Assembly (NCBI GenBank): GCA_026874595.1
Contig: CM049317.1
Span: forward strand, 35,368,901-35,432,900
Direction of reading: 5' to 3'
DNA from: Sipunculus nudus
Taxonomy: Eukaryota > Annelida > Sipuncula > Golfingiida > Sipunculidae
Length of the DNA stretch: 64,000 bases
The position numbers were made by a program, and so were the translations under genes. Under the pieces are notes generated by a model. The model saw nothing but the letters and a program-made list of their open reading frames with translations, did not search any database and was not told the DNA's origin. Positions 1 to 64,000 of the stretch are shown one piece after another (the stretch's first letter is position 1; every line of letters begins with the position of its first letter).

Positions 1-60
1 AAATGAAGAGATATTTCTGGATATATGTGTGTAAAAGTATTTTCAACATATACCACTCAC

Positions 61-1588
61 CCCTGAGGTATCTTTCCCTTTATCACTGATGCCAGACGGG
101 GCCTTGAACATTTCATGGTACATCAGGAAATAGACATATAAATATAATTTTACTTCTGATTACAGTGTTTAAGGAGGTTAAATAAATTGCAAACTATTCA
201 AAAAGCCGGCATATATAAGAATGTTACATCGTCAAAGAATCTGTGTGTTTGGTATTTGCTTTATGCGATATCTTGGCCCATTAAGACGATATATGAACAA
301 AATTGAATATTGGATTATCATATCTTTCGTGCTATCAAATAAAGCATATTTTTAATCCTTATTACAATTCCAAGAGAAAGATTTTTTTCAGAGTTTATTT
401 TCGCAAATAACCTCAGAATTTTTATTATCTTAACTAGTCAATATTCTCATGTGATTATAATAAGTATTACCTTTGGTGAATCTCTTGAGTTTCCATTGAG
501 GGTGGAAGAAACTTGTAAAATGTCTCTTAGCTCTCTAATTTTTTTTGGCTGTTTGAAGTTAAGAGAAACACGAAGGAAAAGAAAGTAGGTTGCCCATTGA
601 GAAAAAGAATATATATGTGTGTGTGTGTGTGTGTGTAGAAATATATATAAATGAAGTATATAATACCCTGTGGAATAAAAAAAAGGGTAATGGATAGTAC
701 ACTGTTTATTAGACTTAACCTTAAATGCCTTTGAGCTAAATAGGTCTTTATGGCAACATAACAATGGCCGTTTTCTACATTGTTAGAATTTCCACTACCT
801 CCACTATTGAGTGGTTTGAACATTGTTTAAAACCATCGTCCAAATAACATAACCCTTGAACCTGCCAATATTTTTTCGAGAAATTTGACATATAAATTTT
901 TCCATCAAAACCTGAGATGAGTTCGTTAATTGTTGACCTTCCGCTTCATCTTCAAGATCAAATCTTAAGAATTCTAGAATATTTGTGAACTCCATAATTA
1001 CGTTTTCTCCACATTTAAAGGAATGGGATCCCTAGCCAAGGGAAACATATATATGTTTTGTAGCAGCAAAACAAACTCATTCTTGTTTACATATGCCTTG
1101 AATTTTATAAACATTTTAAGTAGTCATGATGTATTTAGTGATTCAGAAATAATAACATTCAACGTATAACGAAAATGTACACAAGAAAAACAGATCAATT
1201 ACCTAACCATGTTAAGCTTGGGAAATATTGAGAAAATAATATTCTACAGGTCAACTGACTTGAGGGTGAACGTGTTTCTAAAAAATCATAAACCAAAAGC
1301 ATGAGCCACTAATATAATTTTAAAAAAATGTTTTACCTTAGAAGTTTGCTTCCCTCTTTCGTTGGAGTCAGAATAACCTGCGTAAGCACTGCTCCAGTTT
1401 TCTGGTTTTCTCACGGGTATCTGTGTGTTTGGAACACGAAATACGAAGAGTCAATACTGGTGACATGTGGTTGTGGAATAAGAAATAAATTCCTTATAAA
1501 CCTCTCACCTTTGAAGCATGATAACTATTTTCATTCATGACAGATCCAAGGGAATAACCAGCAATCCTTCTGATCTCCTTTCAGGTGC
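61..1588 (-). CDS. Modular small-exon family gene, copy A1 (3' end outside window)
   Basis: Unrecognised gene family; function unknown. Exons in transcription order: IV 1509-1588 (ATG at 1538, coding 30 nt, MNENSYHASK), III 1337-1420 (84 nt, ends YSDSNERGKQTSK), II 471-548 (78 nt, PKKIRELRDILQVSS..., ends RDSPK), and a decayed exon I from 61 to about 121. Borders are AG|exon|GT: III is preceded by cacacag and followed by gtaaaac; IV is followed by gtgaga. Every intact exon is a multiple of three in phase 0. Exon I has lost about 23 nt and its acceptor, so it would have to be skipped, which keeps the frame. Exons V and VI would lie left of the window. Seen: open frames and splice motifs repeated in other copies. 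Inferred: that they form one transcript. Confidence 0.6.
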
Positions 1589-2420
1589 CTTTATGTTGGT
1601 TTTAAAAATAATGATTTGATGTAAGGCATGAGGAATAACATAAATAGGGAGATGTTCAAACTGCATGGGCATTTTAAATAGACTTTACCAGTTAATACAC
1701 ACATTTCAATTTTTTTACGATTGCTATAGCTTTGAAACCTATGACGAGTTTTATCTTTAAATTTGCCAATGTGATAATATCTCTCTGATCATACTGGCAT
1801 TATCATACCATTATCGGGAAAAAGCTCTCAATAAAATTACTAGAAACGTAGCATCTGAGATAGTGTAGTACACCGAATCACCAGACGTTTGGCGTACACA
1901 CTTCAAAACACATATTCACGTATTGCTAAACGCAAAGTTTAAACATGTGCCCTGTGGGCCATCACGCTAAGCTAGATTAGACATACAAGGATGAATATTT
2001 TAGTTATTAATGCCTTGTTATGTTGTAAAAATATTTGTTATGGAACGTTGAACAGAGGATAGAATGACATACATCAAGAGTTCTCAAAATCAATTCTTTT
2101 TATCAATATGCCTTAGATAATTAAGTATATTCGACCTTATTTAAGGTTTCAAAGAGGATTTTATGAGTGACTCCCTAGATGTTAAGTTTTTTTGTCCAAT
2201 TGTAACTTATACGGTGCTAAAAGCTCCTAGTCACAGTGACCAGATATCTAGTTTCTCATGAATGTTTACAGGGACGTCCCTGGATTTTAATCAAATTAAA
2301 ATGTCCATTTCTATCCGTAGCAATTTGTGCAAATATGATATATACGGTGCTCAAACCATATTTTGTCGTATATTTTGCAGAATATAGGTCATGATGACCC
2401 TATTTCGGTCGTCAAAGAAG
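1589..2420. repeat. Upstream intron/5' region of copy A1 with 150 bp-type subrepeats
   Basis: No open exon found. The stretch 1640-1760 is shared with all family copies and may hold a non-coding 5' exon in some of them. From about 2090 it enters repeats shared with 5160-6440, 27480-28250, 41530-42500, 51060-52250 and 61860-62900. These have the recurring phrases tcacagtgacc, ttttgcagaatatagg and gaccttattt. Confidence 0.6.
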
Positions 2421-2463
2421 CAAATAGAATTTAGTGTACAATATGATGCCGCCTGTATACATA

Positions 2464-2495
<32 letters not shown>

Positions 2496-2549
2496 ATAAT
2501 AATAAGTGGTATATAAGTGGTATAGCAGTGTAAGTCTGTAGTAGAAGCA

Positions 2550-2597
2550 TAGGTAAAGATAAAGAGTCTAAAAGGCGTCACTCTTTATCTTTACCTA
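2550..2597. repeat. 17 bp perfect hairpin between two (TA)n tracts
   Basis: TAGGTAAAGATAAAGAG (2550-2566) pairs with its exact inverse at 2581-2597 across a 14-base loop. The same hairpin is in unit 2 near 12325-12374. With (TA)n on both sides it may be a very small MITE or its remnant. Confidence 0.7.
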
Positions 2598-2648
<51 letters not shown>

Positions 2649-3229
2649 ATATGTTTATATATATATTTATATTTATACAATTATGGTGGCTACACTAACT
2701 ATAAGAGATCGCTTGCAATTCATTCTTTCTCATTGTCTATATGTATACCCCCATACGGTTCAGTACAGTATACCATAATTCACATATCTAAAATTCTAAA
2801 CACTGCTATACAGCGCCATAGATCTCAGTATTGACAATCTATTGAATTGAGACATACAATGAACATATCAAATTCGGCAGGAAGGTAGAGACCTTGGGTT
2901 CCTAAAATAGATAATATGGCCAATCATTATTTTATATTACGGTAAATTAAAAAATCTAGATGTAGTCGGACAATGGTCCTCAGAGGGCCCCGTATTTCTA
3001 GTAACAAGCTGGACTAGTTTATATACGGGAAATAAGTTTAGTTGTTTGTTTTTAAATATGACTGACCGACAGGTTTTTCTCATAATGCTTGAGGAAACAA
3101 AAATCCTACTCCTTCAAATCATTTTGAAAGAGGATATGTCTGAAAAAAAATTGTGTGCAAGACAAACTCACGGATTGTACTCTGTCGGCCATATTGGAAT
3201 TCCGACAGGTGTGTAATTCTATAGGTCTT

Positions 3230-3390
3230 GAGTAACAAATCATCCCTGAGTAAGAGAAAAACCAAGTATGTTCTTGTTGAGATATCGCGCGCGACAGAAA
3301 GCATCACGGACGGAAGTACGGATGAACTGACGGACGGATCACTGACACGGTGAGCACTATAGGGCACCGCTCTTCAAGCGGGGCCCTTAA
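3230..3390 (-). repeat. Dispersed repeat end with ggacgg tracts
   Basis: Contains cacggacgg, ctgacggacgg and a GC-rich terminal part (gagcactatagggcaccgc, cggggccc). The style matches the ends at 38760-38865 and 48480-48562, which suggests a mollusc dispersed element. The short open frame across it (3119-3367, minus strand) has no supporting features. Confidence 0.4.
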
Positions 3391-4398
3391 TATTCCTGAT
3401 ATTTCCTTTGTACATTTCATCGCTTTATTACCTCATATGTATCCATGTTTTCTTCTGTGACGTTATAAGATCCTTCTAACCTTATGTCGTGCGCACTTCC
3501 GCTTGATACCTGTTAAATTGAAATACGAAAATGTCATTTGTCAATTCAAATGCTGCTCGTAGATGAAACATGCACTCAACAAAAAGCAAACGGCTAATAT
3601 CCTTCCGCATACGTTCCTACACTGTGACACGGTGATACTGATATAACGTATATCTAAGGCGTTGATGTCCAGATGAGTTCTTAGGTCTATCGGGTTTCCT
3701 TATGCACGATTAATAAATGGACCACGTTTAAAGTTCCTATGATTTGGCTCCTCAACCATCGGGGGGGGGGGGGGACACATATTGTTTAGCGTATCGTCGT
3801 CCGAATATCAAAAAGAATAGCATGGATAGAGCACTGTTTATTATACTTAACTTAAAATGTCTTTTGAAGTAGGTAGATAGGCCACTGTGGCAACATACCA
3901 AAGGCCATTTTTCACATTTTATACTACCTGGTTAAAACATTGTTTAAACAATAACATAACAAATAACATAACCTTTAAAAACCCATTGATTTTTCGTGAA
4001 ATATGACAAAAATTGTTCCACCAAAATCTCAGATGAGTTCTTAAACTGGCGACCTTTAGCTTAATCTTAAGGTCAAATCTTCAGAATTCTTGGATTTTGG
4101 TGAACACCATAACTTCTTTTCCTCACATTTTACGGATGGGGACCCATAGGGAGAGGAAAAAATTTCGGGTTTCCAGCAACAAAAAAAAAGTGGTCATGAT
4201 GTATTAAGAGATTCAGAGATCATATCACTGTATGACAAAAAAGTACACCAGAGTAACAGATTAATTACCTTGCCATGTTAAGCTGTGAAAAAATTGAGAA
4301 AATAATATTCTACAGATCAGCTGACTCTGATGTACTTGTACTCAATAAAACATCATGAACCAAAAGTTTTAACTAATATAATTAAAAAAATGCTTTAC

Positions 4399-4651
4399 CT
4401 TAGAATCATGTTTCCCTCTTTCGTTAGAGTCAGAAGAACCATCGAAAGCTTTGCTCGAGTTTTCTGATTTTCTTACAGGTATCTGTGTGTTTGGAACACG
4501 AAATACGAAGAGACAATGCTGGTGACATGGGGGTTATAGTATAAGAAATAATTTCATTATAAACCTCTCATCTTTGAAGCATTATAACTTTTTTCATTTA
4601 TGAGAGACCCGGGAAAATTACCAGCACTCCTTCTGATTTCCATTCAGGTAT
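4399..4651 (-). pseudogene. Modular small-exon family, truncated copy B1
   Basis: Exon III (4399-4482, 84 nt) is intact and in frame (IPVRKSENSSKAFDG, then SSDSNERGKHDSK) with cacacag acceptor and gtaaag donor. Exon IV (4572-4651, 80 nt) is broken: the start codon is ATA and the donor GT is AT. Exons II, I, V and VI are missing because the copy is cut at about 3830. Non-functional as a unit, yet exon III is clean, which suggests recent loss or gene conversion from other copies. Confidence 0.6.
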
Positions 4652-4989
4652 CTCTGTGTTAGTGAAAATATGATTTAATGTAAGGCATAAGGAATAACAT
4701 GAATAGTGAGATGTTCAAACAGCATGTGCATATAAAATACATTTACCAGTAAATACATACCTTTAATATTTATTATAAAATATAGTGCTATAGCTTTGAA
4801 ACCTGTGACAAGTTTTAACTTTACAATTGACACTGTGATCATATCTCTCTGATCATACTGGCATTTTTTCCATTATCGAAAAAGCTAATACATGATGCTC
4901 TCAAATAAAAAACCTAGAAACGTCGCATCTGAAATGGTGTAATATACTGAATCTCCAGACATTGGGCGTACACTCTTTTAAACACATTT

Positions 4990-6450
4990 TCAATTTAGCT
5001 TAAGGCCAAGTTCAAACAAATGGCCTGTAGGCCATGACGCTAAGCTGAATTAGACATACAAGCGATGCATGTATTAATTATTTATGCTTTGATCTGTTGT
5101 AAAATATTTGTTAATGAACGTTGAACAATGGATTGAATGACATACATCAAGACTTCTCAAAATCAATCTTTTTGTCCATAGGCCTAAGAACATAGGATAT
5201 ATCAGCCTTATTCAGGATTTCAAGATAATAGAAAAAGTGCCTCCCTTTATGGTTAGTCTCGATATCCAACTGCCACGATTTGTGTCCATCTAACATATTG
5301 CGTGCTAAATGCTCTTAGTAACCGTGACGAGATATCAGGATTCAAATGAATTTTGATAGGAACTTCCCTGGATCTTAATTTAATTAAAATATCCATATCA
5401 AACAGTAGCAATTTGAGTAAATATGATATTTAGAGTGCTCAAATCATGTTTTGTCATATATTTTGCAGAATATTGGTCACGGTAATCTTATTTCCGTTTT
5501 CCAAGGAACAATACATTGACCTGAATTTTATACATTAAGTAAGATGTTTCTTTATTCAACAGTCAAGATTATGGTCATGTGTGACTTTTAGGTACTAAAA
5601 ATTAAGTTTTTGGCTCATAGCTCACATAATATAGGCATTCATAAGTTTATTTTAATTGTTGAAGATTTGCATAATATAGGCATTCATAAGTTTATTTTAA
5701 GTGTTGAAAATTTGCACAGGAACACGTTGAATATCAATTAAGAAGGTTCTACTTCAAACCGTAATGATCTGTGCCCATACGTTGTTTTTTTTCAATAGCG
5801 CACAAAATACAGATCACTGTGGCCTTATTTCATTATTCATAGGAAACGTGCAAAGGACATCTATGGATTTATAATAGCAGGCTCTTGGTCCAAAAGTTAA
5901 TTTTTATGAACTGCGTAACAGCCTTTGTGCTGGAGAGTAACTCGCAGAATCAAAGGCTCATTGATACAATTTTACCCTGTCTGAATGTGAACCCTACTCT
6001 GAATAATGTTTTTGGCCAGTACCTTGCAGAATATAGATCATCATGACCTAATCTCAGCTTTCGAATGAGATATTTCCAAGATCTATCAGGATTTTCTGTA
6101 AAATGATTCTAGAGATAACGGATACGGTTTGTGCCCTGTCTGAGTGCCTTGTTTCTCAAAATAATGGTTTCGGCCCCTTACCTCACAGAATATAAGTCAC
6201 CATGCCCAAATTCTAGGTTACAATGTTTACCCGGTTAAAAGAAGATCGGGCAGACGGACGGACAAAGGGTGGTTGGTACAGGGAAAGGTAGTCTCGTTCT
6301 ATCTCTATTGAAAGGAGCTAGAAAAGGCTGGTTCCAAAATTTTTCCGGAGACAACCTCATGACATCATACACCATTCGGACCCCGTTTCGAATGGCCTGA
6401 TTCTCAAAACACGCGTTGTGGGTCAGTTTTTCAGAGAACACTGCGATTCC
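4990..6450. repeat. 150-170 bp subrepeat block upstream of copy B1
   Basis: Diverged tandem monomers with recurring phrases: tttgcagaatatnggtca, gaccttatttca, ccagatctgtgcccat-like text and tcgcagaatcta. They end near 6300 in a segment with cagacggacggacaaaggg. The minus-strand frame at 6235-6441 is a chance open stretch in this repeat; the same place in other copies has stops. Confidence 0.6.
5625..5714. repeat. 45 bp tandem duplication
   Basis: The segment starting cataatataggcattcataa is repeated with period 45 (5625-5669, 5670-5714). It is also in unit 2 and absent from the corresponding part of genes C and D, so it arose in the B lineage. Confidence 0.85.
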
Positions 6451-7709
6451 CTACGTTTGAGCTTGCTGCGACATATATATACGGTTATATTATAATCTTT
6501 TGATACAAAAAAATAAATACGTTTCCTGTTTATGCTGCATGTGGCCTGATCCTGGCTTCACTGAGGCAACGCTCACTATGAGTTGACATTGCATTTTAAA
6601 CAAACCATCGATTATGTGTGTAGGCCTTTGAACACTTAATTTCATCAAGCATGATTCGCGATAAATTAAATTTCGTACAGTTATTGATTCCATAGTATCA
6701 AACTGTATTATGAAGGGTTAGTAAAACTACACATATTTGATTGAAAAAATGCGTAATCCTTGGATTCCGGAGCAACCTTATAAGCCATCATGCGTATAGC
6801 CTAGGCGTATATTTGATAATAATAATAATGATTATAATAGTAATAAAAATAATAATAACAATGTTAATAATAATACTTTTTATTATTATTCCTATATTTT
6901 TTTATGAACAGCAATAGAAAATTATATAGTTTATGATATAAAATGTATTAGGAAATTGTTCATAACCAAATGAAATAACTTATATTGGCATATATTATTA
7001 ACGATTAATAATTTATGTTCCATGAATGTGTTTTGTAAATCTATTAACATGGAAATAAAATATAATCTTATAGGTACCCATTTTAAATAAAGCAGAATAT
7101 ATGTATTATATATAATTATAATGTAATATATTATAAAGTACATCGTTCGTATCCATTTTAAATTAATCTACAAATATAAATATTTGTAAATAACAGTATG
7201 TATGTATGTATGTATATATATATATATATATATATTTATTTATTTATTCCATCCCATATCGTTCTATTCTCATTGATCGCATTAACGACCTAGTTAATCC
7301 TAAATGTGCTCATACCTTACACTGAGTATTGAGAAATAAGTAAAATGTAGAAATGAAACCTGCATAGGGGAAAACCTATACATTGTTTAGCTTTATCAGA
7401 TAGGTCGCTGTCGGTTTACTTCTATACTAGTTCAGTCTGCGTTTATATTGTTTGCTGTTGTGCGACCAGGATGGAGTCAGCGCGAATTGGATGTGCCTAT
7501 GCCTCTACATGCGTGACCTCACGACAATGTACTTTGGACTTATTCGTGACAATAAATAACCACTGATATTCTATTCACAGTTTTTTCAAAATGTCTTGTT
7601 CAATGGCTTTCGTGCACCTAAACTGCAACATATTATGTTAAATATGTATTCAGTAGGTTTTCAAATGCCTTTAGTGTAATTATGGGTTAATCGTTAGGCA
7701 TTACGTATA
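6451..7709. other. AT-rich conserved upstream region of B1 and unit spacer
   Basis: No gene seen. 6451-6800 is conserved among copies (compare 16210, 22430, 42580, 52290, 62960) and includes ggttatattataa and a stretch around tatgctgcatgtggc. It could be promoter or 5' sequence for the minus-strand genes, which is inference only. 6815-6895 is (AAT)n-like and 7195-7245 is (TATG)/(TA)n. 7260-7700 is shared with 23040-23560. Confidence 0.4.
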
Positions 7710-8142
7710 TAGTGGTTGGCTTCATATTCGCGAGGCAGAAATTTCGCGATTTCTCCATTTTTAATTTGTTTCGCGAGGGTTTCATTTTCGCGATCTAACC
7801 AGAACCTATATCAAATCTTTGGTAAATCCATACCTGTGTGTATTAAAAAATGAAAATAAGTCATGAGTTCGTGGTATTCTTCTCATATAACGATGGGCCC
7901 GTATACACAGCACAGGTAGTTTAGTTCAAATTTAAGGGAACGTTTTCCCTCTACCTGTATGGATGTAACTTATTATAAAATTTCTTACTGTTATAACCTA
8001 TTCCCATACAAGTATTGGCTACACTAAATATGAAAGACACACTGAATCGGCCAATTATTCCCGAGGGCTTCATTTTCGCGATTATTTTCCATTCGCGAAT
8101 ATTGCGAAATTAAAACCCTCGCGAACAAAAAGGCAACCACAG
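7710..8142. mobile_element. MITE, about 430 bp, TA target site
   Basis: Ends are imperfect inverted repeats: left tagtggttggcttcatattc and right, on the other strand, ctgtggttgcctttttgtt, both followed by tcgcgagg. The body has repeated ttcgcga blocks facing each other. TA lies on both sides (7708-7709, 8143-8144). The related site in the gene C spacer (about 23555) reads straight through without it. The TA target suggests a Tc1/mariner-type non-autonomous element. No coding capacity. Confidence 0.75.
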
Positions 8143-8344
8143 TATGTACATGTATATTTATTTTTATCATGAATAAATATTTATAACAGAATTGTTTTCT
8201 TTTCAACTACACACAAAAAACATGCATAACAAGGGTCAAGGAAAAGTTGAACATTTTGTTATAGTTCATATTAAAGATATGCGATTAATATGCACTGATA
8301 CACATTAAAAATCGGCGTGTTATATGCAACCTAGGTAAGAGATT

Positions 8345-8419
8345 AAAAAATACGACCACCCCCTAATTAGGCCCACTATGCTCAGTCCCAGGGTGGTCGT
8401 AATTGAGGGGTTCCACTGT

Positions 8420-8425
<6 letters not shown>
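8345..8425 (-). repeat. MITE end fragment beside (TA)n
   Basis: On the minus strand it reads acagtggaacccctcaatta then cgaccaccctgggactgagc, a typical terminal repeat of non-autonomous DNA elements. Related pieces are at 18118-18190, 23770-23845 and 24490-24535. Each abuts (TA)n. No internal part remains. Confidence 0.45.
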
Positions 8426-8452
<27 letters not shown>

Positions 8453-9006
8453 AATATATATATTCCAAATAAAATATATTTTTATTTAAAAGCATAGCCC
8501 TGTATGTATGTACAAACACAACTAGACAAAGGACAAAGTAATGTAAGATCTATAGGCCTGAGGGGCTCCTACTGATATAAATGCTTTAGGTTTCACATTG
8601 CTTAAGTTGAAATCTTTTAGGCTTTGAGATTGTAATCCTGAAGCGTGCACATTAAACAGTGGAACGTCATAATGTTTGGAGACCGGAAATAGAACATATC
8701 TCAAGCTAACGCAAGTTCACGCATTTTGTAAAATGACTTACGCTACCTATTGCTCAGGTGACTTTAAGTAATCTGAGATAAACAAACATGATGGCGCATC
8801 CACACTTACACATGTGAACAATTTTAAAGAAATCCGTCAATTAATAAATGTTATCAATATCTTTACGTGTAAAAAATAAAATATTATCAGAGAATTATGA
8901 TGTTTTCTAGAATTTGTACAAAACATTAAATGAATAAAGGATACATCCGTTCCCATGGAAATGTTAACTGCCACAATTCAAATAAAATTGATTCTATTAC
9001 AAATTT

Positions 9007-11350
9007 CTATGCTTCCGCACAAAGAGAACGAAATTTGTTCATCCGTTTCAGAATGCCCTCAGCCACAGTAAAGTAAAATAGTCGCCTTTCTCTAATAGAA
9101 GACAACATATCTTTGGTAAACCCGATTTTCACGACCTTCCTTTCATAAGGCTTAGTCCTCCATCCATATTTATGTGCTTTAATGTCATGAGGAAAATCAG
9201 TGAACACTTTTTTTAAGTCATCACCTTACAAAATTTGTCTACGGTGGTCGTGCAACTACTGTATTGAAAACGTAGGATTGAGACTTTCAGTCTGAGGATA
9301 CAAATAAAAGACGAATACCGGTTTTACAATGAGAGGACACAAAAGTAACTGCTTTTTAATTCTGATCAAGGTCTCTAATGACATAAAGAATAATAAAGCC
9401 ACCCTTCTTCCTAGAAATTATATATTTTCATTGAAAATATGTCATAGTCATACCTTGGACGCATATCTGGATTTTCTGTCTACGATGGGACAATCTTCTG
9501 TCGACTTGTTAACACACTGCCCAGTTATCTGTATTTTCCAAAAAGGAACGGGTGAAAGAGTACGTTGCACCTACGGTCAACAGCATGATCAAAATGGCTT
9601 TGATAGTATTTTAGCCAAAATCTCCGTATGCACAAAATGCCCCTAACAAAGACCAAAATTTTGAAGATTTTTATCCATATCAGTCAATTAATTGACGTTA
9701 GGGTTTTTTTCTCATTTTCACGCATTATTTCTGATTATCTTTCTTGTTCCGGTGTATTAAATTCAAAATGAAGAGATATTTCTGGATATATGTGTGTAAA
9801 AGTATTTTCAACATATACCACTCACCCCTGAGGTATCTTTCCCTTTATCACTGATGCCAGACGGGGCCTTGAACATTTCATGGTACATCAGGAAATAGAC
9901 ATATAAATATAATTTTACTTCTGATTACAGTGTTTAAGGAGGTTAAATAAATTGCAAACTATTCAAAAAGCCGGCATATATAAGAATGTTACATCGTCAA
10001 AGAATCTGTGTGTTTGGTATTTGCTTTATGCGATATCTTGGCCCATTAAGACGATATATGAACAAAATTGAATATTGGATTATCATATCTTTCGTGCTAT
10101 CAAATAAAGCATATTTTTAATCCTTATTACAATTCCAAGAGAAAGATTTTTTTCAGAGTTTATTTTCGCAAATAACCTCAGAATTTTTATTATCTTAACT
10201 AGTCAATATTCTCATGTGATTATAATAAGTATTACCTTTGGTGAATCTCTTGAGTTTCCATTGAGGGTGGAAGAAACTTGTAAAATGTCTCTTAGCTCTC
10301 TAATTTTTTTTGGCTGTTTGAAGTTAAGAGAAACACGAAGGAAAAGAAAGTAGGTTGCCCATTGAGAAAAAGAATATATATGTGTGTGTGTGTGTGTGTA
10401 GAAATATATATAAATGAAGTATATAATACCCTGTGGAATAAAAAAAGGGTAATGGATAGTACACTGTTTATTAGACTTAACCTTAAATGCCTTTGAGCTA
10501 AATAGGTCTTTATGGCAACATAACAATGGCCGTTTTCTACATTGTTAGAATTTCCACTACCTCCACTATTGAGTGGTTTGAACATTGTTTAAAACCATAG
10601 TCCAAATAACATAACCCTTGAACCTGCCAATATTTTTTCGAGAAATTTGACATATAAATTTTTCCATCAAAACCTGAGATGAGTTCGTTAATTGTTGACC
10701 TTCCGCTTCATCTTCAAGATCAAATCTTAAGAATTCTAGAATATTTGTGAACTCCATAATTACGTTTTCTCCACATTTTAAGGAATGGGATCCCTAGCCA
10801 AGGGAAACATATATATGTTTTGTAGCAGCAAAACAAACTCATTCTTGTTTACATATGCCTTGAATTTTATAAACATTTTAAGTAGTCATGATGTATTTAG
10901 TGATTCAGAAATAATAACATTCAACGTATAACGAAAATGTACACAAGAAAAACAGATCAATTACCTAACCATGTTAAGCTTGGGAAATATTGAGAAAATA
11001 ATATTCTACAGGTCAACTGACTTGAGGGTGAACGTGTTTCTAAAAAATCATAAACCAAAAGCATGAGCCACTAATATAATTTTAAAAAAATGTTTTACCT
11101 TAGAAGTTTGCTTCCCTCTTTCGTTGGAGTCAGAATAACCTGCGTAAGCACTGCTCCAGTTTTCTGGTTTTCTCACGGGTATCTGTGTGTTTGGAACACG
11201 AAATACGAAGAGTCAATACTGGTGACATGTGGTTGTGGAATAAGAAATAAATTCCTTATAAACCTCTCACCTTTGAAGCATGATAACTATTTTCATTCAT
11301 GACAGATCCAAGGGAATAACCAGCAATCCTTCTGATCTCCTTTCAGGTGC
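9007..11350 (-). CDS. Modular small-exon family gene, copy A2
   Basis: Exons in transcription order: IV 11271-11350 (start codon at 11300, MNENSYHASK), III 11099-11182, II 10236-10313, decayed I from 9826, V 9454-9528 (75 nt, ITGQCVNKSTED..., ends SRYASK, donor gtatga), VI 9007-9291 (acceptor tttgtatcctcag). Skipping exon I leaves an open frame of 30+84+78+75+36 nt, ending at TAG 9256-9258 (100 codons plus stop). Compared with gene C, a 1 bp loss at the start of exon VI (GAAAG for GAAAAG) shortens the tail. Exon VI also holds a separate 66-codon open frame (9007-9207, ends LCAEA). No signal peptide or membrane segment. Function unknown. Confidence 0.55.
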
Positions 11351-12225
11351 CTTTATGTTGGTTTTAAAAATAATGATTTGATGTAAGGCATGAGGAATAA
11401 CATAAATAGGGAGATGTTCAAACTGCATGGGCATTTTAAATAGACTTTACCAGTTAATACACACATTTCAATTTTTTTACGATTGCTATAGCTTTGAAAC
11501 CTATGACGAGTTTTATCTTTAAATTTGCCAATGTGATAATATCTCTCTGATCATACTGGCATTATCATACCATTATCGGGAAAAAGCTCTCAATAAAATT
11601 ACTAGAAACGTAGCATCTGAGATAGTGTAGTACACCGAATCACCAGACGTTTGGCGTACACACTTCAAAACACATATTCACGTATTGCTAAACGCAAAGT
11701 TTAAACATGTGCCCTGTGGGCCATCACGCTAAGCTAGATTAGACATACAAGGATGAATATTTTAGTTATTAATGCCTTGTTATGTTGTAAAAATATTTGT
11801 TATGGAACGTTGAACAGAGGATAGAATGACATACATCAAGAGTTCTCAAAATCAATTCTTTTTATCAATATGCCTTAGATAATTAAGTATATTCGACCTT
11901 ATTTAAGGTTTCAAAGAGGATTTTATGAGTGACTCCCTAGATGTTAAGTTTTTTTGTCCAATTGTAACTTATACGGTGCTAAAAGCTCCTAGTCACAGTG
12001 ACCAGATATCTAGTTTCTCATGAATGTTTACAGGGACGTCCCTGGATTTTAATCAAATTAGAATGTCCATTTCTATCCGTAGCAATTTGTGCAAATATGA
12101 TATATACGGTGCTCAAACCATATTTTGTCGTATATTTTGCAGAATATAGGTCATGATGACCCTATTTCGGTCGTCAAAGAAGCAAATAGAATTTAGTGTA
12201 CAATATGATGCCGCCTGTATACATA

Positions 12226-12272
<47 letters not shown>

Positions 12273-12371
12273 ATAATAAGTGGTATATAAGTGGAATAGC
12301 AGTGTAAGTCTGTAGTAGAAGCATAGGTAAAGATAAAGAGTCTAAAAGGCGTCACTCTTTATCTTTACCTA

Positions 12372-12410
<39 letters not shown>

Positions 12411-14155
12411 ATATGTTTATATATATATTTATATTTATACAATTATGGTGGCTACACTAACTATAAGAGATCGCTTGCAATTCATTCTTTCTCATTGTCT
12501 ATATGTATACCCCCATACGGTTCAGTACAGTATACCATAATTCACATATCTAAAATTCTAAACACTGCTATACAGCGCCATAGATCTCAGTATTGACAAT
12601 CTATTGAATTGAGACATACAATGAACATATCAAATTCGGCAGGAAGGTAGAGACCTTGGGTTCCTAAAATAGATAATATGGCCAATCATTATTTTATATT
12701 ACGGTAAATTAAAAAATCTAGATGTAGTCGGACAATGGTCCTCAGAGGGCCCCGTATTTCTAGTAACAAGCTGGACTAGTTTATATACGGGAAATAAGTT
12801 TAGTTGTTTGTTTTTAAATATGACTGACCGACAGGTTTTTCTCATTATGCTTGAGGAAACAAAAATCCTACTCCTTCAAATCATTTTGAAAGAGGATATG
12901 TCTGAAAAAAAATTGTGTGCAAGACAAACTCACGGATTGTACTCTGTCGGCCATATTGGAATTCCGACAGGTGTGTAATTCTATAGGTCTTGAGTAACAA
13001 ATCATCCCTGAGTAAGAGAAAAACCAAGTATGTTCTTGTTGAGATATCGCGCGCGACAGAAAGCATCACGGACGGAAGTACGGATGAACTGACGGACGGA
13101 TCACTGACACGGTGAGCACTATAGGGCACCGCTCTTCAAGCGGGGCCCTTAATATTCCTGATATTTCCTTTGTACATTTCATCGCTTTATTACCTCATAT
13201 GTATCCATGTTTTCTTCTGTGACGTTATAAGATCCTTCTAACCTTATGTCGTGCGCACTTCCGCTTGATACCTGTTAAATTGAAATACGAAAATGTCATT
13301 TGTCAATTCAAATGCTGCTCGTAGATGAAACATGCACTCAACAAAAAGCAAACGGCTAATATCCTTCCGCATACGTTCCTACACTGTGACACGGTGATAT
13401 TGATATAACGTATATCTAAGGCGTTGATGTCCAGATGAGTTCTTAGGTCTATCGGGTTTCCTTATGCACGATTAATAAATGGACCACGTTTAAAGTTCCT
13501 ATGATTTGGCTCCTCAACCATCGGGGGGGGGACACATATTGTTTAGCGTATCGTCGTCCGAATATCAAAAAGAATAGCATGGATAGAGCACTGTTTATTA
13601 TACTTAACTTAAAATGTCTTTTGAAGTAGGTAGATAGGCCACTGTGGCAACATACCAAAGGCCATTTTTCACATTTTATACTACCTGGTTAAAACATTGT
13701 TTAAACAATAACATAACAAATAACATAACCTTTAAAAACCCATTGATTTTTCGTGAAATATGACAAAAATTGTTCCACCAAAATCTCAGATGAGTTCTTA
13801 AACTGGCGACCTTTAGCTTAATCTTAAGGTCAAATCTTCAGAATTCTTGGATTTTGGTGAACACCATAACTTCTTTTCCTCACATTTTACGGATGGGGAC
13901 CCATAGGGAGAGGAAAAAATTTCGGGTTTCCAGCAACAAAAAAAAAGTGGTCATGATGTATTAAGAGATTCAGAGATCATATCACTGTATGACAAAAAAG
14001 TACACCAGAGTAACAGATTAATTACCTTGCCATGTTAAGCTGTGAAAAAATTGAGAAAATAATATTCTACAGATCAGCTGACTCTGATGTACTTGTACTC
14101 AATAAAACATCATGAACCAAAAGTTTTAACTAATATAATTAAAAAAATGCTTTAC

Positions 14156-14408
14156 CTTAGAATCATGTTTCCCTCTTTCGTTAGAGTCAGAAGAACCATC
14201 GAAAGCTTTGCTCGAGTTTTCTGATTTTCTTACAGGTATCTGTGTGTTTGGAACACGAAATACGAAGAGACAATGCTGGTGACATGGGGGTTATAGTATA
14301 AGAAATAATTTCATTATAAACCTCTCATCTTTGAAGCATTATAACTTTTTTCATTTATGAGAGACCCGGGAAAATTACCAGCACTCCTTCTGATTTCCAT
14401 TCAGGTAT
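14156..14408 (-). pseudogene. Modular small-exon family, truncated copy B2
   Basis: Near-exact copy of B1. Exon III 14156-14239 is intact in frame with both splice signals. Exon IV 14329-14408 lacks the start codon (ATA) and the GT donor (AT). Exons II, I, V and VI are absent. Confidence 0.6.
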
Positions 14409-14759
14409 CTCTGTGTTAGTGAAAATATGATTTAATGTAAGGCATAAGGAATAACATGAATAGTGAGATGTTCAAACAGCATGTGCATATAAAATACATT
14501 TACCAGTAAATACATACCTTTAATATTTATTATAAAATATAGTGCTATAGCTTTGAAACCTGTGACAAGTTTTAACTTTACAATTGACACTGTGATCATA
14601 TCTCTCTGATCATACTGGCATTTTTTCCATTATCGAAAAAGCTAATACATGATGCTCTCAAATAAAAAACCTAGAAACGTCGCATCTGAAATGGTGTAAT
14701 ATACTGAATCTCCAGACATTGGGCGTACACTCTTTTAAACACATTTTCAATTTAGCTTA

Positions 14760-16966
14760 AGGCCAAGTTCAAACAAATGGCCTGTAGGCCATGACGCTAA
14801 GCTGAATTAGACATACAAGCGATGCATGTATTAATTATTTATGCTTTGATCTGTTGTAAAATATTTGTTAATGAACGTTGAACAATGGATTGAATGACAT
14901 ACATCAAGACTTCTCAAAATCAATCTTTTTGTCCATAGGCCTAAGAACATAGGATATATCAGCCTTATTCAGGATTTCAAGATAATAGAAAAAGTGCCTC
15001 CCTTTATGGTTAGTCTCGATATCCAACTGCTACGATTTGTGTCCATCTAACATATTGCGTGCTAAATGCTCTTAGTAACCGTGACGAGATATCAGGATTC
15101 AAATGAATTTTGATAGGAACTTCCCTGGATCTTAATTTAATTAAAATATCCATATCCAACAGTAGCAATTTGAGTAAATATGATATTTAGAGTGCTCAAA
15201 TCATGTTTTGTCACATATTTTGCAGAATATTGGTCACGATAATCTTATTTCCGTTTTCCAAGGAACAATACATTGACCTGAATTTTTACATTAAGTAAGA
15301 TGTTTCTTTATTCAACAGTCAATATTATGGTCATGTGTGACTTTTAGGTACTAAAAATTAAGTTTTTGGCTCATAGCTCACATAATATAGGCATTCATAA
15401 GTTTATTTTAATTGTTGAAGATTTGCATAATATAGGCATTCATAAGTTTATTTTAAGTGTTGAAAATTTGCACAGGAACACGTTGAATATCAATTAAGAA
15501 GGTTCTACTTCAAACCGTAATGATCTGTGCCCATACGTTGTTTTTTTTTCAATAGCGCACAAAATACAGATCACTGTGGCCTTATTTCATTATTCATAGG
15601 AAACGTGCCAAGGACATCTATGGATTTATAATAGCAGGCTTTTGGTCCAAAAGTTAATTTTTATGAACTGCGTAACAGCCTTTGTGCTGGAGAGTAACTC
15701 GCAGAATCAAAGGCTCATTGATACAATTTTACCCTGTCTGAATGTGAACCCTACTCTGAATAATGTTTTTGGCCAGTACCTTGCAGAATATAGATCATCA
15801 TGACCTAATCTCAGCTTTCGAATGAGATATTTCCAAGATCTATCAGGATTTTCTGTAAAATGATTCTAGAGATAACGGATACGGTTTGTGCCCTGTCTGA
15901 GTGCCTTGTTTCTCAAAATAATGGTTTCGGCCCCTTACCTCACAGAATATAAGTCACCATGCCCAAATTCTAGGTTACAATGTTTACCCGGTTAAAAGAA
16001 GATCGGGCAGACGGACGGACAAAGGGTGGTTGGTACAGGGAAAGGTAGTCTCGTTCTATCTCTATTGAAAGGAGCTAGAAAAGGCTGGTTCCAAAATTTT
16101 TCCGGAGACAACCTCATGACATCATACACCATTCGGACCCCGTTTCGAATGGCCTGATTCTCAAAACACGTGTTGTGGGTCAGTTTTTCAGAGAACACTG
16201 CGATTCCCTACGTTTGAGCTTGCTGCGACATATATATACGGTTATATTATAATCTTTTGATACAAAAAAATAAATACTTTTACTGTTTATGCTGCATGTG
16301 GCCTGATCCTGGCTTCACTGAGGCAACGCTCACTATGAGTTGACATTGCATTTTAAACAAACCATCGATTATGTGTGTAGGCCTTTGAACACTTAATTTC
16401 ATCAAGCATGATTCGCGATAAATTAAATTTCGTACAGTTATTGATTCCATAGTATCAAACTGTATTATGAAGGGTTAGTAAAACTACACATATTTGATTG
16501 AAAAAATGCGTAATCCTTGGAATTCCGGAGCAACCTTATAAGCCATCATGCGTATAGCCTAGGCGTATATTTGATAATAATAATAATGATTATAATAGTA
16601 ATAAAAATAATAATAACAATGTTAATAATAATACTTTTTATTATTATTCCTATATTTTTTTATGAACAGCAATAGATAATTATATAGTTTATGATATAAA
16701 ATGTATTAGGAAATTGTTCATAACCAAATGAAATAACTTATATTGGCATATATTATTAACGATTAATAATTTATGTTCCATGAATGTGTTTTGTAAATCT
16801 ATTTACATGGAAATAAAATATAATCTTATAGGTACCCATTTTAAATAAAGCAGAATATATGTATTATATATAATTATAATGTAATATATTATAAAGTACA
16901 TCGTTCGTATCCATTTTAAATTAATCTACAAATATATATATTTGTAAATAACAGTATGTATGTATG

Positions 16967-17007
<41 letters not shown>

Positions 17008-17477
17008 TTATTTATTCCATCCCATATCGTTCTATTCTCATTGACCGCATTAACGACCTAGTTAATCCTAAATGTGCTCATACCTTACACTGAGTATTGA
17101 GAAATAATTAAAATGTAGAAATGAAACCTGCATAGGGGAAATCCTATACATTGTTTAGCTTTATCAGATAGGTCGCTGTCGGTTTACTCCTATACTAGTT
17201 CAGTCTGCGTTTATATTGTTTGCTGTTGTGCGACCAGGATGGAGTCAGCGCGAATTGGATGTGCCTATGCCTCTACATGCGTGACCTCACGACAATGTAC
17301 TTTGGACTTATTCGTGACAATAAATAACCACTGATATTCTATTCACAGTTTTTTCAAAATGTCTTGTTCAATGGCTTTCGTGCACCTAAACTGCAACATA
17401 TTATGTTAAATATGTATTCAGTAGGTTTTCAAATGCCTTTAGTGTAATTATGGGTTAATCGTTAGGCATTACGTATA
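14760..17477. repeat. Unit 2 copy of the subrepeat block, upstream region and AT-rich spacer
   Basis: Parallel to 4990-7709 with small differences. A (TA)n at 16970-17002 is longer than in unit 1. The 45 bp duplication recurs at about 15382-15471. No gene found. Confidence 0.6.
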
Positions 17478-17910
17478 TAGTGGTTGGCTTCATATTCGCG
17501 AGGCAGAAATTTCGCGATTTCTCCATTTTTAATTTGTTTCGCGAGGGTTTCATTTTCGCGATCTAACCAGAACCTATATCAAATCTTTGGTAAATCCATA
17601 CCTGTGTGTATTATAAAATGAAAATAAGTCATGAGTTCGTGGTATTCTTCTCATATAACGATGGGCCCGTATACACAGCACAGGTAGTTTAGTTCAAATT
17701 TAAGGTAACGTTTTCCCTCTACCTGTATGGATGTAACTTATTATAAAATTTCTTACTGTTATAACCTATTCCCATACAAGTATTGGCTACACTAAATATG
17801 AAAGACACACTGAATCGGCCAATTATTCCCGAGGGCTTCATTTTCGCGATTATTTTCCATTCGCGAATATTGCGAAATTAAAACCCTCGCGAACAAAAAG
17901 GCAACCACAG
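17478..17910. mobile_element. Second copy of the 430 bp TA-flanked MITE
   Basis: Same insertion point and sequence as 7710-8142, so it was copied with the tandem unit and is not an independent insertion. Ends tagtggttggc and gcaaccacag with TA on both sides. Confidence 0.75.
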
Positions 17911-18187
17911 TATGTACATGTATATTTATTTTTATCATGAATAAATATTTATAACAGAATTGTTTTCTTTTCAACTACACACAAAAAACATGCATAACAA
18001 GGGTCAAGGAAAAGTTGAACATTTTTTGTATAGTTCATATTAAAGATATGCGATTAATATGCACTGATACACATTAAAAATCGGCGTGTTATATGCAACC
18101 TAGGTAAGAGATTAAAAAATACGACCACCCCCTAATTAGGCCCACTATGCTCAGTCCCAGGGTGGTCGTAATTGAGGGGTTCCACTG

Positions 18188-18224
<37 letters not shown>

Positions 18225-18767
18225 TCCAAATAAAATATATTTTTATTTAAAAGCATAGCCCTGTATGTATGTACAAACACAACTAGACAAAGGACAAAGT
18301 AATGTAAGATCTATAGGCCTGAGGGGCTCCTACTGATATAAATGCTTTAGGTTTCACATTGCTTAAGTTGAAATCTTTTAGGCTTTGAGATTGTAATCCT
18401 GAAGCGTGCACATTAAACAGTGGAACGTCATAATGTTTGGAGACCGGAAATAGAACATATCTCAAGCTAACGCAAGTTCACGCATTTTGTAAAATGACTT
18501 ACGCTACCTATTGCTCAGGTGACTTTAAGTAATCTGAGATAAACAAACATGATGGCGCATCCACACTTACACATGTGAACAATTTTAAAGAAATCCGTCA
18601 ATTAATAAATGTTATCAATATCTTTACGTGTAAAAAATAAAATATTATCAGAGAATTATGATGTTTTCTAGAATTTGTACAAAACATTAAATGAATAAAG
18701 GATACATCCGTTCCCATGGAAATGTTAACTGCCACAATTCAAATAAAATTGATTCTATAACAAATTT

Positions 18768-21112
18768 CTATGCTTCCGCACAAAGAGAACGAAATTTGTT
18801 CATCCGTTTCAGAATGCCCTCAGCCACAGTAAAGTAAAATAGTCGCCTTTCTCTAATAGAAGACAACATATCTTTGGTAAACCCGATTTTCACGACCTTC
18901 CTTTCATAAGGCTTAGTCCTCCATCCATATTTATGTGCTCTAATGTCATGAGGAAAATCAGTGAACACTTTTTTTAAGTCATCACCTTACAAAATTTGTC
19001 TACGGTGGTCGTGCAACTACTGTATTGAAACCGTAGGATTGAGACTTTCAGTCTGAGGATACAAATAAAAGACGAATACCGGTTTTACAATGAGAGGACA
19101 CAAAAGTAACTGCTTTTTAATTCTGATCAAGGTCTCTAATGACATATAGAATAATAAAGCCACCCTTCTTCCTAGAAATTATATATTTTCATTGAAAATA
19201 TGTCATAGTCATACCTTGGACGCATATCTGGATTTTCTGTCTACGATGGGACAATCTTCTGTCGACTTGTTAACACACTGCCCAGTTATCTGTATTTTCC
19301 AAAAAGGAACGGGTGAAAGAGTACGTTGCACCTACGGTCAACAGCATGATCAAAATGGCTTTGATAGTATTTTAGCCAAAATCTCCGTATGCACAAAATG
19401 CCCCTAACAAAGACCAAAATTTTGAAGATTTTTATCCATATCAGTCAATTAATTGACGTTAGGGTTTTTTTCTCATTTTCACGCATTATTTCTGATTATC
19501 TTTCTTGTTCCGGTGTATTAAATTCAAAATGAAGAGATATTTCTGGATATATGTGTGTAAAAGTATTTTCAACATATACCACTCACCCCTGAGGTATCTT
19601 TCCCTTTATCACTGATGCCAGACGGGGCCTTGAACATTTCATGGTACATCAGGAAATAGACATATAAATATAATTTTACTTCTGATTAAAGTGTTTAAGG
19701 AGGTTAAATAAATTGCAAACTATTCAAAAAGCCGGCATATATAAGAATGTTACATCGTCAAAGAATCTGTGTGTTTGGTATTTGCTTTATGCGATATCTT
19801 GGCCCATTAAGACGATATATGAACAAAATTGAATATTGGATTATCATATCTTTCGTGCTATCAAATAAAGCATATTTTTAATCCTTATTACAATTCCAAG
19901 AGAAAGATTCTTTTCAGAGTTTATTTTCGCAAATAACCTCAGAATTTTTATTATCTTAACTAGTCAATATTCTCATGTGATTATAATAAGTATTCCCTTT
20001 GGTGAATCTCTTGAGTTTCCATTGAGGGTGGAAGAAACTGGTAAAATGTCTCTTAGCTCTCTAAATTTTTTTGGCTGTTTGAAGTTAAGAGAAACACGAA
20101 GGAAAAGAAAGTAGGTTGCCCATTGAGAAAAAGAATATATATGTGTGTGTGTGTGTGTGTAGAAATATATATAAATGAAGTATATAATACCCTGTGGAAT
20201 AAAAAAAAGGGTAATGGATAGTACACTGTTTATTAGACTTAACCTTAAATGCCTTTGAGCTAAATAGGTCTTTATGGCAACATAACAATGGCCGTTTTCT
20301 ACATTGTTAGAATTTCCACTACCTCCACTATTGAGTGGTTTGAACATTGTTTAAAACCATAGTCCAAATAACATAACCCTTGAACCTGCCAATATTTTTT
20401 CGAGAAATTTGACATATAAATTTTTCCATCAAAACCTGAGATGAGTTCGTTAATTGTTGACCTTCCGCTTCATCTTCAAGATCAAATCTTAAGAATTCTA
20501 GAATATTTGTGAACTCCATAATTACGTTTTCTCCACATTTTAAGGAATGGGATCCCTAGCCAGGGGAAACATATATGTGTTTTGTAGCAGCAAAACAAAC
20601 TCATTCTTGTTTACATATGCCTTGAATTTTATAAACATTTTAAGTAGTCATGATGTATTTAGTGATTCAGAAATAATAACATTCACCGTATAACGAAAAT
20701 GTACACAAGAAAAACAGATCAATTACCTAACCATGTTAAGCTTGGGAAATATTGAGAAAATAATATTCTACAGGTCAACTGACTTGAGGGTGAACGTGTT
20801 TCTAAAAAATCATAAACCAAAAGCATGAGCCACTAATATAATTTTTAAAAAATGTTTTACCTTAGAAGTTTGCTTCCCTCTTTCGTTGGAGTCAGAATAA
20901 CCTGCGTAAGCACTGCTCCAGTTTTCTGGTTTTCTCACGGGTATCTGTGTGTTTGGAACACGAAATACGAAGAGTCAATACTGGTGACATGTGGTTGTGG
21001 AATAAGAAATAAATTCCTTATAAACCTCTCACCTTTGAAGCATGATAACTATTTTCATTCATGACAGATCCAAGGGAATAACCAGCAATCCTTCTGATCT
21101 CCTTTCAGGTGC
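18768..21112 (-). CDS. Modular small-exon family gene, copy A3
   Basis: Exons in transcription order: IV 21033-21112, III 20861-20944, II 19997-20074, decayed I from 19587, V 19215-19289, VI 18768-19052 (phase-0 stop at 19017-19019). Unlike A1 and A2, the exon II donor is GG, not GT (CCAAAG|GGAATA), so II is probably skipped or retained with the intron. Because all exons are phase 0, skipping II and I still leaves IV-III-V-VI in frame. The 66-codon second frame in exon VI is present (18768-18968). Either a shorter isoform or an early pseudogene. Confidence 0.5.
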
Positions 21113-21950
21113 CTCTATGTTGCTTTTAAAAATAATGATTTGATGTAAGGCATGAGGAATAACATAAATAGGGAGATGTTCAAACTGCATGGGCATTTTA
21201 AATAGACTTTACCAGTTAATACACACATTTCAAATTTTTTACGATTGCTATAGCTTTGAAACCTATGACGAGTTTTATCTTTAAATTTGCCAATGTGATA
21301 ATATCTCTCTGATCATACTGGCATTATCATACCATTCACGGGAAAAAGCTCTCAATAAAATTACTAGAAACGTAGCATCTGAGATAGTGTAGTACACCGA
21401 ATCACCAGACGTTTGGCGTACACACTTCAAAACACATATTCACGTATTGCTAAACGCAAAGTTTAAACATGTGCCCTGTGGGCCATCACGCTAAGCTAGA
21501 TTAGACATACAAGGATGAATATTTTAGTTATTAATGCCTTGTTATGTTGTAAAAATATTTGTTATGGAACGTTGAACAGAGGATAGAATGACATACATCA
21601 AGAGTTCTCAAAATCAATTCTTTTTATCAATATGCCTTAGATAATAAAGTATATTCGACCTTATTTAAGGTTTCAAAGAGGATTTTATGAGTGACTCCCT
21701 AGATGTTAAGTTTTTTTGTCCAATTGTAACTTATACGGTGCTAAAAGCTCCTAGTCACAGTGACCAGATATCTAGTTTCTCATGAATGTTTACAGGGACG
21801 TCCCTGGATTTTAATCAAATTAAAATGTCCATTTCTATCCGTAGCAATTTGTGCAAATATGATATATACGGTGCTCAAACCATATTTTTTCGTATATTTT
21901 GCAGAATATAGGTCATGATGACCCTATTTCGGTCGTCAAAGAAACAAATA
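19527..21950. repeat. Third, partial copy of the tandem unit (A3 half only)
   Basis: Follows units 1 and 2 until about 21950. There units 1 and 2 pass into a (TA)n-rich spacer and the B copy, while this copy continues into sequence shared with the other family members (compare 27795 onward). It therefore keeps the older arrangement, and units 1 and 2 carry the rearranged A/B junction. Confidence 0.9.
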
Positions 21951-22793
21951 GAATTTTTACGTTAAGCAAGATGTTTCTTGATCCAACAGTTAAGATCATG
22001 GCCATATCTGACTTTTTGGGTACTCAAAATTAGGTTTTCCGCTCAGAGCTCACATAATATAGGCAATCTTTAGTTAATATAATTGTTTAAGATTCTGCCA
22101 AGACCTCCTTGAATTTTAAGTTAGAAGGTTTTACTACAAACCATTATGATCTGTGCCCATCTATTGGGGGTTCTTTCTATAGCGCACATGATGTAGATTA
22201 CAGCGACCTTATTTCAGGATTCAAAGGAGACCTCCAAAGGACCTCAATGGATTTTATAATAGCTGGTTCTAAAACAGTAAAGTTTTGTTTAATGCGTGAC
22301 AGCCTATGTGCAGGAGAGTAACTCGCAAAATCTAAGGCATCTATCTAATTGATACCATTTGTGTCCTGTCTGAATGGCCTGTTTCTCAAAACACGTGTTG
22401 TAGGTCAGTTTTTTACAGAACACTGCGTTTCCCTACGTTTGAGCTTGCTGCAACATGAATAGAATGGTTATATTATAACATTTTGATACAAATTATCAAT
22501 ATGTTTTCCTGTTTATGCTGCATGTGGCTTGATCCTGGCCTCACTGTGGCTACGCTCACTATGAGTTGTCATTGCTTTGTAAACAAACCATCAATTATGT
22601 GTGTAGGCTTGAACTTAAGATTTCATCAAGCATTCAAGGAAAATTATATTTTGGTGTTGTTTTCATTCTGTAGAATCAAACTGTATTATGAAGGATAAGT
22701 AAAACTACACATTTATTGTGTTAAAAAATGCGTTATCCTTGGATTTTGAAGCAAGCTAATTAATCATCGTGCGTATAGCCTAGGCTTTTATTT

Positions 22794-22849
<56 letters not shown>

Positions 22850-22980
22850 TAATAATCATAATGTAAGTAACAATAGTAAAACTATTTTTCCTATGTTTTA
22901 TTATGAAGAGTAAAATTTAATAAACAACATTCACCTAAGGATAGGGTCGCATTTCGTGAAACAGTCTGTCGTGAATTCAC
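21113..22980. other. Upstream region of A3: subrepeats and AT-rich DNA
   Basis: 150 bp-type subrepeats to about 22390 (ataatataggc, gcgaccttatttcagg, tggattttataatagc). The region then holds the conserved segment at 22430-22760 shared by all copies and (ATA)n at 22796-22848. The plus-strand open stretches at 22109-22321 and 22483-22698 lie in these repeats and are not kept in other copies. No gene supported. Confidence 0.5.
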
Positions 22981-22984
22981 AGTG

Positions 22985-22990
22985 TTGTTT

Positions 22991-23041
<51 letters not shown>

Positions 23042-23837
23042 TCAATCACATATTGTTCTATCCTCATTATTCCAAATAACGACCTAGTCAATCCTAAATG
23101 TGCTCATACCTTACACTGAGTATTGAGAAGTGAGTAAAATGTATAAATAAAGCTTGTATAGGGGAAATCCTGATCATTGTCTCGCCTTATCGGATAGATC
23201 GCTGTCAGTTCAGCTGGTACAGTCTGCATTTAAATTGATTGCTGTTGTGAGACCATACCTCGGAAACCGCTCTCCTTGAAGGAGAAAGTGGCGTTAATCA
23301 AGGCAGCAACCCGAGGATGCAGTCAGCGCCAATTGGCTGTACCCGTGCCTCTACATGCATGACTTCACGACAAACTACTTTGGACTCCTTCGTAAAGAAT
23401 TAACATTCACTGATATTCTATTCACAGTACTTTCAAAATTTCAAGTTCCATGATTTTTATGCACCTATACTACTACGTATTATGTTCAATATTTATTTTA
23501 TAGGTTTTCGTATTGAATTTACTGTAATTATGGGTCAATCGTCAGGCACTACGTATGTGTACATGTATATCTATATGTTTATCATATATATCATATATAT
23601 AAAAATATTTAAATTAAATTATTGTTTTTAATTGCACACAAAATATTCATAACAAGGGCATTGAAAAGAAAACATTTCGTGTTAATTCACATTAAAGATA
23701 TGCGAATAATACGCACTGATACACATTAAAAATCGGCGTGTTATATGAACCCAAGGTAAGTGATTCACAAATACGACCACTCTAAAATTACGACCACTTT
23801 GCACAGTCCCCAGGAAGGTCGTAATTTTTGGGTTTGA

Positions 23838-23893
<56 letters not shown>

Positions 23894-23966
23894 CAAATAA
23901 ATATATTTTTATTTAAAATATATTTAAATAATAAAAGCATAGCTTTGTATATATATATATAAATAA

Positions 23967-24000
<34 letters not shown>
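22985..24000. other. Gene C downstream spacer with (TA)n
   Basis: (TA)n at 22991-23037, 23844-23890 and 23949-24000. 23040-23560 matches 7260-7700, and the MITE seen at 7710 is absent here, giving its empty site. 23770-23845 is a MITE end fragment (tacgaccac and cagtccccagg). No gene found. Confidence 0.5.
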
Positions 24001-24006
<6 letters not shown>

Positions 24007-24425
24007 CGAAATTCCACCACACTAAGCGAATACATTTGGAAAATAAAGGACTTAAATGTGCAATATACCATACAATGGAAGATAATCAGCAAAGCCAGAG
24101 CGTACTCCACATCATTCCATGTTCGGAAGAAAAGTACTTTATTATTCATAAACCCTTATTATGCACTCTCAACAAAAGAAATGAAATCGCAGCGACATGC
24201 AGGCACAGGTCAAAGCACCTGCTGACCAACTACAAATCCCCTGGATCAAGTATAAGGAGCCCCGACAAGACCACTCAGTGTTCCTGACGAGTGAGGGCCC
24301 GTAAGGGCCCTTACGAAACAGAGCTGTCGAACACAAGTAAGTGTGTTTAAGTCCTGAAATATATGTATTACATCTCCTTGTATTAGTTGAGCACTTTAAA
24401 ACCCCATGGTTTTGTAACAATCTGG
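24001..24425 (+). pseudogene. Penelope-like element, 5'-truncated 3' fragment
   Basis: Begins abruptly at a (TA)n tract inside the GIY-YIG endonuclease region: frame fragments [18 protein letters not shown] and YTIQWKIISKARAYST match 55567-55680. A deletion and frameshift after ARAYST break it. Its 3' non-coding part, including a hammerhead ribozyme, matches the tail of the larger element at 53731-56006. Truncation from the 5' side is usual for target-primed insertions. It sits between gene C's last exon and the upstream spacer. Confidence 0.8.
24278..24334 (+). ncRNA. Type I hammerhead ribozyme in Penelope-like tail (copy 1)
   Basis: Core CTGACGA at 24284-24290, GAAA at 24315-24318 and cleavage triplet GTC at 24326-24328. 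Stem I: GTGTTC (24278-24283) pairs with GAACAC (24329-24334), 6 perfect bp. Stem II: GTGAGGGCCC pairs with GGGCCCTTAC around loop GTAA, with one wobble pair. Stem III is short, ACAG/CTGT with a 2 nt loop AG. Hammerheads with short stem III are known in Penelope-like elements and retrozymes. Predicted cleavage after 24328. Confidence 0.85.

Positions 24426-24492
<67 letters not shown>
24421..24492. repeat. Microsatellites (TA)n and (GA)n
   Basis: (TA)n at 24426-24452 passes directly into (GA)n at 24453-24491. Open frames across this stretch (SLSLSL and YIYIYI) are artefacts of the simple repeat. Confidence 0.95.
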
Positions 24493-24494
<2 letters not shown>

Positions 24495-25002
24495 AACCCC
24501 AAAATTAGGACCTTCCTTGGGACTGAGCAAAGTGGAGCACAACTAGACAATAGAAGGTAAGACCCGGGGGCTGTAGTGAGCTGAGCTAAATAAATGTGAC
24601 CCACAGTTACACACGTGCACAATTTTAAATAAAGACGTCTAAAAATAAATGTGATTAATATCTATACGTGAAACAAAGAAAATACTAACAGAGAAATGTG
24701 ATATTTTCTGAGATTGTTATAAAATTTTAAATGAATAAAGGATAAATCCGTTCCATTGGAAATGTTTATTGCCACAATTTAATATAACCAATATCTATGC
24801 TTCCGCAAAAAAGAAAGAAATAATTTGTTCATCCGTCTTTGAATGCTCACAGCCACAGCAAAGTATCATCAGTTGCCGGTCTCTTATAGAAGGCAAAATA
24901 TATTTGGTAAACCCGATTTCACGACCCCCCTTTAAATAAGCCTGGTCCTCTCACCTTTATCTATATACTAAAATCAGTGAAAACAATGTTTTAGTCATTA
25001 CT

Positions 25003-26969
25003 TTACAAAATTTGTCTGCAGTGGTCGTGCACTACTGTATCGAAACCATAGTATTGAGACTTTTCAATCTGAGGATAAAAATAAAAGACGAATATCTGTT
25101 TCACATAGAGAGGATACTAAAGCAACTGATTTTTAATTTTATTAAGGTCTCTAATGACATATAGAATTATAAAGTCATTCTTTTCCCAAGAAATTATATA
25201 TTTCATACATAATATATATCATAGCCATACCTTGGACGCATCTCTGGATTTTCTTACCACGACGGAACAATCTTCTCTCGACTTGTTTATACCCTGCTCA
25301 GTTATCTATATTTTCGAAAAAAAAGGAAGGAATAAAAGAGCACGTTGCACTTCCGGTCAACAGCATGATCAAAATGGTCTTGATAGCACTAAACAAGAAT
25401 CTCAGCATGCACATAATGCCCCTAACACAGGCTAAATATTCTAAAGATTTTAACCCATTAAAATGTGTATAAAAATAAATATTATAAGGTACCTCTGGAT
25501 ATAAGTGAGTGAGAGGAAGTATTTCTCAAATTTACCACTCACGTCTGAGGTATCTTTCCCTTTATCACTGATGTCAGACGGGGCCTTGAATATTTCACTC
25601 AGTCCGTCTGAATTTTTCTCAAGCACCTGTATATAAGGAACAAGAAATATAAAAATGATATACTTCTGTTTACAATGTGTTAGGAGCTTTAAAAAGTGCA
25701 AACTATTCAAAATACCGGCATATAACAATGCTTCGCTGTCAAAGACTCTATGTGTTTGGTGCGTGCTTTATGCGATATCATTGCCCTGAAGGACAATATA
25801 TATGAATAAAATTGTATATCGGACAGTCATATCTTTCGTGCTATCGAATGATCCTCATAACAATTCTACGGGGAAAAATTTCAGTTTTCAATAACTTCAG
25901 AATTTTTATCATTTGACCTAGTCAATATTCCAATGTGTTTAAAAATTAGAATTACCTTTGGTGAATCATTCGAGTTTCCTTTGAGGGTAGAAGAACCTTG
26001 AAAAATGTCTCTTATCTCACTCTCTGTTTTCGACTGTTTTCGAAGTAAAAAGAAACACGAAGGAAAAGAAAGTAGGCTTCCCATTGAGAAAAAATATATA
26101 TATATATAATATTTTAATACCCTGTGGAATAACATTGCCTATGGCAACATACCAATGGCCATTTTTTACATTCTAAGAATTTCCACTACCTCCATTATTG
26201 AGTGGTATAAACATTGTTTTGAAACCTTAGTCCAAATAACATAAGCTTTGAACCGCCCAATAGTTTTCAAGAAATTTGACATATAAATTGTTCCACCAAA
26301 AATCTCAGATAAGTTCGTTAACGAGTAACCTTCAGCTTCATGTTCAAATTCAAATCTACAGATTTCTAGGCTATTTGTGAACTCCATAACTACGTTTACC
26401 TCACATTTTACGGATGCGGAGCCAGATGGGGGGGGGGGAATATATGTTTTGCAGCAGAAAAACAAAATCATTCTAGTTTATATATGCTTTAAACATTTAA
26501 GTAATCATGACGTATTCAGTTATTCAGAGATCATAACATTCACTGTAAAACAGAAAGTTACACCAAAATAACAGATTAATAACTATGCCATGTTAAGCTT
26601 GAGAAAAATTGAGAATATAATATTCAACAGGTCAGCTGACTTGACAGTGTACGTGTTCAACAAAAACATCATGAACCAAAGTTTAATCTGATATAATTTT
26701 AAAAAAAATGTTTTACCTTAGAAGTTTGCTTTCCTCTTTCGTTAGAGTCAGAAGAACCTTCGAAAGCACTGCTGAGGATTTCTTGTTTTATCACGGGTAT
26801 CTGTGTGTTTGGAATACGAATATGGAGAGTCAATGCTGGTGACATTTGGTTGTGGAATAAGATATAAATTTCTTTTAATCCTCTCGCCTTTGAAGCATTA
26901 TAGCTTTTTTCATTCATGAAAGACCCGTGAAAATTATCAGTTATCTTTCTTATATCCTTTCAGGTATCA
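25003..26969 (-). CDS. Modular small-exon family gene, copy C (most complete)
   Basis: Best model of the family. Transcription order: IV 26888-26969 (start codon at 26917; MNEKSYNASK), III 26717-26800 (IPVIKQEILSSAFEG, SSDSNERGKQTSK), II 25956-26033 (SKTESEIRDIFQGSS, ends NDSPK), I 25543-25626 (VLEKNSDGLSEIFKAPSD, ends GKDTSD), V 25231-25305 (ITEQGINKSRED, ends SRDASK), VI up to 25068 (IEKSQYYGFDTVV, ends RQIL, TAA at 25003-25005). Coding lengths 30+84+78+84+75+66 nt give 138 codons plus stop, all phase 0. Borders are AG/GT except exon IV, whose donor is GC (AAAG|gcgaga), a tolerated minor type. Product is small, polar and rich in S, K, D and E, with no signal peptide. I do not recognise the family. 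A possible non-coding upstream exon is 27082-27116. Confidence 0.65.
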
Positions 26970-28270
26970 CTTTGTTCGTAATAAAATTAAGGGTTTAATG
27001 TTAGGAATAAGGAATTACATGAATAGCGAGATGTTAAAACTGCATTTGAATATAAAATAGATTTTACCAGTTAATACTTACCTTTAAATTTATTACGAGT
27101 GCTATAGCTCTGATACCTATGAGGAGTGTTTACTTTACAATTGACACTGTGATATAATCTCACTGATCATACTGGCATTTTTTTTCCATTATCAAAAAAG
27201 CTGATACATAATGCTTTGAAATAAAATAACTAGAAACGTAGCATCTGAGATGATGTGATATTCCGATTCTCCAGACTTTGGACATACGCACATTTAAAAC
27301 ACATTTCCAAGTACTGCTAAACGCTAAGTAATAACAAGTGGCCTGTGGGCCATGAAGTTAAGCCATATTTGTCATACAAGCGATGCATGTGTTAATTATT
27401 TATCCTTTGATCTGTTGTAAAAATTTTTGTTAAGGAATATTGAACAATCAATAGAATAACATACATCAAGAATTCTCAAAATCAATTCAGTTTGTCAATA
27501 AGCCTTAGAAAATAGGACATGTCGACCACATTTAGGGTTTCCAAGAGGGTTTTACAAATGACTCCTTAGTTGTCAAGTGTATATGTTCAACAGCTACGAT
27601 TTGTGTCCATCTAATTTTAGGGTGCTTAATGCTCATAGTCACAGTGACCAGATATCTGGTTTCTCATGAAATTTTACAGGGACGTCCCTGGATCTTAATT
27701 AAATTAAAATGCCCATTTCCGTCCGTAGCAATTTGTGAAAATATGATATATACGGTGCTCATATAGAATATAGGTCACGATGACCATATCTTGGTTGTCC
27801 AAGAAGCAAATAGAATTTTTACGTTAAGCAAGATGTTTCTTGATCCAACAGTTAAGATCATGGCCATATCTGACTTTTTGGGTATTCAAAATTAGGTTTT
27901 CTGCTCAGAGCGCACATAATATAGGCAATCTTGGGTTAATTTAATTGTTGAAAATTCGGCCGAGACCTCCTTAAATTTTAAGTTAGAAGGTTCTACCTCT
28001 AACCGTTATGATCTGTGGCTATCTGTTTGGTTTTTTTTCTATAGCGCACATTATGCAGATTACAGCGACCTTATTTCAGGATTCAAAGGAGACCTCCAAA
28101 GGGCCTCAATGGATTTTATAATAGCTGGTTCTAGGTCCTACAGTAAAGTTTTGTCAAATGCGTGACAGCCTATGTGTAGGGGAGTAACCCGCAGAATCTA
28201 AGGCTAATTGATACCATTTGTGTCCTGTCTGAATGGCCTGATTCTCAAAACACGTGTTGTGGGTCAGCTT
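26970..28270. other. Upstream region of gene C with subrepeats
   Basis: Conserved 5' stretch to about 27450, including a 35 nt segment at 27082-27116 with acceptor cctcatag and strong donor gtaagt. Then come 150 bp-type subrepeats to about 28260. At 28275 it jumps to sequence equivalent to 8480 onward, so the unit has an internal deletion compared with units 1 and 2. Confidence 0.5.
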
Positions 28271-28585
28271 TTTACATATCTTTTATATATGCAAAGCCCT
28301 GTATGTATAAGTACAAACACAAGTAGATAATGTAATGTACGATCCATTTTTATTTATATTTTCATATTGCTTTAAATGAATTACAGCAAAGTCTTTGCGA
28401 ATATAAACAGTGAGAACGTAATAACGTTTTGAGTCTCAAGCTCACGCAAGTTCACGGATGTTGTTAACGAGACTTACATTTCCTATTGCCCATGTGACTT
28501 TCAGTGAGCTGAGCTAAACAAACATGATGATGTGACCCACACTTAGATACGTGCACAAAATTAAGGAAAACTCGTCTATTAAACA

Positions 28586-29870
28586 AGGGACCCATGGGTC
28601 ACGGCCCCCAGCTGACTATGACTGGACAATAAATGTATCACCATTGTGATACTATATCCAGTCGATAAAGCTTTTGAATATCATGGATATGTTGAGCTAT
28701 TATAAAGGAATATAATGTAATATGTGAGTAAATGATATATGGAATAATCTGACTGATGGAGTAATATGGAGCAAATTATAGAGGGGTGGAAAATAGCAAT
28801 ATATTTGAGCAAATATGAATGCAATGACAGTATACTAAGCAGTGGTAGAATGGTGATAAGATTTCAATTTGACAGATATCATGTTATGATTAACTATGCT
28901 GATGAGGGGATTCATTAATTTGTTATTGTGTGACATGACATCTCTTCAGTCTTGACATGGTACATTATTTTGATGCCCACAGCATATTACACAATATTTA
29001 CGAAGTTTCGGGCATATACATAGGCACCTATGGACAAATAGTTATACAAAATATAAAAATATTAATACACCTGATTCATCGTTTTCTTGTTCACTGAGGC
29101 TGACATTGGGATGGGGTTTGGAGAATGGAACAATTAGGGCAGCAAGGAGGGGTTGATGTAGAGAGAAAAGGAGAGGAAGGATGGGGACAACGGTACTTAA
29201 ACACCTGGAAGGTTGAATCTAAATTATTAAAAATAGATAAATTCTGAGAGCAAAAGATAACATAGGCCATGGTTGGTTGATATGATTGAAGAAATTGTAG
29301 CAAATAATATTTTGAGACCTGACCATGCGTTTCCATTGGTTACCTTTTTGATAAGCTATTGACAGTTCAACAGTTTACACATTTGTCTAATGAGATCCAT
29401 TTTTATGATAAACTTTTTTCTATTTTATGATATGAATACAGTTGCCAGAACGTCCCTACCCCACAGATGGAAGGACTTCAGGGGGGGGGGTATGATGGGA
29501 GTTACAATGCCTCTGTCTCTCTGTATATATTTTCTTTAATTGTTAACTTTTATGCTTTAGCAATAGAACTATTGTTCACAGTGCCAAGGTGCAAGATTCA
29601 GTGGGGTGGGGGAAGGGGATGGTTGGAGTTACAACAACCTTGCATATACATACAGCATGTGTAATTCAACAGTGCTCACAGGAAAACAAAGTTTATTCAT
29701 ATTTATCAAATACGTAAAACAGGCAGAAAGATGGAGAAACAAAGCAAATTATTTCAATTCTCATTCTACTAAGCAAGGAAAAAAACTATATTTGCATGAA
29801 TTCCTTTTTTTTTTATTACGTCAAATTTTTCCAGGCTTAAAATGATAATAACTATACATTTACAGTATAA
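28586..29870. other. Left part of a 10.3 kb foreign block, no gene seen
   Basis: Family homology stops at about 28585 (cgtctattaaa) and resumes at about 38866 (ctatatctatacgtg), corresponding to 8835-8850. This left part shows no recognisable coding frame. Open stretches at 29091-29336 and 29467-29664 have no domain or second copy in the window. The plus strand holds a G-rich run at 29481-29488 and a (T)n at 29806. Confidence 0.4.
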
Positions 29871-29871
29871 C

Positions 29872-29874
<3 letters not shown>

Positions 29875-29910
<36 letters not shown>
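29875..29910. repeat. (TA)n microsatellite
   Basis: About 16 TA units. It interrupts otherwise non-repetitive sequence just left of the LTR-like block. Confidence 0.95.
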
Positions 29911-29912
<2 letters not shown>

Positions 29913-29954
29913 TATTACAGCTGATTCCTTTCTAAATTGCTCCATCATTTATAG

Positions 29955-30643
29955 TGTTACAGGTGCTCTTTTTATTATGTACCACGGGCGTAACTCCTGT
30001 TGTGGCACTCGTGACAGGCCCAGTATTACATTCTATGTTTCATCCGTACTGGTTGAACTCTTGTTGTTATTCTGGCTTGGGGCGAGATCACGTGAACACT
30101 ATGGTGTGTAGAGGCACGAAACGCGTATTTTACTGTGTTGTGCATGATCTTATAGACTGTTCGAGAAGTGGAAAATTCTCGGCTTGAGGTGTAAAGGTAT
30201 GTAACGGGGCTGTGATTTAGAACGGGAGGGCAGAGAGCAGAGAAGATTCCAGCGGACGCAGAAGCGTGTGTCAGATTCTAGGACCTTATCCGACGATTGC
30301 GGCAATTATTGATTTTTAAGGACTTTTTCCTGGATTTTATGCATTTGGACTTCAGTTTACTTTCTGGGTTGTTGCAAAAACTTTCCTCTGGACTGTCATT
30401 CTCCGAGAGTTTACATTTAAAGGACTTATCGTTGTGATGGTGTTGGTATCCAGGTACTGTGCACATTATTTTTTATTGTGGTTGTATTGACTTGTTGTTA
30501 TTCCGCTGTTTTACCGTATAATTGTATTGATTTAGTGTATTGTAATGTTAGGGTTGTTTTAGGAATGAATTATAGTTATTTGTAAAAAAAACCACTGACT
30601 TCTTTATTCATTCCCCTAGACATTTCACGCTGCCTATTGTTAC
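29955..30643 (+). mobile_element. Possible solo LTR or LTR-like block
   Basis: A 0.69 kb block framed by GTTACAG on both sides (29955-29961 and 30638-30644). Within it are tgtt/aca-type ends, a GC-richer central part and a 3' part with aatgaattatag and cactgacttctttattcatt, the style of an LTR R/U5 region. No flanking gag or pol is present. Alternatively GTTACAG is a 7 bp target duplication of another insertion type. The open frames at 29842-30187 have no domain. Confidence 0.3.
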
Positions 30644-30644
30644 A

Positions 30645-31975
30645 GAATCTGATTTTTTATCTCCATTACAAAATTTGTGTTCATCACGCATACGTGATCT
30701 GTTTATATTAGGTTCCGTAACAATAGCTAATTAATCTTGTTATGATACCTGTCAAAAGAATGGGGTGAAAGAAAGGGAGGCATAGGGGTGGGAGGGAATC
30801 AGAGAGAGAGAAATAAAGAGCTAGAGAGAGAAAGAATGGGGAGAGAGGGAGAAAGAAAGAAAGAGATAGCTAGACTGTCTGAGAGAGAGGAAAAGAGAGA
30901 GAGGCTGTCTGGTAATTACTGCCTGACCCAGCCCGACCCAAACACTCACAGAGGCAGTAGGCCAGGAGTGAAGGGGTCATGTAACTGGATACCACTGGGG
31001 GTCCACTGCCTGATGTAAACAATCAAGACAGGGTGCTTGAAAACTTGAATGAAATCTACAGTATTGGTCCAATGGTTTCAAATTTCAGATTTTAATAGAT
31101 GAAATGCCTATGTGTACATGCTGTGAAAATTAAATCCACAACACTAACAGGCAAAATAAAATTTCCACTGTAAGGCATGTTAATTATCATACATGCTTTT
31201 GACGAAGGAGTTATCTGTTATTCAATAATTACAGGTTACCCATAGCTAATGCATTCATGAATACATTTTGAAAGAACTGGCACTCGCATTCAACTACTTT
31301 CTATTTACCTGTAATACTATTTGTATTCATTTTCATGATCAAACTATTGAACTATTGTATTCATATTCAAACGCACTTATAAAGTAATCACTTGGTGTCT
31401 CGAATTTATACAGTTTCAGTCAAACAAAAATTGTTGAGAATCAACGATATACAAATTTAACAAATTTAAATATTGATCATAAGTACCTGGTTTTTAAGCT
31501 TTAATTAATAAAAGAGACTATTTCATTCACTTTTGAGTACTGTCACATCACTGTCTACATACTAAACATAGCAAAACACTTATTTATATTATTGACATCA
31601 TAATGAGAGCTTGTCTTTAAGATCTGATTTTTTATCATATTTGAATATTTTAATTTTTTTTAAACATCAGAAAAAAAAGTAATCTCAGTCATGAAAGTAA
31701 TATATGTGTTAAAAATAACCAAAGGATCAAAACAAACCAACATTTTAAACAATGAGCAAACTGGAGTTGGGAATGTTTATTTTTCTTAACTGAAATAAAG
31801 AAATCAGTAGTATAAATTTTGATTATTTAGCCAGTATCATGTAACAGCTGATACAGCCATGAGTCTTAATGTCACTAGTCAAACATATTGACATATTTAA
31901 TAAGAACTTGTCTGAGTAATATTTTAAATTTTTGACAGATTTCAATTTTTTATTTTGTAATAAATATAAACTAAC
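30645..31975. other. AT-rich region, purine-rich tract, no gene seen
   Basis: 30788-30905 is a GA-rich tract (gagagagag blocks) that gives a spurious charged open frame. The rest is AT-rich with no repeated or coding structure that I can support. Confidence 0.5.
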
Positions 31976-31979
31976 AACC

Positions 31980-32345
31980 GGCTTATGTTGCTCAGGGGTA
32001 GGGCGCAGGACTCAAAGCCGGGAGATTGGGGTTCGAATCTCAGCCGAGGCGGTGTTTTTTACGGTCGGTCCCCTCCCAAGGTGATACAGCCTTGTGTCAC
32101 TCACATACGAGTGCGTCTTCGGGGAAATCTTCGGTGTTATGACCCCGAAATGGGGATGATTACACACCCACGACCCGCAGGTGCGGTAGACACCGGGCCT
32201 GGGTGACACCAGGATAAAAAAATAAAAATGATAGGAAGCGCGTGCTACCGCCCTGTCAAGTAGTCTCTAACCGAAATGGAAACCCTGCAGATGCACTTAC
32301 TAAGGTTAAGAATTAGATAAGTCAGCATTAAAAAATGGAGGCTGT
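31980..32345 (+). mobile_element. tRNA-derived SINE
   Basis: The tRNA-like head has an A-box-like ttgctcaggggtagg (31988) and a B box GGTTCGAATCT (32030-32040), spaced as in tRNAs. A body follows with gggatgattacacacccacg and gtgcggtagacaccgggcct. The 3' domain (32220-32300) has ggaagcgcgtgctaccgccc and ctgcagatg. The body and 3' domain are shared with a second, more decayed copy at 59100-59330, which supports a dispersed family. Transcribed by RNA polymerase III and dependent on a LINE for movement (family knowledge). Confidence 0.75.
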
Positions 32346-32578
32346 TACCCCCCCCCCCCAAAAAAAATCATAGAATTAAAAAAAATATATAAACCAACAA
32401 ATTAAAACCTCGAAAAGACCTGGAAATTTATATTATTTAATATAATCAACTGCATCCTTGAATATCATTATTTCGCTTGAATATCAAATGATCCCTTATA
32501 GTAATCAACAATTCTATTTAATTATTTTTTTTCATTTTCATGACTTAAATGAAAAAAAAATACCCCATGGTGACTGCA

Positions 32579-33650
32579 AACAGTCAACAGCAACCAGAGG
32601 GCACGTTGGATAAGTACGTCATTTGTGAAACAGAGACCAGTGGCGCTGGTAAAACTCGCAAGGCAAGTGTCACTAAGAAAAATATGACCTCTCGTGCAAA
32701 CCACAAGGGGAGAGCACCTGAAGGTGAGCGTGAACATGACAATGAGAAAAAATTGATTGACTTTAAAGATACGCTGTTGGGGGCGATAGACTCTCGAAGA
32801 AAATCTTGACAACTGTTAAAGAAGTGAAGTTCAAAGTGTTAAAAGAAAACAAAAGCGAATGTGACAAAAATAGCAAAACTTGAACAAAGCCTTGAATTCT
32901 GCCTGAAAGAACTTAAAAGATATAAAACGCACACTGATGAATTGACAATGGAAAATAGAAAAATTGAAAATGGAGTTGGCAAGTGTCAAGACATTTCAGA
33001 GTAAAGTGAAAAGATTTTAAAGAAACCAAAAGACAATAATAAGTGGAATGAAGCAGAGCGGTATTTTAGAGAACTTAATGTTAGGGTTGCTGGGCTATCT
33101 GAAACTAATGGAGAAAAACTGCGTGAAACTGTTGGCTCAAATAATATTTGAAAAAAAAGAACTGATGGGAAGAAAATCAGTGGAGGAAAAAGAGGGCCGT
33201 ATTGAAAATGTCCATCAAACAGAAAAGCGACTACCAACCTCGCAGAGGCAAGTAATTGCTAAATATGATAAAGGAATGACAGAAATTCAATAGTGAAGAA
33301 TGCAAAGAGTCAGTTGAACAGTGTAGAAGGCGCCAAAATTAAAAAGTTCGAAGACCTTATAAAAGCAGATTATGAGCTAAAGAGAAACGCGCAACCACAG
33401 ATGGAGGCTGCATATAATGACCATAAGAAAGCGGCGTTCCGCCAAGGGAAACTAATAATAATGAGATACCTGGTGGCGATACAAGGCGAAGCCGGGGCGC
33501 GCCTCGAAATGAAACGTGGCCCAAGCCCCGGATTGAAGAATCGCCCGGAGACCGAGCCATACGCATTAATGCCCATGACTGCAGCTCTACCTGAGAGGAG
33601 TTTGGGTTCAATGTTTTTAGACTTTATTTCTTTTTTTAGGAGTCGTTAAA
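32579..33650 (+). pseudogene. LINE ORF1 (nucleic-acid-binding protein) remnant
   Basis: Frame pieces 32549-32809, 32820-33002 and 33048-33649 join across frameshifts. The N-terminal part is basic. The middle is coiled-coil-like (KIAKLEQSLEFCLKELK). The stretch around 33075-33130 reads NVRVAGL then SETNGEKLRETV, the usual opening of the L1 ORF1 RNA-recognition domain. ENVHQTEKRLPTSQ and KNAKSQL follow, as in the C-terminal domain. In L1 this protein binds element RNA as a trimer. Several stops show it is dead. Confidence 0.7.
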
Positions 33651-34139
33651 TTGACTCGGTTCAATATTTAATAATAAAGGCTGAAATAAAGATACAGTTT
33701 ATTTTTTTTCAGATCTATAAGAAGACTTGAAAGTGCTGTAAAATAGTTATAAAATATATTTAATCTTGTTCTGTTTATTGGTGTTTAATATCGGTGATCA
33801 GATCGAGGCCTCGCTGGTAATGTTTAACCGGATTACAGTTTTTGCCGTTTTCTGTATGGATAGTGATAGGGCTTCTATTGTCGCTCATTAACAAGTGGGA
33901 CGTGAGTAGTGAAAGACTCAGGGGTAGGTACTGTCATATTAATGTGCTGTGTAGAATTATGTCTGCATTCGTCATTTATGTTGATGTACATAATACAACC
34001 ATTAGTAATGTACGGGCATTATTAAGTATGTCCTTAATTGATTCACCCTTTGGTTTATCCACCGTCACCTTTTATACGAAGGTTCAATCACAACTTAAAT
34101 TATTGGAAAAAAATAATATATCACGAAAATATATAACTT

Positions 34140-37100
34140 GAATTTACAGTTGCGACCCTCAATACCAGAGGGATTAATAATACAAACAAAAGGAGGACAT
34201 TGTTTTCATGGGTGAGGCGACAAAAGGTCAATGTTATATTTTTGCAAGAGACATAAAGTCGTAAATCATGTGAAATAAAATGGCGAATTGAGTGGGGAGG
34301 TCATATATTATATAACATGGAAGTAACCATTGCAGAGAAGTTGCTGTTTTATTCAAACCGAGGTTAAATTATAAGATAATAAGAATTAATACTAATGAAG
34401 AAGGAAGAATACTCATAGAAGAAACATTAATTCAAGACCAAGTTGTATATTTCTGTAAATTATATGCCTCAATTCAAGAGAGTAAACAAACTGCTTTCTT
34501 AAAAAAAGTTAACAATAAGCTTATAGAATTTTGAGTGAATGAAGATAAAAATCTTTTTAGAGGAGGTGATTTTAATATTGTATTTGTTTATGTTGATAGG
34601 GATGGAGGAAGAGAACAAATTAAAGTGAAAGTAGATAAAGATATAATGAAAGAAATGTCAAGCTGTTTTAATTTAATTGGTATATGGATAACTCGAAATA
34701 AAACAACAAAAATGTTTACCTGGCATCAAGAAGAACCTGCAATTCATTGCAGACTAGACATGTATTCCTAGTGCTTTACAAGAATGACTGATGTAGTCTT
34801 GACATTTGAAGATACGAAGCAGACCACGGGAGAGAATGGATACTAGAAATTTAACGATGATTTATTAAATGACCCTCAATATATTGGTATGATAGAAAAT
34901 AATATTGATGAATGGTGTAAAGAATTGGCAAGTACTAATTGCAGGGGAAAATGGGAACTATTAAAATATTTTATTAGAAAAGAAACCGTAGTTTACTCAA
35001 AGAAAATTGAGAAGCGAATGAATGATCATTATGATCAAGTAGCCTCAAGACTAAAATATTTAGAGAAATAAAATACAATAACTGAAGAATACATCAAGCT
35101 TAACGATACATTGAACTGTTTAGATCTTAAAATGCTGAAGGGACAATTATTAGAGCCAGAGTTAGACGGAGGTAATGGGGAGAGAGGAGTTCATGGAATT
35201 TTTATCAGCCAGAGAAAAGAAATGCAGTAGAGAAACATAGTAGAAAACTTAAATCAAAGGACACTAAGACCTATATCTGATAATACAGAAATAAAATCAA
35301 TCATTTTATGAAAATTCTTAAAAAAAAGTATATATCGAAAAAATGTGTTATCTGAAAGTTAAATAGGTTTTGATAACCCTAGTCTGGTCAAACTTACAGA
35401 TGAACAAAAAATAAAATGTCTAATACTCTAGATGAATGTGAAAGGGTAGTTAAATGAAAAATAATAAATCTCCTGAAAATGATGGTTTTTCCATATAATT
35501 TTATCCATTGATGTTTTTGGAAAAGGGTGGGGCCATTGTTTGTTGATTCATTCAACGATTCATACCATGTAGGGGATATGTCACCATCTCTCAAACAGTA
35601 AGTTATAACACTCCTGGAAAAAAGGGGAAAGACAGATTACTTAGTAAAATATCGCCCAATTTCTTTATTAAATAATGATGATAAAATAGCATCTAAAGCA
35701 ATAGCAGAAAGAATAAAAAAAGTTCTGCACATGTAAACATATTAACCAGCATGGCTTTGTAAAAGGGAGATATATAGGAGAAACAGTCAGGACAGTACTT
35801 AATACTATGGAAAACTTAAAGATGAGTAGACACCCAGGATTATAAGTAGGCGTTGATTTTGAAAAAGCTTATGATTCATAAGAAGGGAAAAAACATTAAC
35901 CAATAATATCGCTTCATGTATAATAAATAACGGATATAGTTCTGGCTAATTCCCAGTTGAGACGGGTGATCGATAAGAGAATCCCCTCTCACCATACTTA
36001 TTTATCTAAGCAATAAAACCCTTGGAAGAAGCAATAAGACAAAATGATCAGATACAGGGCATTAATGTAAATAAAGAAACAGAGCTAAAGTGTATATTGT
36101 ATGCAGATCATTTGACAGCAATAAATAAAGATGTTGAATCTGCAAACAAATTATTAAGTCTGATTGAATCTTTTTCCAGAGTTTCAGGGCATAAAATTAA
36201 CCAAGAAAAATCAGAAGCCATGTGGCTTGGTTCAAAGACATTGTAGGGAACAACAAACAAATGTTAACCGGAAGACATCTGTCACAATTTTAGGAATTAT
36301 GTTTTCACATGATCAAAATAAAATGAAAGATTGGAATATCCAACCAAACCTAAAAGATGTTAAAGACGCCCATTAATGTTTGGAGAAGTAGAAATTCAAC
36401 TTTAAATGGAAGAATTATGTTAGCAAAGTATTTAAATTCATTGGGTAATTCTAAGTTCCAATATGTAGCATTAGTAGTAGATATACCTGAAACTTATATA
36501 AGGAAAGTTGATCGTTTGTGGTAAAAATCTATATGGAAAGGAAAAATAGGACGGATAAAAAGGAGGATTTTAATGGATAAATATGAACATGGTTGACAGA
36601 AAATGGTTAATGTAAAATGTATGATTGAGGTCCAAAGGATTAATTGGGTGAAAGATATTTATATGGAAATAATATCCCATTGAATTCCCTAGTGGATTCA
36701 CTGTGTGTTATTTAATGAGGATTTATACTCCTTTTACAGTGAAACTACTCTAGAGCAATATAACATAAACTACCATCCTCTTATAGAGAAATTTTAAAAA
36801 TATGGAAAAACTGTTAGAGAAGAAAACTATCAGGAAATTATTTGGATTTATTACAATATAACTTTTAATGCGAAAACTTTGTTTATTGAAATTATGAAAA
36901 ATGCAGGTTTACTTTTTATATCAGATTTGGTAGGAAAAGGTAAAATAATACCTTGTCTAGAGTGGAGGAATAGAGGAGTTAAAAATGAAATATTACATTC
37001 TTGGAGAAGTATAATTAGTCAGGTATGGAAAGCACTGATATTTATAAAATCTGCTGAATGTTTTAACAAAGATGAATGTTTTTTAAATACTCCAGGACAA

Positions 37101-37631
37101 AGCTCTCAGAGGTTACCTCAAAGCAATTGATAAAAAAAAGTATTAGATAACATCCCAAGGGACATGGGTAAAGGTGAACAAAAGCATGCAGAAATTAATG
37201 ATATACATGACAATCAGTGGACATTTATTTATAAATTATCCTGGATAACAACCAACGATAAAAAACTCCATGATTTCCAATACAAGATAATCCATAGGAT
37301 ATTGGTTTTGAATGATTGGCTCTATAAATGTAAATTAATTGAAAATGAAAAATGCTAATTCTGGGCAAATGAGAGAGAGACATTAGAACATTCCATATAG
37401 GAGTGTGAAATTAGCAGATAATTTATGCAAGAATTAGAAAATCATTGCAAGTTTTCAACAAAGAAACATTGGAGACACGATATAAAAAAATATTATTTGA
37501 AGTACTTTTATGAGTGTAGGTATCATGGAACAAAACCAAAGGTCATAATATTTATGCATAAAGTTAAACGGTATCATGACATAGAGATAGAGATAGCGAA
37601 GAAAGGTAATACACTGACTCACACTCTGTAG
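34140..37631 (+). pseudogene. LINE ORF2 (endonuclease-reverse transcriptase) remnant
   Basis: Read across many frameshifts. Endonuclease start ATLNTRGINNTNKRRTLFSW at 34158 and VNVIFLQET, then GGDFN at about 34567. Reverse transcriptase: YRPISLLNNDDKIASKAIAE at 35651, EKAYDS at 35860, PLSPYLF at 35985, catalytic box LYADH at 36100 (normal YADD, second Asp changed to His), then SGHKINQEKSEAMWLG at 36187. C-terminal zinc-type motif region at 37180-37420 (KLHDFQYKIIHRIL, ETLEH). The mutated catalytic residue and stops make it inactive. Assignment to the L1/Tx1 group is from motif style. Confidence 0.8.
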
Positions 37632-37821
37632 TGATGGTCCTGTCTAAACTTGCCACAAAGTTGATATTAAGTGACACTATTATGCTCGCGTTGTATATTT
37701 GTTCCTTTTGTGCTATATGTTGTGCTTTTTTGTGTATTAAAAATTGTTATGGTTTTCTTTTATATGTAAATGTATCTGAGATTGTATTGTTTCCTTTTGT
37801 AAAAAAAAAATGGTGACTGCA

Positions 37822-38690
37822 TGGTGTCATTTGAAATACATTTTCGGCCATCCATGGAATATGCATAAAATTTCAGTAATCACAAGGTAATTCCCTGTTA
37901 CTCATTAACAATAAAATTCCTTTTCCATATATTTTTCTTATAGTTGTTATTATAAAGCATTTTTTAAATATTGTTAACGGTTATGTTTGTGGCCAAAACA
38001 ACTACAAGAAGAGGGGGTTGGACAGTAAGATCCAGCTGAGGTCACCCAGGAGCTGGCTGGCTGGAGTGTAACCGTCGCTTTAGGTATGCAAAATTGGCCT
38101 GAAAGGTCAATAAGGGGACACATAGACCAGGTATAGCCTAGGTATGACATGGTCTCATAAAAACTGTAATAAATCTACAGTTTTTTGTCAATTCCTTTTG
38201 AATTTCAGAATTTAGCAGCTGATATCCTTACGTTTGCATGATTTGAAAATTAAACAAGTGCTTACAGGGAGAAAAACATGTCATGGCCAAAGTGGGGCAA
38301 AATTTAAGGTACTGATTTTACATTTATGCGAATAACTTTTAAATTTAGAAAAATTCAAATCTAATTTTCGGTATACAATTGAATCTTGATCAAATGAAGA
38401 TATTTCCCTGTCTCTGAAGTCTTTAGCTTTAGCAATTCTTATGTAAAGTAAGTAAATATATCTGCTGTTTTTTTACAGGTTGCATTATATTCGGTCACAT
38501 TACTTCAACAAATACGCAATACTGACCTAGTACACAGGTGTGTACACAGGAAATGTCTGGGAAAATATGCATATTTACTATGATCAAATTTAAAACAGTG
38601 GTTTTAAAATTAGGCAGTCTTGAAGTGTAACAATGGGGTTTAAATGGAAAATGGAGGTTTTCCTTAATAACTCGAGGGACGAGGTCATAG
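37822..38690. other. AT-rich sequence right of the LINE, no gene seen
   Basis: No open exon, repeat copy or RNA gene that I can support. It separates the LINE from the repeat end at 38690-38865. Confidence 0.4.
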
Positions 38691-38865
38691 TGACCCACTT
38701 TTCGTTATGTTAGGAGCTTTTGGGGACATCTAACTGTATGCCGAATTTCAGATTCGTAGGTCCATCGATTTCGAAACGTGCCCGTTTAACGGACGGACGG
38801 ACAGCTGACGGACAAAAGACCACGACCATAGCTCAGATGACTTATAGTCAGCTGAGCAAAAATGC
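38690..38865 (+). repeat. Dispersed repeat end with ggacgg run and gtcagctgagc terminus
   Basis: Ordered blocks: aggtcatagtgaccc, cgtttaacggacggacgg, then ccatagctcagatgac and tagtcagctgagcaaaa. Very similar ordered blocks end at 48562, directly left of gene E. In both places family sequence starts within a few bases of the terminal aaaa, so an element of this family borders the 3' side of genes D and E. Confidence 0.6.
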
Positions 38866-39009
38866 TATCTATATCTATACGTGTAACAAGTAAATATTAA
38901 CAGGGAAATATGTTTTCTGGGATTTTCACAAAAAAATAAAATGAATATAGTACACACCCGTTCCCATCGAAATGTTCATTGCGCAATACAAAATGATTTT
39001 ATGACCTAA

Positions 39010-41067
<2,058 letters not shown>

Positions 41068-43150
41068 CTCTATGTAAGTAATGATTTAATCTTAAAAATA
41101 AGGAATAACATGACTAGTGAGATGTTCAAACCTGATTTTACCAGATAATACATACATTTAAAACTAATTTCGAATGCTATTGTTTTGAACCTATGACGAG
41201 TTTAACTTTACAAAAACTGTGAAAATATCTCTCTGATCATACTGGCATTTTTGTTTCATTATCGAGAAAGCTGATACATAATCCTTTGAAATAAAATAAC
41301 TAGAAATGTGGCATCTGAGTTTTAGTATCCCGATTCTCCAGACATTGGGCGTACACTCTTTTAAACACATTTTCAAGTATTGCTTAACGCCAAGTTATAA
41401 CAATAGGCCTGTAGGGCATGACGCTAAGTTGATGATGAAGCTTTTGTATTAATTATTAATGCATTGATCTGTTGTAAAAATATTTGTTAAGCAACGTTGA
41501 ACAATGGATAGAATTATATCCATCAAGAGTTCTCAAAACTTTTTGTCCTTAGGCCTTAGGAAATAGGATATGTCGACCTTATTTAGGGTTTCCAAGAAGG
41601 TTTTACAAGTGATTACCTAGATGTAAAGTTTCTTTTTCCAACTACTACGATTTGTGTCCATCTAACTTATAAGGTGAAAAAAGCTCATAGTCACTGTGAC
41701 CAGATACTAGGTTTCTAATTAATTTTTACAGGGATCTCCCTGGATAATAATTAAATTAAAATTCCATACCCATCCGTAGAAATTATTGCAAATATTATTT
41801 ATAGGGTGCTCAAACCATGTTTTGTCATATATTTTGCATCATATAGGTCACGATTACCTTATTTCGGTTGTCCAAGGAACAAATAGACTTGAATTGTTAC
41901 ATTAAGTAAGATGTTTCTGGATTCAACAGTAAAGATCATGGTTAATCTGACTTTCTGGGTACTCAAAATTAGGTGTTCCGCCCTTAGCTCACATAATATA
42001 GGAAAACTTGAGTTAATTTTAATTGTTGAAGATTTGGTCAAGACCTCCTTGAATTTTATATTAGGAGATTCTACTTCAAACCGATATCTGTGCCCATCGG
42101 TTACGGTTTGTTTTTCTAGCGCACATAATTTAGATTACAGCGACTTTATTTCATGATTCAAATGAGACCTCCAAAGGACGACACTGGATTTTATAAAAGC
42201 AGGTTCTAGGTCCAACAGTAAAGGTTTGTAAACTGTGTGACAGCCTATGTGAAGGAGAGTTACTAGCAGAATCTAAGGCTAATTGATACCATTTGTGTCC
42301 TGTCTGAATGGCTTGTATCTCAAAATTATGGTTTAGGTCCGTAGTTCGCAGAATATGTCACCATGCCCTACTTCCAGGTTACAATTGTTGCCCTTGTAAC
42401 AGAAGAACAGGCGGACGGAAGGAAAAGGGTGGTTGCTATAGGGAGAGGAAGTCTCGTTTTATCTCTATTGAAAGGAGGTTGAACAGGCCGGTTCCAAAAT
42501 ACTTCCGGAGGCAATTTCATGTCAACATACGTCATGCGGACCTCGCTTCAGCTTCTTAACAGAACACTGCGATTCCCTACGTTTGAGCTTGCTGCCACAT
42601 AATTAGAATGGTTATATTATAACCTTTTGATACAAATTATCAATATGTTTTCCTGTTTATGCTGCATGTGGCTTGATCGCGGCCTCACTGAGGCTACGCT
42701 AACTGTGGGCTGTCATTGCTTTGTACCCCATCATCGATTATGTGTGTAGGCTTGAACATATGATTCCATCAAGCTTGATTCAGGAAAAATTATTTTTCTT
42801 TTATAGTTATTGATACCATAGATTGAAACTGTATCAGGAAGGATTAGTAAAACTACACAATTTTTCAAAAATGCATTATCCTTGGAAACCGGAGCAAGCT
42901 AATTAGCCATCATGCGTTAGCCTAGGCCTGGCCTTGATTATAATAATGATAATTCTAAGAAATAACAATAATAAAAATAATTATTATTTTTATTCCAATA
43001 CATTGTTATGAACAGCAATGGATAGTTATATAGTTTATGAAGATAAATGTATAAGGAAATTGTTCAAAACCAACTAAAATTAAAACAGTTATAATAAACA
43101 ATGACTTGTATGGGCAAATTATAAAAAACAATAAATGATATATGTTCCAT
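41068..43150. other. Upstream region of gene D: subrepeats and conserved AT-rich part
   Basis: Conserved 5' stretch to about 41480, then 150 bp-type subrepeats to about 42540, ending with a ggcggacggaaggaaaaggg segment. The segment shared by all copies follows (42550-42950), then (AAT)-like DNA. No coding exon supported. The plus-strand open stretch at 42308-42559 lies in the repeat. Confidence 0.5.
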
Positions 43151-43189
43151 AAATATGTCTCTTGGGTAGACATCCTGGATCGCAGGCAG

Positions 43190-44030
43190 AAAGGGTGAAA
43201 TTCAATATGGCGTCCAAGATGGCCGTCGAACCATTGAATCATACATTCCTCGAAAAGTATTTGAGGTAGGGGATTGATTTTGGTGTCTTTGCCTATGTTT
43301 TCAGTGTCAAAGAATCTATTGAAACCATTTTCAAAACAATACCGTATTTGGTTATGGAGATATTCAATATGGCTGCCAAAATGGCCGCCATACCATTGAA
43401 TCGCGAATGACAAGCCTATAGCTTAAGGTGGCGGTTGATTTTGGGGCTGTTGCCTATGTTTTTAGGGCCCAGGAGTCTACTAAAATTATGTTAAACACTA
43501 AACTGGTTTTGGTTGTGGGTATATTTAATATGGCTGCAAATATGGCTGCCAATGTACCATCGGATCATGTATGATAATCCAAGGAATTAAGGCAGGGAGT
43601 TTATATTTCGATGTCTTTGCCTTTGTTTTCAGGGTCAAAGAATCTATTGAAACTATGTTTAAGACAATAGGCTACAGTATTGGGTAATGGTTAAATTCAA
43701 TATGGTTGCCATTATAGCTACCAATATAGCAGCTGTACAATTGAATTATGAGTAACTCACTAAGGAATCGAGACGGGATTGATTCCGTTGTCTTTGGTTG
43801 TATGTTCATGGTTAAAAACTACCGAAATCATCATCAGGCCGATTTCTATCCGGAATAAAGTTGAATTCAATAGGGATCGAATATGGCGGAGCCATGTCGT
43901 TGAATCATCTAAAATTCACCAAAAAATACAGCTAGGTGATTGATTTGGGGGTCTTTTCTTATGTTTTCAGGGCCAAGGTATCTCTTGAAATCATTTGGTC
44001 GTGAAATTTAGAATTCCAGATAGCCTTACA
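43190..44030 (+). repeat. Tandem 165 bp repeat, about five monomers
   Basis: Monomer starts at about 43202, 43363, 43523, 43692 and 43862, each near ttcaatatggctgccaaaat and gatggccgcc, followed by gattgattttggtgtctttg and cctatgttttcagggtcaa. Monomers are diverged. The same monomer occurs inverted at 46210-46740. Confidence 0.8.
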
Positions 44031-44129
44031 TTTGAAATAAAATCCATAGAACTCAAGCTACATTGAAAAAAATTGATTATAGGTTTTGGATGAAAAGAAA
44101 TTGATGAAACCAATATATATCAACGGGTA

Positions 44130-45110
44130 ATACATATCTCTTTGCATGCCAGTTTCATATCCAATATATATGAAGTCCACAATACCTTTCTAAGGTTTAT
44201 TGTGTGCATACTACAATAATTCGATTTTACATGGGCGCGTTTTACTTGCTTGACGTTTGCAGAATATGCAGCAGGGAAGTCTCTGCAAGACCATGTACAC
44301 TCTATATAGGTACACTTGGTTGCCATGCTATCTGGCAGAGACTGGTATTGTCTTCTTTGCAGAATACTGTCCACGATTTGAAATCCATATTCTGGGGGAT
44401 CTAGAGAAGGATTCTCCAAACATATGTGTATGTTATACAGAATGCTTTAAGGTACGGCCCTGGGCATAATTGTGTGTTGGTTGCAGATCATGAAGTTAAG
44501 TTCCTGTTTGTTCTTAATGCTACATTGTATACCGCAATTTCAGCCGTTTAAAATCTCTAAGATTGGATATTGGAGTTAGTTGCCTTATTGCTGTTGCATT
44601 GGTACCATGGTCCACATTTGCTAATAAAGTCACTTGCAGTCAGAACATTAATGCCTGGAAGAACAAAATTATAGACTGACCGACTCTTTTTGTCGGATCA
44701 TGACATGGAATATACCGTGTTTTTTGTCTCCAATTCTCCATCTGAGCCACAGTTGATTAAGTCCCCTTGACAAAGGTACAAACACATCTGTTTCACCAGA
44801 GAGAATAACGATCTACATCAGATCCCTTAGTTGTTTAGTGTCCGGAGAAATGTTGCTCACAAGAACGGGAGTTTTTAACGTGCACCTTTGTCTTTCCCAG
44901 GCCTTGATGTAACAGTAAAAAATGAAATCTCTACGCTGTGCAATTTTACACATATCCGAGCACCAAGCCCAGACACTGTTCATATAGTTCTCCAAAAGTG
45001 GTGACACACTGATTTTTATTATATATGTCATGACACGAACAACACCGCCTGTGAGCATATACGATCGTTCAACTTTTGGTTCCAAGATTTGTCCCAAGTC
45101 CTTTTATTAG
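44130..45110 (-). pseudogene. Decayed multi-exonless ORF, probable transposon remnant
   Basis: Minus strand, several frames needed. Pieces: SGETDVFVPL near 44810, FVLPGINVLTASDFISKCG near 44650, and open runs 44813-45097 and 44120-44419. The phrases resemble multi-copy invertebrate proteins with a -DTDVLVLL- and -ALTGCDTTSKFG- pair, which I believe are transposon-linked. This is recalled likeness, not a search. Many stops; certainly not functional. It lies between two arrays of the same 165 bp repeat in opposite orientation. Confidence 0.25.
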
Positions 45111-45229
45111 TTGATGGTTGTTGTTCTTTTAGCTCGAAAGACTGTAAGTCTTCTGAGCTCTAACGATCAACCTTTGTCCGGCCGGCCGTGAACAGGGCGA
45201 AAATCGGACTCTTTAGATCTAGAAACGTC

Positions 45230-46160
45230 AAACTGAAAATCCTGGGGGTCCTAGGCAAATATCCTTAAAAATAAGAAATTAGGTCATTGTGATTTATATT
45301 CTACCGACTAAAGTTAATCATGATTTGTGCACTCTGAATGTTAGATGGGCACATATAGTATCTAATAGGCCCAGAATCCTCTAACGCAACATCTAAGGAG
45401 CTTCTGGACAAATCTACAAGGAAATCTAAAATAGATTTATAGTGACTTACATCCCGCGAGCTACTGGCCCAAAGCATAACTTTGAGCAGCCAGACAAGGC
45501 ACAAATTATAGCCATTGGCTCTAGGATCTTCTAACATAACATTCAGACATGTCCTAGGCAAATCTCCCTGGAAACTTGAAATCAGGTCATGTTGACCTAT
45601 ATTCTGCAAGCTACTGGGCTTAAACATGGTCTTGAACGCCCAGACAGTCTAACTGGGTTCAGATGGTATCCGTAAGCCCCAGAATATTCTAACCTAACAT
45701 CAAGGAAGTTCTGGGTAAATCTCCTTTGAAACCTGAATTAAGGTACTTATAGCATTTCAATATAACATCCAGAAAGGAAAAGTCTTTATTGAATCCTGAA
45801 ATTAGATCACTGTGGCCTTACTGCTGTGAGCTATAATAAAAAACGATTTTAAAACTGTGAAAGTCAGTTACATATCATTACAGTTAGACCTAGAATCTTC
45901 TCACTTTAAATTCCAGGAGGTCTACCCTAAACCCTAAATCATCAATTGAAGCATGGTCATGGTGATCTTTGTTTTGCTAGGAGCAGCAAACCTAATTTTG
46001 AGCCCCCAGAAAGTCAGACAGGGCATCAATCTTAACTGTTTGATATAGAAATGTCTTAGCTAAAGTAAAGGGAGATCATTGTAATGTCTCCTAGGACATA
46101 AGAAATAAAGTCAAAGGGACCTATGTTCTCCAAGATTTGTGAAAGAACATGATTTAAGCT
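45230..46160 (-). repeat. Tandem 170 bp repeat of the 'gcagaatataggtca' family
   Basis: Minus-strand monomers share gcaagctactgggc/ggtcatgttgacctatattc, ctaggcaaatctcc and tctaacataacattc. They belong to the same broad family as the subrepeats upstream of the genes, here in opposite orientation. One monomer carries a perfect AGGTCATGTTGACCT palindrome (45584-45598). The open frame at 45301-45627 is within the repeat. Confidence 0.7.
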
Positions 46161-46209
46161 CAAGAAAAGTCAGATGTACATAAATTGTAGCAGTTATCAA
46201 AGAAATTTT

Positions 46210-46740
46210 CATATTGGCAGCTATTATTAAATATCACCATCACCAAAAACAATGGTCTTGACAATAGTTTCAAGAATCCCTTTATATTGAAACGTAGGCA
46301 AAGATACCAAACTCAATCTGCAACCTTAATTCCTTAACTTGTCAGACATGATTCAATTGTACAGTAGCCATTTTGGCAGACAAATTGAATATCTCCATAA
46401 CCAAATATGGTATTGTCTTGTTGTTTGTTTCAATAGATTCCTTTACCCTGACCACATAGTCAAAGATACCAAAATCAATCTCCTACCTCTATTACTTGGA
46501 GTGTCATACATGATCATATATGTACATTGGCCATATTTGCAGCCATATTAAATATCCCCATAACCAAAAACAGTATAGTCTTGAAAATAATTGTAATATA
46601 GACTTCTGGACACTAAAAACATCGGCGATAACACAAAAATCAACCCTTTACCTTTATTTCCGAGCGTGACATAAGCGATTCAATGGTACAGGGGCCATAT
46701 TCCAAGCCATATTAAATATCACCATAACATAATAACCTTT
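46210..46740 (-). repeat. Inverted copies of the 165 bp repeat, about three monomers
   Basis: Reverse orientation of 43190-44030: gccatattaaatatccccat, aaagataccaaaatcaatct and aatagattcctttaccctga recur with a spacing of about 165 bp. Together the two arrays make a 3.5 kb inverted structure. Confidence 0.75.
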
Positions 46741-47510
46741 GCTGGCCTATTTTTCAGTTTGACCTTGAAAATGACCTTGAAATTCAAAATTTCCTGTGGC
46801 ATTCACCCACACTTTTTTCTTCACTCTATGGCTGATTGATCTTCCATGGATGCTTGCTATTAACAAGCAATGCCGTTAAAAGTGAAAAGAATTAACTTTG
46901 GCTGGCCCTCTAATATTGGTCAATGGTATGTATTCTTACAACTTTAATATCTTTAGAAATATTGGATACATAGAGACAATACTGAAATCAGCTGAAAGCT
47001 GAGATTTTGCTCTTTTTGTTGGTATGTATAAACATGTTATATGTTGGGTTCTTTAACTGTTACTACATAGAAAACAGTAAACAAAATATTACATTTCATC
47101 AACATTTTCTTCTTCAAGGGATATATTTGAGTTATGTTAAAACAACACTACATATATCACACATACAGTTTTAAAATAAACTTACAATGATTTCTGATTT
47201 AATAAGCTTTCATTTGGTATATAATAAGTACAATTCCTCCGAAAACTGTATGATTTCCTGAATGATAAATGCTACTGTGCTTTATGTGATTTTACGAGCG
47301 GAGAAAAAAATGATTTTATACGGTACGCAATAAACATGCTGGTTATTGCTATTGAGTCCCAATGTCTTCACTGTTACCATTTGAATTCTATATGAAGGCA
47401 TCCTAAGCTTTCCAAAAAATAGCAATTTTGTTGAGTTGTGGTGGGGGTGCACGGTGACCCTGGTAGCCCATGGCCTAATAGAGATGGTCAACAAAGTAAG
47501 TTTTTATTGT
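46741..47510. other. No gene seen
   Basis: AT-rich, without repeated monomers or supported open frames. The open frame at 47282-47494 (minus) has no distinguishing features. Confidence 0.4.
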
Positions 47511-47514
47511 GAAC

Positions 47515-48330
47515 ATCCCTGACCTTTGACCTTGGCCTTTTGCCCACATACCAATTGGATTTTTTTTAAGTGATGGGTAACTACTAACCACTTAAAACTG
47601 GAGTAATCACTTGGCAACCAATATGTGAAAAACTTTGACCTGCAACCTTTAACCTCCTGACCCCAACACCATTAAGCTATTTCTTAAAGCAAAAAGACAC
47701 ATCAATATGTTTAAATCAAATTGAGTGATGCATAGATGAGGCATATATGAAAGATTGAAGGTTTAAGATTAACAGTTTAGCTTGAAATATGTTCACAAGC
47801 ATTTGGAACAATTTAGTATTGTGACCTTGACCTCTGACCTTTTGAACTAAACATCAATAGGGTTCTTCCCCTATTGGTAGGTTAGCCATATATGACAGAT
47901 GGAAGGTTGAAAAGTTTGCAGTGTTCTGTGAACTTGACCTTTGACCTCAAAATCAACAGGTCTTTTTCCCTGATGGCAGATAAGCGATATGGCAGTGCTC
48001 GAAGGCTTGGAATGAAAATTCTAGCTTCAAATTTGTCAACAATCTTTTTTTTAAGAAGTGAATCCTGTGACCTTGACCTTTGACCTTGTAACCTCAAAAT
48101 CGATAGGATTTCTCTCCCACTTGGTAGGGGAGCCATATGTGAAAAATAAAAGGATTTGGATGAAAGGTTTGGCTTAAAATGCATACACAAGTTTTTCAAA
48201 GAAGACCTTTGACCTTGACCTTTGAATTTGTGACCTCAAAATAAGTATTGCTCTCCCCTTTTTGTAGGTGAGCTGTATGTGTAAGATGGAAGGTTTGGAA
48301 TGGAAATTTTGGTTATAAGAATTAATTCTG
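47515..48330 (+). repeat. TGACCT-rich repeat block
   Basis: About six diverged monomers of 110-130 bp, each with gtgaccttgacctttgacct-like text followed by catcaatagg and a ggtaggtnagccatatgtga-like phrase. Direct repeats TGACCT-T-TGACCT occur at 47520-47532, 47935-47947 and 48074-48086. The coding-like stretches here (47882-48199, both strands) are not conserved between monomers. Confidence 0.7.
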
Positions 48331-48334
48331 GGGG

Positions 48335-48565
48335 TGCTAACACACCCCGAAACTCAAAGAATATAGGTCGTAGTGACCTAATTTCAGGTTTGCAAGGAGA
48401 TCTTTAAGAACCTCTAAGACTGCATAGGGTTCATGATCCTAGCCTTTAAAGTTACGATTTGTGCCCTGCTAACGGCCGGAGGGCCGGACGGACAGACGGA
48501 AGGACGACGGACGAAGACCCAACGCTATAGCACAGCATGAAGAAAGTCAACTGAGCTAAAAAAAA
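48335..48565 (+). repeat. Dispersed repeat end with ggacgg run, borders gene E
   Basis: Blocks in order: gaatataggtcgtagtgacc, tgccctgctaacggccgg, ggacggacagacgg, and agtcaactgagctaaaaa. Equivalent to 38690-38865. Gene E sequence starts within a few bases of its end. Confidence 0.6.
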
Positions 48566-50570
48566 TGATTTTATGACCTAAATCTATGCTTCCGCAAAAC
48601 AAGAAAGATATTTGTCCATACTTTTTTTAATGCTTACAGCCAAATCAAAGAATCACAGCCACCGATATAGGAGACAAAATAGCTTTGGTAAACAAAATTT
48701 CACGACCTTACGTTATAAGGCTAAGTCCTCTCAACCATAGTTTTGTACCTTAACGTTATGGGGGAAATCATTGAAAATAAAAAAAAACTTTTTTTTTTGT
48801 CATCATTTCACAAAATTTGTCTAAATTGGTCGTCCGTCTACTGTACAGAAACCATAGTATTGAGATTGTAAGGAAACAAATAAAGAACGAATATTTGTTT
48901 CAGAAAGAGAAGAACTACTTTTTCATTTTATCAAGGTCTCTAATGACATATAGAATTATAAAGCCACCCATTTTCCAAGAAATAGTATATTTTCATATAT
49001 TTGTCTGTCCACGATGGAACAATCTTCTCTCGACTTGTTTACACCCTGCCCAGTTATCTATATTTTCGCAAAAGGAACGGATGAATGAACACGTTTCCCC
49101 TTATGATCAACAGTATGATCAAAATGGTTTTGGTAGCATTTAGCAAGATTCTAAACATGCAAATAATGCCCCTAACAAAGAGTAAATATGTTGAAGATTT
49201 TGATCCATGTTTGTCTAATAGTTTATGTCATTTCTGATTAGCTTTCCTGTTCTGATGTATTAAATTAAAGATAAAGAGGAACCTCTGGATATATGAGACT
49301 GTGTAGGAGTATTTTCAACATATAACACTCACCCATGAGGTAACTTTCCCTTTCTCACTGGTGTCAGACGGGGCCTTGAATATTTTCCTCAGTCCTTCTG
49401 ATGTGTTCTCAGGTACCTGTGTATCAGTAACAAGTTATATAAAAAGACAGATATACTTCTGTTTATAGTGTGTAAGGAGAGTAAATTAAATGCAAACTAT
49501 TTAAAACGCCGGCATATATCACAATGTTACACTGTCAAAGACTCTTTGTGTTTGGTACGTGCTTTATGCGGTATCTTTGCCCATAAGGACAATATAGGAA
49601 CAAAATGGTATATTAGATTGTTATCTTTCGTGGTATCGAATAAGCGAAAATTAAGCCTCATTACAATTTTAAGGTATATTCGCAAAAAAACTCAGAATTT
49701 TTTTCGTTCAGCCAGTCAATATTTCCATGTGTTAAAAAAATTAGTATTACCTTTGGTAAATCTCTCAAGTTTCCTTTGAGGGTGGTAGAATCTTGAAAAA
49801 TGTCTCTTAGCTCTCTCACCGTTTTCCGCTGTTTTCGAAGTAAAGAAACATGAAGGAAAAGATATATATATATATATATATGAAATATGTTTATACCTAT
49901 ATATATATATATATATATATATAAATATTAATACCTTGTGGAATAAAAAAGAATAAAATGGATAGGGCACTGTTTATTAGACTTAATTTTAAATGCCTTT
50001 CGAGCTAGACAGGTCACTATGTTAAAATACCGAATGTCATTTCACAAAGTTAGAATTTCGATTACCTCCACCATTGAGTGGTTAAAATGTTGTTTAAAAA
50101 ATGTATACGGTCGTTAAATGGTGAATTTCAGCTTAATCTTGAGGGTAAAATCTTCAGAATTCAAGGATTGTTGTGAACTACAGAACTACTTTTTCCTTAC
50201 ATTTTACGGACGGGGACCCTTAGAGAAGGGAAACATATATCTCTTCTGTATCAGCAAAACAAACTCACTCTAGTTTATATGTGCTAACTTTTTATTGATA
50301 TAATAAATAAATTGTTTACCTTAGAACCATGTTTTCCTCTTTCGTTGGAATCAGAAGAACCTTCGAATGCATTGCTTAAGTTTTCTGGTTTTCTCACGGG
50401 TATCTGTGTGTTTGGAACACATAGAATTAAGAGAAAATTCTGGTGACATAGGGTTAAAGAACAAGAAATAAATTCTTTATATACCTCTCACCTTTGAAGC
50501 ATTGTAACTATTTTCATCATGACCGACCCATGAAAATTACAAGCAGTTCTTCTGATTTACCTTCAGGTAA
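48566..50570 (-). pseudogene. Modular small-exon family, copy E (5' and 3' ends broken)
   Basis: Exon III 50320-50403 (IPVRKPENLSNAFEG, SSDSNERGKHGSK), II 49751-49828 ([16 protein letters not shown]) and I 49333-49416 (VPENTSEGLRKIFKAPSD) are open with intact AG/GT borders. Exon IV 50492-50570 has an extra 1 bp loss, so its ATG is out of frame with III. Exon V (ends at 49057, ITGQGVNKSREDCSIVDR) has lost its donor and last codons. Exon VI has lost its acceptor (AC for AG), and its long second frame is shifted. Probably a young pseudogene, with internal modules still clean. Confidence 0.55.
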
Positions 50571-52290
50571 CTCTATGTGAGTAATGATTTAATATTTAAA
50601 ATAAGAATATCATGAATAGAGTGATATTCAAACTGCATTGGCATATAAAATATATTTTACCAGCTAATACAAACATTTAAAACTTATTACGAATGCTATA
50701 GCTTTGAACCTATAACGTTTTTAAATCTACAATTGATACTGTAATACTTGATCATACTGGCATTTTTGTTTCATTATCGGGAAAGCTAATACATAATGCT
50801 TTGAAATAAAATGACCACATATGTGGCATCTGAGGTGTAGTATCTCAAATCTCCAGACAGTGGATGTGCACACTTTAAAACACATTTTCAAGTATTGCTT
50901 AACGCCAAGTAATTACAACATGCCTGTAGGGCATGACGGTAAGCTGAGTTTGACATACAAGCAATGCATGTATAAATTATTAATACTTTGATCTGTTGGA
51001 AAAAGATTTGTTAAAGAACGTTGAACAATGGATAGAATTACATAAATCAAGAGTTCTCAAAAGCAATTCTTTGTGTACGTAGGCCCCAGAAAAAAGGATA
51101 TATCTTCTTTATATTGGGTTTCCAAGAGGGTTTTACAAGTAACTTTCTTCATGTTCAGTTTCTATATCCGACTGTAACGTGCTGTGTCCATCTAACTTAA
51201 ACGGTACTAAATGCTTATAGTCACAGTGACCAGATACCAGGTCTCCTATGAATTTTTACAAGGACCTCCCTTGATCTTAATTAAATTATAATTTCCAAAT
51301 CCAACAAAAGCAAGTTCTGAAAATATGATACATAGAGTGCTCAAACCATGTTTTGTCATACAATTTACAAAAAAACAGGTAACTATGAACTTGTTTCGGT
51401 TTTTCAAGGACACAATACATTGACCTCAATTTTTTTCATTAAGTGAGATGTTTCTGGATTGAACAGTTAAGATTAAGGCCACGTCTGACCTTTTGGGTAC
51501 TAAAAATTAGGTTTCCCGCTCATACCTCACATAATATAGGCATTCCTGAGTTAATCTTAATTGATGAAAATATGCCCAAGACCTTGTTGAATTTTAAGTT
51601 AGAATGTTCTACTTTAAACCGTTATGATCTGTGCGTATCTGACTTTCACATAACGGTTTCTACAGCCCACAAAGCAAAGATCAGAGTTACCTAATTTCAG
51701 GACTTAAAGGAGATTTCATAAGGTCCTCCGCTGATTTTATAATCAGGTTCTTAGTGCAACAGTAAAGATTTGTGAACTGCGTTACAGTCTATGAACTGGA
51801 TAGTAACTCGCAGAATCTAAGGTCAATTTATACAATTTGCACCCTGCCTGAATTTGTATCCAGCTCAGAATAATGTTTTTGGCCTGTACATTGCAGAATG
51901 CAGTTCACCATTACCTAGTCTTAGCTTTCAGTGATATGTTTACAAAAATATCTCAGGACCTTCTGTAAATAGTTCTACAGATAACGGATACGATTTGTGC
52001 CCTATCTGAATGCCTGGTTCCTCAAAATAATTGTTGCGGTCCGTAGCTCGCAGACTATAAGTCACAGTGCCGTATTTCCAGGTTACAACTTTTGACCTTT
52101 TAACAGAAGAACGGGCGGACGGTCGGACAAGGGTAATCGCACCAGGGAAAGGAAGTCTGATTTTATTGAAAGGAGGTAGAAAGGATCGGTTCCTAAATAC
52201 TTCCGGAGACAACCTCATGACAATATACGCTAAGCGGACCTCGCTTCACGTGTTGTGGGTGAGCTTTTTACAGAACACTGCGTTTACATA
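50571..52290. other. Upstream region of copy E with subrepeats
   Basis: Conserved 5' stretch to about 51000, then 150 bp-type subrepeats to 52250, ending at gaacgggcggacggtcggac. The open frames at 51443-51694, 51940-52218 and 52067-52297 lie in repeats and are broken in other copies. No gene supported. Confidence 0.5.
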
Positions 52291-52437
52291 CGTTTGAGCT
52301 TGCCGCCACATAAATAGAACGGTTATATTATAACCCTTTGATTCTAATAGTCTATACGTTTCCTGTTTATGCCTCAAGAGGCTTGATCCTTTACACTCAG
52401 GCTACGCTCACTATGAGCTGACATTGCTTTGGATTAG

Positions 52438-52973
52438 GTGTAGGCTAATTCATGTTTCCATCAAGCTTGATTTATGAAAGAATATTTTTGTATAGTAATT
52501 GATTCTATAGAATCAAACTGTATTATGAAGGATAAATAAAGCTACACATATTTGGTTAAAAAAACGTAATCCTTGGATTCCATAGCAAGCTAATTAGGCA
52601 TCATGCGTACAGCCTAGGCCAATATTTGATAATAATAATAAAAATAATAATAATAATAATATTAAAAATAATAATAATAATAATATAATTATTTTTCCTA
52701 CATTCGTGTAGGCTAATTCATGTTTCTATCAAGCTTGATTTATGAAAGAATGTTTTTGTATAGTAATTGATTCTATAGAATCAAACTGTATTATGAAGGA
52801 TAAATAAAGCTACACATATTTGGTTAAAAAAAGCGTAATCCTTGGATTCCATAGCAAGCTAATTAGGCATCATGCGTACAGCCTAGGCCAATATTTGATA
52901 ATAATAATAAAAATAATAATAATAACAAAATTAAAAATAATAATAATAATAATATAATTATTTATCCTACATT
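52438..52973. repeat. 268 bp tandem duplication
   Basis: 52438-52705 is repeated at 52706-52973 with few changes. It starts gtgtaggctaattcatgttt and ends in (AAT)n. It lies in the region shared upstream of all family copies. Only this copy has it doubled. Confidence 0.85.
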
Positions 52974-53323
52974 CTGATATGGACAACAATGGATAATAAT
53001 ATAGCTTAATTAATAAATGTATTAGGAAACTGTTCAAAACCAACTAAAATTCAAACAGTTATATAAAACAATAACTTTTTTGGGCAAATTATGAAAAGCA
53101 ACTAATACTATATGTTCAATTAATATGTCTGTATGTTTTGTAAATCTATTAACGTGGAAATGAATTATTGTCGTTAAGGAATCCACATAAAATAAAGGAT
53201 AATAAATGCACTATTTATATTTTATGATGTAATATACCATAAAATACCAAATCAGTCGTATCCATATTATATTAATCTACCAATACTGTAAATATTTGTA
53301 AATGGCATAAGCATGTATATATA

Positions 53324-53366
<43 letters not shown>

Positions 53367-53665
53367 AGGGAAAGAAGGATAGATAGATTTATATTTCAAT
53401 TTAAAAACTATTTTTTATTTAAAATATATTAAAATTATAAATGCAAAGCCCTGTATGTATATATGTACCTACACAAAAATACAATGTTATGTATGGTCCA
53501 GGGGCTGATATAGATGCTATTAGCTTCATATTGCTTTAAATGAATTACAACAAAGTCTTGGCGATTGAAATCGCGCAGCGCCTACAGTAAACAGTCAGAA
53601 CGTCATAACGTTTGGAGACCGGAAATAGAACATGTCACAAGCTAACGCAAGTTCCTCACTTTTCT
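52974..53665. other. AT-rich spacer left of the Penelope-like element
   Basis: Matches 7050-8720 with the MITE missing and a (TA)n at 53328-53364. The last family-like phrase is acaagctaacgcaagttc (53637), after which sequence passes to the Penelope-like element. No gene. Confidence 0.5.
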
Positions 53666-53730
53666 TACTCAGGTAGTCACAGATATGCATTAATGTATTA
53701 ATAAAATTATAGCAGCTCAGCTTTTATGTA

Positions 53731-55810
53731 TCGACCACTTTGACACTCGAAAGGGCTACCTTAAAAGCTTGATCGAGAAAACAGACACATTTATAAGGAA
53801 CATCAGATGGAGAACCTTCTATTTTCTTTACCCTCAAAATACAGCATACAAAAAAGAAACCTATGGATTTCGCTTTGCAACCCCCCCCCCCCCCCCCAAC
53901 TCCCGGAACTGAAACAATTCGAAGAAGGTCTACTTAACATCATTCAGAATATGAAATTAAAGGACCCTGTGAAACCTTTCCAGAAACAACTTAACAAAGA
54001 TACTAAAAATATAAAAAGAACAGAAATTATTAGTACCAGCAGACATAAAAAACTAACAATTTTTACAGAATCGAACCGGCGCAGTACAACGGACTAATTC
54101 AAAAGAACATTGAGAAAGATTACAAGAAAGCCCCACCCTCAATAATTAACAGTAACACACTAGAAGATAAACAGCAACAAAACTCGGACTCAGCGACAGA
54201 ATGGAATCTACAAACACAAGCCATCACACTGAAAGGCCACAAACCGAACCTTCAAAGCAAACCTACCAGCAGACTAATAAACCCATGCAAACCAGAAATC
54301 GGTAAAATTAGCAAACAGATATTGGAAAGGATTAACTCAAAGGTAAAGCAATCCACACAATACAACCAATGAAAGAATTCGGAGGATGTGATTACCTGGT
54401 TAAGTAAAGTAGAAAATAAACGCACAAAAACATTCATCAGCTTTGATATTTGCGATTTCTACCCTCCAGTTACAGAAGAGCTCCTTAAGAAAGCCCTGGA
54501 CTTCGCAGCACAATTCGACGCAATAATCATGGAGGAAAAACATATCATAACCCATGCTAAAAAGTCCATCTTATACAACAACAATACAACATGGTACAAG
54601 CGCAACAACCCAAATTTCGATGAAACCATGGGTAATTTCGATGGAGCTGAAACTCGTGACCTAATTGGTCTATATATGCTATCGCAACTGGAGCACAGTG
54701 ACATCAATGTAGGGCTATACAGGGACGACGAATAAGCCATTTGCCAAAAAACATCCAAACAAACGGAAGCCATATAAAAGGAAATTTGCAAAATATTCTC
54801 TGAGAACAACCTCCGAAAAACAATATAAGCAAACAAAAACGTTGTTGACTTTCTGGACATATCACAAGACCTGCGCAGCGGTACATTCAAACCATATTTA
54901 AAAAACCAACAACAACCCCCTGTACGTACACAAGGAAAGTAACCACCCACCATCTGTCATAAGAAATATATCGGATAGAATAAATAAAAGACTCGCCAGC
55001 ATTTCAGCTAACGAGAGGATTTTTGAGGAGGCAGCGCCTACCTACCAGAATGCGCTACAAGAGAGCGGCTACAATTACAAACTATGATACCACTCCCACA
55101 GCGACTCCGACAAGGAAATGAAAACCAAAAGGACAAAAAGCAACAGAAGGAGGAATATAACTTGGTTCAACCCACCATTTAGCGATAACGTGACCACAAA
55201 CATTAGAAAACACTTTTTTAATCTTCTTGACAAATGCTTTCTACCCCAGCACAAGCTCCACAAACTACTGAATAAAAATACAGTAAAGCTAAGTTATAGC
55301 TGCATGCCAAACATGGGCCAAATAATGGCAGGACACAACAGGGATATACTTAACAAATTCAGTGCGCAACAAACTGAACCGAAGAAATGCAACTGTAGAG
55401 ACAAACAAACTTGCCCATTAGAGGGTAACTGTGTAATAACAAACATTGTGTGCCAAGCCACCGTAACACGTCCAGACAATCTGAGACAAGAAACCTACAT
55501 CGGCCTAACAGAAAACACATTCAAAACACGCTACACGGCCCACAAATCTAGCTTCAAAAACAAAAAGAGACGAAATTCCAACACACTAAGCGAATACATT
55601 TGGAAAATAAAGGACTTAAATGTGCAATATACCATACAATGGAAAATAACCAGCAAAGCCAGAGCGTACTCCACATCATCTAAATCATGTAACCTTTGTT
55701 TGGAGAAAAAGTACTTTATCATTCCTCGCCCCTTATTATGCAATCTCAGCAAAAGAAATGAAATCGCAGAGACATGCAGGCACAGGTCAAAACACCTGCT
55801 GACCAACTAA
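53731..55810 (+). pseudogene. Penelope-like RT/GIY-YIG polyprotein, frameshifted
   Basis: Order: DHFDTRKGYLKSLIEKTDTF at 53734 and FIRNIRWRTFYF; a C run at 53881-53899 causes a frameshift; LPELKQFEEGLLNIIQNMKL; KGHKPNLQSKPTSRLINP at 54235; KISKQILERINSKV; a stop at 54370; FISFDICDFYPPVTEELLKK at 54433; GLYRDDE at 54712, where the usual RDDG has Glu. Further stops follow, then the open stretch 55118-55810: RRRNITWFNPPFSDNV, a Cys-rich CNCRDKQTCPLEGNC at 55390, the GIY-YIG region TYIGLTENTFKTRYTAHKSS at 55495, CNLCLEKKYFII and CRHRSKHLL. Reverse transcriptase and endonuclease of one element; inactive. Confidence 0.8.
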
Positions 55811-55854
55811 AAATCCCCTGGATCAAGTATAAGGAGCCCCGACAAGACCACTCA

Positions 55855-55911
55855 GTGTTCCTGACGAGTGAGGGCCCGTAGGGGCCCTAACGAAACAGAG
55901 CTGTCGTACAC
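55855..55911 (+). ncRNA. Type I hammerhead ribozyme in Penelope-like tail (copy 2)
   Basis: CTGACGA at 55861-55867, GAAA at 55892-55895, GTC at 55903-55905. Stem I GTGTTC / GTACAC has one mismatch against the perfect pairing in the other copy. Stem II AGGGCCC/GGGCCCT with loop GTAG has one mismatch lower down. Stem III is short, ACAG/CTGT with loop AG. The core is complete, so activity is possible but stem I is weaker. Predicted cleavage after 55905. Confidence 0.8.
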
Positions 55912-56000
55912 AAGTAAGTGTGTTTAAGTACTGAAATATATGTATCACAGCTCCTTGTATTAGTTGAGCACTTTAAAACCCCATGGTTTTGTCACAATCT

Positions 56001-56047
<47 letters not shown>

Positions 56048-56504
56048 TATGAATACCTTGTGGAATAAAAAAGAATAAAATTGTATAGAGCACTGTGAAT
56101 GAGACTCAAATTTAAATGCCTTTTAGATAGATAGGTCACTATGGTAACATACCAAAGGCCATTTTTCACATTATGACGATTTCCACTACCTCCACTATTG
56201 TGTGGTTAAAACATTGTTTAAAAAATGTGGTTCAAATACCATAACCTTTAAACCACTCATATTTTTCGTGAAATTCAACATGTAAATAGTTCCACCAAAC
56301 CCTCAGATGAGTTCGTAAGCTTGTGAGCTTGAGCTTCATCTTCAAGGTCAAATTTTAAAAATTCTAGGAATTTTGTGAACATCATCACTACTTTTTCCTC
56401 ACATTTTTACGGAGGGGGACTAATAGGGAGGAGAAACATATATCTGTTGTTCAGCAGCAAAACAAACTCATTCTAGATTATATATGCTTTAAACATTTTC
56501 ACTA

Positions 56505-57559
56505 GTCATGACGTATTTAGTGATTCAGAGATCATTACATTCACTGTATTACAGAAAGGCATACCAGAGTTACAGATAATTGAATTACCATGTTAAGCTG
56601 GGGGAAAATGAAAAGATAATATTTTACAGGTCAGCTGACTTGAGAGTGTATTATTCACCGAAAACATCATGAACCAATAGTTTAATTTGATATAGTTAAA
56701 AAAATTGTTTTACCTTAGAACCATGTTTCCCTGTTTCATTCGAGTCAGAAGAACCTTCGAATGCATTGCACAAGTTTCCTGGTTTTGTCTCGGGTATCTG
56801 TGTTTTTGAATACAAAATACCAAGAGATAATGCATGTGACATTTGGTTATCGAATAAGAAATAAATTCCTAATATACCTCTCACCTTTGAAGCGTTATAG
56901 CTATTTTTATTCATGACACACCCGTGAAAATTACCAGCAAGCCTTCTGATTTCCTTTCAGGTACCTCTATGTTCGTAATAAAAATGATGATGTAATGTAA
57001 AGCATAAGGAATAACATCAATATTGAGATGTATGGAATATAAAATAGGTTTTACCAGTTAATACATCCGTTTAAATCTTATTACGAGTGCTATGACGTAT
57101 TCAGTTATTCAGAGATCATAACATTCACTATATTACAGAAAAGGTACACCAGAGTAACAGATTAATTGCATTGCCATGTAAAGCTGGGGGAAATGAAAAG
57201 ATAATATTTTACAGGTCAGCTGACTTGAGAGTGTATTGTTCACCAAAAACATCATGAACCAATAGTTTAATCTGATATAGTTAAAACAATTGTTTTACCT
57301 TAGAACCATGTTTCCCTGATTCATTCGAGTCAGAAGAACCTTCGAATGCATTGCACAAGTTTCCTGGTTTTGTCACGGGTATCTGTGTTTTTGAATACGA
57401 AATACCAAGAGATAATGCAGCTGACATTTGGTTATCGAATAAGAAATAAATTCCTAATGAACCTCTCACCTTTGAAGCGTTATAGCTATTTTTATTCATG
57501 ACACACCCGTGAAAATTACCAGCAAGCCTTCTGATTTCCTTTCAGGTACCTCTATGTTC
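56505..57559. repeat. 585 bp tandem duplication carrying exons III and IV
   Basis: 56505-57090 repeats from 57091 with exon III at 56714 and 57299 and exon IV at 56885 and 57470, exactly 585 bp apart. The rest of the second copy continues after the foldback element at 61421. Few differences, so it is younger than the family. Confidence 0.85.
56714..57549 (-). pseudogene. Modular small-exon family, copy F (duplicated front, no 3' exons)
   Basis: Transcription order: IV 57470-57549 (MNKNSYNASK), III 57299-57382 (IPVTKPGNLCNAFEG, SSDSNESGKHGSK), IV' 56885-56964, III' 56714-56797 (IPETKPGNLCNAFEG, SSDSNETGKHGSK). All four keep AG/GT borders. IV' contains stops in its first part and would have to be skipped internally. 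III and III' would then join in frame and give two modules in series. Exons II, I, V and VI are absent; the Penelope-like element starts about 700 bp downstream. The foldback element lies 10 bp before the acceptor of IV. Confidence 0.5.
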
Positions 57560-57603
57560 TATGGAGCCCCTAAGGTGACATACGAAATATTTTTTTCTGG
57601 GTA

Positions 57604-57980
57604 AATATCGCGTTCCCTCGCGATCTTTTCGCGTTCCCTCGCGATCTTTTCGCAATCCCTCGCGATCTTTTTCGCGTTCCCTCCCGATAATATCGCATTG
57701 CCTCGCGATCTTTTCGTGTTCCCTCGCGATCTTTTCGCGTTCCCTCGCGATCTTTTCATGTTCCCTCGCAAATTTTTTGCGTTCCCTTGCGATCTTTTGC
57801 ATTCCCTCGCGATCTTTTCGCGTTCCCTCGCGATCTTTTCGTATTCCCTCGCGATAATATCGCGTTCCCTTGCTATCTTTTCGCGTTCCCTCGCGATCTT
57901 TTCGCGTTCCCCACTGATCTTTTTCGCGTTCCCTCGCGATAATATCGCGTTCTCTAGCGATCTTTTCGCGTTCCCTCCCC
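57604..57980 (-). repeat. 21 bp minisatellite, left arm of foldback element
   Basis: About 17-18 units of gatcgcgagggaacgcgaaaa (minus strand; unit shown in parts: gatcgcgaggg, aacgcgaaaa) and variants with gatattatc. Since 21 is divisible by three, several strands and frames stay open (REREKIA on one strand, AFPRDLF on the other). These are not taken as genes. Confidence 0.9.
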
Positions 57981-58132
57981 CAATATCTGGCATACATGCA
58001 AATAAATGGACGCGGGAACCAGTACAACAGTTTACTGTGTCTCGTTCCTTGTGTCTTTAACACCACTACGCTCAAATAAGATATACGCTCGATGTCAGGT
58101 CAACACAACGATGCTTGTATAAGATTAGCTTA

Positions 58133-58420
58133 GTAAAATGATTAAATATGCAGATGACACAGCGACCTTAGGTGTCATTTCTGATGACAATGAATTGCCT
58201 TATAGGCAAGAGATATTATATCTGACTAAATGTTGTCAATCATAATCTTCTTTTAAATGATGAAAAAAAGACAAAGGAAGTTTTATTCGATTTTAGGAAA
58301 GGGTGTAATGTAGTTATTAAATTGTGTATCAACAATGTTGGAGTTAAGATTGTTAAAAATCATAAGTACCTTGCTACAATTATTCAGGATGATCTCAAAT
58401 GGTCTGATAACATATATGTA
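58133..58420 (+). pseudogene. Reverse transcriptase fragment of a CR1/Rex/Jockey-like LINE
   Basis: Starts MIKYADDTATLGVISDDNE, the catalytic YADD box and following conserved stretch. It continues across frameshifts with KKDKG / KTKE, DFRK and KYLATIIQDDLKWSDN, as in the RT thumb region of these LINEs. Only about 290 bp, ending near (TA)n at 58430. It lies inside the core of the foldback element. Confidence 0.6.
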
Positions 58421-58423
58421 TAA

Positions 58424-58429
<6 letters not shown>

Positions 58430-58468
<39 letters not shown>

Positions 58469-59095
58469 TTAAATGTTTTTATTAATATTTTATATCTTTT
58501 TCTTTTACCTGACATGAAATTAATATTAGGCCAGATTCTATCAAATACTTAAAATACTGGACACAGTTCATCTTGGAAAATTGATACTTCGACAGTCAAA
58601 ACTATATATAAACATATATATGTATACATGTATGTATGCCTCATGCCCCACATATCTGCTGTTTATTATTATGGGTCCTCGGCCACCCGGAGATATGTGC
58701 AAACCGGTGTTTAAGATGATCTAATTGATCTGGAAACAACCTAAAACATACTTTAAATAATCGGAATGTCTTAAAATTATAAGATTTGCTATATAGAAAT
58801 GACGCCTTCGTTGTTGGTCTTATTATTTTATTAAAGAAACACAATATATCCCATATGCCGATTATATTTAATAATAATGTCATCTTAGTACATACATACA
58901 TTTTCAGGCATTTTTATCATATATTTATCATCTTTCCTTCTAATATTTCTTCATTTAAAATTGCGGAAAATTTAACAAATGATTCTCTATTAAAATCCGC
59001 ATGAAATAATTCTATGAAACAAAATGTTAACCGTTATTATTAATTGATTGTTTGTGTGTAATATCTCTCTGAAGATGGTGTAAGAGACTGAAATA
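58430..59095. other. Foldback core: (TA)n and AT-rich DNA, no gene
   Basis: (TA)n at 58431-58464. Open frames at 58641-58901 and 58786-59004 overlap on opposite strands, have no recognisable domain and no second copy here. Confidence 0.4.
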
Positions 59096-59099
59096 GACT

Positions 59100-59330
59100 G
59101 AAATGGGAAGATCGTTCTCGCCGGACCTGCTTCGGGGGTTCGACCCAGCAATAGGATAGATAACTCGCAAGTGCAGTGGTCATCGGGCCTGGTTACCGCC
59201 AGAAAAAAAAATCAGAGGAAGCGTGCGATAATGTCGTGTCACGTAATCCGAAAGCGGACTGGAATTCTGCAGATGTTTATATTAAAATATTGAAAATGGT
59301 GGCGGTTACCTCCATAAAAAAAATCTTTAA
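59100..59330 (+). mobile_element. SINE fragment, body and 3' domain
   Basis: Shares with 31980-32345 the ordered phrases gtgcagtggtcatcgggcct, gaggaagcgtgcgataatgt, gactggaattctgcagatg and gtggcggttacctcc. The tRNA head is mostly lost (a B-box-like ggttcgaccc at 59137). Nested in the foldback core. Confidence 0.6.
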
Positions 59331-60950
59331 TAAAAGAGTAATTGTAAATGCCAAAAGTTAAGATTGCAAATGTCAAACTCGGAAGGAGGCACAACAATCC
59401 AAGAAAATGTCCACCTGGCCCGTACTAATTAAAAGTCAAGAAACAGGGCCCATATATCAAAATTAGCAGTTTTTATTCTCATTCTCTAAAGGTCGGTTAT
59501 ATGCTTCATTTGTTTATCGACTGGCAATTGAAGAATGTGTTGGTCCTCCCAGGGCACACTTGTGGTTTTGTATTCACTGATGTGGGGTCGGCAAATAATA
59601 TAATTATTTTTGTTTCTTAATGGAGAACCACATTTATAAATATACATTAATGAGACAAGGTAGGTATAAAATGATCCAGTGTAAAATAACCCTCTGGATA
59701 CTGGAATATCTGCATACAAGTGTTTAGTATCAGAAGAAGAACAGAAGAGGCCTAAGGCCAAAAATAATTATGGGACTGTTACAACTGATAATTAATATTA
59801 AACCAACTGATAACGTAATAAATAAATGACCGATAAATTATCACTAACCAATAATGTAATGCGAAGTCAAACGATAATGTAACAGATTTCCCTAGCCGTT
59901 AACGTAAAACAGAATTAATTGGTAAAGTAAAATCATTTCAGTGAACCTGACCAAACCAAATTGGACCTTCCGCATGCTTCTTGGACAATACATGCATTTG
60001 TTAAGCTCAGTTGACCATGGATCATCAGAGCATTAGTGATCACCCCTTGTCTGTCCGAGCACAAATCGGTCTCTTTCGCGTCGCACTTTTCATATCTTGT
60101 ACTATGATTATATAGCACAACTTAGGACATCAAAAGTTCAGAACATAAATTCAAACCAGTTGGGGATCCAGAAATTTCAGAATTTAAGCTTGGGGGGGGG
60201 GGGGTCAATACTGGGTAAGGGTTAAAAATAAAGTTCTAAAATTGCGCATTTAAGTTTTTGTTTTGTGTGTATATATATATATAAATGTCGCGCGCCATCT
60301 TCCGATTTTAAGAAGGACCGACCCAATATCCGATTATGATCTGCCGATGCATTCCTACAGCTTTGAATTGAAAGAAAGAAAGATTAAATAAATAATGGTT
60401 TATCATCTACGAGTATTATAATTTGTATATTTTATGGTATTATGTGTAGATAGAAGCTGATGGGTGGAAAGGAATAAACCTGCAATGGTTCTATACCTTG
60501 TACGATGATTTTTATTTTTTAAATAAATTTAAATAAATTTAAATATTTGTATATTTTTTGTATTTTTTGTCTTTTTTTATGTGTAACAAATGTGTATAAA
60601 ATATGACCAATATCAGTAAATGAACATTGGGAGATGGGCATGTGCAAAGTTGATATTGTTGATTTGGAATTTGGCCTGACCCATCTTAAAATTGGTATGA
60701 ACCAATAATTGACGTGAAAAATATTATCAATTTCAGTCAATTACACCGGGATATGGACCTGATCCAGGTTGTCATTGCTCATCCGTTGTTGGGTCTGACT
60801 GCTAATAAACAAAGAGATAAAATCAAATAAGTTGATAATCTAATTGCTAAAAAAGTAAAAAGAGGTCTGTAAAAATTAAAAATGAATAAATGGGGAACGG
60901 ATAACATATATTAGAAACATGGCAAAAAGTCTGATCTCTCTTATTCAAGT
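59331..60950. other. Foldback core, right part, no gene seen
   Basis: AT-rich with a G run at 60193-60204 and a short (TA)n at 60271. The open frames at 59486-59761 and 60519-60740 have no domain features. Confidence 0.4.
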
Positions 60951-61067
60951 ACAGAACGAGACACAGATAACTGTTGTTCTTGTTCCTGCGTCCATTTTTT
61001 TGTATGCTAGATGTTGTATGCTAGATATAGGGGAGCAGGGAACCAGCTTAGTGATCATTTGTAAGTT

Positions 61068-61356
61068 ATCGAGGGAACGCAGAAAGATCGCGAGGGAACG
61101 CAAAAAGATCGCGAGGGAACGCGATATTATCGCGAGGGAACGCGAAAAAGATCGCGAGGGAACGCGAAAAGATCGCGATGGAATGCGAAAAGATCGCGAG
61201 TGAACGCGAAAAGATCGTGAGGGAACGCGATATTATCGCGAGGGAACGCGATTTTATCACGAGGGAACGCGCTAAGATCGCGAGGGAACGCGATAAGATC
61301 GCGAGGGAACGCGAAAAGATCGCGAGGGAACGCGAAATGATCTCGAGGGAACGCGA
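61068..61356 (+). repeat. 21 bp minisatellite, right arm of foldback element
   Basis: About 14 units of the same 21 bp repeat as 57604-57980, here on the plus strand, with gatattatc, gattttatc and gctaagatc variants. Inner flanks also match in inverse (gaacgagacacag, gcgtccattt). Confidence 0.9.
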
Positions 61357-61420
61357 TACTGCTCCATACGATACTTACCCAGAAAAAAAATATCACGTAT
61401 GTCACTTTAGAGGCTCCATA

Positions 61421-63480
61421 ATGTTCGTAATAAAAATGATGAATTAAAGTAAAGCATAAGGAAAAGCATCATTATTGAGATGTATGGCATATAAAATAGA
61501 TTTTACCAGTTAATACATCCGTTTAAATCTTATTACGAGTGCTATAGCTTTGAAAGCTATGAAGAGTGTTAACTTTACAACTGCCCTTAACTAATATCTC
61601 ACTGATCGAACATTTTTTTCTATTATCAAAAGAACTGATACATGATGCTTTGAAATAGAATTACTAGAAATGTTATATTTGTGTTAAAATGAATATTCAT
61701 GAATTGCTAAACGCCAGGTTATAACAAGTAGCATGTGGACCAAGAAGCTAATCTGAATTTGACATACAAGCAATGCATGTATCAATTATTAATGCGTTGA
61801 TCTATTGTAAAAAAATTGTTGAGGAATGTTGAACAATGGATAGAATGACATACATAAATAGTTCTCAAAATCATGCATTTGTCCACAAGCCTTAGAATAT
61901 GGGATATAACAACCTTATTTAAGATTTCTAAAAGGGTTTTTTTCCAAGTGACTCCCTAGATATTAAGTTTCTTTGTCCAACTGCTACGATTTCTGCCCAT
62001 CTAATTTATTCGGTGCTAGATGCTCATAGTCACAGTAACCAGATATCAGGTTTCCAATGAATTTTTATAGGGACCACGCTGGATCTTAATTTAATTAATA
62101 TTTCCGTATCCCAATGTAGAAATTAGGCAACTATGATATATAAGGTGCTCATATCATGTTTTGTCATATATTTTGTAGAATAAAGGGCGCGATAACCTAA
62201 AATCGGTTGTTCAAGAAGACAAAACAATGACCTCAATTTTTACATCAAGTAAGATTTTTCTCCATCCAACAGTTAAGATTATGTCTGATTTTTTATATTT
62301 TTTATAATTAGTTTTTTTAATTAATTTCAATTGTTTAAGATTTGCACAAGACCTACTTGAATTTATAGTGAGAAGGTTTATACTTCAGAAAGTTATGATC
62401 TGGGCCTATCTGACTTTAACATTATGTTTTTTTTTCTATAACGCACAGAATGTAGTTCAGAGTGACCTAATTTCAGGATTTAAATGAGACTTCCCGAGGT
62501 CCTCCATGTATTTTATAATTACAGGTTCTAAACGCAACAGTAAAGTTGTGTGAACTGCGTGACAGCCTATGTACTGGAGAGTAACTCGCAGAATCTAAGG
62601 TAAATTGACACATTTGGAACACTGTCTAAGTTTGCACCCTACTCAGAATAATGTTTTTTGGCCAGTATCTAAGAATAACTGATACAATTTGCACCTTGCC
62701 TGAATTTGTATCCAGCTCAGAATAATGTTTTTGGCCAGTAAATAGCAGGATATAGATCACCAGTACCTAATTTCATGTTACAATTTCTGCCCTGTTAACA
62801 GAAGAACGGGCGGAAGGACGGACAAAAGGTGATTGGTATAGGTAGAGGAAGTCTCGTTTTATTCTCTATTGAAAGGAGGTAGAAAAGGCTGATTCCAAAA
62901 TACTTCCAGAGACAACCTCATGATAACAACCACAAGTTGTTAGGCAGCTTATCACAGAACACAACGATTCCATACCTTTGAACTTGCCGCCACATAAATA
63001 GAACGGTTATATTATAAGTTTTTCATACACACTTTCAAAACGTTTATCTGTTTATGCTTCATGAGCTGACATTGCTTGGTAAACAAACCATCGCTTTTGT
63101 GTATAGGCTTGAATATATGATTTCATCAAGCTTGATTCATGAAAAAACTTAAAACTTTGTATAGTAATTGATTCAAGAGAATAAAACCCTATATTGAAAT
63201 ATTTGTAATACTGTTTATATATGGTTGGAAAAATGTGTAATATTTGGAATCCGGTAAAAGCTAATTAGCCATCATGCGTATAGCCCAGGCCTATAATGAA
63301 TAATAATAATAATAACAAAAATAATAATTATAACAATAACAATAATCATAATAACAATTACCATAATAATTACGATAAAATAATAATTATAATAACAAAA
63401 ATAATCATAATAATGATATTATTATTATTAATATTCCTATAATTTTGTGAACAGTTAAAGTAAATAATATAGTTTATGAA
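61421..63480. other. Upstream region of copy F right of the foldback element
   Basis: Continues the second 585 bp duplicate (atgttcgtaataaaaatgatg split across the target duplication), then the conserved 5' stretch to 61840, 150 bp-type subrepeats to 62900 ending at gaacgggcggaaggacggac, the shared segment at 62960-63290 and (AAT)/(ATA)-like DNA at 63298-63440. No coding exon found. Confidence 0.5.
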
Positions 63481-64000
63481 AATTAAATGTATTATATTCT
63501 GCTTTTTTAACACAGAATGCAAAGGAATAATAAACGGGAGACTGAAAATGTCGGGGTTATTTTTCTAAATAAAATTTTTTTCCCTCAATGCCTCTTTTAG
63601 TGGCTTTGATACAAAACGCCTACAATATATCTATGAACATTATTATACATATTTAGTGTTATTGTCATTTAAAAATTAAGCTGTTTATTCTGTTTAAATC
63701 TTTTATAGTTCCATAATAATTTACCCTTTCATTGTTCATACGAAATGGGAAAATGAGCTCAGATTCATATAACGGATAAAAATAGTATCTGGTAATATTT
63801 AAGTGAGAGCATATTGAGAACCGGCAATTGGTTTATTATTATATCAGAGGGAGTCGTAAAGTTAATCCCGTGACTTTCCTCATACATGTATGTATATTCA
63901 CTTAAACATTCGTGTTACAAGAAGTCAATATTTGGCTTGGAATACCATCGTAATCCTCTTAACTTCAATTTTTACAAAATTGGCTATTATGGGTATTTGA
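63481..64000. other. AT-rich right edge, no gene seen
   Basis: Sequence diverges from the family after about 63480. I see no repeat copy, exon or RNA gene. Confidence 0.4.

Follow-up and report, generated by a model that had tools for sequence, protein, structure and literature searches.

The tandem array found in this region of the Sipunculus nudus genome is best explained, with a probability of about 0.42, as a series of internal repeat exons belonging to one long minus-strand gene, or to a few such genes. Comparison of the diverged copies suggested that selection has preserved the reading frame of the four middle pieces of the repeated unit (e1-e4). Most units have suffered losses, and they resemble groups of internal phase-0 cassettes more than complete small genes. 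The long-gene reading was preferred because the units contain constrained internal exons, while neither a start shared by at least four units nor a frame-kept end was found for them.

Organization of the Array

The window, i.e., the whole stretch of 64,000 nucleotides that was analysed, corresponds to positions 35,368,901-35,432,900 of a 78.6-Mb contig in a eukaryotic assembly of 1.43 Gb and 153 contigs. A further 100 kb was added on each side, giving 264 kb surveyed, and coordinates below 1 or above 64000 are expressed relative to the window. Self-alignment revealed a tandem array of approximately 10 units between about -7.3 and +63 kb, all in the same orientation on the minus strand (Table 1). 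From -7349 onward, the array comprises three copies of a 9.76-kb block (A0/B0, A1/B1, and A2/B2; 99.1-99.7% identity), followed by C, D, E, and an F/G unit that is split and reaches to near 63 kb. Most of the segments that align between different units are 75-84% identical.

Table 1. Positions of exons, units and repeats of the array (window coordinates).
Feature	Position	Strand	Remarks
e1 of unit C, 84 nt, phase 0-0, IPVIKQEILSSAFEGSSDSNERGKQTSK	26717..26800	-	open with both borders in 11/11 copies
e2 of unit C, 78 nt, phase 0-0	25956..26033	-	length kept, open in A, C, D, E
e3 of unit C, 84 nt, phase 0-0	25543..25626	-	homologous to e1; open with both borders in C, D, E
e4 of unit C, 75 nt, phase 0-0	25231..25305	-	intact in C and three A copies
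e0, first exon of the original prediction	26888..26969	-	ATG at 26917, 10 codons
e5, terminal exon of the original prediction	25003..25068	-	frame not conserved
Unit C, whole, by homology to other units	24600..28280	-	self-alignment; non-exon parts ~80% identity
Unit A0	e1 1337..1420; e2 471..548; e4 -311..-237	-	e4 beyond the window
Unit B1, e1	4399..4482	-	
Unit A1	9454..11182	-	e1 11099-11182; e2 10236-10313; e4 9454-9528
Unit B2, e1	14156..14239	-	
Unit A2	19215..20944	-	e1 20861-20944; e2 19997-20074 (donor GG); e4 19215-19289
Unit D	39494..40902	-	e1 40825-40902 (6-nt in-frame deletion); e2 39922-39999; e3 39494-39577; e4 absent
Unit E	49004..50403	-	e1 50320-50403; e2 49751-49828; e3 49333-49416; e4 truncated near 49004-49057
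Unit F	56714..57382	-	e1 twice: 56714-56797 and 57299-57382
Dispersed ~825-bp repeat in upstream block of units (C copy)	27330..28154	.	many contigs, common ends, among the best 40 of 1394 first-look candidates scored
Dispersed element splitting unit F from its upstream part (61489-62616)	57604..61356	.	flanked by inverted 21-bp minisatellites

Dispersed repeats also occur in the array. The element that interrupts unit F is approximately 3.1 kb long and is bounded by 21-bp minisatellites at 57604-57977 and 61070-61356, inverted relative to each other; it has long matches across many contigs, at about 84-91% identity among the best 40 of 1200 first-look candidates. Another repeat, located in intron 1, is likewise present inside the units. 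A transposon was considered as the source of the exons and rejected, since whole-genome protein searches, which score the best candidates only and are weak for exons of this size, gave convincing matches to the modules only in the array, despite the ~825-bp and intron-1 repeats within its units.

Exon Structure of Unit C and Its Relatives

Unit C had been described as a complete gene in which six short exons join into one open frame of 138 codons. This frame was reproduced from six pieces, e0 to e5 (10+28+26+28+25+21 codons), and AG/GT borders were present at all four junctions named (26717/26033, 25956/25626, 25543/25305, and 25231/25068). The internal exons, of 84, 78, 84, and 75 nt, are divisible by three and in phase 0, and joining them leaves the frame open, as had been stated. 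The 138 codons require a 10-codon first exon that begins with the ATG at 26917 and ends at 26888, where the donor in C is GC and not GT. The completeness of this gene was not supported: the start and stop exons lack frame conservation, and no start exon common to at least four units was found. For these reasons, the fact that C is open at both ends may be due to chance.

The same exon set had been said to recur in A1-A3, D, and E, with parts in B and F. This was confirmed only in part, as several of the copies are incomplete. The A copies have a 29-nt deletion across the e3 acceptor, unit D lacks e4, and in unit E e4 is truncated, with both the e4 donor and the e5 acceptor gone. The borders of e2 are kept in A, C, D, and E, with the exception of A2, where the donor is GG and the exon also contains two replacement changes. 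As for the partial copies, only e1 is recognisable in B, and F contains e1 twice. The absence of one or more exons from A, D, and E supports the proposal that the frame survives the loss of exons, and the description of a tandemly duplicated family with short phase-0 exons and an unrecognised product was likewise supported, with no usable Pfam or PDB match. The B units also contain an open AG..GT stretch of 78 nt of their own (VSSGSAHDIRLEGSYNVTEENMDTYE; 3432-3509 and 13194-13271, minus strand), located roughly at the place of e2.

Conservation of e1 to e4

Counting as intact the cassettes that are open and have both borders, e1 was intact in 11 of 11 copies, e2 in 5 of 6, e3 in 3 of 6, and e4 in 4 of 6, which amounts to 23 cassettes and about 620 codons. 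In comparison with unit C, an unshifted open frame was observed for e1 in the five units compared (A2, B0, D, E, and Fa), for e2 in A2, D, and E, for e3 in D and E, and for e4 in A2. As background, non-exon windows that are open in C were jointly intact in A2, D, and E in 2 of 341 cases (84-nt windows), 3 of 400 (78 nt), and 4 of 435 (75 nt). The absence of stops is weak evidence on its own, as single comparisons were stop-free in 54-77% of trials in which an equal number of substitutions was placed at random.

The indel counts relative to C showed 3 gaps in 837 aligned bases of e1-e4 in A0, D, and E, where 19.9 were predicted from the non-exon rate (119 gaps in 5015); comparisons less than half aligned, namely the wholly missing e4 of D, were dropped from this count. 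The depletion gives a Poisson p of 4e-6, which is rough because the A0, D, and E comparisons all share C. The sole gap lying wholly within an exon is the in-frame one of 6 nt in e1 of D, while the two larger gaps (27 nt in e3 of A0 and 18 nt in e4 of E) run over an exon border and remove it. Splice dinucleotides were kept at 20 of the 21 sites scored in A0, D, and E, as compared to 350 of 615 (57%) background AG/GT (p=2e-4); deleted sites were left unscored in both exons and background, and the lost e2 donor of A2 falls outside the count. Substitution rates in exons and introns were, respectively, 0.156 and 0.201 in A0 (p 0.11), 0.171 and 0.242 in D (p 0.02), and 0.152 and 0.227 in E (p 0.006). 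As judged from these comparisons between diverged units, e1-e4 together were shown to exceed chance, with a constraint of the coding type.

The evidence at the level of residues was less clear-cut. The original prediction had named a dN/dS near 1 across the exons of all copies as an observation that would speak against it; the pooled value was 0.69, with a bootstrap confidence interval of 0.38-1.37 (107 codons, excluding the misaligned e2 and e3 rows of B0 and A0), and the values for e1, e2, e3, and e4 were, respectively, 0.53, 0.88, 1.52, and 1.07. Since the interval includes 1, purifying selection on residues is weak or mixed, and present function is unproven; the result neither plainly falls under the refuting observation named in the original prediction nor plainly avoids it.

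A prediction-free scan for conserved frames was applied to the upstream part of the unit, using windows covered by at least four other units, so that shorter or less-covered exons may escape it. Among the 60-nt sense windows, 46 of 1261 were intact in every covering unit, all of them inside e1, which was also the sole place recovered in the 75-nt sense scan; the antisense control of the 60-nt scan gave 14 of 1152. With 45-nt windows the two strands were close (119 of 1731 sense and 99 of 1578 antisense). In view of the antisense hits and of this closeness, the scan taken alone is suggestive only.

Search for the Ends of the Proposed Gene

In contrast to e1-e4, e0 and e5 are conserved no more than expected by chance and show no coding-type constraint in the alignments. 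Single-nucleotide deletions affect the putative first exon e0 in D and E, and in B the donor of this exon is AT. The 5' half of e0, read in a frame that was chosen by eye, is similar to e3 (VPE..SEGL..IF; shuffle p=5e-5) as well as to e1 (p=1e-4), while its 3' half has no significant likeness to the modules (p 0.10-0.63). The likeness of the 5' half to e3 suggests a module that was dead before the units split, and e0 is probably intronic or a dead module rather than a start exon common to the units. Regarding e5, the acceptor AG is kept in A, C, and D and deleted in E, and the comparison with C revealed 1-nt indels in A0 and D and both a 5-nt and a 1-nt indel in E. Because a terminal exon can tolerate frame changes, e5 is considered unsupported rather than disproved. 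An AATAAA lies downstream of C, near 24770, and is absent at the aligned place in A, D, and E.

No phase-0 exon running from an ATG to a donor and common to at least four units was found in the upstream part of the unit. Signal-peptide-like first exons were not enriched on the coding (minus) strand, where 6 were counted as compared to 22 for the control strand. Likewise, neither a 5' nor a 3' exon was found beyond the array, and in the rest of the 264 kb a profile search (with e0 included in the profile) recovered no additional module exons that were convincing.

Encoded Modules

The exons e1-e4 would encode modules of 25-28 residues each. The 28-residue modules of e1 and e3 are homologous (shuffle p=5e-5; p=3.5e-4 with the C versions), and the likeness of e2 and e4 to the other modules is marginal (p 0.03-0.10 with consensus sequences and 0.01-0.15 with the C versions tested). 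The joined modules are rich in Ser and Lys, and their mean hydropathy falls on the disordered side of the boundary given by the charge-hydropathy formula; the product is thus predicted to be probably disordered.

Database comparison of the joined e1-e5 of unit C gave a best Pfam E-value of 0.23 and a best PDB E-value of 2.3, with none over a family cut-off. When the modules of the array were joined (404 amino acids), five Pfam families were listed, all under their curated cut-offs; the best was RILP (E=5.8e-4; 20.8 bits against 24.8), with no single stretch passing. A resemblance to the BRC repeats of BRCA2 was considered and discarded for lack of Pfam support. In protein searches of the whole genome, all 27 matches of a first search and 20 of the 23 of a second fell in the array, the other three having E-values of 3.6-9.8. 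These searches score the best candidates only and are weak for 28-residue exons, and therefore distant relatives may exist. No published description of this exon family was found among the titles and abstract openings surveyed, which is no proof of novelty.

Interpretation and Alternative Explanations

Under the long-gene reading, an ancestral unit would have contained four symmetric phase 0-0 cassette exons (e1-e4) of 75-84 nt, the cassettes of successive units would be spliced in series into a longer transcript, and unequal crossing-over would duplicate or delete whole units. As all cassettes are phase 0-0, any one could be joined to any other, and since none of them disturbs the frame, gaining or losing cassettes would alter only the number of repeats in a Ser/Lys-rich, probably disordered stretch. 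As a guess, the product may serve biochemically as a linker, tail or matrix protein of variable length. Several results count against this reading, namely the dN/dS interval that spans 1, the antisense hits, the fact that no outer exons were found, the loss of cassettes from most units, and the marginal similarity of e2 and e4. Its strongest form, a giant lineage-restricted gene with at least 23 frame-neutral cassettes and three 9.8-kb blocks that were recently duplicated and are still 99% identical, is put forward tentatively and is on balance unlikely.

The many cassette losses make a decaying array the main rival, and one to which we give serious weight without favouring it. According to this explanation, e1-e4 were coding while the units diverged, but most or all of the locus has since become pseudogenic, with C open by luck. 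It would account for the exons lost in A (e3), D (e4), E (e4 and e5), B, and F, for the damage to e2 of A2 (donor and two residues), for a dN/dS indistinguishable from 1, and for e0 as a probable dead module in an array where no start exon was found. It is opposed by the indels of e1-e4, which are far below the non-exon rate, and by the intactness of e1 in all of its copies; together, these two results indicate constraint through most of the divergence.

The proposal that the array consists of ten small separate genes, with C as a complete six-exon gene that starts in e0 (MNEKSYNASK) and ends in e5, is improbable. The open 138 codons of C are in its favor, as are the e5 acceptor shared by A, C, and D, the tolerance of terminal exons to frame changes, the AATAAA downstream of C, and the existence of GC donors in general; against these stand the frameshifts of e0 in D and E and its non-GT donors in C and B, the frameshifts of e5 relative to C in A0 and D and the loss of its acceptor in E, and the failure to find a start exon common to at least four units. 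Still harder to sustain is a non-coding tandem repeat whose better-conserved blocks are open by accident: a dN/dS near 1 and the antisense hits would agree with it, but the constraints on frame, indels, and splice borders coincide on e1-e4, leaving out e0, e5, and the introns, and the homology of e1 with e3 is seen at the protein level. We consider this last explanation very improbable.

Short repeated exons, such as those used by the array, are known from other systems. Micro-exon genes (MEG) of schistosomes are described as having many short exons, mostly multiples of three, separated by long introns, with exons of up to 81 bp (most of 15 bp) and proteins that share an N-terminal signal peptide (PMC10526429). 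The array exons resemble these in being divisible by three, but two of the four exceed the maximum of 81 bp given for MEG exons (PMC10526429), and the introns of unit C measure 0.16-0.68 kb. A further difference is that the shared-start and first-exon scans detected no signal exon in the array. The PEVK repeats of titin have about 28 residues and are encoded by frame-neutral exons. The PEVK region is described as highly repetitive and exon-encoded, growing and shrinking by exon duplication and loss (PMC6469411). Like both systems, the array relies on short repeated exons; it differs from PEVK in that Ser and Lys, and not Pro, Glu, Val, and Lys, are the commonest residues, and in that its modules were found only at the array locus. 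Neither of the two Pfam scans of the array modules gave a titin-type match.

If the giant-gene form were true, repeat number and protein length would differ between individuals and by splicing, and protein length would be an evolvable, polymorphic trait. If the cassettes are transcribed, the array would represent an orphan coding family, possibly missed by gene finders given exons of less than 90 nt and no known domain, with exon cassettes caught during duplication and loss. Owing to the recent, 99%-identical blocks, variation in the copy number of frame-neutral exons can be tested directly within the species. In addition, comparing indels and frame among tandem copies allows probable true exons (e1-e4) to be told apart from look-alikes (e0 and e5) without RNA.

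Genomic Context

Exons resembling C-type lectins, recognised mostly by eye, flank the array at about -41 to -48 kb and at 106.5-107.6 kb (minus strand), the right-hand one containing an in-frame stop. A Pfam scan of 10 lectin-like neighbouring ORFs gave one Lectin_C match, at about -42.9 kb, with an E-value of 0.0011 and below the cut-off; two of the remaining candidates had weak matches to unrelated families and seven had no match. A tie between the array and these same-strand exons, located ~34-44 kb away, was considered and is at most tentative, with Lectin_C matched by 1 of the 10 ORFs and under its cut-off.

On the plus strand, an ORF of 230 amino acids was observed at 55118-55810, and a 463-bp piece over its 3' end recurs at 24003-24452 with 92% identity. 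From its motif, we take this ORF to be similar to a fragment of a GIY-YIG Penelope-like element. Another plus-strand ORF, at -37.9 kb, has a start that by eye resembles a GTPase of the guanylate-binding/atlastin type.

Elsewhere in the assembly, genes for bacterial-type terminal oxidases were noticed on contigs C60-C62, C66, C72, C74, C75, C89, and C123, of which C61 has 2.2 Mb. The best 80 of 282 relatives of the C61 oxidase gene are 53-58% identical to it, and the translation from C123 looks, by eye, like a bacterial cbb3-type oxidase. The presence of these genes suggests that several bacterial, perhaps symbiont, genomes are contained within the assembly.
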